Shown here: piece after piece, positions 1 through 64,000 of the stretch
Position numbering within the stretch: the stretch's first letter is position 1
Layout of the letters: each line of letters begins with the position of its first letter
Source of the DNA: Strigamia acuminata
Lineage: Eukaryota > Arthropoda > Chilopoda > Geophilomorpha > Linotaeniidae
NCBI GenBank assembly: GCA_949358305.1
Contig: OX442315.1
Coordinates: forward strand, 7,714,427 to 7,778,426
Length of the DNA: 64,000 nt
Direction: 5' to 3'
The notes under the pieces: model-generated
What the model saw: the letters and a program-made list of their open reading frames with translations, nothing else
Databases searched by the model: none
What the model was told of the DNA's origin: nothing
Made by a program: the position numbers and the translations under genes

Positions 1-170
1 AATTATTTTAATTTTCTACCAATGGGAAACCAGGGGGGGGAAGTGACATCACTAATCCCTCTCCCAAGAATGGCTACTTGAGCCTAATCTCCTGTCTCCT
101 CATTGGTCGTGACTTAATTCCACTTGTTCACCTTGCAAGCTGCGGTCCTGCTTTTGGTCACATTGTGTCA

Positions 171-1772
171 ATGCCAGCGACCAGAACTGGTAAGACCACG
201 TGGGACTCTCCTGCACCTAATTCTTTCACACCCGCAACGGATTCAGATTTGAACGACTCGGATAATAATTCGATTGCTTCTTCAAACGACAATATGTCAA
301 GTCCTAAAGTTAAGTGGTTGGATCAAGCGATGCTTGAAACGACTTGCAACGTCTTTAATCTAGTTATCGATGATATGACAACCTACGAAGTGTGGGAAGA
401 CACGCTTCTGAAACTAGCCGATCACTTGGTGGAACTCCAAGACAAATCGGATAGCACTATGCGTCAATTAACGCAAACGCGCACGGAATTCGGTGATATT
501 AGCGACCGGTTAACTCATGCTTTGCAGGAGTTAGACTCTGCGAAATTATCGAATGAAAGCTTGTTGAAGATGATAGCTAGTCAAAAAGCTATCGTTGACA
601 GCGTGGTGGCGGCTGGACAATCGAATTTGAGAGCACAATCTGCAATCTCAAACACGATTTCTCCCACCGTGACAACACCAAACTCTGGATCCAGCACAGG
701 CTCAACGCCTACGACTGGAAATCCTCTTTTTCTGGCTTGGGGAGAAAAGTTTCTTCACAAAACTGACCAGGCTATGCCTGCTCCCAGGCCAATGGATGAA
801 GTAGAGCTAAGTAAACGAGTCAAATCCATTGGAATTGAAGCGTTTGCAGGGGACAAAACGAAAGCTAAGTCTTTCCTTATTGATTTAAAACGTTCTCTAC
901 GCTTTGCTTTGCCCTATCTGAACCAAGTGCTTGCTGAGCATTTGTTTAAGTTTTTCCGAGGAGATGCGGCCACATGGTTCTCTTCTCATGCCAAAACAAA
1001 TTGGGAGGAATTCGAACATGAATTTATCACCCATTTTCGTCCGAGCGATGCGCTGCTTTTAGCAGAAATCGCTAAAACACAGCAACTGTCTCATGAGTCT
1101 GCCACCCAAGTAGTGATAAGACTCGAGAAGTTATATGCTCAATTGACTATTCCTGTGCACGAGAGCCAGCAAATTCAAAAAGTGCTGGCAATTCTGCGCC
1201 CAGCGGCCAAGAACATGGTCGCAAATGCCATTAATTTGGAGAACACTTGGGCGTCGCTCAGGAAAGCTTGCATTGCTACGGAGGCCGCGATTATAAATCA
1301 GGAAACTGTGACAAATGCAGCAATCATCGAGGCGGCAAAAACAGAAACTGTTACGCCAATTCAAAAATCCAACCAGCAAATGGTAACAATACCAAATGCT
1401 GCAGGTGTAGACAAACCTGAATTTGTCCCGTTTGGATTAAGAAATCCAAGCAATCTAACATTGTTCCCTGCGCCTAAAAACGCTGCGATAGCAGCAACAA
1501 AGGCCGCAGAAAGCAACGAGAAGGCGCTAGTCCCGAGCAATAGGCTCAAAGATTATGCGACCAAACCAAGAGTTGGCGGTTGCTGGGGCTGCGGAGGCGC
1601 ACACTTTGAAAGGGATTGCCCCCTCAAGGTGGAAGCCGCCAAGGCAGCAATGGAAACGATCGCCGCCGCCCAACACAGCATGATGCAGGCTATGCTTGCA
1701 GCCAACGAGTTTGGTGGCTGGCCTGACATGGCGGGAAACAAGGAGTCGCAGTCAACAGATGCCACCAAGTAA
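171..1772 (+). CDS. gag: Gag protein of element G
   Basis: 533 residues from the ATG at 171; the frame is open upstream to 78 but without an ATG. The N-terminal third is Ser/Thr/Asp-rich and looks disordered. A helical stretch near residues 90-150 could be a coiled coil. The capsid-like core (about residues 225-380) has the retrotransposon-gag pattern, with AATWFSSHAKTNWEEFEHEF matching the usual A..W......W..F...F. A single CCHC zinc knuckle (CWGCGGAHFERDCP) lies near residue 470, followed by an Ala-rich tail. It should package element RNA in virus-like particles. The ORF is uninterrupted although the downstream pol is destroyed. It ends at TAA, with no continuing pol frame directly behind it. 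Confidence 0.75.
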   Translation: MPATRTGKTTWDSPAPNSFTPATDSDLNDSDNNSIASSNDNMSSPKVKWLDQAMLETTCNVFNLVIDDMTTYEVWEDTLLKLADHLVELQDKSDSTMRQLTQTRTEFGDISDRLTHALQELDSAKLSNESLLKMIASQKAIVDSVVAAGQSNLRAQSAISNTISPTVTTPNSGSSTGSTPTTGNPLFLAWGEKFLHKTDQAMPAPRPMDEVELSKRVKSIGIEAFAGDKTKAKSFLIDLKRSLRFALPYLNQVLAEHLFKFFRGDAATWFSSHAKTNWEEFEHEFITHFRPSDALLLAEIAKTQQLSHESATQVVIRLEKLYAQLTIPVHESQQIQKVLAILRPAAKNMVANAINLENTWASLRKACIATEAAIINQETVTNAAIIEAAKTETVTPIQKSNQQMVTIPNAAGVDKPEFVPFGLRNPSNLTLFPAPKNAAIAATKAAESNEKALVPSNRLKDYATKPRVGGCWGCGGAHFERDCPLKVEAAKAAMETIAAAQHSMMQAMLAANEFGGWPDMAGNKESQSTDATK

Positions 1773-2443
1773 CTGACGGCTGCGCTCTCACCATGGTTTT
1801 GATTCCAACGGAAAAAGACATGGAGGACTTTCTATTTTGATGACATTTCATCCACAGAGCCAGATCCTCACGTGGTTTTTCCCACAGACTCTGAAATCGA
1901 TCATTGCAATAAAGGCCACGTTGTGACCAAAATTGAGTATTACTCAAGAAACCCATTTTTCTTCACTATTTTAAATTATTTAAACTATGTATTTGAAAAA
2001 ATGCAACATTTTTCGAGTATTGAAGAACCAACTCGCAGAAGGAATGACGCTGCCTGCGCCGGATTTCGCTCGCAACTTTTGTCATCTTTACAAATGCAAA
2101 GTGGCGGCGGGCTCGGAGCTTGTCCTTCTGCAAGTGGACAATCAAGATGTTTTGTGGTAAAAACCAGTTTGTTTTTGTTACCAGAACACCGATTTGGAGG
2201 ATTTAGCTGTGATTTGACAAGTTCAGACCATATGCTGAAAATTCTAGAAAGTTTGAAATTGGGAATTTAGTTTTGCTAAAAATCCATCCTTTGAGAAAAA
2301 TGGATATACCATTAGCTTCGTCTCGCAAAGACCATTTCAAAGCACCATATATAATCACTAAAGTGACCAATACAAATGCTTATAGTCTTGTAAAATCAAT
2401 GATTTTACAATTAATAAGTACATGCACTAGTGTGGAAACTTAA
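1773..2443 (+). pseudogene. Deleted pol of element G; integrase C-terminal (GPY/F) remnant
   Basis: From 1773 to 2212 I see no conserved pol motif. From 2213 to 2443 a frame reads FDKFRPYAENSRKFEIGNLV, followed by LLKIHPLRK and then APYIITKVTNTNAYSLV. This is the basic lead-in and GPY/F module that ends many Ty3/gypsy integrases (consensus roughly GPF.I......YKL), here with Ala instead of Gly. Protease, RT, RNase H and the DDE core are missing. The piece is therefore the 3' end of an internally deleted pol gene. It is short, so it rests on motif pattern only. Confidence 0.6.
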
Positions 2444-2970
2444 AAAGACTTATTTCTTCTGGAAAGAGAGCTCGATAGCCCATTTTAGATAAGGAAGATG
2501 AAGAAGTTCTTGAAAACCAACCTGTGGACACTGGAACAGCAACAATATTGCCAACTCCAGTGCGACCAACAGAATCTGGTATCGCAACCAAGTTGCCAAC
2601 ACCAGTAAAACCTTTTGGAAAAACCGAAAAAGACCTTGCTGTTGCCACAAGTGGGCTTGCAAAAACCCACGACAGCTCGACCAAATCCAAATTCGGATTC
2701 AATTAGACCTTCGAGAAATCATATTTTGTCGATTCGATATCGTGATTGACCGCTAGGTGATACTTCAAATCGGAAGACCCATTTGGACCAATCACAGACT
2801 GTTTACATAACATCTGCGGTCCATACGCCAATTAAACGTTCGCGGGACGTCTTCCGGTTCCATACTTAAACACCACCATTCGTTGATCAAATCACTTATT
2901 CACTGCGATCGCCACTGACCAGTCGTGTGGAACTTCTCTGGAAAATCGAGACGAAAAGTTTGAAAAAACA
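2444..2970 (+). other. Pol tail and spacer before ORF3 of element G
   Basis: A 60-codon frame at 2524-2706 contains two similar Pro/Thr-rich units (TATILPTPVRPT and IATKLPTPVKPF), probably the disordered C-terminal tail of the lost pol. No promoter or intron could be fixed in 2707-2970. Confidence 0.35.
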
Positions 2971-4236
2971 ATGGAAAATCACCGAAACAACGAATGGGTC
3001 CAGTGCCCAGTCTGCAACGGCCTCGGCTACATCACGCTGTGGAATCTGTCGCGAATCCCGTGCATGAACTGCGGCGGAGACGAAATCGTGCTGACGGATC
3101 AACCACTCGAAGAATGGTTTGTCATGTTCATGACGCTGCCCGGTCAGCCGATTCCGCTGCACCATCGACAAATTAACTGGATGCGCGTCCGATCGCGCGC
3201 AGAACGCGAGAAGGAAATCGCAGACAGGGAACGAGCGCGTGCGGCGAATGCCGCGCCGACGGAACCCCCAAAGAAAAGACAGAAAACGGCAACGAAGAGC
3301 GTACGCTCTCAACCGCCGCCGACTGCCTCTACTAATATTTCTACGAAGAAAACCGCAGCGACGACGTCGCAGCAGGTTCTTCGTCCGCCACATAAGCCAT
3401 TTGTGCTTAAAAAGAAGGCTGCCGAGGAGACAAAAGCGACCGTACAAGGTATCGTCGCCCCAACTCCTCACCAACCACCGACCGCCCGTCCAAACATTTC
3501 GGAGAAATTGCTGGAAATGCGACGGCTCGTGGCGATCGAAAATCCCACGTTGAGTGAACGAAGCGTGAATACCGAAGCAAAAATTCGGTACAGAGCGAAA
3601 AAACACGCGGACCATAAGGACCGAATGGCAAAAAGAGACGCCGAGAAAGCGGCTCATCAGCAATTGACTGCGCCATCGGCCACAATCACATCGAATGCGC
3701 CACGCGCACTCGTTAAGAAAATCCCAGCTCAAACGGAAAAAACTCCCGATGAGCTACGAACAGCTTGGGCGGGACAGTACGGTCCTCAACCGATCCAAGG
3801 TATTGTGAGCCTGATCCCGACCAAAGCCACGGCGGCCGCAATCGCTTTTCCAGCAGCCTGCCAACTACCGCAAACGATGTTTGGTGCCAATACAGCGGCG
3901 ACGCCGGCTGTCATTATGCCGCCGATGGTTGGAGAACGCCCGACGAACGTCGTGTTCCAGGGATTCGCGGATCCTCCACCAGTTTGCGACAACAATGTAG
4001 TCACCACCGAAGCAACGATCGAGATTGCGATGCAGATTGACGGCGCACCGAACGAGGAGTCGCACACGCCGCCACCACCACCGCCAGTCGTTCCCGAGCC
4101 CAAAGCTACCGCCGTGAAAAAGAAGTCGAATAAGAAGTCACGCAAGAAGCTAGCAGAAGAATTCGTCGACGACAAAACTGAAGAAGAGCCAAAAACCGAC
4201 GATACGCCACCCACACCGGGGAAATCGCTGCAGTGA
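2971..4236 (+). CDS. Third ORF of element G: basic, Pro-rich protein with N-terminal CxxC pairs
   Basis: 421 residues from the ATG at 2971 (context AACAATGG). Function not recognised. Residues 12-39 carry two CxxC pairs, CPVCNGLGY and CMNCGG, spaced like a zinc ribbon or half a DnaJ-type zinc finger. The rest is Ala/Pro/Lys-rich and probably disordered, with a basic segment near residues 95-115 (PPKKRQKT), a charged Arg/Lys/Glu segment near residues 180-230, a short poly-Pro run near residue 370, and a Lys-rich then acidic C-terminus. It occupies the place of env in errantiviruses, but no signal peptide or membrane helix is visible, so it is not a typical envelope. The frame is intact while pol is deleted. 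A host-derived or accessory nucleic-acid-binding role is only a guess. Confidence 0.55.
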   Translation: MENHRNNEWVQCPVCNGLGYITLWNLSRIPCMNCGGDEIVLTDQPLEEWFVMFMTLPGQPIPLHHRQINWMRVRSRAEREKEIADRERARAANAAPTEPPKKRQKTATKSVRSQPPPTASTNISTKKTAATTSQQVLRPPHKPFVLKKKAAEETKATVQGIVAPTPHQPPTARPNISEKLLEMRRLVAIENPTLSERSVNTEAKIRYRAKKHADHKDRMAKRDAEKAAHQQLTAPSATITSNAPRALVKKIPAQTEKTPDELRTAWAGQYGPQPIQGIVSLIPTKATAAAIAFPAACQLPQTMFGANTAATPAVIMPPMVGERPTNVVFQGFADPPPVCDNNVVTTEATIEIAMQIDGAPNEESHTPPPPPPVVPEPKATAVKKKSNKKSRKKLAEEFVDDKTEEEPKTDDTPPTPGKSLQ

Positions 4237-4719
4237 AGTTTTCGCCGCCGTTTTAAAGGAAATTTTGGCCAAGCCTGTTAAGACTTTTATAGTGCCAGAA
4301 ATAATTTTTTTTATTGTCAAAACAATTTTTTTTATTATTAATTATTCCAAAGTGTTAAAATTAGCATACTTACCTTTTAATGTTAAATGGATTCAATAAC
4401 TACAAATGTTAGATTTTAAAGTTCAAAAAGTGTTTTTTATTCATATATATTTTTAAATTACAAGTGTTATTTTACATTTTTATTTTTCAATAGTGTTTAA
4501 ATTGTACAAGTTTTCCATCCTGGGGGTAAGTGTGTATGTGTTCCTTTGTAGTGTTGTTATTTTCCCAAGTGTATTCCTACCGGTGATCTTCGTTCTAGCT
4601 GATGGCTCGTCCGAAATATGGTCATCTGATAATCTGAAAAAAGAAAAGTAATGCGATGTGTTAACTTTCAACAACCACTTCAGTGATTGCGTTGTACCCC
4701 CTCGTACTTACCTTTTTCC
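4237..4719 (+). other. 3' untranslated region of element G
   Basis: AT-rich spacer between ORF3 and the polypurine tract. Several T-rich runs are seen, but no ORF of note. Confidence 0.4.
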
Positions 4720-4731
4720 AGGGGGGGGAAA
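4720..4731 (+). promoter_or_regulatory. Polypurine tract of element G
   Basis: AGGGGGGGGAAA lies directly before the TG that opens the LTR, the expected place for the plus-strand primer. A similar purine run (caggggggggaag) is seen at 29-42 near the window start. Confidence 0.7.
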
Positions 4732-5354
4732 TGTGACCAGCTGCCCCTGCGCACGGGTCGCTGCACTGCAACGGCAATGCACTTGGCGCAGCTCCAGCGC
4801 CTCTCGTATCTCGCGCAGCCTGTTGCGGTCCCCCGCAACCAGGTGGAGCTGCGGGCCTTTGGTCAAGCAGGATCGGGCCCCGGAAGTCGCCCTTCCGGAA
4901 GTGGTTGGTCCCCGTAGGGACAAGAGAGTTGTTGATCAACCAGCAAGGCGAACGGTCGTGTTGCGACCGCCTCCAAAACTGGCTATTGAGATAACCCAAA
5001 CTATCGGCGTGGCGATGATATCGCCCGCCGGGACCTGAGCGTCCAGTTGCGCCACGTCCGCCGGACGTTAACCGTAACTTCGGCGGCGTGGCCCAAAACC
5101 GATTACCGACCTCGTGTGTCATGGCGGCCGATGGCCGCCGTGCCACGCGGTCTGATTAGGGACGGTTCGAAGGAACCGCCGCCTTGGGAAATACACTATG
5201 GGACACTACAATCATACCCCTAGACATCCAATAAAGCCATAACTAAAACTATATTGTGTCTCCGTGTATTTCGTGGTTTGTTTTATCGTGTGTGTTGCGT
5301 CCAGCGCCTCCGTGGCTCTCCCCCGACCACGTGGCGTCCGTCCGAACACTCACA
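4732..5354 (+). repeat. 3' LTR of element G (623 bp)
   Basis: Begins TGTGACCAGC after the polypurine tract and ends CACTCACA, beyond which homology to LRR copy 2 begins. A polyadenylation signal AATAAA lies near 5230. It shares no obvious sequence with the LTRs of the gypsy element J. The partner LTR is outside the window, so the boundaries rest on the TG...CA rule and the flanks. Confidence 0.65.
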
Positions 5355-6539
5355 CGCTATCGGACAATGAACGACACGAATCAAAATGTAACTCTTTCAC
5401 ATTCCTACATTTGAGCAATAACGCAAACATCTGTGGTTCTGTCATTCTCTCAAACTTGTCACGTACATGTAGTACACGTAAATTCTTAAACGGAACACAC
5501 TCGAGCGAATAATCAACGGGTTCAACGTGAACGGTACACCTTACGAATTTAAAAATCTCCAAGATGGGACACGAGCGATCGATAAGCGACAAATTGAAAT
5601 TAACATGATACAATTGTAAATCGATCAATGTTTGCATTATTTTGTATCTGCTGAAAATGGTTAATTGCTCATTTGGCCAGATAGTTAAGTTGCGCAGACG
5701 AGGAAAACAGGCGATCGCAACGTCGAAATCTTCGTACGTTTTCATTATTATCGGTGCGTGTTCGATTAAATTTGAGAAAACGAGCAGTGGTCGATTTACA
5801 TTGAACCTTCGTTTGCACAGATCAAACATCCTGTGCCAATGATCGTTTTCGAACACTTTCAAAAGTGGTAAGTGGTTTAATAGAAAAACACATCCCTCGA
5901 CCGTGACGCCGGTTTTGCACATTTTCAACGACGCAAGTTTCGTGCAAGCTCTTAACGAACGGATCCCGTTGTAGCCAACAGAAACACACTTGGACAGATC
6001 GAGGTGCGTCGATTGTGGACAGTTTTTCGCTATTCCAGCCACGTGTCGATCGTTGCATTGCACGTTGCGCGTCATATTCAAACGTTCAAGCTGTGGCAAA
6101 TGCTGCAGCACGTTGATTACGGATTCAAATGAATTTAAAATCGCGGATTGAAATGGATTGATTCTAACGAATCCAACTGGATCGTTAATCACACACGAAA
6201 GGTCTAAATCCACTAGGTTTCTACATTTGCGGCCTATTAGATCCACTAGAGATTGCATTTGTAGATCAAATTTGTGCAAATGGTGCAGTGATTCGGTCCG
6301 GCGATGGATAAAGATTCTTGACGGGAAAGGTCGTTTGGTAAGACACAGTTTTTCAAATACGTTACTATAAAAAGTGGCGGTTGGTCTACTAATTCCTCCT
6401 GTATCGCATCAAAATTAGTAATGATTGTAAGTAAACAGAATTCTTTAAGACTCGTTGTTGTTTTCCTGTACGGCATGATTGGAGGAATTAATGATTCGAT
6501 TTCCATGTAAACAGTCGTTAAATACTTGTACAACTGCAA
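5355..6539 (-). pseudogene. LRR protein gene copy 1 with BC-box-like N-terminus (broken)
   Basis: Two overlapping minus-strand frames make one gene. 6539-6246 gives the N-terminus and 6279-5356 the LRR part. The switch near 6250-6310 is one frame step, so this is a frameshift or an unrecognised splice. The N-terminus contains SLKEFCLLTI, which fits the elongin BC-box rule (S/T)LxxxCxxx(hydrophobic) known from VHL-box receptors such as ZYG11/ZER1. This is followed by LRRs of the Cys-containing type (LERLNMTRNVQCNDRHVAGI, THLDLSKCVSVGYNGIRSL). Such proteins act as substrate receptors of cullin-RING ligases; here that is inference. The 3' end is cut by the LTR of element G: copy 2 continues about 85 residues past this point. 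Copy 1 and copy 2 are close paralogues. Confidence 0.6.
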
Positions 6540-7144
6540 TGTATTGTCGACATCGTTAATACGTTTAACACGCGTTTGATTAGTTCATTCTTTTATTTTA
6601 TTATTTTATTTTCTCCAACGATATCGCGATCCTGGATCCAAATTTTCGTGCACCATTTTGACGTATAATTCTATCTCTTTTTTTCAATAGATTTTCTCTT
6701 GTGAGTTTTTTGTTGGAGTTTTACTAAAAAATTTACTCTAAACCATTTTTTTTAATGGAAACTTTTCTATAACAATCCGGAAGTCTTCTACCATATGTAA
6801 ATATTTACGAAGTGTTAATCACTCAAACCATTCAGACAACTATTTTCGATGGATATAGAAATGAAAATTGCATGAAAATTTGAAAAAAACATTAGATGAA
6901 ATACATTTTAGTTATCAGTTTTGGTGAGTGTACTATTATTAATAATTGCATTATTTACAAATCTGCTTCTATAAACCAAAACTATCAATTCCAGATCTTC
7001 AATAAACAAAATGACGCGCTTGCCAAAATTCAATGTTTTGTTTCTCCTAATTCTTCTAACAAGTTCCAACCAAATTGTTGGCGAGTAAGAGGAATAAATT
7101 GGTCAGAATTTGTTGAAAATACTTTAAATAAATTTATTTGTTGT
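6540..7144. other. AT-rich intergenic DNA
   Basis: No ORF, repeat or RNA feature that I can support. It separates LRR copy 1 from the POLR3B fragment. Confidence 0.5.
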
Positions 7145-7997
7145 TTAGTTGTGTTTCAGGCAGTGGACACTGCGACACGGACAACGCAGCAAGTTGTTGC
7201 GTAGGATTGTGAAGATATTTAATCGCTGACATTCCTCTAACGACGCTGTGATGGCGGACATTGCTGTGTCCGTCGTGCCGACCATCTGGACGATTTCTTG
7301 GTCGAAGTCCATGGCTTTGAAGACGACGACGATGGGTATCGGGTCGGAGAGAATGTTCACTTTTAGGTAGAATTTGTCTCGTCTGACGACGATCGACGAC
7401 GTTCGTCCGGCTCTTGCGTTCGTTGGTCGAGCTGGTAACTTGGCAGGTTATGCCGTCTTTGCCGTGCTCGACGATCATCCGGTTCTTGGAGAGTAGTTCT
7501 TGGATTAGGATGACCTTCTTGACGCCTCGGACGATGAAATATCTGCCCGGGTCGAGCCGGCACTCGTTTAGTTGGGATTTGGCAGCGAGGATGCATTTGT
7601 CGCTGCGGAGCTTGATTGGTAGACGACCTATTACGAGTTTTTCTCGACGGAATTTTTGGGAATTTCTGGTGAATTCGACGTCGACGGAGATCTCGGCGGA
7701 GTAGGTCATGTTGCGGAGGCGGCAGTCGTGCGGGGTGACGGGATTTTGGACGTGGAATTCGTCGGAGACGGTCGGGATGGAGACGTCGATGGATTTGTAG
7801 GTGAGATTGAAGTTGGGGTCGTTGTGGGTGACGAATTTGGAGTTGGATTTTAGGATGTTGTTTAGGTCGACGTTGACACAGCAAGTTGTTACGAAGGATT
7901 GTTTTGCGTAAGCCGGACTTATCGAAGCCGCGATGGTTAGTGCAAATCCCTCGCAACGTTTAGCTCGTTGGGACAATGACAGATATATTTGAACCAA
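7145..7997 (-). pseudogene. POLR3B: Fragment of RNA polymerase III second-largest subunit (RPC2/POLR3B)
   Basis: The minus-strand frame contains blocks typical of RPC2: TPHDCRLRNMTYSAEISVDV, LNECRLDPGRYFIVRGVKKV, ILIQELLSKNRMIVE and TSSTNERKSRTN. After a frame change near 7380-7420 it continues as ILSDPIPIVVVFKAM and DQEIVQMVGTT, then SLEECQRLNIFT. It covers roughly the N-terminal quarter (protrusion/lobe) of a subunit that is normally about 1,130 residues long. No intron is visible, homology stops abruptly on both sides, and at least one frameshift is present. It is therefore a non-functional piece, either a processed pseudogene or a fragment moved by the surrounding elements. The family call is strong; the origin is inferred. 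Confidence 0.8.
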
Positions 7998-8157
7998 AAA
8001 ATGAGTATAAATCCAAGTATTTTCTATTTTGTTCCAGCATTATAATTGCAATTATAAAACTACGTGCGTAAAAAGCAACAACTCTCCGTTGCCTTCATTG
8101 CATTGCATTGCACCAAGTTAATCAATAAGTAAATTCAATAGTAAACACAATAGTAAT

Positions 8158-8187
8158 AAAAACAAACAAACAAACAAACAAAAAAAC
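8158..8187. repeat. (AAAC)n simple repeat
   Basis: A short run of AAAC units followed by an A tract, in the AT-rich spacer (7998-8265) between the POLR3B fragment and LRR copy 2. Nothing else is seen in that spacer. Confidence 0.7.
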
Positions 8188-8265
8188 CCAAAAATATTGA
8201 AATTACACAAAGTAAACCACGTACCTGTGACACTACTAATACTAAAATGTTCCGTAAACTAACAA

Positions 8266-9425
8266 CTACACCATCACCTGCATCCGGCTTAACTTCAAAA
8301 TCCAAGCATTCACCTTAACTTGAAAATCTAAATTGTTCTTCCTAACGTAAGTCCTAATTTCTTTTATGGGTAAATCGCCAATATGATGACAATCATTGCA
8401 GTTCATCAACTTCAAAGGAGTTTGCATCTTCATTAATCTCGTAATCGATTCCGGAGTAATCGTATTGCATTCAGATTCAGAAATGTACAACTCTGTCAAA
8501 TTTTGAAGTGCATTTAAGTCTACAAGTTGCGAAACTAAGCTATCGGACAATGAAGGACACTTATCGAAATATAGATCTTTCACATTCCTACATTTGAGCA
8601 ATAACGCAAACAATTGTGGTTCTATCATCGTTTCAAACTTGTTACATACATACAGTACGTGTAAATTCTTAAACGGAACACACTCTACGGGTTCAACGTA
8701 AACGGTACACTCTACCAATTTAAAAATCTCCAAAATGCGACACGAGCGATCGATAAGCGACAAATTGACATCGCGAATACCATACAGACATAAATCGATC
8801 AATGTTTCCATTATTTTAGGTCTGGCGATAATGTTTAAATGTCCATTGGACCAGATAGCTAAGTTGCGCAGGCGACGAAAACAGGCGATCGCAATGTCGA
8901 TATCTTCGTCCGTTACCATTATTATCGGTGCGTATTCGATTGAATTTGAGAAAACGAGCAGTGTTCGATTTAAATCGAATTCTCGTTTGCACAGATCAAA
9001 TACCCTCTGCCAATGATCAGTTTTGAAAACTTTCAAAAGCGGTAAGTGGTTTAAAAGAAAAACACATCCTTCGACCGTTACGCCGGTTTCGCACATTTTC
9101 AACGACGTAAGTTTCGTGCAAGCGCTTAACGAACGGATCCCGCTGTCGCCAACATCGGGACAGTCCGAGAGATCGAGGTGCGTTAATTGTGGACAGTTTT
9201 TCGCTATTCCAGCCACATGTCTATCCTCGCATTGCACATTGCCCGTCATATTCAAACGTTCAAGTTGTGGCAAATGCTGCAGCACGTTGATTACGGATTC
9301 AAATGTATCGATATTCACGGATTCAAATAGATCGATAATCACGGATTCAAATGGATCGGTAATCACAAATGAAAGGTCTAAATCCACTAGGTTTTTACAT
9401 TTGCGGCCTATTAGATCCAATTCAC
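8266..9425 (-). pseudogene. LRR protein gene copy 2, N-terminus missing
   Basis: One minus-strand frame of about 390 residues, homologous to copy 1 through the LRR part. Leucine-rich repeats of the Cys-containing type follow one another (LERLNMTGNVQCEDRHVAGI, THLDLSDCPDVGDSGIRSL, LKMCETGVTVEGC), with a C-terminal part that copy 1 has lost (LTELYISESEC and following). The apparent first residues (MHVRSKKCE) are translated LTR sequence of element F, not gene sequence. The BC-box N-terminus of copy 1 is therefore absent and the start is artificial. The rest is open with no stop, so decay began with the 5' truncation. Expression from an LTR-derived start cannot be excluded. Confidence 0.6.
9291..9362. 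repeat. 24-bp x 3 in-frame tandem repeat in LRR copy 2
   Basis: Three 24-bp units with core CACGGATTCAAAT plus GATCGATA encode the eight-residue motif FESVIID on the minus strand. Copy 1 has the same three units, much more diverged (about 6112-6190). Confidence 0.75.
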
Positions 9426-9469
9426 ACTTTTTGCTTCTCACATGCACTCACATCGATTAAGAGTCAACA
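9418..9469 (+). repeat. Truncated 5' LTR remnant of element F
   Basis: It matches the last about 50 bp of the 3' LTR at 20879-20930 with two or three differences, and is fused on its left to LRR copy 2. Confidence 0.8.
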
Positions 9470-9470
9470 A

Positions 9471-9482
9471 TGGTAGCAGAGG
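9471..9482 (+). promoter_or_regulatory. Primer-binding site of element F (half-tRNA-iMet type)
   Basis: TGGTAGCAGAGG begins one base after the LTR. Copia elements use an internal piece of initiator tRNA-Met with the same TGGTAGCAGAG core; element H has it at 42831. Confidence 0.75.
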
Positions 9483-9832
9483 ATGGTGTCCGTGAGTGCT
9501 ACGTTGGTTTAACGCCAAAATTCGAATTCGCGACGATTTTCTAGCCGGGAACGTCTTGTGCGCGTCGACGGAGTTTACCGGAGTGGCGGGCGGCACGATA
9601 GCGACGATCTTCCGAACGGACGAGCGAGTTTCGCGTGCTTCGTAAAGCAGCGAAATCGGCGAATTGCGACCCGAAGCAGCGAGAGCAGTTTTCAACGAAT
9701 TTCGACGGGAAACGAGTCGAAATCAGCTTTGGACATTAGCCAAAGACAGTAAGAACGTTCAAAACTATATTTTTGAATTTATTTGGCAGTTTATGAGCCA
9801 TTTTCGTCGATTTAAATCAACGATGGCACGTC
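9483..9832 (+). other. Leader of element F, left part
   Basis: Untranslated leader between the primer-binding site and the BEL element A insertion. No supported ORF. Confidence 0.5.
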
Positions 9833-10457
9833 TGTTAAATTTGCATAAAATAAAATAATACAAATCTATCAAACAAATTCCACAGTCCTTGGTTACAAAT
9901 GATGGGTAAAGTTGAGATATTTTGTTGAAATGTGTTGAAAATCTAAGATGGCGTCGGAGCAAAGAAAAGGCACGACCACACGTTTTGAGGTAAAAAAGTA
10001 CACTGGTCTTTATTCAATTATTTACACAAAAGGAAAAAGTAAAGAATGCAGATGACACGCTCTGAGCACCAATGGAAACGGTGCACACAAATTTGGAAAA
10101 ACCCCACCAATTAAAAGATTAACGTGGGGACAAGAACCTTGTACAAACTAGAACAGGTCAATACACTCAAATGACAAATGGTAATTAATAATAAAAGTGT
10201 TACATCTTCAAATCAAAACATAATATTGAAGCCTAAATATGAGAAACAATAAAATCAGCAAATCAATGTTAAATTCAAATCAAATATCAAAATCAATAAT
10301 GTTATTATACAACACCTCAAAGCAATGTAAAAAATGGCAAATAAAATTACCCAATCACCAATATAGAAAGGAATAACAAATCAAGGTGGAAAATAGAAAT
10401 ACAAATGGCAATTTAAATAATGGTTTATTTAACCCGTAAAATCACCCGATTTTCACA
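9833..10457 (-). repeat. 3' LTR of BEL element A
   Basis: 625 bp, ending (minus sense) in CA at 9833 and starting TGTGAAAATCGGG at 10457. The pol ORF runs a few codons into it. Confidence 0.9.
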
Positions 10458-13400
10458 CTGCCGGCCGGAGGATCACCCAATCTCACCTCCAACCATACGA
10501 GGCGTTGAACTGGTCGACGTAATTTTCCCCCATCCGCGAGCACGAGTTCACATGACCTAACTTTGTCATCGCGACCTCGTCTGACTTCGACCACTCTCCC
10601 CATCTTCCATTTCAAACGGGGTTTAAATTGCTCCTCAATTATCACAACGTCGTCAATTTGCAGCTCACGTTTGTCTGATTTTCCCGTTTGCACCTTCAGG
10701 TCCTTTAAATATTCACGGGACCAGCGTGACCAAAATGTTAACAACATGCGTTGTTGATATTGCCACTGTCGAACGAATTCCTTTTGAGTCGGTTCGAGTA
10801 TTTCAGTTGACCCTGAATCCGGCAAGTGTGTTTGCATGGTTCCCGTCAAGAAATGTGCTGGAGTAAGTGGTTCGGCTTCGCTTGGCTTCTCGTACACGTA
10901 TGTGATGGGCCTACGGTTGATGACCGCTTCCGTCTGTGCCAAGAAAGTTCCAAATTGATAAAAGTTGAGGTGTGCAGATCCGATTACTTTTTTCAAGCAA
11001 CGTTTAACTGTCTGCACCATCCTCTCCCAGAACCCTCCCCACCACGGTGCATTTTCTACAATGAACTTCCACTCTATTCCCTTTTGAGCCAGATAATTTT
11101 GGAACGCCTCGTCTTTGGTGGAGCGTAAAAGAGATGAAAGTTCTAAATTAGCACGGTGAAAGGTGGACCCGTTGTCGCTGTATATCGTCTTTGGGAGGCC
11201 TCTACGACTGATGAATCGTTCAAACGCCCCCAAAAAGTCTGTTGTTGACAATGAGGGAACCAGTTCCAAATGCACCGCTCGAATGGTTGCGCACGTGAAA
11301 AGGGCTATATAAGCCTTGGTCGTTCGTCCCTTTATTATTATCGGTCCAGCAAAATCGACTCCAGTAACCGCGAATGGTTGGCACTTAGTCGTCCTGTCTG
11401 CTGGGAGGGGGCCTGGCACTTCTCGCATCAACCGTCCTTGAATCTTTTTGCAGACGACGCATTTGTCCAAAATCGATTTTAAGGTCCTCCTTGCGGATGG
11501 TGTCCAGTATAATTCTCGAAATTTAGACAGTGTGGCTGTCAATCCGCAATGAAGGACCTGTAAATGAGAGTGTTGCAAAATTAATTTCGTGAGTTTATGG
11601 TTTGGAGGTAAAATCAAAGGTTGCACAGCGGTGTACAAATCTCGCGATTTTTGCAGTCGAGTTTGCAGTTCGATCAACCCCATCTCGTTCAGCTGTGGAT
11701 TCAGGTCTTGCAATTTTGAATCCCTCTGAATTTGTCTGCCATCTCTCAATTGATTTATTTCCTGGCCATAAGCGTCCGACTGCGCGATTCGAATCAAGCT
11801 GAATTTCGCCCGTTTTATCTCAGCTGCAGTTAATGGACCTCGACCGCGTTGGCTGGCATCTGTCTGTCGCTTTCCAGCATTGTCAGCAAATCTGTAAACC
11901 CATGCCAGTGTTCGGATTGCTTTTGAAAACGATCCAAACCTGGCAAACGGGAAAATATTAGTTACTGCTGTTTGCACGGCTTCGACGTGCGTTTCAGTCG
12001 TTTCGTCATCCTCTTCGACCGGCTCTGTTGGCAGGTTTGGCCAATCTCGACGACTTCCACGTAGCCAGTCCGGTCCCTGCCACCAAAGTTGCTCGGTTAT
12101 CAATGCTTCTGCGTCCATTCCTCTTGTCAGGCGGTCAGCAGGATTTTCCACGCCTGGCACGTGTCTCCACTCTTCAATTTTTGACTTCTCCCTTATCTCC
12201 AAAACTCGATTGTGGACGAAGGTTGGTGGTCGTTTGGATGTGTTCTTGATCCAATGGAGACATATCTGAGAGTCCGTCCAAAAAAATATTTCACCTGGCG
12301 TCATCAACTCCTTGATTTGGTCGGAGAGACGTACAGCAACCAGTGCTCCCATGAGCTCGAGTCTTGGCAGTGTAAGTGGTTTAACAGGAGCTACACGACA
12401 CTTTGACAAAATGAAATTAGTCTCAATCAAATCACCATTAGAGTTCTGGATGTATGCCACCGCCCCATATGCCTTCGGACTCGCGTCGCAGAATATGTGT
12501 ACTTCACATTGGTCAAATTCGTCCTGTCCCAACCATCGTGGGATTTGAATTTTTCTTAGAGTGGGAATTTGGTCGGTCCACTTCTTCCAATCAGCGCGCA
12601 ACTCGTTGTCTAATTCGTCATCCCATGGCAAATTCCTCAGCCATAGGGACTGGAAAAACATGCGTGCTGTCACGGTGAATGGTGTAGCAAATCCTAAGGG
12701 GTCAAAAATTTGAGCAGTTATTTTGATTACTTCTCTTTTGGTCGTTTTCTTGCTAGGTGGGCAAGTTTCTACGACTGCTAGTCCTAATTCGTCCAAATTC
12801 GGGTTCCATCTAATTCCCAGCACCTTTGTGTCTTCATTAGACGTCAGTGTCGCGTCAGATGGGCATTCCTCTCGAAATTCAGTTCTCAGTTCGGGCGAAT
12901 TGGTTTGCCACTTAGCGAGTTCCATACCGGCTGCTGCAAAAATCAAGTTGGACTGGCGAAATGTCATTAGCGCTTGAGCGACGGTCTTGAGCGACGAGAT
13001 GAAATCGTCCACGTACAGACACCGTAACAACAACTTTACTGTTTCTGGGTATTTTTTTTCGTATTTGCGCAGGTGATGTCGGATTGTTGCGCTCAGTAAG
13101 AATGGACTCGGTGTAGCTCCAAATAACACTCGAGTCTGGCGCAGCACTTTCAATAATGCTTTTCCTATGCCGTCCCAGCACTCATCGATCCAGAAAAATC
13201 TTGTTGCGTCGCGGTCCTTCAAAGCAATTTTGATCATGTGGAATGCTTTTTTAATGTCACCTATCATGGCCACTCTCCCAAGACGAAATCCTAACAATAT
13301 AAATATTAGTGACGGTAGAAAGTTTATACCTTTTGATAGGCAATCGTTCAAGGAGAGATAGCCCTTTCGATGTGATGAAGCATCAAATACGACTCGCAAT

Positions 13401-14596
13401 TTCGTGGTGACGCGTTCCTCTTTGATCACCGGACTGTGTGGCATGTAGTATACTGGTCCAGTTGAAGTTTGGTTTGGTATCTCTTCAACAATTCCCATTT
13501 TTAACTGTTCATCAATGACTTTCTTGTATTCCAAGTAGAGGTTTGGCTGCTTTCGAAAACGACGAATCAGCGACATGATGCGTTGTTCAGCTCCTCTGTA
13601 GTTGTCATCCAACTGGTTGGTGTCCACTATCCACGGCAGTTCCACGGAATATTTCGAACCCGTCCATTTGATGGTTTTCTCAAATTTTTGTAACGTTTCT
13701 GCGTCGTCGTTGGTTTCGACCGACTCGTGGCGTACTCCAATCGGTTCCAGTTCCCACATCCGGCGCAAAAGGTCATCTGTCGATGGGGTAAGTGTAATTT
13801 TGTTTATTCTTACCGGTGCAGCAATAACTCTTGTTCCATTTGTGGTCTGTCCATGTAAAGTCCAGCCAAATTTTGTTTTCACTGCAATTAGATTTTCTTC
13901 TAAATATTCAGTTTGACCTGTCATTACACGCCAGTAATGATCCACTCCAATCAGCAAATCCACTTCTTTTGAATGCAACGCGACTTGTTTGCAGGCCACC
14001 TCGATTTTCCTTCGTTGTAACTCTGCCCTAAGTTGTCCATTTGGTTGCTCTCCGGGCGTGGATGTGACGTGGGCAGTCTCAATGGCCTCGATCGTGACAG
14101 CGGGTGACTTCGAATTGGCGGGGCTGAGAATCAATTCGACTCTGTTGCGTATTTCCGACCTCGGCTCTTGTCCAAACACGGCCAAATTGATGGTTTCTGT
14201 TCCTAGAATTTTTAAGTTCAGTTTTTTCACCAATTCAGACTGTATGAAGGTGCGCTGGGCTCCTCCATCGATGTAGCACACTCCCAACGTGGACAGTTTT
14301 GGTCCGGCCATTTTCACCATCTGTACCATCAAAAATTCGGACTTGGGTGGGCAGGTGGTGACCACTGAGTTGGAATGGACGATCTCCTCGGCGACCTCCG
14401 TAGGTTTTGGAGTGTCGCATATGTGGGTGTGATGTGTTCCTTCACAGCTGTAGCACTTCATTTGGGTCCTGCACTCCTCAGTCTTGTGGGGCACTTTTCC
14501 CAAGCATCGCAGGCAAATTCCCCTTTTTTTGCAGCTTTTTGCGTCTCTCCTCCATTGTGAGCGGACATCTTTTTCGGTTATGTTCTGTGGAATCAC
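10442..14596 (-). CDS. pol: Pol polyprotein of BEL element A (protease, RT, RNase H, integrase)
   Basis: About 1,380 codons. Order seen: second half of the Gag zinc-knuckle block ([28 protein letters not shown]), BEL-type aspartic protease ([12 protein letters not shown]), RT ([12 protein letters not shown], catalytic YVDDFI), RNase H of the Pao type ([24 protein letters not shown]), integrase zinc-binding region ([10 protein letters not shown]), the D,D,E core ([24 protein letters not shown]), and a C-terminal domain of the DUF5641 type. The frame is open upstream of the first ATG and overlaps the gag frame by 119 bases. In related element K all this is one ORF, so the split is a lesion in the A7G4 run at 14520-14530 rather than a normal gene boundary. 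Confidence 0.92.
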
Positions 14597-15731
14597 AAAA
14601 TTGGCATTTTATTATCATTACCGACAATTGTGATGCTGATCCAGATCGAGGCTCCTTTTCTTTTCGTTTGAATTTCCCCTTATTGTTGTGGGCGTTATCC
14701 GTGAATGACGATTTGTTTGTTGTCGCATCAGGTTTTGTTTGTGTTTTCAACATGTCGTACTTGGCGTGTTTGGCGATGTGGTCGCTTAACCAGTCCATTA
14801 ACCTCGTTATCGACCTCTCTCCATCGCAGTCTTTGTCATATTCCATGACGATACTGCGCGGAATGGCAGACGACAGCACGGGAAAAATGGTCCGCTGTAT
14901 TTCCGCCAGGGGCACTTCAATGTTGGCTAAATTCTCTATATTTATCTCTACGTGCCTGTGTAGCTTTTGCAGGCCTACTCGATCTCGCTCGCTGTTAACA
15001 GAAGGTAAATTTATTAGATTCGACAGGTACTTGTTTTCGAAGACGATTTTGTCGCCATATTTCTTTTGTAGGCGTGCAATCGCGACGATGTAGTTTCCTG
15101 CGGTGATCTCGAATGCCTTGATGTCGTCCAGCGCCTCTCCAATCAGGTAGGTTCTTAAATATAAAAGTTTATTTGTTCCATCCAATTGCTCATCGTTGCC
15201 AACTTGGATGGAAAAAGTCTTCCAAAAACCTCCCCATTCCTCCGGTTTGCGCCCGTCAAATTTTGGAATTTCTAACGGTTTGCGTTTGATGAAGGGTTGT
15301 CCGTTCGTCGGGGTCACGCGTGGCGTTGCTGCCGTCACTGCTGCGGTAATGGCCGCCGCCAGTGCGTCGATGTTCGCCGCCGGTTGTGCCTCCGCGTCCG
15401 GTCTCAAGTTCTGGGGCGGTAAAGGTGGAAAATATGTTTGAATGTACCTTGCTAACTCCGCTCTTGCTGCGGCTAAACGGTCCTCCAACGCGTCGAGTGC
15501 CTGCACCGTGGTGTCGATTTCTTGGTCAGATTTGGCTTGATCCAAGGTGGCGTTGAACGTCGTTTGGGCTCGTTTTTGTTTCTGCTCGAGCTGCTGCATC
15601 CACAGTTCAATCGTGGCTTGCGGTATTGCTGCTCGTCCGGTCAGCGCGGCGGTTATTGTTGCTAGGAGTGTCTCAGTGACCATTATGGCCGCTCTGAAGG
15701 CCCTGTTCTTCAACTCAAAAACTCTCACCAT
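14478..15731 (-). CDS. gag: Gag part of BEL element A polyprotein
   Basis: 417 residues from the ATG at 15731 ([12 protein letters not shown]). The N-terminal half is Ala/Gln-rich and helical. Then comes the BEL gag core (DUF1759-like): [43 protein letters not shown]. The first zinc knuckle ([14 protein letters not shown]) is present. The frame then passes through an A7G4 homopolymer and ends after 16 out-of-frame codons. The remaining knuckles are encoded one frame over, at the start of the pol ORF. Confidence 0.9.
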
Positions 15732-15766
15732 TTTGAATGATTTAGATTAGATGGGAAATTAAATAG

Positions 15767-15785
15767 TTCCCGGGTTTCGGCACCA
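15767..15785 (-). promoter_or_regulatory. Primer-binding site of BEL element A
   Basis: Minus-sense TGGTGCCGAAACCCGGGAA, one base from the 5' LTR. The same sequence follows the 5' LTR of element K, and a one-base variant serves element B. Confidence 0.85.
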
Positions 15786-15786
15786 A

Positions 15787-16411
15787 TGTTAAATTTGCAT
15801 AAAATAAAATAATACAAATCTATCAAACAAATTCCACAGTCCTTGGTTACAAATGATGGGTAAAGTTGAGATATTTTGTTGAAATGTGTTGAAAATCTAA
15901 GATGGCGTCGGAGCAAAGAAAAGGCACGACCACACGTTTTGAGGTAAAAAAGTACACTGGTCTTTATTCAATTATTTACACAAAAGGAAAAAGTAAAGAA
16001 TGCAGATGACACGCTCTGAGCACCAATGGAAACGGTGCACACAAATTTGGAAAAACCCCACCAATTAAAAGATTAACGTGGGGACAAGAACCTTGTACAA
16101 ACTAGAACAGGTCAATACACTCAAATGACAAATGGTAATTAATAATAAAAGTGTTACATCTTCAAATCAAAACATAATATTGAAGCCTAAATATGAGAAA
16201 CAATAAAATCAGCAAATCAATGTTAAATTCAAATCAAATATCAAAATCAATAATGTTATTATACAACACCTCAAAGCAATGTAAAAAATGGCAAATAAAA
16301 TTACCCAATCACCAATATAGAAAGGAATAACAAATCAAGGTGGAAAATAGAAATACAAATGGCAATTTAAATAATGGTTTATTTAACCCGTAAAATCACC
16401 CGATTTTCACA
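15787..16411 (-). repeat. 5' LTR of BEL element A
   Basis: 625 bp; no difference seen from the 3' copy where compared. ACGTC follows at 16412. Confidence 0.92.
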
Positions 16412-17661
16412 ACGTCATACCAAAATGTTGGCGCCCAGCACGATCCGTGTTAGCAGCCAGGTTTAAGCTATTTAGGAGTTGTGCCGTGGATCCCAGCGCT
16501 GGAAATAACAACGTGGGATCACATAAGAAGGCAAGGAAGGATTTGGAACCGGTTTGGAGTCGAATCGGATTGTTTTTCGGTCGGAAACGAGGTTTTTGGC
16601 CGGCGACGAGTGCGAACACAGTTCGCCAGCACTTTGAAGCACGATTCACGTATTAAATACGTGCCCACCGTCCCGAAGACGTTTAGGAAACGTATTTCGG
16701 TGGACTGAGAAGATTTTCGTGTCCGGGACAGGACAAACGAGTGATTTGGGCCGGTTTCCAGCGATTTTGGAACGATGAGACACGCTACGAACTAGCGGCG
16801 TCGCATTCGACCCTAAAGTGTCGAGATTTAGGCGGAATTCGGCTGTGGAATCGTGTAGGAACACGACTGGATCGCCTAGAAATTGTAGGAACTCATTATT
16901 TATCGAAATAAGAATTAATTTTGTTATTTTTGCCGATTTTTCACCGAGATGTGCGGAGCAGCCAAATTCAAAATGGCGCCGCCCATGCCAAGCTGGTGAA
17001 AAACGAGGAAAATCGCCGTCAGCGTGTGTTCGGAAGCATTCCAACGTGGAATAACGTCAGGTAGACGTTTACCGAAGCAGCGACAGACGTCTGGACGACG
17101 TCACGGGATTTTCGGCAAGCATTACGAAATTTTTGGACGCGTTTCGTGCGACGGGCACAAACGCATCACGGATTGGCCCGTAGAGGGTATCTGTGCATCG
17201 TGGGACAGGTTAAGTCTTGTGCCAGGTGCACAAGTGAATTTCAGCGTTTTGGATCGACGTTACAACGGCGTCAACGAGGGATTTTGCGACGCAAAAGTCC
17301 CGCAAAGAAGACAACGTGCCAGCAAAGTGTTCATTGTTTAGTTGGGTTGTCGTGAAACTTTGTATAGAGTTTAAGGTTTTGTTTTGGGGTCCCTTTGTTT
17401 GTTTTCCGCCCTTTACGCAGTTGCGTAGCGGAATCCTATTTCCTCACAGGCTATTTCTAGCCACCAAGTGTCCCCCGGGCCCAGGTGCACCGGTCGGAAC
17501 TTGGGAAATACTGTGTGGAGTTGTTAATCTCACTTAGTGAGATCAGCCCAAGGGAAGTTGTGCATTTTCTCCTTAAGTTTTGGCGGGGAAAATTAGTGTT
17601 ATTGTTGTATTTTCAAAGTGGAAAAGTGTTTTTTGTGAAAGTGCTCCAAATAATTGAAGCA
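16412..17661 (+). other. Leader of element F, right part
   Basis: Continues the leader interrupted by BEL element A. Open frames here lack recognisable domains. An upstream in-frame extension of the first ORF (from 17485) has no ATG. Confidence 0.45.
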
Positions 17662-18075
17662 ATGTGTTTGGTGCCATCACTAAATTTATTAGTGAGTGTG
17701 GTGTGGTTGTGTGGCACGAGTTTTGTGCGCACAGTCTTTTGTGCGACGAGAATGTCTGTAACAGACAATGTGAATGCCTGCAACAAACAGACAATGGACG
17801 ACACACACCAGGCACAATTGGAAACGGAAACAGCGGAACAGAATGTCTTTAACGGACGAGTAGTGCATAACGCACCGGATGAACAATTGAGCGCACTAAC
17901 AGACAACGTAGATACTGTGATAAAGGGCATTGCTGATTTGATCTTAACAATTTGTAAAATGCGTGCGAATGAGATGAATGGGCATTGGAATGGCGAAGTG
18001 CCGGGCACCAGAAACTTAAATCAGGGCAAGAGTGTGGTTGATTCGAATAGAATTTCGATAACACCGAGGATTTGA
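17662..18075 (+). CDS. First ORF of element F (gag-like position, unknown)
   Basis: From the ATG at 17662, or more likely the internal ATG at 17752 (MSVTDNVNACNKQTMDD), to TGA at 18073. Function not recognised. The 17662 start would add a hydrophobic leader (LLVSVVWLCGTSFV), which could be a membrane helix or chance. The rest is hydrophilic, with a short helical segment (DNVDTVIKGIADLILTI). No capsid or zinc-knuckle motif is visible. By position it is the gag of a copia-like element. It overlaps the next frame by a few bases in a -1 arrangement, without a classical slippery heptamer. Confidence 0.4.
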   Translation: MCLVPSLNLLVSVVWLCGTSFVRTVFCATRMSVTDNVNACNKQTMDDTHQAQLETETAEQNVFNGRVVHNAPDEQLSALTDNVDTVIKGIADLILTICKMRANEMNGHWNGEVPGTRNLNQGKSVVDSNRISITPRI

Positions 18076-18536
18076 GCATAATCTCAAGTGATGATGTACG
18101 AAACATCAAAACCCAACATAGACACGGGAATTTAGAATTTTTGAACAAGATTCAAATGAAAGCTAGCAATGAAAATAAGAAATTGAATAAATTAAACAAG
18201 GGACGTTTAAATAATAAACAATTGGATTGTGCAACCACAGTTAAAGGTGGTGACCCCCTTAATGGCAATAGCCAAAACAATAGAAGTGCAAATAGATTTG
18301 CAAAAATGGAATTTTTGAACCGGGTTCGAAATAAAAAGCGAGAGGGGGATCCGAATAGGATTTGTTCTTTGAGAAAGATTTCAGGGAAATATAAAAGGGG
18401 TTTAGGTAACCAAAAGTCAAGTATGACGACAGGGATTAAACAGAATGGTCCCTTGAATTCTGGTACTAAAAACCAGAAAAGGAATTCTAGGAATGGAAAG
18501 TTTAACAAAGACAGAGTTCTTCCATTCTCATTGTGA
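18072..18536 (+). pseudogene. Second ORF of element F: Lys/Asn-rich basic segment
   Basis: 154 codons with no ATG at the start, so it is probably a continuation of the first ORF by a lost or recoded -1 step. Very rich in Lys, Asn, Arg and Gly. Two similar units occur (NLEFLNKIQMKASNENKK and KMEFLNRVRNKKREGDPN), as in a nucleic-acid-binding nucleocapsid segment without a zinc knuckle. It ends at a TGA; the next ORF is in the same frame after it. Confidence 0.4.
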
Positions 18537-18545
18537 CATACCCGG

Positions 18546-19373
18546 ATGGGGTATTTGAATGAAGAAAGCATTTATGCTATGAACGGATCAACAGGTGTGT
18601 TTGGTGTCCGATTAGAAGACACAGGGACCACCCCTATAACAGGGGACTTTGCAAATACAGATATTTACTCAACACAAAGGGATAATGACAGGAAAGCTTT
18701 AGCAACTATACATTTGAGTGTTTGGAGGGCCCCAACTCGGGATAAATATATCATTATAGTTGATGATTGTTCTAAATACACATGGTTTAGAACATTAAAG
18801 GAAAACAGCGTTTTAGTAGAATTTCTAAGTTGGTTACCTGAAATTAAATGCTTGAGAGGAACTGTGAATAAAGTTTATTTGGGCCCTGGGATGGATTTTT
18901 CCACAGAAGAATTAACAGCATGGGTAGATGTAATGAAGAATTTTGGGATTACAATTGATAGTGTAGATTCTGATAACCCAATGGCTGACTCCATCTCCGA
19001 GAGGGCTTATACAGATATCATAAACGGGGTGGAAAGTTTAATTGTAGAGAATAAATTCCCCAACAATTTGTGGTTGGAGCTGGCCAACACAATGGTCTAT
19101 TTAAGAAATAGAGCCCCCAGAATCGATTTAGATTGGAAATCCCCATACAATGTGTTGTATGACCGATGTGTATCGGTACGACATCTTAGATGCGTTGGGT
19201 CCAAAGTTAAGGTGTTTTATGTTAAAGGTGAACTGAAATGTTCCTGGGTTGGTGCCTTAGTAGGATATTCCAGATTTAATAGGAAATACCGGGTCTGGGA
19301 CTCAAAAAGAAACAGAGTTCAGACAAATGATGTTAAGATACATGAGTGGAGTTATTGGCACGAGGGAGAATGA
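18546..19373 (+). pseudogene. Ty1/copia integrase-like domain of element F, catalytic residue lost
   Basis: 275 codons that follow the copia integrase layout: the first Asp (IIIVDDCSKYTWFRTLKEN), the region that should hold S-D-x-G-x-E-F but reads LGPGMDF, the SISERAY block at the place of the N-G-x-A-E-R motif, then NLWLELANTMVYLRNRAP, VRHLRCVGSKVKVF, WVGALVGYS and YRVWDSKRN. The second catalytic Asp is replaced (Gly-Pro-Gly), so strand transfer activity is not expected. The upstream HHCC zinc-binding part is not recognisable. It shares frame 0 with the ORFs before and after it, separated only by TGA codons (18534-18536 and 19371-19373). The family call is good; function is unknown. Confidence 0.65.
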
Positions 19374-20219
19374 AAACCCTCTCTGGAAATTTCCAACATT
19401 GAGAGTTGCATCGAGAGTTTGGAAGCTGAAATTCCATCAAGGGTTGAGGTGCCAATATCCCCTCAACAAGAAGTGCCCTCATCATCAGAATTGTTGAAAT
19501 TAGAAAATCCCCCATTGTCGCTCAGCAAAGAAGTTGACATTGATAAGTGCGAAGGTATTAAAAACGAGGGGGAACACTTAAGTGATGGGGAATTTTATGA
19601 GAGCCTCACCTGTGAACAGGAGTCTTCCTCCTTAGTGAACACAGTGGAAGATGAAATTTCTCCATTAATTGAGACAGAGGGGGAGTTTAAAAAGAAAGCA
19701 TTGGAACGAGAGCAAAATTTCAGTAAAGAGGAAATTAATTCGCCATTAGGAATTCCCCCAAGTTTAACAACTAGTTTGGTTGATTTGAATTACTGTGGGT
19801 CTGTAAGCACAGAGGGGGAATATAACAAGCCAAAGAAAAGGAAAAAGAGTCGTAAGAAACGTAAGGATGTTGTTTTATCAGCAACAAAGGACGATGAATG
19901 TCGATTAATCGTTAATGAGCCGATAATAGACAAGATGGTCACTGAAATGGAACAACATTTAAGTCTCACGGCTGGAAACGACATGGTTGATGTTTGTTCT
20001 GGGAATTGTTCAGACTCCTTAGGCGTTGGGCTTAAACAAAAATTGAACATGAATTGGTGGTGGAGGCAATCCATGACACATCAAACAGATAATGACACGG
20101 AACAGATCAGTGTTATCTATATTTCACCGAGCGATGATCGAATACAGAATTTAAATGACGTGAAGGAGTGGTGTACTGCAGAGGATTATAAATTTGATTC
20201 GAGCCTGTTTGACTTTTGA
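19374..20219 (+). pseudogene. Third segment of element F: acidic/Lys-rich linker
   Basis: About 280 codons in the same frame as the integrase-like ORF after one TGA. Rich in Glu, Ser and Pro, with a strong basic patch (KPKKRKKSRKKRKD) resembling a nuclear localisation signal, then a less biased C-terminus. In intact copia elements such an acidic linker joins integrase to RT. Here it ends in TGA at 20217 and no RT follows. It is probably the linker left after deletion of RT and RNase H. Confidence 0.45.
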
Positions 20220-20360
20220 AATAAAGATCTAATACACCCGGCATATCCCGTTTCTAACAAGCAGTGGATTGAGTCCGAATATTCAGAATTCATTGGAGAT
20301 GACTCTATAGACTGGAGAATATAGACATTGTTTGAGTTTTAATAGTGTTTTTGTAGTGTT

Positions 20361-20930
20361 TGTTGGGATTCACGGATTCAATACATTTTCGGGGCGCGGT
20401 TGGAATAATGCGCAGTGTCATAGCATATCCAGGTTATTCTCCTGACAGGCTTAGACCATGTGATGCTCAGAGGGGGTATGTTGCACATGGCGTCAGCCTG
20501 TTGTTGTCGCATGTTTCCGGATATAGTGCGACAGCGGCGCATTGCGTTTATATTGTATTGTTGACACGATGTCGTTATAGAATTTTACATTGCGTGTTAC
20601 GTTGCTACGATTGGCGCATTTGATGCAATAATTAACGTTTGCGTCGTCTGCTCAAAAGAGCTGATTGTTTAGTTACTTTTGGTCTGCTATCAATTGATAG
20701 TATGAGTCTTTTATATTGTTTATGTAAAGGACAAATCAATTTTGTTGTCAAATTGATTTGTTCTCATCTTCTATGATTTGTAGACTTGTGGAGAACAAAT
20801 CCCAAGTCAAGTCACTTGCTTTCTGTTTTCTGACAAATAAAGATGTCAGCCACCACTGGCTTAGAATGGTGGTTTTAGCAATTCAGACTTTTTGCTTCTC
20901 ACATGCACTCACATTGATTAAGAGTCAACA
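20361..20930 (+). repeat. 3' LTR of element F (570 bp)
   Basis: Begins TGTTGGGATTC and ends AGTCAACA. It holds an inverted repeat around ACAAATCAATTT...AAATTGATTTGT near 20730-20762 and AATAAA near 20837. A similar layout is seen in the LTR-like insert at 23025-23491. Confidence 0.75.
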
Positions 20931-21038
20931 GAAATGACAATACCGCACACGACGGCGAGGAAACAATTGAACTCGCTGGCAGCAATCCGGGTGATTCTTG
21001 CATCAATTTTCCCTGCACCTTCTTGCACGTGATACATC
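20931..21038 (-). pseudogene. Integrase zinc-binding piece of BEL element B
   Basis: Minus-strand continuation of the pol frame interrupted at 26283, with CKKVQGKLMQESPGLLPA matching element A's [18 protein letters not shown]. It ends at the junction with element F. Confidence 0.8.
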
Positions 21039-21412
21039 TGTTGATGTAGAAAACATCATTTGATCTGATATGGATCCTATACTATTAATTTATTAATATG
21101 TTTCTAGTTATATATTCTCGTATTATTGTTTTACAATGTTTATATCGATTAATTACATGATTATTACGTGGTTTCCCTAATCCGTGCTTAAATGCACGAT
21201 GCTTTGTCTATTTAGTGTCTCTTAGCATGTGTTTTCAACATTATGGATCACTATGTAAGATATTTCGTTTATATTAAATCATTTTATTATTTGTATATGC
21301 TTTTGGCATCTTTTCACGGCGTATAAGTGCTTCTGCACGGCCGTTTTTGACGTACGAAACGTCTCACGTACGTACGAGTAGTACGCCGCCCGTTTTCCGA
21401 CGTTTGCGAGTA
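21039..21412 (+). repeat. 5' LTR of copia element C, deleted
   Basis: Starts TGTTGATGTAG. Relative to the 3' copy it lacks about 120 bp after CTCTTAGCA and the last about 85 bp, so the primer-binding site is also missing. Confidence 0.8.
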
Positions 21413-22204
21413 CTATGTCTCGACGATATTCCGCGACCATTTCACAGCTACTGACGACGTGTTTGGACGAGAATCAACGTTTAAACACACAAATTGTGTT
21501 TATTTTCATCGATAATTGGAAAATTGTCGCGGGTTTCGCGAATTTTCCAGGTTTTGTGATTTATTTTCAGATTTTTCGATTTTTCGTCACGCGTACGTGG
21601 CGTAATCAACGAGAAACGGATCAAATCCGCTGCATTGCACCCCGGCGTGCTTGCAGTATCGCCGATCTGTTATTATTCGACAATTTTTGGATTTTTCCCT
21701 CGTTAATTCGAGAAGATTTTCGATTTAAATCGGAAATAGCGCTTTTCGGTGGTTTTTCTATAAAACCACGCTCGTGTTATCTTATTGCACGAGGTTGTGT
21801 GTTAATTCACACAACAAGAGTCAACATTTCTCCTTATTTCGAAATTTCATTGTTAGTACCTAAGATAGATTTAGTATTTTGGTGTGGGCCATTTAGTATC
21901 GATTTCACCCTTAGTCCAGTCGGGCTCGTGAAATTTGTATTCTGGGTTAAGGCTATCTCTGCGCCACCTAACGTTTCCGTGGTCTTAGGCGATTTGCAAA
22001 GGGCGTTAGGGAGATACTTAACTCAGGTTATTAAGGCAATTGTAGCATTGCCTCCCCGTCTCGGTTTCCGCTTTGACAGTGCTACGTGTGTTTTGTGCAA
22101 CGATCCGTGTGTGCTTCGCAACAGTGCTCAGTCTTCGGAAATACGACTGCCCGTACCACTTCTAAAACCGCGATATTTTCCACGTGTGTGTTCCGACGTT
22201 GACG
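21413..22204 (+). other. Leader of copia element C
   Basis: Untranslated leader, similar in style to the leader of element H (42848-43698). An uninterrupted frame across it has no recognisable domain and is regarded as chance. Confidence 0.5.
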
Positions 22205-22942
22205 ATGCAGAAATCCCCGGAACTCTCGATGACACGCGTGCCCATACTTGCCGTAGGAAACTACGAGATGTGGGCGCGCAGCATGAAAATGCTTTTAAAA
22301 TCCGAATCGTTATGGCATCACGTCACCGAAGAGGACGAGGAGGAAATCAAGAAAACAGTGGATCCGAAGGAACTCAAGAAACATAAACGCCGCAAAGATA
22401 AAGCCCTCGGTTTGATTTACGGTTTTGTCTCGGAACCCAAGAAATCAGCGCTGGACAACTGCAATACGCCTAAAGAGGCGTGGGATACGCTGGCAAAAAT
22501 CTACGCACCCAGCTCCCGTGCCAGAAAAGCGGCTTTACGGCGTGAATTCCTCGGACTGCGATTGGAAAAGAGGAAAGAGATGGCTGATTTTCTGGGACGT
22601 GTAGATTATCATGTCCAGAAATTGAAAGACATTGGCGAGAAAACGACAGAAGACCATCAGGCGTACCAGTACTTAGATCTGCTGCCCCCCGAGTACTCGC
22701 AGGTTTCTTTCGCTATCTACCACTGGCCCGATGATAAGTTTAAACCTCAAGCTGTCTCCGAGCAGCTCCTTTCGGAGTACATGAGACAAGGATCGATTCG
22801 GACACGTGATCAGACCTCGACATCTTCGCAGGCTTATGCAATGGATCCAACCCGTTCTCGCTCCCGGAACCGACCGCTTTCCTCGATTAAATGTTTCAAC
22901 TGCGATCAAATGGGCCACGAACCTCGAACCTCGAAGAAGTAG
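22205..22942 (+). pseudogene. Gag of copia element C
   Basis: From the ATG at 22205 (MQKSPELSMT). It closely matches element H: VGNYEMWARSMKMLLKSE, YAPSSRARKAALRREFLGL and FLGRVDYHVQKLKDIGEKT. The zinc knuckle starts CFNCDQMGHE but the frame is lost inside it, followed by an early stop. The remaining basic tail continues in another frame to about 23024, where a foreign insert begins. Confidence 0.8.
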
Positions 22943-23024
22943 AAATCCCAATCCTTCTGCGTCACTCCAACGCTCTTCGAGAAGTAAAAGTCGTAAACGA
23001 GGAAAGAACAGTTCGAACAAGTCC

Positions 23025-23491
23025 TATTAGTTCGTGCCCAACCTTTTGAGATTCATTAGTTGTATTTATTCCGGTTAGATACAACGTGTATATCTTTGCT
23101 ATCTTGTGTCCTAGTCAGACTGGTTGATTCCGACTTTTATCCCGCTGGTTCTGTACCGCAACCAGTCCTTTTACGTGCAAAGATATACCTTCTTGTCGCA
23201 CGCTCAAATAAGCGCTTATCTTTTAGTTTCTCCATTACATTTGAGTTACTTATCGATTGTTTATGTCTTTTACATTATTTGTTATGTAAAGGATAAATCA
23301 TTGCTCATCAAACAATGATTTGTTCTACTATTAGTTTGTACACGTGTGTTTGAGAGCGGCTAGCCTCAAAGCAGTGCTTTTTACCTTTTTCACGATGAAT
23401 AAAGATGGCAGTCGCATGATGCGAGTTTCCGCACCCGTTGAATCGAGTCTCAGCTCTCTTTCGTTGATGTCCGGCGCCTACAAACCTATCA
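23025..23491 (+). repeat. LTR-like insertion inside copia element C
   Basis: About 460 bp interrupts the gag-pol frame of element C. CAAGTCC occurs at both edges, and the coding sequence resumes at once after it. It holds an inverted repeat (AAATCATTG...CAATGATTT near 23295-23323) and AATAAA near 23398, an arrangement like the 3' LTR of element F. Probably a solo LTR of a related family. The ends do not clearly read TG...CA, so the boundaries are uncertain. Confidence 0.5.
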
Positions 23492-25464
23492 AGTCCAATG
23501 ATGGTCGTCCGAGGGGCAGTTCCCAAGTTAGGCGTGAAGCTAACTTCTTTGTAAACGCACCACCGCAGATCACCGAGATACCCGCTGCACATTTTATGCA
23601 GAGCCACGAATGGATCGTCGATTGTGGCGCGACGGATCATATTTCCCACGTCGCGTCATGGTTTACGGATTTCGTGAAAGTTGTGCCATTCGATGTTGAA
23701 CTTGGCCAAGGCACCTCGCAAGTGACTGGGAAAGGAACGGTTCAAATCCAAACGAACATTAACGGATGCGTTTGTGTAGTGAATCTCCGAGATGTATTCT
23801 ACGCGCCGAATTCCGAAGCCCGGTGTTCGCTTACGCTCCAAACCAGATATCCAAAAGTATTGCGATAAAGAGGGAATTCTTTACGACGATGATCTATTTT
23901 ACTTCGGAAACATCGAGCATCAATTACCCGTCATGCCGGCACTCCGTCCCCGAGCCCATTTTTGCCGTCGAGAACCAGGATCGTACGCAGAGGTTGTCAA
24001 GTTTCCGGATGCCCCTAAGTGGCAGGAAGCAATCGACGAAGAACTAGGAACCTTCAAGAAGAGAGAGGTTTACCAGGAAGTTCCGAAGCCCGCGAACACG
24101 ACTATACTCGGCTGCAAATGGTTGTTCAAATTAAAGACCGACACCTCCGGACAGATCACTCGTTATCGCGCCAGATTGGTCGCACAAGGTTTTAAACAGA
24201 CTCTCGGCGTCGATTACGACAAAGTCTTCAGCCCGGTTGTGAATTTCGTGCTCATCAGATTCTTCTTTTGTCTACTCGTCGTTCTCCAAGGGTGGAAAGC
24301 CGCGCACCTGGACGTAAAGTGCGCGTACCTTTACGGCGAGTTAGAGCATCGAGTTTATATGCGGATTCCAGCCGGCGCCTATTGTTCAAACCCCGACAAC
24401 GTCTGGCTTCTTATTAAATCACTGTACGGTCTCCACCAATCTGGCCGTCAGTGGTATGAGAAGCTAGATGAAACACTACGAGGACTCGGGTTTCGGAAAC
24501 TTCCAGCGTGTAACTGTGTTTACATATTCGGGACATCGTTTTATTCTACTCGACAGACAGCATCTTGGACCGGATTATTCGGCTGATATCATCGAAATTC
24601 GAAATTGTCAACCTCGGGCCCATCTCCAGATTACTTGGCGTCGAGTTTATAAGATCCGCGGGGAGGTTGTTCATCATTCAGCGGTCTTATATCGACAAGA
24701 TCGTCAAAAAGTTCGAGGTTGCTGCCGACAAAATGATTAAGGTCCCCGTTACACCTGGAACAACGTTAAAGAAAGGATCCACCGAACATCTCTCCGACTT
24801 CCCATATCGGTCGTTAATCGGATCGCTTCTATTCCTCGCTTCTCGAACCCGTCCGGACATTCTCTATTCCGTCATCGCGTTATCTCAGTATAACAATTGT
24901 TACAACAAGACCCATATTCGCGCACTTCTCCAAGTTCTTCGATACGTCGCGAATACGGCAGATTTGGCGATTGAACTGTCCGGATGCACGACAAGCCAGT
25001 TATGGGCATTCACCGACGCTTCTTGGGCCTCCGACACCGAAACATCGCTTAGCTTCGGAGGATTCATCACGTACATTGGCAGCGTCCCCATCGGCTGGTC
25101 GTGTAAAAAACAGTCTTCGGTTGCGTGCTCGACGATGGAAGCGGAGTTCATCGCCCTCGTCGAGTGCGTAAAAGAACTCTACTGGCTCGACTACATATTC
25201 GCTCAACTCCCGTTCTTGAACCGCATTTCTCGTCCCATCGTTTATTCGGATGCGTTAGCGTCCATACAGTTCACTTCGAACGATGTGGAAAATGCGAAGA
25301 CCAAACACATACGTGTGAAGTATCACTGGTTACGGGAGTGGTATGTGGCAAAAGTATTCGATTTACGGAAGATCCCGGGTGATGATAATGTAGCGGACAT
25401 TTTTACAAAATGGCTACCATCTGATCGACTTCGGAAGCTCACTTCGGGAATCTTCTGCCAGTAA
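23492..25464 (+). pseudogene. Pol of copia element C (integrase and RT loop deleted)
   Basis: Starts with the protease region (EWIVDCGATDHISHV) and the following GAG-pre-integrase strand. It then jumps at about 23815 to the RT N-terminus (RLRSKPDIQKYCDKEG), a deletion of some 480 codons relative to element H that removes the integrase. RT runs to YIFG, where about ten codons including the catalytic YVDD are missing and the frame changes (near 24535). The second frame (to 25464) carries the RT thumb and RNase H (FTDASWASDTETSLSFGG, STMEAEFIALVECVKELYW). It cannot encode an active polymerase. Confidence 0.85.
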
Positions 25465-25712
25465 CCGACTATGACATCTTTATTTCCCATTGTATTTTCG
25501 GACATTCCTTAGTTATTTTACCCGAATTCGAGGTGTTATCGTGTAGTTAGATTGGGAATTTCGAGCTTAGTCAAGTGATGTAAACAAAAGTACCCGACAC
25601 GATAATTCCGAAATTTATTATTTACCTTTTTCGTCAGACACCGTAAAGTCCCGTGTTCTGCTTTATTTATTCCCAGATCAATTGTAAATCCATATTAGAT
25701 CATGAGGGGATT

Positions 25713-26282
25713 TGTTGATGTAGAAAACATCATTTGATCTGGTATGGATCCTATACTATTAATTTATTAATATGTTTCTAGTTATATATTCTCGTATTAT
25801 TGTTTTACAATGTTTATATCGATTAATTACATGATTATTACATGGTTTCCCTAATCCGTGCTTAAATGCACGATGCTTTGTCTATTTAGTGTCTCTTAGC
25901 ATTAGGCACATTGCTGTGATTATCTTTTCATGATTTGTAATGTGTTATTCCGCCACTAGTTGGCGTTTATTCTGTACTCTTGTTTTCCAAGATGGCGTCG
26001 CACAGGTGTGCACGCCAATTATCGTGTGTTTTCAACATTATGGATCACTGTGTAAGATATTTCGTTTATATTAAATCATTTTATTATTTGTATATGCTTT
26101 TGGCATCTTTTCACGGCGTATAAGTGCTTCTGCACGGCCGTTTTTGACGTACGAAACGTCTCACGTGCGTACGAGTAGTACGCCGCCCGTTTTCCGACGT
26201 TTGCGAGTATTCTGCGAGGCGAGTATTCTGCGAGCGTTATTTTTGCACGATAATTCGTGCCAGTTTTTCGTCCTCTGCTACA
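25713..26282 (+). repeat. 3' LTR of copia element C (570 bp)
   Basis: TGTTGATGTAG to GCTACA, preceded by the purine-rich CATGAGGGGATT and followed by ACATC. Confidence 0.88.
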
Positions 26283-29200
26283 ACATCGACTTAATGTTGA
26301 CTTTAAGGTTCTCCTTGCGGCTGGTGTCCAGTATGACTCTCTAAATTGGGCGAGCGTTGCTGTCAAGCTGCATTGGAGAACCTGTGAATGAGAATGCGAA
26401 AATATTAGTTTGGTCAATTCGCATTTTTGTGGTAACACGATAGGTTGTGTTGCTGTTTGTTCGTCTTTGGAGGTTTGTAGTCTGATCTTCAGCCTCATTA
26501 CTCCATTTGCATCGATGAACGGGTTGAGCAGCTTTAATTTGGATCCTGCCATCAATGGTTTCGCCTCAGTCAATTGTTTCATTTCTGCAGCGTAGTGTTG
26601 CTGTTGTGAAGCGATGATCAGTTTTTGTTTTGCCCTCACGAGTTCTTCTGCATTTAGAACCCCTTGTTGTCGGTTACCGCTGTCCGCTTTCTGTTTTGAG
26701 TTGTGTGCAAAACGATAGCACCAGGCCCACACTCGACATGTGCGTAAATACGAGCTGGAAATTGGAAATGCAATTTTTCGATTATTTTGTTGAACTGCAT
26801 TCGCATGGGTTTCTCCGCTTGGCTCCTCCTGATTTGTGTCTTCGTCAGCTTCACTGTCTAATTCGTTTGGGTCTATGGGTAATTCTATTTTATTATTTGG
26901 CCAGTTTTCTTGCTCTTCACTTAGCCATTGTGGCCCTTTCCACCACAGGTCGTCATTTATCAGTTCTGCTGCGTCGATGCCTCTCGTCAGTCGGTCGGCT
27001 GGATTTTCCGGGCCCGCGACGTGTTTCCATGCTTTTACGTGTGATTTCTCTCTAATTTCGATCGTCCTGTTGTTTATGAACGTTGGTGGCCGCTTGGATG
27101 TATTGGTGATCCAGTGTAGGCAGATTTGGCTATCGGTCCAATAGTAGTATCGGTTGCAGTCCATCACCTCCTTCAGTTGGTCCTTAAGGCGTACTGCAAG
27201 AAGGGCGCCCATTAATTCCAATTTGGGCAGCGTCAATTGTTTTACCGGGGCTACTCTAGATTTAGAAAATAGAAAATTTGTCATGATTAGATTTTCTTCT
27301 TTTCGGCGCACGTAAGCCACAGCGCCATAAGCCCTTGGGCTGGCATCGCAAAATATGTGGATTTCGTTTTCTTGACGTGGCTTGAATCCAATCCATCTTG
27401 GCAGTTGGACTTCTTTTAATTTGGGGATTTGATTCGCCCATTTTTTCCAAGTTTCTTGCATTTCTTCATTTAATTTCTCGTCCCATTTCAGGTTTCTTAG
27501 CCACAAGGTTTGGAAAAAAATCTTTGCCGTAATGGTGAATGGACTTGCAAATCCCAATGGATAAAAAATTTGTGCAGTCATGCGGATGACTTCTCGTTTG
27601 GTGATTTGGTTGATTTTGACGTCGTCTGTAGTTTCAACAGCGAGGCTTATTTGGTCTGTGTTTGGACTCCATCGCAATCCCAAAACTTTGGTTTCGTCAT
27701 CGTTCATCAGGTCACAGTCAGATGGGACTTCTTGTCGCATTATTGCTCGCAATTTGGTTGAATTTGTCTGCCATTTTACGAATTCCATTCCCGCTGCGGC
27801 CATGATGATGCGCGCTTGTCAAAAAATTTCTTCCGCCTTTTTCTTATTGTCCAGTGAAGAAATCAAATCGTCCATGTAAAGAAATCGATGTATAAATTCG
27901 ACAGCTTGTGGAAATTCGTGTCTAAACTTCTCTAAGTGATGTTTTATGGTCGCACTCAGCAAGAATGGGCTGGGGGCAGCGCCAAACAGCACTCGAGTTT
28001 GTCGCAAAATCTTGATTGTTGCTCGTCCAATTCCATCCCACAGCTTATCAATCCAAAAGAAACGGGTTGCATTGCGATCCCTCATGACAATCTCTATCTG
28101 ATGAAATGCTTTCTTGATATCTGCTATTAATGCAAACTCTTAAATTCGAAACATTAGCAAAATAAAAATCAAAGATGGGAGCAGATTGGCTCCTTTTGAT
28201 AAACAGTCATTTAGAGATAGTTGGCCCTTTTTATGCGAAGAAGCATCGAATACTATTCGCAATTTGGTTGTCACTCGCTCTTCCTTGACCACAGGCCTAT
28301 GTGGCATGTAGTAAATGGGACCGGGAGCTTTGCCTTTTGGCACCTCTTCAACAATGTTCTGCTCGATCTGCTCATCGATGACTTTTTTATATTCGAGATA
28401 TAAATTCGGCTGCTTACGGAAACGTCGCACCAGGTTGAGAAATCTCTGCTCGGCGATTTGATAATTGTCAGCAAGCTTCTCCGGATTTACAGTCCACAGC
28501 AGCTGGACGGAATAATGGCTCCCTGTCCAGTCGATGGTTTGGTTAAACTTTTTGATTGTTTCCTCATCTCCCGCGGCGGTTAAGGATTCGTGCTGTACCC
28601 CAATTGATTCAAGCTCCCAAAAGTTGCGCAACAGGTCATCTGTAGAGGGAATAATTGTTATTTTATTAGCTTGCGTAGGCGATGCGATGAGTTGTGTCCC
28701 CTGCGTCGTCTGTCCGTGCAGTGTCCACCCCAAAATCGTGTTTACAGCGGCCAAATTTTCTTCAATAAATTTGGATTGACCCGTGGTAATCTTGTTGTAG
28801 TGGTTCACGCCAAGAAGAATGTCCACTTCGCTTGAATGTAAGGCGGCCTGTTTGCAATTCACTCGGATTCCCAAGTCTTTCAATTTGCTGCTTAACGAGG
28901 TGGTCGGAATTTCAGTCGAAGTGGTTGTGCATCGTGGCGTTTCAATTGCGTCGATTAATATGGCTGGAGACGTTCTATTGATCGGTTGTATCTTTACTTG
29001 GACTCGATTTCTCACTTCTATCTTGGGATGTTGGCCAAAGGTGGCGAAGTTGATTTTTTCCGTTCTCAATTTTTTCAATTTTAATTTCTGGGCCACGTCA
29101 GCGCGAATAAATGTGCGCTGTGCTCCGCCGTCTATGTAGCAGACACCCTTGGTTTGCAACTTCTCTCCGCTCAATTGCGCCATTTGGATCATCAAAAATT

Positions 29201-30281
29201 CAACAGCTGGTCGATTTGCGTTGACAACTGCGTTTTGTTTGATTTCCGTCACTTCAATTCGTCTTTTGAAATCTGAATCGCTGGTCGCCGTCGATTTTGG
29301 CTTGGTGCACAAATGTGTGTGGTGCTGTCCTTTACATCGAAAGCATTTCATTGACGTGCGGCATTCGTTGGTCGGGTGCGGTGTTCGTCTGAGACATCGA
29401 AAGCAAACGTTTTTTGCTTTTAATTTCGCCATTCGTTCTTCGGCATTGAGTGGGCAGACTTTTCTGTCGTGGCTTTTTGATTTGCAAAATTGACAGGTTT
29501 TGACTGCAACCGATATCATTGATGCAGAACTTTCATGGACTCGTTTATCTCTCTCGTCGAATCGTTTCTTCTCCTTTTTGAAGCTCGAGGCGTCAGGAGT
29601 CGCATTCGATTTTTGATGTGGTGCAGTCTGCGTCGATTGGTTTGCCATCATCTCGTATTGGGCCTCTTTGGTCACAAAATTGTGCAGCCAGCCCATGAGG
29701 CGAGTGACAGATCGCTCCGCTGCATTCTCTCGATCGTATTCGCGCATCAGTGTACGTGGGATTGCTGTGGCCAGTGTGGGAAATAGCGTCCTTTGATACT
29801 CTTCGAGGCCCACGTCGATGTTGCTCAAATTTTCAATGTTTATCTCGATGTGGCGGTGCAAACGCTGCAGTCCAGCTTGATCTTTTTCGTCCTTCACTGC
29901 AGGTAAAACAGATAAAACGGATAAAACGGCTGGATTTAATTGTAGCGGTAAATCTTGAGGCACAATGGGTTGAACTGGATAATTTCGAGTAGTGTACGTC
30001 ACAATGGCGGTTCTAGTTGTTGCAGCGCGATCCTCAATGGCGTCGAGCGCGTTGCTCACCTCATCCACTTCAAGATCGTTTTTGGCCAAGTCCATAGCCA
30101 AATCACTGGCTTTCATTACACGAAGCATTTTCCCCGCTAATTGATCTGTCCAGATGCTGAGCACATCCTTGGTCACTACTGGCACATCAGCAAAAGCGGT
30201 TGTAATGGCAGCCATGAGTGTTTCGGCAGCTTGGATGGCTGTGGTCAAGGCCCTTCTTTTCAACTCAAATTTCAGAGGCAT
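26283..30281 (-). pseudogene. Gag-Pol of BEL element B with two nonsense codons
   Basis: One frame from the ATG at 30281 (MPLKFELKRRAL), broken by TAA at 28140 and TGA at 27819 and resuming in the same frame after each. Gag lacks most of its DUF1759-like core (deletion near 29915, where a 10-bp TAAAACGGA repeat lies). Zinc knuckles (CQFCKSKSHDRKVC, CFRCLRRTPHPTNEC, CFRCKGQHHTHLC), protease ([12 protein letters not shown]), RT (DIKKAFHQIEI, YMDDLI), RNase H (FCDASPRAYGAVAYV) and the start of the integrase are recognisable. The RT motif reads MDD where A and K have VDD. At 26283 copia element C interrupts the integrase zinc-binding domain. Confidence 0.88.
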
Positions 30282-30305
30282 TTTCTACTTGCAGTTTGGG
30301 GTATT

Positions 30306-30324
30306 CCCGGATTTCGGCACCAAA
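30306..30324 (-). promoter_or_regulatory. Primer-binding site of BEL element B
   Basis: Minus-sense TGGTGCCGAAATCCGGGAA, one base different from elements A and K, next to the 5' LTR. Confidence 0.8.
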
Positions 30325-30325
30325 A

Positions 30326-30819
30326 TGTTGAATCCAAACTTCTTTTTGTATAATCTTAAGTCTCTGGTTTCTTTGAAAATGTGATTGTTGGTTTGAAATA
30401 AAAAGACGTTTTGCCACTATGAGATTTGTACACTCACTGGGTCAAAGTTTATTGTCTTCAAAAAATATGTACACAAAACCGCTCCTATTGGATAATTGGC
30501 TTCAGCTGCATTCCTAGAAGGAGAGCTGAAGCCGGGTCAAGTGACAACAAATCTAACCCTATTTTAATAAAAAAGGTTAATGACACTAAACATTATCAAT
30601 GAACAAATAAAAAACATATTAAAAGTGAATGTGAAATATCAAGCAAAGTTTTACAAAATAGTAATAATAATGGCACATTAAAGGGAATGTGCACCCAAGT
30701 TAAAGTATTATAAAAGCAAATACAAGTTGTAAATATTAATAAATCAAATACGAAAATATAACACATACACATCACATTAAAGGGAATGTGAACCCTAGAG
30801 TAAAACGTCAGTTTTCACA
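30326..30819 (-). repeat. 5' LTR of BEL element B (494 bp)
   Basis: In minus sense it runs from TGTGAAAACTGACG at 30819 to GGATTCAACA at 30326. Its start resembles that of element A's LTR (TGTGAAAATCGGG). The partner LTR is lost. Confidence 0.75.
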
Positions 30820-32060
30820 AAGGGATTGTCATTGTTGCGGTCTACGTTGACGACTTACTCATTTTCTCGAGTGTGACAATGCTCAAAAATCAAATCAAGG
30901 CCAGTTTATGTTTAAAATTTGAAATGAAGGACTTTGGACAGGCCCATTACTGCCTCGGAATTAAATTTACACGCGACTGGAAACGAGGGACGATTAGTCT
31001 AGACCAATCAAATTACATCACTAAGGTGATAAAACGTTTTGGCATGGAAAACGGCACGATTGTTGCCACACCAACGGATCCAAATAGAAAACTGACAAAC
31101 GAAATGGCACCTAAGACCACTCAAGAAAGGCACGAAATGAGTAGAGAAGCTGTCGGGAGCCTGCTGTATGCTGCACAGGCGACAAGGCCCGACATTGCGC
31201 AAGCAGTGGGAGTAGTCAGCAGATACAACTCCAACTTTGGGTCAGCCCACTGGACTGCAGTCAAGCGCATCCTACGATATCTAAAAGGGACGATCAATAC
31301 CAAACTGGTATACGGAAATTTGAAAAACTCAACTTTAGTCGGCTACACAGATGCAGACTATGCCGGATGTCTGGACACAAGACGGTCAACCACTGGATAC
31401 GTCTACACGATAGCTGGCGGAGCGATTAGCTGGTCAAGCAAAAAACAACCAACAGTCGCCGAATCGACAACAGAGGCCGAATACATGTCATTGTCAATGG
31501 CATCAAAGGAAGCAATATGGCTTAGACGGGCTATCCACGAATTGAAATTGGATGAAAACACAAGCCCAATTATTGTGCATTCCGACAACCAAGGCGCTCT
31601 AAATTTGTCAAAGAACACGGTATATCATTCCCGAACAAAGCACATTGATATAAAGCACCACTTTGTTCGAGAAGTCATCAAAAACGGACATGTGTTGTCA
31701 AATTTGTCGGAACAGATGACATAATCGCGGATGTCCTAACTAAAGGACTTGCAAAAGAAAAACACCAATGGTGTGCGGGAAAAATGGGATTGTATATCTC
31801 TGAAAAATAATTTTATCTTGCATGCCATTTTTAAACCTTTTTTATTTTTGTATAAGTGTTTTTATGTGTCACCACAGAGTGGGAGTATTGAGATATTCTG
31901 TGTCAACACATGCTTGTAGCGCCACCTGGCGCCTACGGTCATTTTATGCTAATTAAAATTGTACACGGGCACTTCCGTTTTGACCATCACCACGCGTAGC
32001 TACTCAATCCTTTCGCTCCCACGCAGATTCGCAGATTCTCATCATCAAATAATGGCAATT
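30820..32060 (+). mobile_element. Copia remnant I, truncated by BEL element B
   Basis: Contains the RT end, RNase H and what looks like the polypurine tract plus part of a 3' LTR. GAGTGGGAGTAT precedes TGAGATATTCTGTGTCAACA at about 31890, a typical copia junction. Everything upstream of the RT catalytic motif is missing. The right end is not defined by a second LTR. Confidence 0.65.
30822..31810 (+). pseudogene. RT C-terminus and RNase H of copia remnant I
   Basis: The frame begins just before the RT catalytic motif (VAVYVDDLLIFS) and continues through the RT thumb (FEMKDFGQAHYCLGIKF) and RNase H (GYTDADYAGCLDTRRSTTGY, STTEAEYMSLSMASKEAIW, KHIDIKHHFVRE). A one-base frame change near 31690-31705 ends the ORF early; the conserved tail (ADVLTKGLAKEKH) is in the next frame. 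It is more distant from H and C than those two are from each other, so it belongs to a different copia lineage. Confidence 0.85.
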
Positions 32061-32682
32061 GTGCACAAAATGAGAAGCAAAAAAGCAACTAGACACAGAT
32101 ACTGGGTTCGACCCATTTAAAATCACCAATGTTAAAACGGGGCGCCATGTTTGGAACGTAACGTCATCAGATGCCTCTTAATTGGCTGCGGAAAAATAGA
32201 AATAAATCCTTTTTATAAAATCCGCCGCAAATTTGCATTTTCAGCAGAAAGTGATGTCACAAACGTCATTTTTAGGCCCCTCGTCACACTTGCGGCCATA
32301 ATCCAATCCCTTAACCATCAACTATCAACTCCACCTGGCGGGGTGGGGTTGGACTAAGCCATGTGGGTTTTGTGTTGTTTGAAAATGCAAACGCGTGTGA
32401 TTTTTTTTATCGTTTTCAAAATATTGCAATTAAAAACGCACCTTTATGAATCACCATTTAACGGCACGCCCACATTTGTTGTTTTAGTACATACCGAAAA
32501 CAGAGCTTTTAAATACAGCAAATACTTGTACCTCTACAGTTTTTAGATATATTTGAAAGTTCAAAAGAGATCCACACGTTGATATTCGACAAAAACTGCA
32601 TCAAAACTTACGATCGAACTGGATTGAAAATCTGACCAAAAATCAAGACATGCTGCACGTGGTAAATTGGAAATTACACTGA
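32061..32682. other. Intergenic DNA between copia remnant I and the DEG/ENaC gene
   Basis: No supported ORF or repeat. It may contain the end of copia remnant I's LTR on the left and the DEG/ENaC cleavage region on the right. Confidence 0.4.
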
Positions 32683-32688
32683 TTTATT
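32683..32688 (-). terminator. Possible polyadenylation signal of the DEG/ENaC gene
   Basis: AATAAA on the minus strand, 179 bp after the stop codon at 32867. Confidence 0.4.
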
Positions 32689-32866
32689 CGGGGTTCACAC
32701 ATTACAAAACAAGGACAAAAGGATTATGACAATTTATGACACTGCGACGTATTTCCGATTCCACGAATCCGTGTCATCGCTTCTCAAATGGAAAACACCT
32801 CCTGAATGTCGACTTCACTGTACGGCGCATCCTCCATTCCTTCGGTTCGGCGCAACCCCACGACTT

Positions 32867-33270
32867 CTAAAACACCCAGTTTTTACAATATATTCCAACG
32901 ATATCTAATTGCGCTATGCTCCACAGATATTCCAAAGTGCATTTTGGTTTAAAAAGCCATAAATCGACCAATTGCACCTCGCACCAACTCGTGAAATTGG
33001 TCTTTTTCTCAGCAGTTTTTGTCTTAAAATACTTCATCTTCATGAAAGTAATTTGTGGAGACGGAGCACACACAGTAAGTGATGGAAAAGCTATTTTCTC
33101 CATATAATTCACCGTGACGACATTGCGCGTTGGATACGTGAAATAATAGAAAATGCGGTTTTGAATCATGAAAAGACACAAACTCATACAAATCAGCAAA
33201 ATTGCATTCTTCAGATATTTCTGCCCGTTCGATTTCAATATTTTGCTTTCAACTTGACTCGTGCATTCTT
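32867..33270 (-). CDS. Second TM1 module fused after TM2 of the DEG/ENaC gene
   Basis: Within the last exon, the frame continues past TM2 through a linker of about 45 residues (KKLHQKTMKTKQLLIIEKSY region) with no stop. It then enters a second N-terminal channel module: a hydrophobic helix (NAILLICMSLCLFMI), then RIFYYFTYPTRNVVTVNY and IAFPSLTVCAPSP, the hallmark post-TM1 block. This module ends about 70 residues later at TAG (32867), without its own Cys-rich region or TM2. Either a tandem neighbour gene has been fused by loss of the stop and start, or the gene encodes a three-helix protein. Confidence 0.6.
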
Positions 33271-33747
33271 TGTAGCTCTTCTCTATTATTAACAGTTGTT
33301 TAGTTTTCATCGTCTTTTGGTGAAGCTTTTTTATGATAGTCTTCACAATTGCAATCAAAATTTCAGCAATAGATAACACGGATAGACCCAAGTAAAGTCC
33401 CAAATTGCCACCAACGTCCACGAATAAGCTGATTAAATCGTATTGCAGACGTTCATTTAACACCATTTCGGTACTATCGCCTTCAATAACAAATACTGAG
33501 TCATTTAAGCTGCCGTGGTGTTGCGGAACCATGGCGATAGAATATGTGTTTTGGGTACACACAGTGGGGCATTGCAGAGCCTGCTTGAGTACACTTTAGG
33601 TATGACAGTCACATTAAGAGCTGCAGCTAAATTGTTTGCTGAATCTTGCCAATCACTAGAATTGCAAGGAGGATGATTGATGCTCCGATGGAAAAATGGA
33701 AATCTGTTTATTTTGTTTGAAAAAATAAAATAAAATAGCTGAATGGT

Positions 33748-34739
33748 TGTCGCGCTCAACTCGGTCTGTCGCTGATACGTGGTATGAGTCACTCTCTAAT
33801 CTCGCAATACCGCTTTAATCAAGCGGTTACCCAAAGAATGTGAAACGGCAAACAATGTAAAATGGTAAATATAATAAATGTATTTATTATACGGGAATGT
33901 ACAGTTAAAAGGGATAAAATATGTAAAGGAATAAAGGTAAAAGGAAAGGTGTGTGAAGTTGGCGGGAAACTGGTCGAGGTCGTCCTTTGTCGCTGTGGAT
34001 CCAAGATGGCGTCCGCGTGGCAACGTGGTGTCGTCTTGGGCCGGCGTGGCAATGAATGGCGTCCTCGTCTCACGTTTCTCGTTCGGTCCTTCGGGCTCAC
34101 GCTGGTCGGGCGCGAGTGAATGCCTAAAAGGTCTTACTTCGGCTGTTGTCTAGGTTTTAGGGTTTTGTGTAGGTGTCCGGCGATCACACAGCGGCGGACG
34201 CTTGGTGGTTCCCGGCGAATCACACAGCGGCGGGAACGCTCGTCGTGGTTACTGCAATTTAGGCTTGTGCGACCGTTTGTCTGCACAACTCGCTAAATTG
34301 GAGTAGGTTTACTATTTCTAGCTGGCTTGCTAAAATAGTGTGGTAATCTTATTTCGCAGGTTACTCTGCGGAGGTTAACACAAATCAATCGTACTCACGT
34401 TGGAAGTCCCTTGTCCTAGGTCACTCCTGAAGTCTTTGTACTTAGGTTTGATCGTTTTAGGACGTTTGGCTTTTACGGGTATCTTGGTTGATTTTTGTGT
34501 TGGTTCTGCCCGCTCAGTGCAAGGCAAATTCCTTTGCACAAAGCGGGGGGTGACAGGTGACTAAAGCCACCCAATGGTGGAGAAGACGAATCTCCCCCAC
34601 TCCCCCAGGGCAGACGCCCGTCCATTGACTGGATGTCAATGCTCTGAGGGAAGGGAGGCGCGCGTGCGACTCCCCCTCTTTACCCGTATGTAGGCCACGA
34701 GAGAAACTCTTCGTGCCCCACCCCAGTCGGGTCACCACA
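33748..34739 (-). repeat. Solo LTR of the gypsy J family
   Basis: 992 bp, homologous along its whole length to the 996-bp LTRs of element J but in reverse orientation, with a few percent difference by eye. Flanked by the 4-bp target duplication TGGT (33744-33747 and 34740-34743). It lies in intron 5 of the DEG/ENaC gene. A solo LTR arises by recombination between the two LTRs of a full element. Confidence 0.93.
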
Positions 34740-35385
34740 TGGTTTGCTGCAGCAAAGAGTTTCACAGTATTACCTGCAAGTTGTCAGTTTTTTAATTCTA
34801 TTGACCACGCATCTTCTGTAACATTTTTCAAATTCCTCGTTGTTATTGGTACATGGTGTTCCAGGTCTATCGATGAAATTGTACTAAAAAATATATATAT
34901 ATATGTAATTTATTTTAATTAATTGTTAATGATTATTTTTGTAAATCAATCACTTTTCTCAATGCGAGTCGCACTGCAATATTAATATTGCTCAGTACTG
35001 GCATGAAGTAATAAAATTCGACGTTGTTTTTAATAGTAAGCTGAAAAAAATATGTTGAAGCGTTGTTGTAGTGAATTTGGTTTTATTTGAGGGCTTACCG
35101 TTGGCATGCAATACTTGTATTTTCGGATAACGAGTTTCAGCGCTGTTCTGGATACGTCGGTTTCTGAAATACGATTTCAGTTTAATACCACGCACGGGAC
35201 AGAAGTTCACATATTTGCTTACTTGATGGTTCAAAATTTGAACAATGTCCCAGAATCGTTGTTTCCGATTTTATTGTGACATTCTTAAGTATAAAAGTAT
35301 TCAATTATATTATTTGCACATTAAAAAATGCATTTGACTAATAATAATATTAGAAATGCTTTTCAACAGATTGCAGTTTGCAAGC

Positions 35386-35686
35386 TGTGGAAACTGGCGG
35401 TTTCCAAAGTGAACCAGTTTGATTGTGTTTTTTGCCACCGTGGCGCAGGTGAAAAAGCTCACCTGTGACCCAGATCTGTATTCTTGGAATTTAAGGATTA
35501 GCTTAATCCTTTTGTTTTATATACCTAAAATTTTGAATAAAATATCAGTTCTTACTTTGTAAATGTAACGAGCAGTCGTGTCCTTTTTTGTGCCTATAAC
35601 TTTCGAACTTAAAATCCGACTCCATCCGTTCTTCGAGATAAGTTTTGCGAAGCAATTCATTTATTTAAGTTACGTGAGTAACTATA
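35386..35686 (+). repeat. 5' LTR of BEL element K
   Basis: 301 bp, TGTGGAAACT to AGTAACTATA. It has an unusual TG...TA end pair, confirmed by the exact CAAGC duplication outside the 3' copy. It contains hairpins GGAAAC/GTTTCC, CAGGTGA/TCACCTG (35446-35465) and AAGGATTA/TAATCCTT (35493-35511), followed by TATATACC. Confidence 0.92.
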
Positions 35687-35705
35687 TGGTGCCGAAACCC
35701 GGGAA
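35687..35705 (+). promoter_or_regulatory. Primer-binding site of BEL element K
   Basis: TGGTGCCGAAACCCGGGAA starts directly after the LTR, identical to that of element A. Confidence 0.88.
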
Positions 35706-35737
35706 TTCTTCAAGAAAAACGAACCAGAACGAGTAGA

Positions 35738-38700
35738 ATGGACGATTTAACAAGAAACCGCGCACAAAGAGAATCCGCGAGAAAGAGCGTGCGAGCGCTT
35801 TTCACCAAAATCAACAAAGAAATGGGTGAAGATCCACTAAATGAAGTCAAATTATTATGTCTACAGGCGCAGTTGACCACGAAACGAGTGAAGATCGACA
35901 AATTGGACGTTTTAATCGCCGACGGAATTACAGACGTCAATGAAGTGGATCAAGACGAGACAGATGCGGAAGAATTTCAAGACGAGATGACGGCCGCAAG
36001 AATTACACTGGAAGTCGCCCTAAAAGAACTCAACCAAATGAAACAAACACCACCACAGCAAATACCACCGCAAGTACCACTCGTAAATTTGAATGCAAAC
36101 CTCCCGTTAAACCCAATCCAACCACAATGTACCGTGATGAAATTACCAAAACTAGAAGTTGCCAAGTTTAAAGGCACGCCGGAAACCTGGACGGGGTTCT
36201 GGTCAGATTTTGAATTGAGTGTGCATAATAACACTTCCCTGCCTAAAACAGCCAAATTTGTATATCTGCGCTCACTCGTCGAGGGACTCGCAGCAAACGC
36301 AATTAGCGGACTCACCGTGACGGAACTCAACTACGACACCGCAATATCGCTTTTGACTAATCGTTTTGGACAGAAGGAGCAGATTGTCGGTGCTCATATG
36401 GCCAAGCTGCTCGAGATGCCGTCAGTTAAGCGAGTAGAAGATGTGGCAGCCCTACGGAAGCTTTACGATTTTTGCGACCTCCACATCAAGAGTCTAGAGA
36501 ACCTCGGAGTGCCGGCAGAAACTTTCGGACCATTATTATGCCCAATACTCGCACGTGCTGTGCCAACCAGCATACAACATGATTTTGCACGTCCACGAGG
36601 AGATGCACCTTGGGTTGTTAAAGAATTTTTGGATTTTTTTAGATTCGAAGTAGCGATGCGCGAACGTACGGAAGTCACAGATAAAACCAGTAAACCGCAA
36701 CAAGAATCGATGGAAACCCCGAATACCAAAAAGGAAGAGGTGAAGAAAACCAATTACAAGTCTAATACCCACAGTTCTGCTTCAGCTTTATCGAACATCG
36801 TTTACAAGTGCACGTTTTGCGAGAAAACAGAACACAAGAGTCCAGACTGTCCGTTGTCCGTAGAAAAAAGAAAAGAAGCGTGTTTCAAAGCCCGACGCTG
36901 TTATCGATGCCTGAAGGAAAATCACCAAGCGCGTCAGTGTAATACGAGATTTAAATGTCGGAAATGCGAACAAAAACACCACACGTATTTATGCGACAAA
37001 ACCGACGAAGAAAAACCAAAGGACACCATTACGTCGTCTGTACAAGAATCAACACCTGCGGAAAACGTAATGTTCCTGCAGGTCGTCGTCCTAGAAGCCA
37101 ATGGAAACGGGAAGAAGAGGAAAGTCCAGTGTTTTTTGGATGGGGGATCACAAAGAAGCTTCATCACAGAAAAACTGTCGCACGAATTACAACTGGAAAA
37201 AACTGGAGAACAATCCCTCGCCCTCTTGACTTTCGGATCCACTGAACCAACCATTACCAAACGAAAACAGGTGAAGTTAAACTTGAATAATTGTGAAGAT
37301 AAGAATTTCAGTTTAGAAATCGAAGCGCTTGAGTCACCCTGGATCACACCGACATTACGAGGAAAGCCTGATGAACAAGTGTTGGAACAACTGAAGAAAT
37401 ACAACATAAAACTGGCCTACGATAACAACATTCAACGAGACGATGGAGTGTCCATTTTGATCGGCGTCGACAACTTTTGGCGAGTTACAACGGGAAAACA
37501 ACAACGTATCGACGAGAATTTAATGGCGATCGAAACCATCTTTGGTTGGACACTGCACGGATCAGCTGGGAAGACAGAAACAACAATGTCGTCTTTGGTG
37601 CGGGTAAATAAAGTGATTGTTGCCGATAATACAAACGAACTTTTAGAGAAATTCTGGAACTTGGAGTCGATTGGGATTCGCCACGAAACTGTAGAACCAG
37701 GAATCGATGAAGTGGACACACTGAAGCGATTCAAAGACCAGATTGAGTGGGTAGACGACCATTACGAAGTAGGATTCCCGTGGAAGATCGACCGCAAGGA
37801 ATTGAGCGACAATCGAGATGTTGCGAAAAAGCGTTTGTGGAGTTTAATTAATCGTTTTCGCAAAAATCCCAAATTGTATTTAGACTATAAAAAAGTGATC
37901 GACGAACAGCTGATTTCCAGAGTCGTGGAGAGAGTACCAAAGGATTCGAAACCAAACAACCCGTATTATATCCCTCACCGACCAGTAATTGATGAAACTC
38001 GAGCCACAACAAAGTTACGAATTGTTTACGATGCGTCGTCACACGCAAAGGGATGTTTGTCACTAAACGACTGTTTGAGTAAGGGCCCGAATATGTTACC
38101 TCATCTAATAAACATTGTTTTGAAGTTCCGAACCGGCAAATATGGCGCAATCGGGGACATTGAGAAGGCTTTCCATCGAATACACCTCAAGACAGACGAA
38201 CGCGACGTGACACGATTTTATTGGATCGAGGATGGGTGGAACGGTGAAGAGTCGGTAAAATTAATTGAACTGCGGCAAACTCGAGTCCCATTTGGAACAG
38301 GTCCCAGTCCATTTTTGTTGAATGCAACAATTAAAGAACATGTTGACAAATTTGAAGAACAATACCCTGAAACTTGTGCTAAACTAAAAGAAGATTTATA
38401 TGTGGATGATTTTGTAACAAATGAGAACAGTTCGAACAAGCTAATACAAACCTACAATGAGAGCCGAGATATTTTGCAAGCCGCAAATATGAACTTAACC
38501 AAGTGGAAAACGAACAATGTGAAACTCCAAGCTGTAATTGTTAAAGATGACCCGAATTGTGACGTAGAAACTTTTCAGGGGAAAACTAAAGTGTTAGGAA
38601 TAGTATGGGATTTGAAATTAGATAATTTAGGACTAGATATTTCAGAATTATTAAATGAGATTAATTTAACAAAGTATACCAAAAGATTTATCGTTAGAAT

Positions 38701-40996
38701 AACTGCAATGATTTTTGACCCGTTGGGAATGGCGAACCCCTTTGTGATAACTGCTAAAATTATTTTTCAGGAACTTTGGAAACTAAATGTTGGGTGGGAT
38801 GACGTCATTCCAGAATATGTGAAGATAAAGTGGGAAAATTGGTATGTTCAGATACCATACCTCGAAAATTTAAATTTAGAGCGCAAATTGTTAAATTGGG
38901 GAGGAAATTATGGAAAAAGGATTCACATCTTCTGTGATGCCAGTCCGAGAGCGTATGGCGTAGTAGCCTACACTCGAGTTCTGGACGAAACAAATGCTGT
39001 TAATATTGATTTTATTATTTCAAAATGTAGAGTTGCACCGGTTAAAGAGTTAACACTGCCAAAGTTGGAGCTGATGGGTGCTTTACTAGCATCAAGATTA
39101 ATCCAGACTTTAAAGCAGACACTCGGATGCGAAGACTTCACGATCTGGACCGACTCAAAGATCGTATTGCATTGGATCCGCGACACCAAGAACAGACCAG
39201 CGACGTTCGTGTACAATCGTGTACGGGAAATTGTTGAGAATACATCGAGAGACGATTGGCGCCACTGCCCAGGGAAAGATAATCCAGCCGACCTGGTTAC
39301 GAGGGGAGTGAACGTAAAACAGCTCACCGAAGAACCATTTTGGTTAAAAGGACCGGAGTGGCTTGCAGACAACGAATCGAGATGGCCAAATGAGGACGTG
39401 AACGTGGATCCAATCATCGAGGACGACGACAGGGAAGTGAATATGACATTAATAACAGTTGCTGAACCAGATATCGATTACACTCGATTTAGTACGTGGA
39501 AGAAGCTGAAACGAGTTACAGCCTGGGTTTTTAGATATATTGCGAATCTAAAGACGAAAAATAGAAATGGAGATGCGCTGACAAACGAGGAAATTGAACT
39601 TGCTGAACTTTATTGGGTGAACTATTTACAGAAAAGCAAATTTCCAAAAGAGATCGAGTGCTTGTCAGGGCAGAAACAAATCGAAAAGTCGTCAACAATC
39701 ATAAAGTTGTCGCCAATACTAGATGAGAAGGGATTGTTGCGTGCAACACATCGATGGGGATTAGCAGAAATCGACCGAAATACACGCGAACCCCTTTTAT
39801 TACCAAACGAACATTTTATAACTAAATTGATTGTTTTAGGCGAACACGAACGAGCTTTACACAGTGGACTAGCCGACACATTGAGTGGACTTCGAGAGAG
39901 ATTCTGGATCGCCCGTGCGAGGAAAACAATCAAGGGAATCATCCATAAGTGTGTTTGCTGTCGAAAAATACAAGGACGTTTAGCCAAAGAAAAGTGGGGA
40001 TTGCTGCCCATTGATCGTGTTACGCCGAGTGAACCGTTCGAAATTTGCGGAGTTGATTTTGCTGGTCCTCTCTACACCAAATTGGGTAACAAAGTGTATA
40101 TTGCCCTGTTTACATGTGCGGTAACGCGTGCAGTTCACCTGGAATTGCTCTCCAACTTGAGTACCGATAAATTTATTGACTGTGTAAAGCGTTTTATCTC
40201 TAGAAGAGGAATTCCCAAAACTATATACTCCGATAACGCCAAAACGTTCAAGAGAGCAGACAAGGAGATTAATTTGTTTTTGAAGTATTTACCAGAAGAA
40301 CAATTTCAAGGATTTATTACGGAAAAACGAATAACATGGAAATATATTGTCGAGACCGCACCGTGGTGGGGCGGCTTTTGGGAGCGCATGGTGCGTTCCG
40401 TGAAGTTGGCGCTGAAGAAAACGATCGGGAAAAACTCACTCGATTATGAGGGACTCGTAACCGTACTAGCAGAAGCTGAAGCTGTTGTGAACTCCAGACC
40501 ATTAACTTATGTTTATGACATTCCTCATGAAGAATTACCCCTTTCCCCCTCTCATTTTCTCTTAGGAAAACGCATTTCATTTCTGCCGACCGCGCCGAAA
40601 TATTCCACCAATCCGGGATCAAAAGATGACATCTTAAGAGCGTGGAAATACCGACAAACGCTTATCCAACGATTTTGGGACCGTTGGACGAAGGAATACT
40701 TAATCGAATTACGCCAACACCGAGGCGCCACCAGTCGTACGAAATTTAACGTGGGAGATATTGTGATCATCGAGGACCAAAACCGGCCGCGACTTACGTG
40801 GAAACTCGGGCGCATCACCTCCGTGAAGGAGGGTCGTGACGGCTTGATTCGTTCCTGCGAAATCCAGATGTCCAACGGGACACGTCTTCGAAGACCCATC
40901 CAGAGACTATGCAACCTCGAAGTGGAAACCGAAGTTCCAGTCCGCCGGGACGGGGGGACTGTGGAAACTGGCGGTTTCCAAAGTGAACCAGTTTGA
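35738..40996 (+). CDS. gag-pol: Gag-Pol polyprotein of BEL element K
   Basis: 1,752 residues from the ATG at 35738. Order: helical N-terminus; gag core of DUF1759 type (FKGTPETWTGFWSDFELSV, near 145); zinc knuckles (CTFCEKTEHKSPDC near 358, CYRCLKENHQARQC, CRKCEQKHHTYLC); protease (CFLDGGSQRSFI near 466); RT (GDIEKAFHRIHL, catalytic YVDDFV near 887); Pao-type RNase H (FCDASPRAYGVVAY near 1065, TDSKIVLHWIRDT); integrase zinc-binding region (CVCCRKIQGR); the D,D,E core ([25 protein letters not shown] near 1546); and a DUF5641-like C-terminus (RLTWKLGRI). The single ORF is the family's normal form, so Gag must be made by processing or by ribosomes that stop early. All catalytic residues that I can place are present. 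The ORF ends inside the 3' LTR. Confidence 0.96.
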   Translation: MDDLTRNRAQRESARKSVRALFTKINKEMGEDPLNEVKLLCLQAQLTTKRVKIDKLDVLIADGITDVNEVDQDETDAEEFQDEMTAARITLEVALKELNQMKQTPPQQIPPQVPLVNLNANLPLNPIQPQCTVMKLPKLEVAKFKGTPETWTGFWSDFELSVHNNTSLPKTAKFVYLRSLVEGLAANAISGLTVTELNYDTAISLLTNRFGQKEQIVGAHMAKLLEMPSVKRVEDVAALRKLYDFCDLHIKSLENLGVPAETFGPLLCPILARAVPTSIQHDFARPRGDAPWVVKEFLDFFRFEVAMRERTEVTDKTSKPQQESMETPNTKKEEVKKTNYKSNTHSSASALSNIVYKCTFCEKTEHKSPDCPLSVEKRKEACFKARRCYRCLKENHQARQCNTRFKCRKCEQKHHTYLCDKTDEEKPKDTITSSVQESTPAENVMFLQVVVLEANGNGKKRKVQCFLDGGSQRSFITEKLSHELQLEKTGEQSLALLTFGSTEPTITKRKQVKLNLNNCEDKNFSLEIEALESPWITPTLRGKPDEQVLEQLKKYNIKLAYDNNIQRDDGVSILIGVDNFWRVTTGKQQRIDENLMAIETIFGWTLHGSAGKTETTMSSLVRVNKVIVADNTNELLEKFWNLESIGIRHETVEPGIDEVDTLKRFKDQIEWVDDHYEVGFPWKIDRKELSDNRDVAKKRLWSLINRFRKNPKLYLDYKKVIDEQLISRVVERVPKDSKPNNPYYIPHRPVIDETRATTKLRIVYDASSHAKGCLSLNDCLSKGPNMLPHLINIVLKFRTGKYGAIGDIEKAFHRIHLKTDERDVTRFYWIEDGWNGEESVKLIELRQTRVPFGTGPSPFLLNATIKEHVDKFEEQYPETCAKLKEDLYVDDFVTNENSSNKLIQTYNESRDILQAANMNLTKWKTNNVKLQAVIVKDDPNCDVETFQGKTKVLGIVWDLKLDNLGLDISELLNEINLTKYTKRFIVRITAMIFDPLGMANPFVITAKIIFQELWKLNVGWDDVIPEYVKIKWENWYVQIPYLENLNLERKLLNWGGNYGKRIHIFCDASPRAYGVVAYTRVLDETNAVNIDFIISKCRVAPVKELTLPKLELMGALLASRLIQTLKQTLGCEDFTIWTDSKIVLHWIRDTKNRPATFVYNRVREIVENTSRDDWRHCPGKDNPADLVTRGVNVKQLTEEPFWLKGPEWLADNESRWPNEDVNVDPIIEDDDREVNMTLITVAEPDIDYTRFSTWKKLKRVTAWVFRYIANLKTKNRNGDALTNEEIELAELYWVNYLQKSKFPKEIECLSGQKQIEKSSTIIKLSPILDEKGLLRATHRWGLAEIDRNTREPLLLPNEHFITKLIVLGEHERALHSGLADTLSGLRERFWIARARKTIKGIIHKCVCCRKIQGRLAKEKWGLLPIDRVTPSEPFEICGVDFAGPLYTKLGNKVYIALFTCAVTRAVHLELLSNLSTDKFIDCVKRFISRRGIPKTIYSDNAKTFKRADKEINLFLKYLPEEQFQGFITEKRITWKYIVETAPWWGGFWERMVRSVKLALKKTIGKNSLDYEGLVTVLAEAEAVVNSRPLTYVYDIPHEELPLSPSHFLLGKRISFLPTAPKYSTNPGSKDDILRAWKYRQTLIQRFWDRWTKEYLIELRQHRGATSRTKFNVGDIVIIEDQNRPRLTWKLGRITSVKEGRDGLIRSCEIQMSNGTRLRRPIQRLCNLEVETEVPVRRDGGTVETGGFQSEPV

Positions 40997-41260
40997 TTGT
41001 GTTTTTTGCCACCGTGGCGCAGGTGAAAAAGCTCACCTGTGACCCAGATCTGTATTCTTGGAATTTAAGGATTAGCTTAATCCTTTTGTTTTATATACCT
41101 AAAATTTTGAATAAAATATCAGTTCTTACTTTGTAAATGTAACGAGCAGTCGTGTCCTTTTTTGTGCCTATAACTTTCGAACTTAAAATCCGACTCCATC
41201 CGTTCTTCGAGATAAGTTTTGCGAAGCAATTCATTTATTTAAGTTACGTGAGTAACTATA
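40960..41260 (+). repeat. 3' LTR of BEL element K
   Basis: 301 bp; no difference seen from the 5' copy; followed by CAAGC. Confidence 0.92.
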
Positions 41261-41781
41261 CAAGCCTAAATAATCATAGTGCATATTGAGGCCACAATTT
41301 TTGTACTCACGTGCTTAAATTCAAAATCCTTCAAGGCACTCCGGGTATTTGTAAAGTTCCAAATTGAATTGTAATCCACATCGCGGTTGTATTGTATGAT
41401 TTTGAAATAGGGCATTATTCTGCTGAACTGGTCTCCCATACCTCGTTTTTCTAAAAGGTTCACGTTGTAATCATTTTCAAATATGCAAACCTGCATGTCT
41501 AGCATTTGGAATAAAGATGTGTAGTCAAAATGAATATCGACTGCTAAAGGATATGTGTAGTAAAAGGAAATTCTTTCCACCGTTTGGTAGAGGCAAAGCG
41601 ATGAGCAGCAAATGAGCAAAATGGCCAAAATAAAACGCGTGTAAATCGAGTTGTTGGAATCGAACAAATCATTAAACTCTTGTGGCAATTCGACATTTTC
41701 TCTTTCATAATTTGAAATATGTCTTCGAATACTATGACGAAGCGCTCTTTGTGTCACATTTGATGTATGTTTGCAGTTCAT

Positions 41782-42090
41782 TTTGTGGCATCTAATTGGT
41801 AGATCTGAAAAATTTAGATATTTTTAACTTAGATAGTGCTTTTTTCGATTCTGGGTCACATCTTCGACTTTCACTTCTCAGACAGTCATTTCGAAGAACA
41901 CGTTTCTCGAATAGATCGTTTCACAGACAAATATTTTTCGAAGAAACGACCCATTCGAGAATTGATCATCTGAGAAGTAACCCGCAATTTTCAATTTTTG
42001 AAACGTTAAAGTAGTCATGGAAGTTAATCAAACTTAGCAAAGTTGTGGGCAATGCCACGAATGAAGGCTAATGAGGACATTGTGCGCCTT
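41782..42090 (-). other. Upstream region of the DEG/ENaC gene
   Basis: 309 bp between the channel's start codon and the MULE-like stop codon on the same strand. The promoter is probably here, but no clear core motif was found. Confidence 0.35.
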
Positions 42091-42218
42091 TCAGTCATTA
42101 AATGGCGTATTCTTGCCCTTACGTTTCTTCAGGGGGTTAGGAACCCCTGTAACGATGCCTTCGACCGTGGCTTCAGTGTCTCCGTGTTCTCGACGTAGCG
42201 CCACAAGCATCCTGCAAA
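42091..42218 (-). pseudogene. MULE-type transposase remnant, C-terminal piece
   Basis: Third piece of a minus-strand frame (others at 49451-49542 and 63065-63147) that reads without a stop once elements H and J and one copy of each target duplication are discounted. This piece holds MLVALRREHGDTEATVEG and a basic tail (NPLKKRKGKNTPF) before TGA at 42091. The ending resembles the W-x-F-x-x-A-L-K-x-E-x end and basic tail of MULE transposases. It is short, so the family call is tentative. Confidence 0.45.
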
Positions 42219-42828
42219 TGTTGGTCATATGATTCGGTACGGATCACAAATTATTATTTGAGTCGATGTTATCAATGATTATTCAGTATTCATTATGTTA
42301 TTTACCTTTTATTGACTCTTTTCAATGTATTTCTTATTTTGGATATGTTCCAAGTTGTATTCCGTACAATTGTACGTGATTGTGTTATATTTAAGTGCAT
42401 TAAGCACCTTGCTGTTAGTTTTCCATCAAATGCATGTGGCATCATGCATCTTGTAATATTTTCCTTTTTTATATTGCCCAATTCTAACACCAGATGGTGT
42501 TATCGTTTGTTATTCTCACCCAAGATGGCCGCACACAGGTGCGAGGATGTTTTCCAACCATTTCAAATGAATAGGAACATTACATGTAAGCATTATTTCG
42601 ATTAAACATTATATTTTATTGTTTTAACTCATTGCCAGTTAACCTAGCACGTTTATAAGTGCTTAGTTTATAGTTTTTGCGCAGATAAGTGGCATTAGGC
42701 CACGCGCACTTGTTTTTCACGGCAAAACGTCCGTGTTACGTTCGTCTCGGGTCGAGACGGCGCCTTCCGTGCTAAATACACGCTTCCACCGGTGTTATTC
42801 GCACCGTTTTGCGCTTCACTGGCCTACA
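42219..42828 (+). repeat. 5' LTR of copia element H
   Basis: 610 bp, TGTTGGTCAT to GGCCTACA. Confidence 0.93.
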
Positions 42829-42830
42829 AG

Positions 42831-42847
42831 TGGTAGCAGAGCGCTGG
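42831..42847 (+). promoter_or_regulatory. Primer-binding site of copia element H
   Basis: TGGTAGCAGAGCGCTGG, two bases after the LTR. The core fits the internal initiator tRNA-Met site used by copia elements. Confidence 0.85.
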
Positions 42848-43698
42848 AGACGAGCCACTGTGCAATTTTCGTTAATTTACTGCAAAATTTTCGCGTTTAT
42901 CGCGAATTTTTGCAACATTTATCTATTTTCAGATTTTCGTCACGATTTTCCACCGATTTTCGTCTTGCCAACGTCTTAGCGACGTTGATTCGACGTTCTT
43001 ACGACGCCTCATTCCTTAATTTTGCCGAAAATTCCGCGGGCTACGCGAATTTTCCGGCAAATTTCATATTTTTCAGGTTTTTCGCCGATTTTCCTTGTAC
43101 GACAACGTCTTCGCGACGTTTACCACTAGAAACGGGCGATTCCCGCTGCTTAGTGCCCCGGTGCACGGCAGTATCGACGATTTATATCGATTTTCGACGA
43201 TTTATCGCTTTTTCGGCGATCAAATGCGATTTGGCCAAATAATCGCACATCAATCGGTTTTTCACCGCACCAAATTAATCAATACTTCCCTTTCAGTAGT
43301 CGTATTACCTTTGTTAGTTTTTAAGGGGGATTTTGGTGTGGGACACTTAGTATCCTCGGCGCCCTTCACTCGAATCCGAGTAAGCGCCGTTGTATTCTCC
43401 GGTTGTGCTTGTCGTGGTACAAGTGAGGTTTCCCGCGGCTCCAGGCAGTCGAACGGACCCTCTCAGACTGGCAACCGGAGGTTATTTGACAACTTCAGAA
43501 GTTGTCGCCCATTTTTGGTATTCCGCTTCGATCCACGTGGGAACAGTGCCGTGTCGTGTTTGTGCTACGGAATCCGTGTTTTGTGCGCCGTTTTAGTGCT
43601 ATTTCGTCGGTTTTCGTGCTTCGATTTATCGCTTATCGCCGACATTGCCACTCCCAACACTAGTTTATCTCCGCGTTTGTGCCTTCGTCTTCATCACG
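42848..43698 (+). other. Leader of copia element H
   Basis: About 850 bp of untranslated leader rich in short TCGCGAATTTT-like motifs. Open frames here lack domains and are not supported as genes. Confidence 0.6.
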
Positions 43699-46600
43699 AT
43701 GCAGAAAGGCTCGAATACTTCCGGTGGTCACGTACCGATACTCGCCATCGGCAACTACGAGATGTGGTCGCGATCGATGCGAATGCTCCTCAAAGCTGAG
43801 GGGCTTTGGCACCACATCACCGAAGAAAATGAAAAAGACTTTCTTGTTACGGCCACCGAAAAGGAGAAACTCAAATTTCAAAGAAAAAAGGATAAAGCTT
43901 TGGGTCTGCTTTACATTCATTTGAGTGAAGCGAAGAAATCAGCCCTCGATTCTGTCAAAACCCCGAAGGAAGGCTGGGACGCATTAGCCAAAATCTATGC
44001 GCCCAGTTCCCGCGCGCGCAAAGCCGCTCTTCGACGAGAATTCCTCAATCTTCATATAGACAAAAACGAAGAAATGGCTGATTTCCTTGGCCGGGTGGAC
44101 TACCACGTCCGCAAACTCACCGACATCGGAGAAACAGTTTCACCCGACCACCAAGCTTATCAATATTTGGACATGTTACCTCCCGAATATTCTCAAGTTT
44201 CCTTCGCCATTTACCACTGGGATGACGACAAATTCAAACCTAACATCGTCTCGGATCAGCTTCTTGCGGAGTATATGCGTCTTAAGACATATTCTTCACG
44301 TGATACTTCCGGTAACTCATCGGCCTACGCATCGGACCGTGGTCGTAATCGAAACCGAACACCCCGTCCAATTGAATCCGTGACATGCTTTAATTGCGGC
44401 GAAAAAGGACACTACGCTAATAAGTGCCCTAAACCGCGACAGGACAATCGCCAACCACTTCCGGCTGTATCTCTGCAACGTCCGTCGCGAAGTAAGAGCC
44501 GACGCCGCAACAAGAACACTGCTTCGAAACCGGCAGACGGTAAACCACGAGGCAATTCTCAAGTCCGAAGAGAATCGAACTTTTTCGTGAACGCCCCTCC
44601 GCATCTGGTTCAATCTCCGACGGTGCATTTCATGCAAGGCCATGAATGGATTGTAGACTGCGGGGCAACCGACCACGTTTCACACGTGCAGTCGTGGTTT
44701 GTCGACTTTGTGACAGTTGTGCCTTTCGACATCGAACTCGGACAGGGCCATTCTCAGGTCACCGGCAAAGGCACGGTTCGCATTCAAACGCTCATCGATG
44801 GATGCGAGTGCATCGTTAACCTTCGAGATGTCCTTTTTGCTCCAAACTTCGAGGCCAACCTTATCTCCGTTTCGAAGATCGATAAAAACGAACATCATAT
44901 TCATATTTTTAAAGGAGAAGTCAACATATATCAGACAGACGCTCGTAGTCCGGTGCTACGTGCTAAGGAAAAGGGTGGACTTTACTATGTCGATGGATTA
45001 TGTTCTTCTGCGACGATTTCTACGACTGTTTCGACTGTTCCGCCGCCGACTTCCTCACAAACCCCTCCGGTACGAACAATGGTTACCGTCGAGGAAGATT
45101 TTGTCAAAATCCCGAAGTCGAAGAAGAAGTCTCAACCTCGACACATTACGGATTTTCGATTCGACGTTGCGAACTCACCTCCGCCGACCCCAATTCCGCC
45201 CATTCCTAATGCCATTCCTGCACCGCAGTCGACTTCACCTCCTTTACCTCCTTCTACATCACTTCCTCCCGCAGCCGTTCCTCCTCTCCAGTCCTATACC
45301 AATGCCCTCAAGTCAATCTCCTTGACTTCCCCTCCGAACACCTCTTCGCCGTCAAATCCGAAGAAGGTGGCCGCTCCTACGTCCAAGCAGGATGCGACGG
45401 GCATTTGGCATAGCCGTCTTGGACATTTACACACGGCTGCGATGCGCCTTCTGGCTGCCAACGAACAAGTTTATGGCGTCGAATCCGGAGAAGTCTCCAA
45501 AGAGTTGGCTTGCAACCATTGCCGTATCGCCAAATCTATTCGTGCGTCTCATAAACCCGATCCACATCCTGTTTCAACAACGGCGTTGGATCTGCTCCAT
45601 ATGGACGTGTGGGGACCGGCGCCTATGACTTCTTTTGGCGATGCACGCTACGTTCTTACTGTTATCGATGATGCGACCCGCTATTCTTGGATCATCCCGA
45701 TGGCCCAAAAGTCACAGGTTTTTGGTGTGTTTAAAGACTTTGTCGCTCGGATCGAAAACGTCGCCGGCACACGCATCAAAGCTATTCGTTCCGACCGAGG
45801 GGGGGAATTTATGTCAAACGAGTTCCTCCGATACCTCAAAGATAAGGGAATTGAAGGTCAACGGACTAATCCATCGAGCCCTCAGATGAACGGAACGGCA
45901 GAGCGCATTAACCGCACGATGATCGATAATGTTCGTGCAACTCTTGAGGAAACCCGCCTTCCGGATGAACTTTGGGCCGAATTCGCAGTGACTTTCGCAT
46001 ATCTCAAAAATCGATCGCCTCATTCCCGTCTTAAGAACGAAGTACCGTATATTCTTTGGCGTCAACGTGCATTGTCTCTCCGTCACCTTCGTAAACTCGG
46101 ATCCAAATGCTGGGTGCATTACACTGCACCGGGCAGGAATAAGTTCGAAGCACGTGCATGGGAGGGATATTTGGTCGGATACGCCACTGGTACTCGTGGT
46201 TATCGTATTTGGAATCCCGTTGATAATAAAGTCGTCGAATCCATACACGTAAAGATCGACGAACGAATTACTTACCGCAAATCATTGCGCAACGGGAACC
46301 GAACATCTTTCGAGTCGCCCCAACGTCCACCTAACCAATCTGGACCTCATGTCAATTTCGACGATAACATCACATATGTCCGCTGGTCGAAAACAGCAGA
46401 TTCGGAAGATGGCAGCTCGTCGTCAGATGAAGAATCTGACATGCCTCCCCTAGAAGAGAGTTCGAGTTCGGCTGCATCTGCGCAATTCCAGACACCGGAA
46501 CGTCAATTTCAAGAAGCGTGTGCTTTGAGATTGCCGAGTTCCGACAGCAATCTGGGTGATGACACGGATCGGGACATCGACGATATCGATGAAGTTTCTC

Positions 46601-48627
46601 TCGTGCCAATGTCTAACTACACTTCTCCTCACATGTCACCACAAACTTCACCTCAAACATCACCCCCAGTGTCTCAACCTGGTTCTCCACGCAGATTCGT
46701 GACGACACGAAGAAGAGCGGCTACCTCCGTTCTCCAACATACGATACCGGTCTTCGATGCTGCCCCTATGTCCCCAGCTCCCCTCCAAGGAACTGAAGGG
46801 ACTGAAGTAGCACCTATATCTGCACATAGGACCGCTTACAAATGGAGATATGTCGGGGGAGATTCGCATTGCGCACGTTGGAGACGTGAAGAACATCTCC
46901 GCAAGGATCAGCGACCCGGAAAGATTGACACCGATGTATATTATTTCCCGGAACCGGATGTGCGACTACGTTCACGCGGGGACATCGAGAAATATTGTCA
47001 ATTTAACCATCTCGAATATAATCCGGAACTCTTTTTCTTTGGCAGTATTGAATATACTACGCCTACGATCCCTGCCAGACATGTGGCTCACCTCTGTCGA
47101 ACGGAACCCGCATCTTTCGCCGAAATTCCAAAATTCCACGATGCACCGAAATGGCGTGAAGCCATAGACGAGGAGTTGGGAACGTTTAAAGAACGTGAGG
47201 TTTATCAGGAAGTACCACGACCGCCCGACACTACGATCCTCGGATGCAAATGGATATTCAAGCTAAAGACCGACACTACCGGGAAGATTTCTCGTTATCG
47301 AGCCCGACTTGTCGCACAAGGCTTTCGCCAGACGCTTGGAGTGGACTACGATGAAGTCTTCAGCCCCGTCGTTAATTTTGTATTGATTCGATTCTTCTTT
47401 TGTCTTCTCGTCTCTCTACTCGGATGGAAGGATGCGCACTTGGATGTGAAGTGCGCATACCTATACGGGGACCTCGAACATCGCGTCTACATGCGAATTC
47501 CAGCCGGCGCTACTTGCTCGAACCCGAACAACGTCTGGTTATTGATCAAGTCATTGTACGGCCTTCACCAATCAGGCCGACAATGGTATGAAAAGCTTGA
47601 TGAGACTCTTCGTGCACTCGGTTTCCGCAAATTACCGGCGTGCAACTGCGTTTACGTATTCGGGAAATCGGCTATTATGCTAGTCTACGTGGACGATATA
47701 GTTTTATTCTACGCAACCGACAACGTCTTAACGCACCTTATTCAATTGATCTCAACGAAATTTCAAATCGTCAATCTCGGACCCATTTCGAAGTTGCTCG
47801 GCGTAGAGTTTATTAGATCCGCGGGCCGAACTTTCATTTCACAGCGTGCATATATTGCAAAAATTCTCAAGAAGTTCGATATCACACCGGATCGGATGAT
47901 CAAAGTTCCGGTCACAGTAGGAACGACGCTCGTGAAAGGATCGAAGGAAAATTTACCAGATTTTCCATACCGCTCGCTAATCGGATCATTACTCTTTTTG
48001 GCTTCAAGAACACGTCCGGACATTTTATATTCGATCATCGCTTTGTCCCAATACAACAACTGCTACGATGAATCACATATTCGGGCATTACTTCAAGTTT
48101 TGAGATACGTAGCAAATACGGCCGACTACATGATCGAACTTTCCGGATGCAACTCGAGCCAACTTTGGGCATGTACCGACGCTTCGTGGGCCTCCGACAC
48201 CGCAACATCTCTGAGTTTCGGCGGTTTCATTACCTTTATTGGCAACATACCCATCGGATGGAGCTGTAAAAAGCAATCGTCAGTAGCGTGTTCCACGATG
48301 GAAGCTGAATTCATCGCCCTCGTGGAATGCGTGAAAGAACTATACTGGCTTGATCATGTATTCCATCAACTCCCATTTCTTAATCGTTTATCATCGCCAA
48401 TCGTATACTCCGACGCTCTCGCATCGATTCAATTCACGTCGAACGATGTCGAGAATAGCAAGACTAAGCACATTCGCGTGAGGTACCATTGGTTGAGGGA
48501 GTGGTATGTGGCCAAGCGATTTCAACTTCGAAAAATTCCCGGCGACGTCAACATTGCAGACATTTTTACCAAATGGCTGTCGTCCGACCGTCTTAACAAA
48601 CTGATTGGAGGGATTTTTCAACTTTAA
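43699..48627 (+). CDS. gag-pol: Gag-Pol polyprotein of copia element H
   Basis: 1,642 residues from the ATG at 43699 (MQKGSNTSGG); the frame is open upstream without ATG. Order: copia Gag (IGNYEMWSRSMRMLLKAEGL, FLGRVDYHVRKLTDIGE); CCHC knuckle (CFNCGEKGHYANKCP, near 230); protease (WIVDCGATDHVSHV, near 319); Pro/Ser-rich linker; integrase HHCC region (HSRLGHLH, CNHCRIAKS); the D,D,E core (VIDDATRYSW near 655, IRSDRGGEFMS, NGTAERINRT); a second Ser/Pro-rich linker; RT (ILGCKWIFKLKTDTTGK, VYVDDIVLF near 1329); RNase H (CTDASWASDTATSLSFGG, STMEAEFIALVECVKELYW). The protease motif is DCG rather than the usual DSG; the decayed relative C has the same, so this is a lineage trait. All catalytic motifs are present. 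Confidence 0.96.
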   Translation: MQKGSNTSGGHVPILAIGNYEMWSRSMRMLLKAEGLWHHITEENEKDFLVTATEKEKLKFQRKKDKALGLLYIHLSEAKKSALDSVKTPKEGWDALAKIYAPSSRARKAALRREFLNLHIDKNEEMADFLGRVDYHVRKLTDIGETVSPDHQAYQYLDMLPPEYSQVSFAIYHWDDDKFKPNIVSDQLLAEYMRLKTYSSRDTSGNSSAYASDRGRNRNRTPRPIESVTCFNCGEKGHYANKCPKPRQDNRQPLPAVSLQRPSRSKSRRRNKNTASKPADGKPRGNSQVRRESNFFVNAPPHLVQSPTVHFMQGHEWIVDCGATDHVSHVQSWFVDFVTVVPFDIELGQGHSQVTGKGTVRIQTLIDGCECIVNLRDVLFAPNFEANLISVSKIDKNEHHIHIFKGEVNIYQTDARSPVLRAKEKGGLYYVDGLCSSATISTTVSTVPPPTSSQTPPVRTMVTVEEDFVKIPKSKKKSQPRHITDFRFDVANSPPPTPIPPIPNAIPAPQSTSPPLPPSTSLPPAAVPPLQSYTNALKSISLTSPPNTSSPSNPKKVAAPTSKQDATGIWHSRLGHLHTAAMRLLAANEQVYGVESGEVSKELACNHCRIAKSIRASHKPDPHPVSTTALDLLHMDVWGPAPMTSFGDARYVLTVIDDATRYSWIIPMAQKSQVFGVFKDFVARIENVAGTRIKAIRSDRGGEFMSNEFLRYLKDKGIEGQRTNPSSPQMNGTAERINRTMIDNVRATLEETRLPDELWAEFAVTFAYLKNRSPHSRLKNEVPYILWRQRALSLRHLRKLGSKCWVHYTAPGRNKFEARAWEGYLVGYATGTRGYRIWNPVDNKVVESIHVKIDERITYRKSLRNGNRTSFESPQRPPNQSGPHVNFDDNITYVRWSKTADSEDGSSSSDEESDMPPLEESSSSAASAQFQTPERQFQEACALRLPSSDSNLGDDTDRDIDDIDEVSLVPMSNYTSPHMSPQTSPQTSPPVSQPGSPRRFVTTRRRAATSVLQHTIPVFDAAPMSPAPLQGTEGTEVAPISAHRTAYKWRYVGGDSHCARWRREEHLRKDQRPGKIDTDVYYFPEPDVRLRSRGDIEKYCQFNHLEYNPELFFFGSIEYTTPTIPARHVAHLCRTEPASFAEIPKFHDAPKWREAIDEELGTFKEREVYQEVPRPPDTTILGCKWIFKLKTDTTGKISRYRARLVAQGFRQTLGVDYDEVFSPVVNFVLIRFFFCLLVSLLGWKDAHLDVKCAYLYGDLEHRVYMRIPAGATCSNPNNVWLLIKSLYGLHQSGRQWYEKLDETLRALGFRKLPACNCVYVFGKSAIMLVYVDDIVLFYATDNVLTHLIQLISTKFQIVNLGPISKLLGVEFIRSAGRTFISQRAYIAKILKKFDITPDRMIKVPVTVGTTLVKGSKENLPDFPYRSLIGSLLFLASRTRPDILYSIIALSQYNNCYDESHIRALLQVLRYVANTADYMIELSGCNSSQLWACTDASWASDTATSLSFGGFITFIGNIPIGWSCKKQSSVACSTMEAEFIALVECVKELYWLDHVFHQLPFLNRLSSPIVYSDALASIQFTSNDVENSKTKHIRVRYHWLREWYVAKRFQLRKIPGDVNIADIFTKWLSSDRLNKLIGGIFQL

Positions 48628-48840
48628 CCGACTAAGACATTTTTAAGTCATTCTACCGACTTCGAGGATCGTCGTGTTCTGTGGGAATTTTCGGGCTTTA
48701 TTGTGATTGTGTTACAGTACCCGGCACGATGATTCGATCTATTATTTTTGGTTTTCACACATCGGTACACCATAATTCTCGTGTTACTTTTTCAGTTGTT
48801 TATCCAGTTTCCCAGATCAGTATCGAATCATGGGGGGATT

Positions 48841-49450
48841 TGTTGGTCATATGATTCGGTACGGATCACAAATTATTATTTGAGTCGATGTTATCAATGA
48901 TTATTCAGTATTCATTATGTTATTTACCTTTTATTGACTCTTTTCAATGTATTTCTTATTTTGGATATGTTCCAAGTTGTATTCCGTACAATTGTACGTG
49001 ATTGTGTTATATTTAAGTGCATTAAGCACCTTGCTGTTAGTTTTCCATCAAATGCATGTGGCATCATGCATCTTGTAATATTTTCCTTTTTTATATTGCC
49101 CAATTCTAACACCAGATGGTGTTATCGTTTGTTATTCTCACCCAAGATGGCCGCACACAGGTGCGAGGATGTTTTCCAACCATTTCAAATGAATAGGAAC
49201 ATTACATGTAAGCATTATTTCGATTAAACATTATATTTTATTGTTTTAACTCATTGCCAGTTAACCTAGCACGTTTATAAGTGCTTAGTTTATAGTTTTT
49301 GCGCAGATAAGTGGCATTAGGCCACGCGCACTTGTTTTTCACGGCAAAACGTCCGTGTTACGTTCGTCTCGGGTCGAGACGGCGCCTTCCGTGCTAAATA
49401 CACGCTTCCACCGGTGTTATTCGCACCGTTTTGCGCTTCACTGGCCTACA
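48841..49450 (+). repeat. 3' LTR of copia element H
   Basis: 610 bp, preceded by the polypurine tract and followed by GCAAA. Confidence 0.93.
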
Positions 49451-49542
49451 GCAAATCCCAACGTGATTAGCACCCACAAAGGTGTTAAATCGGCCAGGGG
49501 CATTTGGGCTGAACAGTGGCTTTAACTGTCTGTATGCCGACT
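49451..49542 (-). pseudogene. MULE-type transposase remnant, middle piece
   Basis: 92 bp between elements H and J. The minus-strand frame continues from 63065 and into 42213, and contains GRFNTFVGANHVGI, resembling G-W-H-x-x-F-x-x-x-V-G-x-x-H-P of MULE transposases. The preceding stretch (LKPLFSPNAP) seems to have lost about 40 residues against that family. Confidence 0.4.
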
Positions 49543-50538
49543 TGTGGTGACCCGACTGGGGTGGGGCACGAAGAGTTTCTCTCGTGGCCTACATACGGGT
49601 AAAGAAGGGGAGTCGCACGCGCGCCTCCCTTCCCTCAGAGCATTGACATCCAGTCAATGGACGGGCGTCTGCCCTGGGGGAGTGGGGGAGATTCGTCTTC
49701 TCCACTATTGGGTGGCTTTAGTCACCTGTCACCCCCCGCTTTGTGCAAAGGAATTCGCCTTGCACTGAGCGGGCAGAACCAACACAAAAATCAACCAAGA
49801 TACACGTAAAAGCCAAACGTCCTAAAACGATCAAGCCTAAGTACAAAGACTTCAGGAGTGACCTAGGACAAGGGACTTTCAACGTGAGTACGATTGATTT
49901 GTGTTAACCTCCGCAGAGTAACCTGCGAAACAAGATTACCACACTATTTTAGCAAGCCAGCTAGAAATAGTAAACCTACTCCAATTTAGCGAGTTGTGCA
50001 GACAAACGGTCGCACAAGCCTAAATTGCAGTAACCACGACGAGCGTTCCCGCCGCTGTGTGTATCGCCGGGAACCACCAAGCGTCCGCCGCTGTGTGATC
50101 GCCGGACACCTACAAAAAACCCTAAACCTAGACAACAGACCAGAAGTAAGACCTTTCAGGCATTCACTCGCGCCCGACCAGCGTGAGCCCGAAGGACCGA
50201 ACGAGAAACGTGAGACGAGGACGCCATTCATTGCCACGCCGGCCCAAGACGACACCACGTTGCCACGCGGACGCCATCTTGGATCCACAGCGACAAAGGA
50301 CGACCTCGACCAGTTTCCCGCCAACTTCACACCCCTTTCCTTTTACCTTTTTATTCCCTTACATATTTTATTCCCTTTTAACTGTATATTCCCGTATAAT
50401 AAATACATTTATTATATTTACCTTTTACATTGTCTTGCCGTGTTACATTATTTGGGTAACCGCTTGAGTAAAGCGGTATTGCGAGATCAGAGAGTGACTC
50501 ATACCTCGTATCAGCGACAGACCGAGTTGAGCGCGACA
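49543..50538 (+). repeat. 5' LTR of gypsy element J
   Basis: 996 bp, TGTGGTGACC to AGCGCGACA. AATAAA at 50398-50403 lies in TATAATAAATAC. Small open frames inside recur in the other LTR copy and are not thought to be genes. Confidence 0.94.
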
Positions 50539-50540
50539 CG

Positions 50541-50558
50541 TGGGGGCCTGTCCGGGAT
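50541..50558 (+). promoter_or_regulatory. Primer-binding site of gypsy element J
   Basis: TGGGGGCCTGTCCGGGAT, two bases after the LTR. It differs at two positions from the complement of a tRNA-Pro 3' end (TGGGGGCTCGTCCGGGAT), so tRNA-Pro or a similar tRNA is the likely primer. Confidence 0.7.
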
Positions 50559-50606
50559 CGATTTAAACGACTCGAATAGAACTTGAGATCATTTTCATAC
50601 CCAAAA

Positions 50607-53600
50607 ATGGCAGACAATATCCGAGTAACGGATTCCGACTCCGACGCGAACAAGAGAGCCGGCAGTCGTAAAGGCGCCGACTATCACTTGCGATCTGGAG
50701 GTCCCTTACCCAAAGCCTCAGCGCACGAAGCGAGGCAAAAACGGCGCAAGCCTAAACCCGATCGCAGAAGCGCATCAGAGGCATCGCACCCGTCTCGTTC
50801 CGAGACGAGGCAGCGATTGGACGAGACAGAGCGGGGTGAAGAGCAATCTCACTCCAAACTGCCGCGTTCTAACCGTGACGGCGAGACGAGCGGAAACGAG
50901 GTTTTATCCCGTAACCCATCGCCTCGTCTAACGCACGACACCGAGGTGGGCAGTCCGAAAGCGGCGTCTCCGATACAAAAGACGGCCTCAAACACGACAG
51001 CTAATTCGGCACTAAACACGCCAATTACGCAAAGCCGCCCAGCTTCGGTCAGGTCCGAAGGACACAAGTCCAATGCGTCAAAAACTGAGCGTGTTCCGAG
51101 CCAGCCTTACAGCGTCTCGGCCACATTGGTTGACACGATGCAGTTGGCACAGGCAGAAGGTGTACGATACACTCTGCCAACGGGAAAAATAACTGTGTAC
51201 GAAACATTACAAATCGTACGTGCAGCTTTAAGAGCGCACAGGTTATCCCCAGAAATCACCGTTGTTGAAGACGCATACGCTCAACAAATGGTAGACTCCG
51301 CTCAATTCGAAGCGGATGCCGAGAATGAGGCCCGACAAGCCATCCGCGAGAGAAAGCGGAAGCTGGCGGAAAGAGAAGCGCGAGCTCTCGAGTACGGCAA
51401 ATCCCAGCGCGTTCCGACTACTCCAGAAGAAGTCGAAATAGTTGATCGAGCCTTACATGCACATCGTTATGCATTCCGTTCTCAACAAGAAGCTGAACAA
51501 GCTTTCATGACTAGGCTGCAACGAGACAAACCAAAATCCGTTCGCAAGCCAGAAGTTAGCTCGTCCGAATTGTCCGACGAGAGCGTAGAAGGCGACCCGA
51601 AGCGCACGCCGAAGGTCAGCCCCAAACCCGAGCGAAAAAAGGAAGTGCCAGTCACTCCACGCAAACGGGAAGTCTCGACCGAACAACGCGTTCGACCTCG
51701 CATGATGGCGTTAGACGATAACACTAACAACGCTATCAACCGATTAATAAATGCGAACAACGCGCGTCGTAACGAAGAACAGACTCACACGAGCCGACAA
51801 CGCGACGACCCGCGGGGTAACGACTGGCAACAGCCGGTACCCATCCTCAAAGACGACGGACCTTCGAGAAAACCTTCCGAAGACCGCACATCGTCACGAG
51901 AGGAACGTCAACGCGAAAGAGGACAGCAACAGTATCACTACGGAAACAGTGATTCGTCGTCGGATGAACTGGAGTCGAATGCACCCAGTCATCACGATTC
52001 GGAGAGAGGTTCCGGAGAAAGACGAAGGGAAAGAGAACGCGATGAACGCAGGGAAAGGGAACGTGACGACCGTCGTAGGGGCCGGAAAGAGTCAAACTCT
52101 TCACGGCGCAACCCGCCACGCCGCTCACCGTCTCCCGACCCCAGCTCCGACCCCTCGTCCAACGACGACAGACGAAATGATAAGTCAAGTAATCGCCGGA
52201 AGAGATCCAACTCTCCGCGCGATAGAGAGAAACGACGTCGATCGGAAAATAGCGACCACCGACGGGAGGAGTTTCAGGACCTTCCCCGACAAAGCGCGTT
52301 TACCGATTCGACGGGTCGGCAGTATACGATGGGAGAGCTTGGAAGAGCCCTGCTTGGCTCGTTAAAAGCCGAAGGAATCGATCTGAGCAAACGAAATGAT
52401 CGTAATCGTAACACTGGTGACCGCGTAAAGAAAAAATACGCTGTCTCCCGACGTGACACCATGAGTGTTACCGGGAATATTAGGTGGCAATTTTATATTC
52501 AGAACCGTTTCGACGGGTCATGGAAAGCGGGAGATCGCTTCCTTGACGAAGTAATTCGGATTAAGACTGCCACTAAAGCCACCGTAGGAGACATGCTCAC
52601 CCACGGTATTGTCGAGCTAATGACAGGCTCGGCACGTGAGTGGTACCAAGGATTGAAAGGCGTCAATTGGGACGACTTTTTAATGAGATTCGACCTGCGC
52701 TACGGCGAGACACCCGAAGAGGTGAGCCGAAAGATGCGAGGTCTTCGCCAGATGCCTGGTGAAACCATAATGGATTACGACATTCGCGCCAGATTGTTGT
52801 TCGAAAAGGCCCCGATGGAATTTCATGCCACGGGATTCAACCTTTTCTTTCTCGGCGGTTTGTCGGAATACTCGCAACGGGTGCTACTTGAAGAAAGGGC
52901 ACCGACAGGAGGCAGCTACGAAGAAATGAGCGCCTTCCTGTTCGAGAACACGATAGATATCGAGAAGAGATATTATTCCGCTTTACCAGAAGCGGAGAAA
53001 GCAGCAACCGCTAAACGTCTCAAGTTGAGTGCGGAAAGATATGGGGCGACAGACAAAATCATGCGCCCTACTGAATATCTTAGCGGTATAATGGAGCTGG
53101 CAGAAGCTAGCGTTGGTTTACAAATAAAAAATAAACTGACATCCACGCTGCCTTCCAACCCATTGGCCGCCCCTAAAAAGGCACCGACAGCGTCAGCCAT
53201 GCAAGCGACACTGGAGGAGGTCAAGGAGGGGGAGGAAGCCGAACAAAATGTCGGAAAATCAGACGAAAAAGAAGAAAAAGACGATTATTCGACGGACGAA
53301 GAAATACGAAGCTATCGCGATACCTTATCAACGGGTTGCGATGAGGAAGGACCGCTAGTACATCTCATCCATCGAGATAGAGCGGTAGAAGAATTTCGCG
53401 CCAGGTTAAAACCAAATGCCGGCCGAATTCCGAAGTATTTTCGAAAAAATTACACGCCACCGTCGAAAGTAGACCCTGAAAAAAAGAAATCGATTGAAGC
53501 CCCAAGAGACAAATCAAATATTCGTTGTTTTAAGTGTAACCAACCGGGTCACTATTCCAATGAGTGCCCAAGAACAGCGAAAGAAGACGCTAAGTTTGAC

Positions 53601-53687
53601 GCGATAATGAAGCAGATGGCAGAGATTAAACTCGCCATGGCAAAAAACGAGTCAAAAAACGAGTCAGCGCAGGCGGCGAAGAAATAA
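50607..53687 (+). CDS. gag: Gag protein of gypsy element J
   Basis: 1,026 residues from the ATG at 50607 (MADNIRVTDSDSDANKRAG); the frame opens 24 bases earlier without an ATG. The first about 590 residues are highly charged, with Arg/Glu/Ser-rich low-complexity stretches (RERERDERRERERDDRRRGR) that look disordered and RNA-binding. The capsid-like core follows (about 610-770: RWQFYIQNRFDGSWKAGD, GSAREWYQGLKGVNWDDF). A single CCHC knuckle (CFKCNQPGHYSNECP) lies at 53524-53568. It is unusually long for a gypsy Gag (commonly 300-500 residues). The last codons contain the two slippery heptamers, so most ribosomes should stop at 53685 and some should shift into pol. Confidence 0.93.
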   Translation: MADNIRVTDSDSDANKRAGSRKGADYHLRSGGPLPKASAHEARQKRRKPKPDRRSASEASHPSRSETRQRLDETERGEEQSHSKLPRSNRDGETSGNEVLSRNPSPRLTHDTEVGSPKAASPIQKTASNTTANSALNTPITQSRPASVRSEGHKSNASKTERVPSQPYSVSATLVDTMQLAQAEGVRYTLPTGKITVYETLQIVRAALRAHRLSPEITVVEDAYAQQMVDSAQFEADAENEARQAIRERKRKLAEREARALEYGKSQRVPTTPEEVEIVDRALHAHRYAFRSQQEAEQAFMTRLQRDKPKSVRKPEVSSSELSDESVEGDPKRTPKVSPKPERKKEVPVTPRKREVSTEQRVRPRMMALDDNTNNAINRLINANNARRNEEQTHTSRQRDDPRGNDWQQPVPILKDDGPSRKPSEDRTSSREERQRERGQQQYHYGNSDSSSDELESNAPSHHDSERGSGERRRERERDERRERERDDRRRGRKESNSSRRNPPRRSPSPDPSSDPSSNDDRRNDKSSNRRKRSNSPRDREKRRRSENSDHRREEFQDLPRQSAFTDSTGRQYTMGELGRALLGSLKAEGIDLSKRNDRNRNTGDRVKKKYAVSRRDTMSVTGNIRWQFYIQNRFDGSWKAGDRFLDEVIRIKTATKATVGDMLTHGIVELMTGSAREWYQGLKGVNWDDFLMRFDLRYGETPEEVSRKMRGLRQMPGETIMDYDIRARLLFEKAPMEFHATGFNLFFLGGLSEYSQRVLLEERAPTGGSYEEMSAFLFENTIDIEKRYYSALPEAEKAATAKRLKLSAERYGATDKIMRPTEYLSGIMELAEASVGLQIKNKLTSTLPSNPLAAPKKAPTASAMQATLEEVKEGEEAEQNVGKSDEKEEKDDYSTDEEIRSYRDTLSTGCDEEGPLVHLIHRDRAVEEFRARLKPNAGRIPKYFRKNYTPPSKVDPEKKKSIEAPRDKSNIRCFKCNQPGHYSNECPRTAKEDAKFDAIMKQMAEIKLAMAKNESKNESAQAAKK

Positions 53688-53705
53688 CTTCTCGACCGTC
53701 TGCGC
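53642..53705 (+). promoter_or_regulatory. Programmed -1 frameshift signal: tandem A_AAA_AAC heptamers plus hairpin
   Basis: AAAAAAC occurs at 53642-53648 and again at 53654-53660, each in the X_XXY_YYZ phase of gag. After a 6-base spacer (53661-53666) a 10-bp stem follows: 53667-53676 pairs with 53696-53705, with one G-U. A second 4-bp stem (53678-53681 with 53688-53691) holds the gag stop codon near its loop. A -1 step enters the pol frame, which is open from the slip site to 57781. Confidence 0.9.
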
Positions 53706-53710
53706 CATTC

Positions 53711-56700
53711 ATGAAGAAGAAGGGGTTTAACAAAGGGTTCGATAAACCGCCACCAGTCAAAGAAATGGGTAGTGACATAGCTAACGCCCAGATCCAAGAC
53801 AGGGCCAACAACGCTTTGCAGGTAATTACCGCAAACGCTGAGGCTGAGGCGGAAGAACCAAACCTACTGCTTGAAGAATTACCTCAAGTAGTCGAAGACA
53901 CAGAAGAATTTCGTGTTTTCATGTGCAACGTGGCGGTCGAATATACCAGCCGCCTATGTATGCTGCCCATGACAATAGAACGCGAAAAAATTATGGGACT
54001 GCTAGACTCGGGAGCAGATCGCTCGTTCGTTTCCGAAGACATAGTAGCATCATTGGGTCTCACCGATAAGATAAAAGGCGTTAATAAAAATGTACGTCTA
54101 AAAACCGCCAACGGAATGGCGCGTCCAAAAGGAGTTATATTATTGACCATGGAGTGGCTCGGAGGGGTAGAACAGCACCCTTTCCTGGTCCTGCCCACGT
54201 GCGACAGAATTTTTCTGTTGGGCTTAGACCTCATGGCGTCAATGGAAATACAACCAAATCCAATAACGAAATCTTGGAATTATATCAGAAATGATAGAGA
54301 AAGACCCGCAATTGTCGTGCCACCAGCTCTTATCAAAGAAGCGGCCGACAAGACACAGTGGGAGAAAGGCCTAAAGAAATTCGTTCAAGACTACAATTTT
54401 AAAGCATTCGTAGCAGAATTGCAACGGGACAATGTAGTGGAAACGCTTGTCGCCGACGCCGCTTTAGAATTAAACGAAGCGGCAGCCCTACGAAGGGTCC
54501 TACTTAAATATGAGGGGATCCTGTCGAAAAAACCGGGCCGAACGAATAGGGCTATTCACGAGATTAAATTGACGGATAATAAACCTATACGAGTTGCGTA
54601 TAAGGGAATGAATCCGCAAAAACGTGAAATAGTGCAAAAAATGTGCCAAGAAATGCTAGACAGTGGCATTGTCTCCGAGGCCCAGGGAGAATACGCGACG
54701 CGAGTTGTGCTCGTGATGCGCCCGGGCTCGGACCCACGCCTATGCATTGATTACCGCCCATTAAACGCGGTGACAGAGATAGATCCCATACAGATGCCGT
54801 CTATCGAATCCATTTTGAGAGAGCTTAGCCCCTTTTCTTGGGTTACGACGATGGATCTGTCGAAGGGATACTGGCAAGTTGAGATGAGGCCAGAGGATAA
54901 GCTAAAAACAGCATTTTACTCGCCAATTGGACGGTTGATGTTCAACGTCATGCCGTTTGGTTTAGTGAATGCTCCCAGTACCTTTCAGAGACTAATCGAA
55001 AGCGTATTGGGTGATATCCTGCATCAGTTCGTGTGGGCATACCTAGATGACATAGTTATTGCCTCTAAAACATTCGAAGAGCACATTGAGCACATCGACC
55101 AAGTGCTCACCCGGCTGGCGAAAGCTGGGTTACACGTTCACCCGGGCAAGAGCAAGTTCTGTCGAAAGGAGCTTGCCTTCCTGGGTTATCGCATTGGAGT
55201 CAATGGTTTAGCTATTGGCCCCGAAAAAATCGATGCGATTAATCGTTTCCCACCACCCGAGGACGTTAAAGGTGTCCAACGGTTTATGGGAATGATAAAC
55301 TTCTTCGGCAGGTTGCTACCGGGTCTAGCTGAAGTGGCAGCCCCAGTTACCGACCTCCTGAAGAATGAAAACGAATTTGTATGGTCAAATGAGTGCAACA
55401 TCGCATTTAATGCGATAAAGAGGATGCTGACGGAAGTCGGCGTAATGCCTCTACCCGACTTAAACCGGCCGTTCATATTACATACGGACGCCAGCAGAGT
55501 TGGGTTAGGAGCCGCGTTGCTCCAAACTCACGTGCGCGACGGAGTCGAACAAGACCTGCCGTGCATGTTTATAAGTCGCAAACTCCAAGGCGCTGAAAAA
55601 AATTACAACGCCACAGAGTTGGAGTGTTTGGCAGTTGTGTGGGCTATAAGAAAATTCAGAGATTATCTCGAATATACCAAATTCGTAGTCCACACAGATC
55701 ATCAAGCGTTACAATGGCTGATGAAATTAAAAGAGCCAGCCGGTCGACTAGCCAGATGGCAGTTAGAACTGATGGCATGCGACTTGACCATTCAATACAA
55801 GCCCGGCAAATATAACGTCGTGGCTGACGCTCTATCAAGGGCACCAGTGTCAGATCCTATCGACGCTGACGATGATGGCGAGGATGATTCCCGCATCATT
55901 TACTGCCCGACGAGTTGTCACCGTTGGGATTTAAGGAAAATAAATGAAATTCCCACCGCGTCTCCAGCAGATGTAAAATTCTGTGGATTCTGGACGCGGT
56001 TATACCAACCAGCTGCTGACAATTACCCAAATGCAAAGAAGGAATTTAAGCTAGAGCGGAGAATAAATGACCCGCTTCTAAGCGCCTTCCACACTCATGT
56101 CGGCAAGCAAATGCGAAGCAATCCCCCGACAAGGGAGGAAATAATTGTGCAACAAAAATTAGACAAAAAATGTCAGGACAGAGCTAGATTCGTACTGACA
56201 GGAAAATATCCGCCCAACTTAACCAGAAGGCAGAAGCGTCGTTATGCACACGAATCCATAGATTACCTATTGGATGACGGCCTTTTGGTGAAACATCACC
56301 CAAATCACCAAGATGACTTGAGTGAATCGGACACCGCAGTAAAGGTAGTAATACCTGCTTCCTTAATCGGTCGCGTGCTGTGGTTGTTACACGGGCACCC
56401 GCTTGCGAGCCATGCGGGAGTAAGCAGAACACTCTATCGTGCTACACAGCTTTTTCACTGGACAGGGATGAAAAAAGATATTGCTCTTTTTGTCCACCAA
56501 TGTCAGCGATGTCAAGCGTGCAAGCCGAGGAGTAAATCACCATTCGAAACTATTTTCTTAGGGCCTTACGCGCCTTTTGATTGTTTAAGTGTCGATGTGA
56601 TGGGCCCAAAACCCGTTACGGGAAATAAAAATGCGTACATTATCGTTATAATGGACGTGGCGACTCGTTGGCCCGAGTTGTACGCCGTCGCTAGACCTTC

Positions 56701-57781
56701 AGCAGAAAAAATCGTTGAATGTATCTACGACGTAGCGTTACGTTACGGATTTCCACGTAAAATGATATCCGACAACGGACCCCAATTTATCTCGAAAATT
56801 TGGGGTAAGTTTTGTGAGAAATTCGGGATTGTGGCGTCACATACTTCGACCTACAATCCCAGAACAAATCCCGTTGAGCGACTCAACAGGGACATTAAAT
56901 ATGCACTAAGTATATTCACTGACATCCACAATAGGTGGGATGAATACTTGAGGGAGATCGCGTTCAGCATACGAACAACAGTCTCGAGGACGAGAGATTT
57001 TTCTCCGGCCTACCTCAACTTCGCCCGGGAGCTACGAGTGCCTTGGGACCCACGAGTGGCAGAGTCAGTAAATGTCGTGGACCCTGAGAAACTACATGAG
57101 TACGTGTATAAATTGGAGCAAACCATCTCCAACACGTACAAGCACATGATGGCGCACATTTTTAATATGCGCGACCGCATTTTACAAGATAAAAGCGGTA
57201 GAAAATTTGTGAATTTCGAGATCAATGATTTGGTGTGGAAAGACACACACATCCTCTCAAATGCAGCGAGAGGAATCACCGCCAGCTTGGCCGACAAGAG
57301 AGATGGTCCGTATGTGATCATCGGCAAGCATGGCGGTAACGCGTATAAACTACGTAAGCTCGAGGACAATACCGAGCATAAGTCGATCCAGGTACGAGAG
57401 TTAACTCCGTACATTCCGGAATTCCCGCAAGAAATGTGGGCAAAAGGCCAAGTCAAGTCTAAAACTGACGGCCAAATCGTCGATATGTTCGCTGGCGAGT
57501 CGGAAAAAGCACCGCCAAGTGACAACGAGGAGTATTTCGACGCCCCTTCACCACCGGTAAACGAGATAGTTGAATCCGTTCCGGATCCAATTTTGGTCGG
57601 GGGGGAAACAGGAGAAACTCCTGAAACAAACACAAAAAACACGGATAAAAAAGAAAACAGTAATGAGGAGGTACAGACACAAAAAACAACAAAAAATATC
57701 GTACCTGTCTCGACTCATCACCTGCGGCCCCGTGGAAGTAATCCGTTTATAAAAGACGGAAAGGTCGTAGGAAAGGAGTAG
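53711..57781 (+). CDS. pol: Pol polyprotein of gypsy element J
   Basis: 1,356 residues counted from the first ATG, but probably made as a Gag-Pol fusion by the -1 shift upstream, since the pol frame is open from 53642. Order: protease (LLDSGADRSFV near 97), RT (WVTTMDLSKGYWQVEM, catalytic YLDDIVIAS near 444), RNase H (HTDASRVGLGAALLQ near 591, TDHQALQWL), integrase zinc-binding H-H-C-C (HPLASHAGVSRT ... CQRCQACK near 900-940), the D,D,E core (VDVMGPKP, SDNGPQFISK, NPVERLNRD), then the GPY/F module (RDGPYVIIGKHGGNAYKL near 1198). The acidic C-terminal tail has no chromodomain. All catalytic residues are present. Confidence 0.95.
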   Translation: MKKKGFNKGFDKPPPVKEMGSDIANAQIQDRANNALQVITANAEAEAEEPNLLLEELPQVVEDTEEFRVFMCNVAVEYTSRLCMLPMTIEREKIMGLLDSGADRSFVSEDIVASLGLTDKIKGVNKNVRLKTANGMARPKGVILLTMEWLGGVEQHPFLVLPTCDRIFLLGLDLMASMEIQPNPITKSWNYIRNDRERPAIVVPPALIKEAADKTQWEKGLKKFVQDYNFKAFVAELQRDNVVETLVADAALELNEAAALRRVLLKYEGILSKKPGRTNRAIHEIKLTDNKPIRVAYKGMNPQKREIVQKMCQEMLDSGIVSEAQGEYATRVVLVMRPGSDPRLCIDYRPLNAVTEIDPIQMPSIESILRELSPFSWVTTMDLSKGYWQVEMRPEDKLKTAFYSPIGRLMFNVMPFGLVNAPSTFQRLIESVLGDILHQFVWAYLDDIVIASKTFEEHIEHIDQVLTRLAKAGLHVHPGKSKFCRKELAFLGYRIGVNGLAIGPEKIDAINRFPPPEDVKGVQRFMGMINFFGRLLPGLAEVAAPVTDLLKNENEFVWSNECNIAFNAIKRMLTEVGVMPLPDLNRPFILHTDASRVGLGAALLQTHVRDGVEQDLPCMFISRKLQGAEKNYNATELECLAVVWAIRKFRDYLEYTKFVVHTDHQALQWLMKLKEPAGRLARWQLELMACDLTIQYKPGKYNVVADALSRAPVSDPIDADDDGEDDSRIIYCPTSCHRWDLRKINEIPTASPADVKFCGFWTRLYQPAADNYPNAKKEFKLERRINDPLLSAFHTHVGKQMRSNPPTREEIIVQQKLDKKCQDRARFVLTGKYPPNLTRRQKRRYAHESIDYLLDDGLLVKHHPNHQDDLSESDTAVKVVIPASLIGRVLWLLHGHPLASHAGVSRTLYRATQLFHWTGMKKDIALFVHQCQRCQACKPRSKSPFETIFLGPYAPFDCLSVDVMGPKPVTGNKNAYIIVIMDVATRWPELYAVARPSAEKIVECIYDVALRYGFPRKMISDNGPQFISKIWGKFCEKFGIVASHTSTYNPRTNPVERLNRDIKYALSIFTDIHNRWDEYLREIAFSIRTTVSRTRDFSPAYLNFARELRVPWDPRVAESVNVVDPEKLHEYVYKLEQTISNTYKHMMAHIFNMRDRILQDKSGRKFVNFEINDLVWKDTHILSNAARGITASLADKRDGPYVIIGKHGGNAYKLRKLEDNTEHKSIQVRELTPYIPEFPQEMWAKGQVKSKTDGQIVDMFAGESEKAPPSDNEEYFDAPSPPVNEIVESVPDPILVGGETGETPETNTKNTDKKENSNEEVQTQKTTKNIVPVSTHHLRPRGSNPFIKDGKVVGKE

Positions 57782-58261
57782 AAAACGTTACGAGTCGATG
57801 GCGACGCTGAAAAACAAAAAAATTGACCGATCGACAGCGCTAGCCATCAAAATCCGAGACTCTGAAAATTTCGCTAAGTCCAACAAAGCGGATATCGGTC
57901 GAATTCGCGTCACGAGATGGCGTGGAAACGCGGGACCCGTAGCAAAATTATCGGCACGGGTCGGATACCGCGTGCAAAAGACCCCGTAGCAGCGATCGCG
58001 CACGGGCGTAGAAACAAAGGAGCCCCGTAGCGTAACATGCGCACGGGCTGTTGCGCACAGTCATAAACACCTGGTTCTGGAGTAAAATTACCCAGAACCC
58101 ACCACGATTGCCTCGTTTTCACCCGGACTTCCGCTAAAATCAGCTGATCGTCGTCCGCACGTGATACACAGCGAGTGCATTTTTAACCAAGTTTTTGATC
58201 CATTTTACGAGAAGTTTTCAAGTTTTTTAATCGTGGTCTGACTGAACGCGCAATCCTCACG
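57782..58261 (+). other. Pol-ORF3 spacer with three related hairpins
   Basis: Three consecutive units pair CCCGT(AGC) with (GC)ACGGG: 57934-57962 (perfect 7-bp GACCCGT/ACGGGTC), 57983-58006 and 58021-58049. The first two copies start 49 bases apart and the next about 41. A 63-codon frame at 57798-57989 overlaps the first hairpin and has no known domain. A role in RNA export, packaging or ORF3 translation is possible but only inferred. Confidence 0.6.
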
Positions 58262-61200
58262 ATGGATGAGGAAGGAGGGGACGAGGAAATGCTTGAAATA
58301 CAGCATCATGACGAGAATTGGGACCCGGACATAAACGTAGTTCCACCCGATCAGGTAGTAGTCGGCATCGCCGCACGAGATTTAGCTCCGTGCGGTCGAA
58401 TTAAAGATACACTTGACTAATACTTGACATGAACGCTCTGCGTTCGAAATAGTGTATAATTATTATACTAATATCCACGATCGCGAGAGCGATTGTATTT
58501 TCTCCTATTATTTGTCTTCAAGGACGCGATAGCAGACAAACTGTCGCCTCGCTCCTTGAAGATGACTCACGACAATTGACACGAACGAGACAAAGGAAAC
58601 GAGCTTTCTTTTTATATTCCAGAAATGGGAATAATTTATTGGATGGATTTTGAAAGAATTTATAGAACGTTGTTTCTATTTTTATTTGCTATTTTATTTG
58701 CGAATTTTTTCCCGATGACACTAATTTATTATAGATTCGTTTTTTAACTCGACTTTAACTCCGAATTTTTGGAGTTATTATTAGACAAATTTATTTCTTT
58801 ACAAGTTAATTCACGACAAGAACATTTGTTTACATGTTCTAAAATTGTTATTGGAGATTTTCACGAACGATTTCGCGAATTTATTGGTTTAAATACAAAT
58901 TTACAGTTTAATTTTAAATTAAGCAATCCGAAGAAAAATTTCCGGATTAATACGCTCGATTCCGTCTCGTGGTTATCATTGGACGTGAACCAGATGTGCC
59001 AAGAAGACTCTTTTCTTCCTGACAAGGACGAATCAATGAACAGGAATAGGACTCGACGAGCGGTCGCACGTTTCAGCGACGTTCCTCGAGCCCACCCCCT
59101 ATTTATCTCCGTGTTATTGGCGATTTCATTAATTATTTTGTTTCCATCATTGCAGATGGAGCTCCGAGACACATGGGGAGCGCTCAGCCCCGCATGCATA
59201 GTGCGAGCGGGCATATATCGAGGCGTACTGCCCGATTTTCTGCGCCGCTGCTTTGGCGAAGATGCGAAGCCATACCGCCTGCGCGTATTATTTTCGCGCG
59301 CCCTCGCCAAGCGTTGGGTTAACGATTGTACACTCCTGGACGCGTTCCCGGAGTCGGTGCGAAACGTCGTCGCTGCAGAGCTCGCTCGCATCGATGACCC
59401 GAAGTCACCAATCTTCCACCCGGCCCTGTCGAGCCAATACTCCGGCAGGCCGGCGGAGGAGCATGTGTTGTTCGCGTGGCAAGCGGCCGAGACCGAGGAG
59501 GCCCGCGAAGAAGTGTATCAACACTACCGCCAGCAGCTAATCGACACTGCGCCGGCGGTTGCAGAGCGGATTTTGCAAGACGACGGAATGAGCACCGCCG
59601 ATATACATCTGTGGTGCGAGCAGATTCGGCAGGGAGAAGTTACGCCACAGTGGCGACCGAGAATGGGGATTCTCACGTCACAAGCTGAAATGTGGCAACT
59701 CCACTATTTGGGAATTCTCGGCCCCAAATATAATTTCCCAAGGAAGCGCAAGCGCTCCAAGGGAACCGGGGGCAGCGAATCGCGCTCCCCGGGACGGTCG
59801 AAGAAACAGTGCGTCGAACAGCACTCGACCGTCAACGATGGAGCGGGAACGTCAGCGCAGCCACCGCGCGACCCCGCGAATTACACCAGACCAAGGGTGT
59901 TCGTCAACCGTCAGATGAAAGACGGTAAAGAGACTCGAGAAGTCTGGATTTCGGGTGACGAAGAGCGAGTCTCTCGTCCCCGTGTCGGCAGACATCCGCT
60001 AACTCATCGTGAGCAGCGGAAACGAGACCGCAAAGAGCGGTATTTCGCTCGCTGCGAGGCGCGAGGAATTCCCCTTCCCGAACACGCTCTCAAAGCAATC
60101 GAAGCGAAGGAAGCGAGAGAGGCACGATCGAAGTCGAGTGGCCGATCTTCCGGGGAGCGTCGCGTCCTAGCGCCAGACACGCGGGACCTTCGCGAGATCA
60201 TCACCCAGATGAAACGCAAGAAATTGTCTCGTTTCGACCCCGCGATGCAGTTCGCTCGCAAGATGGGCGTCGTCGAGCATGGTACCGTGATTCCACACGA
60301 AGTGGCACGGTGGTTAAGCGAATATGTCAATTCGCGACCGCGTGTAGAAAACGCGCCTACGGCCGTCGTTCCACCGACGAGTACTGTAAGCCAGCTCCCG
60401 GCACTCCAAGTCACGCCGACTGGAGTGCAAGCGACGCTGCCACCGCCAACACAACAGTCTTTGACGTTGCTGTTGCCGACGCAGTCATCAACGTCGCAAC
60501 CGTTGCCAGCACAGCAGTCCCTGACGCTGCCGCCGCCGACACAGCCGCTGCCGCCGCCGACGCAGCCCCCGCCGCCGCCGCCGCCGATGCCGGGTTCGAG
60601 CACTACGCCGAACTTGGCCGTCGACGACTCGGTGATGTTGCCCGTTCACCAGAGCATTGCGCGGGAATGCCATAACGCCCGATTCGGAGAATATTACCCG
60701 AGCAAGGCAAGACACGACCGCACCGCGATGTGGTATGAACAGCGTGACGAAAACGCACGGCTGGCTCGAGAAGCAGCCAATCCATCGATCGAAGAGCTCT
60801 TGGCCTTCGCATTTGTGATGGAGGACCCGAGAGCCGCCGCCGCTGCTCTGCAGGGCGCCGACGTCACTCAGCGCCATTTCATCGAGTGGGGGATTTCGAT
60901 GATGCGGCACCACTCGCGCGCGTTCGCTGCAGATCCTGATCGCAGCAACCCTGTAAATCGGCGCAGTCTACAGCTGGCTTTGACGAAGATCATGGTCCAG
61001 TTATTGACCCCCTCGCTCTTTGGGGTCGGACGACAGGCGATGGCCTGTTGGTCCGTAGTCGACAGAGAGGGTGTGCAGATACCTCGCGCACTCGTTGGGG
61101 AATGGAGCGCCATTCTCCCCAACCCGGCGATGACTCGCTTCGAGCTGACCCGGGACGTGGTGAACCCCGAATGGGAGGGGTATAAGTTGCGGAGCATGGC

Positions 61201-62029
61201 CTTCCGCCACGCCGTTACCACGTGGGAGCCAACACCGTCAGCGCAGTCACACGCAATGATGGTCACGAGTGAAGAGCCGATGGAGAGCGACGCCGCCTCT
61301 TCGACTGCTTCACGTGGAGCCCCAACTCCACCTCCGCCGCCGCCGCCGCCACCGATGCCACCAGCGGCGACGCCACAGACACCCGTCCTATCAAATGCGG
61401 CGGGTAAGCCTAGACGCCTGCTATGCCGGACGCCGCCAACGATGTCCGCCGCTCGCCAGAGCCTGACGCCTCCCGCAGCCCAAGAAGCGCAGGAAGAGAC
61501 TGTCCAGCAGGCAGTGGTTTCGAAGAGCGCCAAGCCAGCGAAAGCGGCGAAGCCTCCGACAAACTACTATGAGAAGTTGTGTGACGAGTTCTCTCAGCTG
61601 TCGATGACGACGGCGACGCGCAAATTCATCCTCGCGCAGAGAGACAAGGGGAAATCGGTATTCGTTTGGCTACACAACCAGGTGCGCCAGACCACCGATT
61701 TGATCCTCCATCAGCGTTTGCTGAGGGCCCACCGTGCGCCTCGAACGGCCGCGGAGGCGAACGCGATCCGGCACACCAATTCCGGGTTTTCGGCGTTCAT
61801 TCCGCGGGTTTGGCTGCATGAGAGGAGACGTGCCCCGTACGAGCCAGCCGGCGGCCACGCATTGTGCTTCATTTCCGAGCACGAGGACCCCCGCGACCAG
61901 TCTTCAGCCTTGGTTGGAGATCTGGTTTTGCCGCCCGGCGTTGTGCCGCCCGGCGCTGAGCCGCCCGTCCCTGGAGTGAGTTTCGCCCAGGCGATGGATC
62001 CAGCGTCGGGTCCCAGCAAGAAGGATTGA
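58262..62029 (+). CDS. Third ORF of gypsy element J, probably spliced (exons 58262-58354 and 59156-62029)
   Basis: Function not recognised. Exon 1 starts at ATG 58262 (MDEEGGDEEMLEIQHHDENW), is acidic, and is 31 codons up to the donor CAG|GTAGTA. Unspliced it stops at 58418. The acceptor TTGCAG|ATGGAG is at 59155/59156, and the join keeps phase 0, giving about 988 residues. Exon 2 is first a moderately conserved-looking part (MELRDTWGALSPACIVRAG), then basic segments (KRKRSKGTGG, HREQRKRDRKERYFARCEAR), Pro/Gln/Thr repeats with poly-Pro runs near 60520-60600 and 61327-61360, and a more ordered C-terminal region (NYYEKLCDEFSQLSM, FIPRVWLHERRRAPY). No envelope features are visible: no signal peptide, fusion peptide or C-terminal anchor in the spliced form. 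The intron's 3' part stays open in frame (from 58769) and would encode a hydrophobic stretch (LFISVLLAISLIILF) if retained. Confidence 0.65.
58355..59155 (+). other. Predicted intron of gypsy element J ORF3 (801 bp)
   Basis: GTAGTAGTCGG at the donor and TTTCCATCATTGCAG at the acceptor. It is far more AT-rich than the exons, especially 58600-58960, with an inverted repeat near 58450-58470 (GTATAAT/ATTATAC type). Not confirmed by RNA evidence. Confidence 0.6.
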
Positions 62030-62055
62030 TCGCTCCGAACACCGGCGGTCAGAGC

Positions 62056-62066
62056 TGGGAGGGGGA
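62056..62066 (+). promoter_or_regulatory. Polypurine tract of gypsy element J
   Basis: GGGAGGGGGAC just before the TG of the 3' LTR. Confidence 0.75.
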
Positions 62067-62068
62067 CG

Positions 62069-63064
62069 TGTGGTGACCCGACTGGGGTGGGGCACGAAGA
62101 GTTTCTCTCGTGGCCTACATACGGGTAAAGAAGGGGAGTCGCACGCGCGCCTCCCTTCCCTCAGAGCATTGACATCCAGTCAATGGACGGGCGTCTGCCC
62201 TGGGGGAGTGGGGGAGATTCGTCTTCTCCACTATTGGGTGGCTTTAGTCACCTGTCACCCCCCGCTTTGTGCAAAGGAATTCGCCTTGCACTGAGCGGGC
62301 AGAACCAACACAAAAATCAACCAAGATACACGTAAAAGCCAAACGTCCTAAAACGATCAAGCCTAAGTACAAAGACTTCAGGAGTGACCTAGGACAAGGG
62401 ACTTTCAACGTGAGTACGATTGATTTGTGTTAACCTCCGCAGAGTAACCTGCGAAACAAGATTACCACACTATTTTAGCAAGCCAGCTAGAAATAGTAAA
62501 CCTACTCCAATTTAGCGAGTTGTGCAGACAAACGGTCGCACAAGCCTAAATTGCAGTAACCACGACGAGCGTTCCCGCCGCTGTGTGTATCGCCGGGAAC
62601 CACCAAGCGTCCGCCGCTGTGTGATCGCCGGACACCTACAAAAAACCCTAAACCTAGACAACAGACCAGAAGTAAGACCTTTCAGGCATTCACTCGCGCC
62701 CGACCAGCGTGAGCCCGAAGGACCGAACGAGAAACGTGAGACGAGGACGCCATTCATTGCCACGCCGGCCCAAGACGACACCACGTTGCCACGCGGACGC
62801 CATCTTGGATCCACAGCGACAAAGGACGACCTCGACCAGTTTCCCGCCAACTTCACACCCCTTTCCTTTTACCTTTTTATTCCCTTACATATTTTATTCC
62901 CTTTTAACTGTATATTCCCGTATAATAAATACATTTATTATATTTACCTTTTACATTGTCTTGCCGTGTTACATTATTTGGGTAACCGCTTGAGTAAAGC
63001 GGTATTGCGAGATCAGAGAGTGACTCATACCTCGTATCAGCGACAGACCGAGTTGAGCGCGACA
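62069..63064 (+). repeat. 3' LTR of gypsy element J
   Basis: 996 bp; no difference seen from the 5' LTR; AATAAA at 62924-62929; followed by GACT. Confidence 0.94.
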
Positions 63065-63147
63065 GACTGTACTTTGTTTGTAGGCAAAAATGTGAGAGCA
63101 GAGAGCTGGGGTACTAGCATTCGAACATCATTTTCTGCGCTCTGTAT
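63065..63147 (-). pseudogene. MULE-type transposase remnant, N-ward piece
   Basis: The minus-strand frame contains VPQLSALTFLPTNKVQSAY, resembling the L-x-x-L-A-F-L-P-x-x-x-V-x-x-A-F block of MULE transposases. It opens after an in-frame TAG (63148-63150) whose AG could also be a splice acceptor. It continues at 49542 across element J. Confidence 0.45.
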
Positions 63148-63150
63148 CTA

Positions 63151-63594
63151 TTTCAAGTTATAAATTGATCTTACTGTCTAGCTGTGGCTGTTAACACATG
63201 TGCGTGACTTGTTTAGATGTGTGAAAACACCATTAACCATTAGGCGTGTGCGTTGTTTTTAGTTGGCGAGGCGTTGCGCTATTCACAAAACAACACAACG
63301 CATGCGTTATTTGACAACAACGCAATAACTAAGCCTGCTATTTTTGCGGAAAATAAATTTTCCCCAAAATGTTTTTAAACTTGCGGATAGGCCAAATGCA
63401 GCATTTTGGCACTAAAATTTTTCAATTCTGACTCAGTTTTTTCTCTGCAATTTCCGCAATTTGACCATGTTACCGCAATTTTGCGGAAAATTCGCAATTT
63501 GCCAATAATAGCCCATTATTGGCCAATAATGGGCCATTATTGGCAAATTTCAGGTGTGATAGTATTGCGTGATACGATATCACGTAATAATTTC
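63151..63594. other. AT-rich non-coding DNA with inverted repeats
   Basis: No supported gene. It contains TTGCGGAAAA/TTTTCCGCAA-type inverted motifs (near 63345-63490) and the 50-bp palindrome listed separately. Confidence 0.5.
63498..63547. repeat. 50-bp near-perfect palindrome
   Basis: Arms of 25 bp around a central GGCC, built from GCCAATAAT / ATTATTGGC units, with a single mismatched pair (63510 with 63535). Confidence 0.9.
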
Positions 63595-63894
63595 GTTTAA
63601 AAACTTAAAATTATGTTTAACAACTTAAAATTTTGTTTAAACACTTCAAATTTCGTTTAAAAACTTTAAATTATGTTTAAAAACTTCAAATTTTGTTTAA
63701 AAACTACAAATTATGTTTAAAAACTTCAAATTTTGTTTAAACACTTCAAATTTCGTTTAAAAACTTTAAATTTTGTTTTAAAACTTCAAATTTTGTTTTA
63801 AAACTTTAAAGTTCCTTTAAATACTTCAAATTTTCTTTAAAAACTTAAAACTTTCTTTAAACACTTCAAATTTCGTTTAAAACCTTGAAATTTT
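63595..63894. repeat. Tandem array, 20-bp unit x 15
   Basis: Consensus GTTTAAAAACTTCAAATTTT, exactly 20 bp per unit with no length change over 300 bp. The pair of units starting GTTTAAACACTTCAAATTTC recurs at units 3-4 and 8-9, and in a CTTT form at 14-15, hinting at a higher-order period. Confidence 0.92.
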
Positions 63895-63917
63895 GGTCAT
63901 AAACTTTCCGGATGAGC

Positions 63918-63972
63918 CCACAATACGTCCGCAATACGCCCGCAATACGTCCACAATACGTCCGCAAAATGG
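63918..63972. repeat. Tandem array, 11-bp unit x 5
   Basis: Units CC(A/G)CAATACGT or close variants; the last unit is diverged. It continues close to the window edge. Confidence 0.85.
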
Positions 63973-64000
63973 CAGTTTTTTGATCCGCTTTCCGCCCGCA

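Follow-up and report, generated by a model that had tools for sequence, protein, structure and literature searches.

A spliced third gene with a candidate nuclear regulatory role in a Ty3/gypsy retrotransposon of the centipede Strigamia acuminata

Introduction

The env-position ORF of the C. elegans element Cer1 is described as unlike Env and as carrying a KRKK signal; it forms part of CERV, which is translated from a spliced mRNA and needed for export of the genomic RNA (PMC10309623). CERV is 517 aa long and is assembled from five exons, the first three in the gag frame; it contains a Cys loop as well as a candidate export signal, it is reported to have no obvious homologues outside its lineage, and in relatives of Cer1 the acceptor of the last exon reads TTTCAG or TTGCAG (PMC10309623). 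The same text refers to HIV-1 Rev and to the Mason-Pfizer monkey virus structure, where export of intron-containing genomic RNA is enabled by a nuclear protein, an RNA structure or both (PMC10309623).

Other genes are described from this part of LTR elements. The Env of gypsy-type errantiviruses is a third ORF after pol whose expression involves splicing (PMC4276936), whilst LTR elements of bdelloid rotifers carry non-env ORF3s (GDSL, DEDDy) in the env position, of types common to different elements (PMC5408684). The accessory protein sORF2, which replaces Env in MDG1-group elements, is a short transmembrane protein of env-less Ty3/gypsy elements, and its transcripts are reported to lack evidence of splicing (PMC11952523). 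Plant LTR retrotransposons may have a sense ORF between pol and the 3′ LTR, which is spliced in some (barley Bagy2; PMC7264820).

Element J and its affinities

The window, the whole stretch of 64,000 nucleotides analysed here (Strigamia acuminata assembly GCA_949358305.1, contig OX442315.1, positions 7,714,427 to 7,778,426), contains on its forward strand a young 13.5 kb Ty3/gypsy LTR retrotransposon, element J, with the LTRs, polypurine tract, gag, pol and short target duplication by which such elements are recognised. The 5′ LTR (49543..50538) and 3′ LTR (62069..63064) are, as the original prediction held, identical, with no difference over 996 bp, and GACT flanks the element on the left (49539..49542) and on the right (63065..63068). 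The polypurine tract (62057..62066) and the primer-binding site (50541..50558) were assigned from sequence; we take the latter to approximate the complement of the 3′ end of tRNA-Pro. The gag gene (50607..53687) encodes a Retrotrans_gag domain and a CCHC zinc knuckle, and pol (53711..57781 from its first ATG, in a frame open from 53630) encodes protease, RT, RNase H and integrase in that order. A solo LTR belonging to this family (97% identity), flanked by TGGT, lies on the reverse strand at 33748..34739.

The third ORF (ORF3) follows pol, and had been likened in position to env of errantiviruses. The likeness is one of location only: in a tree of 76 rows (the window and 75 of the 120 listed hits) the pol of element J occupies a long isolated branch (end branch 2.1) in no supported group, and it joins neither the row labelled Ips erranti-like virus 3 nor the one labelled after transposon 17.6.

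ORF3 is a spliced gene

The two-exon structure originally predicted for ORF3 was recovered at the same coordinates. Exon 1 (58262..58354; 93 nt, 31 acidic codons) ends at the donor CAG/GTAGTA (58355), and a GT-AG intron of 801 bp, AT-rich at 36.6% GC (58355..59155), leads to the acceptor TTGCAG/ATG (59155/59156) and to an exon 2 of 957 codons and a stop (59156..62029), with 39 nt between the stop codon and the 3′ LTR. The GC content of exon 2 is approximately 0.6, above that of the remainder of the element, and its open frame is beyond chance, as none of 4000 Markov sequences with the dinucleotides of exon 2 stayed open. On a splice-site matrix, the donor ranks 16th of 467 in element J and the acceptor 4th within 57700-59400. 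The window alone supports the splice weakly: 8.6% of 1000 Markov sequences match the criterion applied to 57782-59000, namely an ATG-ORF of at least 31 codons whose in-phase end is a donor of score at least 5.

The splice is settled by an intron-less element and by a second, diverged module in which both exons recur. In one other copy in the same genome, the intron is precisely missing at the predicted boundaries; this copy possesses both LTRs and a separate 4-bp duplication (CTAT), which is what reverse transcription of spliced RNA would produce, and it retains the start of gag and the end of pol, the 801-bp intron being the sole removal shown. The natural intron-free copy thus establishes the splice boundaries as predicted. 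The second module, hereafter L060, has a predicted 30-codon exon 1, donor CAG/GTAGAA and acceptor TTCCAG/ATG, with the phase kept, so that the same exon/intron structure is found in both. Expression of ORF3 from a spliced mRNA is indicated indirectly, through the genomic copy of the spliced form and the conserved splice sites, and we regard it as nearly certain that ORF3 belongs to this Ty3/gypsy family as a true, spliced accessory gene.

These observations bear on whether ORF3 might instead be translated, the 801-bp splice not being used, from the ATG at 58994 as a membrane-anchored protein of 1011 codons. The frame is open for 136 codons upstream of 59156 (P ~0.001, Markov model) and there is an in-phase acceptor at 59026, but stops and frame-shifting indels occur upstream of exon 2 in 5 of 47 copies, pN/pS in this upstream frame is 0.52, the frame is not maintained in L060, and an intron-free copy exists; we regard this proposal as scarcely credible. 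Two other candidate products were also set aside. If exon 1 is read on into the intron, the frame has 52 codons in the window and 37 in L060, with unlike ends, and for a hydrophobic 40-codon ORF (58625-58744), considered as a FAST-like protein, a comparable ORF (an ATG-ORF of at least 25 codons reaching a KD19 of 1.6 or more) arises in 31 of 300 Markov sequences.

Selection and exchange of the ORF3 module

The element J family has many near-identical copies in one genome, which makes the question of an accessory gene testable. Exon 2 is stop-free in 47 of 48 scored copies, a sample biased toward good matches; all 43 real indels in exon 2 are multiples of three, and 42 of the 43 in the intron are of 1-2 nt. 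Among copies pN/pS for exon 2 is 0.15, and 0.10 for variants present in at least two copies. Random nonsense across copies, part of what would have refuted the original prediction, is not the pattern seen, although decayed copies do occur: at 107 places with 91-100% identity, four have a stop inside a 211-aa match and 20 have an open frame of fewer than 900 codons. The exon-2 protein of L060 is 66% identical to that of element J over 919 codons, with dN 0.25, dS 1.47 and dN/dS ~0.17, and two modules at this distance indicate which parts of the protein matter. Comparison at both depths demonstrates purifying selection on the predicted exon-2 protein. The original argument, from an intact frame in an element with identical LTRs, reached the right conclusion, but LTR identity does not carry it, because a young copy would be intact in any case.

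The pol of the L060 element is 97% identical to that of element J at the DNA level over 2.3 kb. As the ORF3 modules have diverged whilst pol is nearly the same, the ORF3 cassette has evidently been exchanged between elements with near-identical pol, an example of how accessory genes of this kind can be reshuffled.

The selection data also weigh on the idea that ORF3 is a host gene, captured with its intron at the DNA or pre-mRNA level and passively carried. Its GC-richness relative to the rest of the element, its own exon/intron structure, and the lack of an element homologue in the databases searched would all suit such an origin; the low dN/dS between the modules and low pN/pS among copies do not, nor does a stop codon lying so close ahead of the LTR. 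A genome search in which the best candidates were scored found no host paralogue, and the captured ordinary gene envisaged earlier as an alternative has no match in the collections searched, several of which may omit records of the window's own genome. We consider passive carriage very improbable; an older capture of a host gene, later put to use, is possible.

Features of the ORF3 protein

The description of the product as basic and Pro-rich is borne out by exon 2, with 10.8% Pro and 125 K+R against 101 D+E. So is the statement that it has no recognised family: Pfam gave no family at E <= 1 for exon 2 of the window and nothing credible for pieces of exon 2 or for L060. A protein database gave nothing at E <= 10 for exon 2 (7991 candidates scored, those with the most words in common with it) or for its residues 490-700 (4672 candidates scored), the best match in PHROGs, at E 0.065, was not credible, and no credible match was found in the PDB, NCBIfam, phage records, viral contigs or prokaryote contigs. 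A literature search returned nothing recognised as element J or its ORF3 protein. Pfam-type searches recognised neither an RNA-binding nor a DNA-binding domain, and Pfam no GDSL/DEDDy-type hydrolase or exonuclease domain; late-domain, WH2 and RGG motifs were sought in exon 2 and none was present. The bdelloid ORF3s resemble ORF3 in being non-envelope genes in the env position, of types shared between elements, but are recognisable enzymes, whereas ORF3 has no Pfam family.

Envelope features, as predicted, are missing from exon 2, which has no transmembrane segment (best KD19 1.39), no RX[KR]R cleavage site and a single NxS/T. ORF3 thus shares with errantivirus Env its place after pol and the involvement of splicing, but exon 2 lacks the transmembrane segment, the furin-type site and the glycosylation pattern. 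We think it unlikely, on this evidence, that ORF3 provides a further structural or transmission protein, either a particle component or an Env substitute unrecognisable by sequence, even though it occupies the env position and sORF2 of the MDG1 group provides a precedent for Env-replacing accessory proteins (PMC11952523). If translation began at the in-frame ATG 58994, the product would gain a hydrophobic segment (KD19 2.46); however, the frame upstream of exon 2 carries stops in 5 of 47 copies, amounts to only 8 codons in L060, and its hydrophobic stretch overlaps the pyrimidine tract of the acceptor. ORF3 accordingly differs from sORF2 and from FAST-like proteins: its exon 2 has 957 codons and no transmembrane segment, and the hydrophobic frame from 58994 is lost in L060.

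A KRKR nuclear-localisation motif, at codons 197-200 of exon 2 (59744..59755), begins at residue 197 in both modules, as a motif only, and exon 2 contains further basic stretches. As in CERV, ORF3 lies between pol and the 3′ LTR, lacks Env features, is spliced, carries a K(K/R)x(K/R) signal and lacks obvious homologues in the collections searched, and its TTGCAG acceptor is among the forms reported for the last exon in relatives of Cer1. Unlike CERV, it has two known exons, the first with its own ATG after pol and not derived from gag, and an exon 2 that alone has 957 codons against 517 aa; a cysteine cluster like the Cys loop of CERV was not seen in exon 2, and the leucine-rich export pattern quoted in that paper for Cer1 GAG is absent from both modules. 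The likeness is one of gene layout and motif. The additional ORFs of plant elements share the position of ORF3 in different hosts.

A hairpin array and a possible role in RNA export

Between pol and exon 1, at 57936..58047, lie three tandem hairpins of the form CCCGUAGC-(9-10 nt)-GCACGGG, each with a bulged A, which constitute a candidate RNA element. They share one stem, and none would be expected in 100 shuffles of the window. The block is almost identical between element J and L060, which could mark a tract of recombination and not constraint; folded by itself, its 195 nt are unremarkable (z -1.7), and one hairpin is missing in exact form in 9 of 49 sequences. In Rfam, nothing in the window reached gathering score, and 57700-59200 gave only two matches, far under their gathering scores.

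We tentatively propose, whilst giving it somewhat less than an even chance, that ORF3 acts as a CERV/Rev-like nuclear regulator of the element's own RNA. Spliced RNA would yield the protein, which the KRKR signal would carry into the nucleus; there it would bind unspliced genomic RNA, perhaps via the three bulged hairpins, a candidate target, and binding would release RNA that still contains the intron to the cytoplasm, to be translated into Gag-Pol and packaged, such that splicing and export would make up a feedback loop. The export logic proposed is like that of HIV-1 Rev, as outlined in PMC10309623, with no sequence link and no export-signal pattern. Against this stand, besides the differences from CERV and the lack of a recognised RNA-binding domain, two features of the intron-free copy: an intron-free RNA nevertheless went through packaging and integration, and the spliced copy keeps the gag start and pol end, a difficulty for ribosome access to exon 1.

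The same motifs might instead point to the DNA side, with ORF3 as a companion of the pre-integration complex, a chromatin tether or integration guide, or an insulator/enhancer factor acting at CCCGT half-sites. The conserved KRKR and the basic stretches fit this, and repeated inverted half-sites would suit a DNA-binding protein just as well; on the other hand, no DNA-binding domain was recognised and the retention of the intron in both modules is left unexplained, and we judge such a role rather unlikely.

An extended form of the RNA-export proposal, which we regard as possible but doubtful, credits the family with a Rev/RRE-like system of its own that has no sequence relationship to those known. 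A large nuclear protein from a spliced gene and three bulged-A hairpins (CCCGU-A-GC/GC-ACGGG), arrayed in the interval from pol to exon 1, would travel together as a single exchangeable cassette, passed by recombination among elements whose pol is nearly identical, and the intron would act as a sensor of export takeover.

Element J and its third open reading frame

Element J, a Ty3/gypsy LTR retrotransposon, spans 13,522 bp (49543–63064) and is bounded by an identical pair of 996-bp LTRs with TG...CA ends and GACT on both flanks; a solo LTR of the same family lies at 33748–34739, with TGGT on either side. The primer-binding site, which approximates the complement of a tRNA-Pro end, is followed 3′ by gag (Retrotrans_gag and a CCHC knuckle), the end of which is overlapped, in a different frame, by the start of the pol frame (open from 53630; protease, RT, RNase H and integrase). 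ORF3 stops 39 nt before the 3′ LTR. Its position after pol agrees with the comparison to errantivirus env made in the original prediction, but assignment to the errantiviruses is not supported, since in an RT–RNase H tree of 76 rows (the window and 75 of the 120 hits listed) the pol of element J is an isolated long branch, with a best identity of 45%.

The predicted coordinates proved correct on rechecking: exon 1 (58262–58354; 31 codons) and exon 2 (59156–62029; 957 codons) are separated by an 801-bp intron (58355–59155). Scored with assumed donor and acceptor matrices, the donor CAG/GTAGTA is the best in 57782–59000 (5.14; runner-up 2.39) but ranks 16th of 467 across element J; the acceptor at 59155 ranks fourth within 57700–59400. 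An ATG-ORF and donor arrangement of at least 31 codons comparable to exon 1 occurred in 8.6% of 1000 Markov sequences, the exon-2 frame stays open for a further 136 AT-rich codons into the intron (58748–59155; P ~0.001, Markov model), and a second in-phase acceptor lies at 59026. Considering these observations, the intron is plausible from a single copy, but short of proven.

A natural copy lacking the intron

The 237.5-Mb assembly, in which the window occupies C3:7714427–7778426, was searched for places where the exon-1 end and the exon-2 start lie 0–6 bases apart; a single one came up, with a gap of 0 (C4:18096148–18096175). This copy follows the window to 58354 and picks up again at 59156, with the junctional CAG assignable to either side; the pieces read contain the gag start, the pol end, ORF3 and both LTRs, which differ by one indel and are flanked by CTAT. 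The exact junction, the paired LTRs and the copy's own flanks indicate an independent LTR-type insertion from an RNA template without the 801-bp intron. A deletion from one CAG triplet to the other would leave an identical junction; however, 57800–59600 contains 8588 pairs of equal triplets spaced 500–1100 bp apart, making a chance deletion at exactly the predicted pair unlikely. The splice proposed to join 58354 to 59156 is thus matched by a genomic copy missing precisely that intron, as expected of a spliced template. Exon 1 lies 3′ of gag and pol in this copy too; the likeliest way for ribosomes to reach it would be an additional gypsy-like splice that joins it to the leader.

Selection on ORF3

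The exon-2 protein was used to search the genome, and 48 of 3050 first-look candidates were scored; in this sample, which is biased to good matches, all 48 match at 98–100% and 47 contain no stop, which favours the original prediction over random nonsense. Decayed copies exist: of 107 places matching residues 490–700 at 91–100%, the matching stretch is interrupted by a stop in four, and the open frame falls short of 900 codons in 20. In an alignment of the pol-end-to-LTR pieces of all 48 copies, including the window, all 43 real exon-2 indels are multiples of three (a 44th, of 66 nt in L031, is the piece's cut end and was dropped), whereas 42 of 43 intron indels, counted with the intronless copy excluded, are of 1 or 2 nt. 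Relative to the window, exon 2 carries 124 synonymous and 57 nonsynonymous variants (pN/pS 0.15), of which 88 and 27, respectively, occur in at least two copies (pN/pS 0.10); exon 1 carries four and five (pN/pS 0.25, on small numbers). The in-frame stretch upstream of exon 2 has a pN/pS of 0.52, with stops and length changes in five of the 47 copies containing it (L033, L038, L053, L054, L055), and is therefore probably non-coding; it is absent from L060, a copy of the sister module described below, and its open frame in the window is perhaps due to chance. Of the 48 rows, 47 have the donor CAGGTAGTA; at the acceptor, 46 read TTGCAG and one TTACAG, the remaining row in each case being the intronless copy. 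The rarity of stops, the in-frame indels, the low pN/pS and a dN/dS of ~0.17 against the sister module argue for the selected function originally proposed, and we consider the ORF3 gene, its splice sites and selection upon it very nearly certain.

In two copies likeness to element J starts only at 57975 (L010) and 57865 (L033); the window has no AG at either position, indicating that these copies are truncated or rearranged rather than spliced.

A sister module and exchange of the 3′ cassette

Searching with exon-2 residues 490–700 (150 of 837 candidates scored) gave, besides the 107 close matches, one at 76% and 42 at 66–68%. The latter class represents a diverged ORF3 cassette, whose open frame is exactly 929 codons long in 34 of the 42 places. 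Contig C1 (67.0 of 237.5 Mb) holds 38 of the 42 places listed, an excess that may be an artefact of how tied candidates stay in the best-match list.

The sister module is known from one copy read through ORF3 (L060, one of the 42). Its exon 1 has 30 codons, is acidic like that of the window (59% identity across 32 columns) and ends CAG/GTAGAA; an 847-bp intron, resembling the window intron mainly over its first 240 nt (74%), leads to TTCCAG/ATG and a 921-codon exon 2. The exon-2 proteins are 66% identical across 919 aligned codons, with dN 0.25 and dS 1.47, the latter near saturation. The most conserved 30-residue windows are 76–105, 166–195, 616–645 and 811–840, and KRKR at residue 197 is present in both modules; the proline-rich linkers are weakly conserved.

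The pol of the L060 element (piece L065) differs from window 55367–57713 at 66 sites in 2347 bp, 53 of them synonymous (97% identity in DNA), whereas the ORF3 blocks have a dS of ~1.5. One rate cannot yield both values, indicating that the block 3′ of pol has been swapped between elements. In 60-nt steps, the boundary tract is a mosaic: identity is 75–84% at 57701–57880, 98–100% at 57881–58000, 87% at 58001–58060 and 52–72% on to 58300. At three places pol is fused in one frame to a shortened sister ORF3 without its N-terminal part (C1:59.19 Mb, L062 and L066; C1:1.19 Mb, L063 and L067; C9:0.96 Mb, L064 and L068); two of them have a common junction with a 16–17 bp overlap, suggestive of a template switch whose product was then amplified.

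Hairpins between pol and ORF3

Three instances of the pattern CCCGTAGC-(9 or 10 nt)-GCACGGG lie between pol and ORF3 (57936, 57983 and 58024), against none in 100 shuffles of the window. Each stem, folded alone, shows a bulged A, and the respective z-scores are −4.3, −2.0 and −2.8; the 480-nt gap scores −3.6, the 195-nt block only −1.7. In exact form, all three hairpins are present in 40 of 49 sequences (the 48 copies and L060) and two in nine; among the nine, sequence of the element begins only at 57975 in L010, and in L054 and L055 a U-A pair has become U-G. L061 and L065–L067 have none, but these pieces may not extend across the gap. Leaving out L010 and L033 (gap divergence >5%), sites vary at 7/170 in 57881–58050, 13/211 in 58051–58261, 99/801 in the intron and 174/2871 in exon 2; the hairpin block is quiet, yet only slightly quieter than exon 2. 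That the two modules are nearly identical across it may reflect a recombination tract. The hairpins are a candidate RNA element; the repeats could equally be DNA-binding half-sites.

Protein features and proposed role

As predicted, ORF3 matches no recognised family: the exon-2 protein has no credible match among the families, solved structures and database proteins searched. Nor are envelope features present, a scan of exon 2 finding no transmembrane segment, RX[KR]R site or glycosylation pattern. The nearest precedent is CERV of the C. elegans Ty3/gypsy element Cer1, which is needed for genomic-RNA export and resembles ORF3 in its position, in being spliced, in its restriction to one lineage and in a KRKK-type signal (PMC10309623). 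CERV differs in sharing its N-terminal exons with gag, where exon 1 of ORF3 has its own ATG 3′ of pol, and the leucine-rich export pattern quoted for Cer1 GAG matched neither ORF3 module. By analogy, ORF3 might serve to export the element's RNA or to set the balance of its splicing, a role we consider possible, if a little short of probable.

Neighbouring features

A Copia element (42219–49450) with a 1660-codon gag-pol frame precedes element J; its 610-bp LTRs (42219–42828 and 48841–49450) are 100% identical on self-comparison, as are the LTR pairs of two BEL/Pao elements (35385–41260, 302-bp LTRs, 1772-codon frame; 9833–16411, minus strand, 625-bp LTRs). Two minus-strand leucine-rich-repeat ORFs (5353–6408, its match below Pfam's cut-off, and 8269–9447), 85% identical across 894 bp, are possibly related host genes among the transposons. 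A short way downstream of element J is a tandem array with a 20-bp period (63529–63946).
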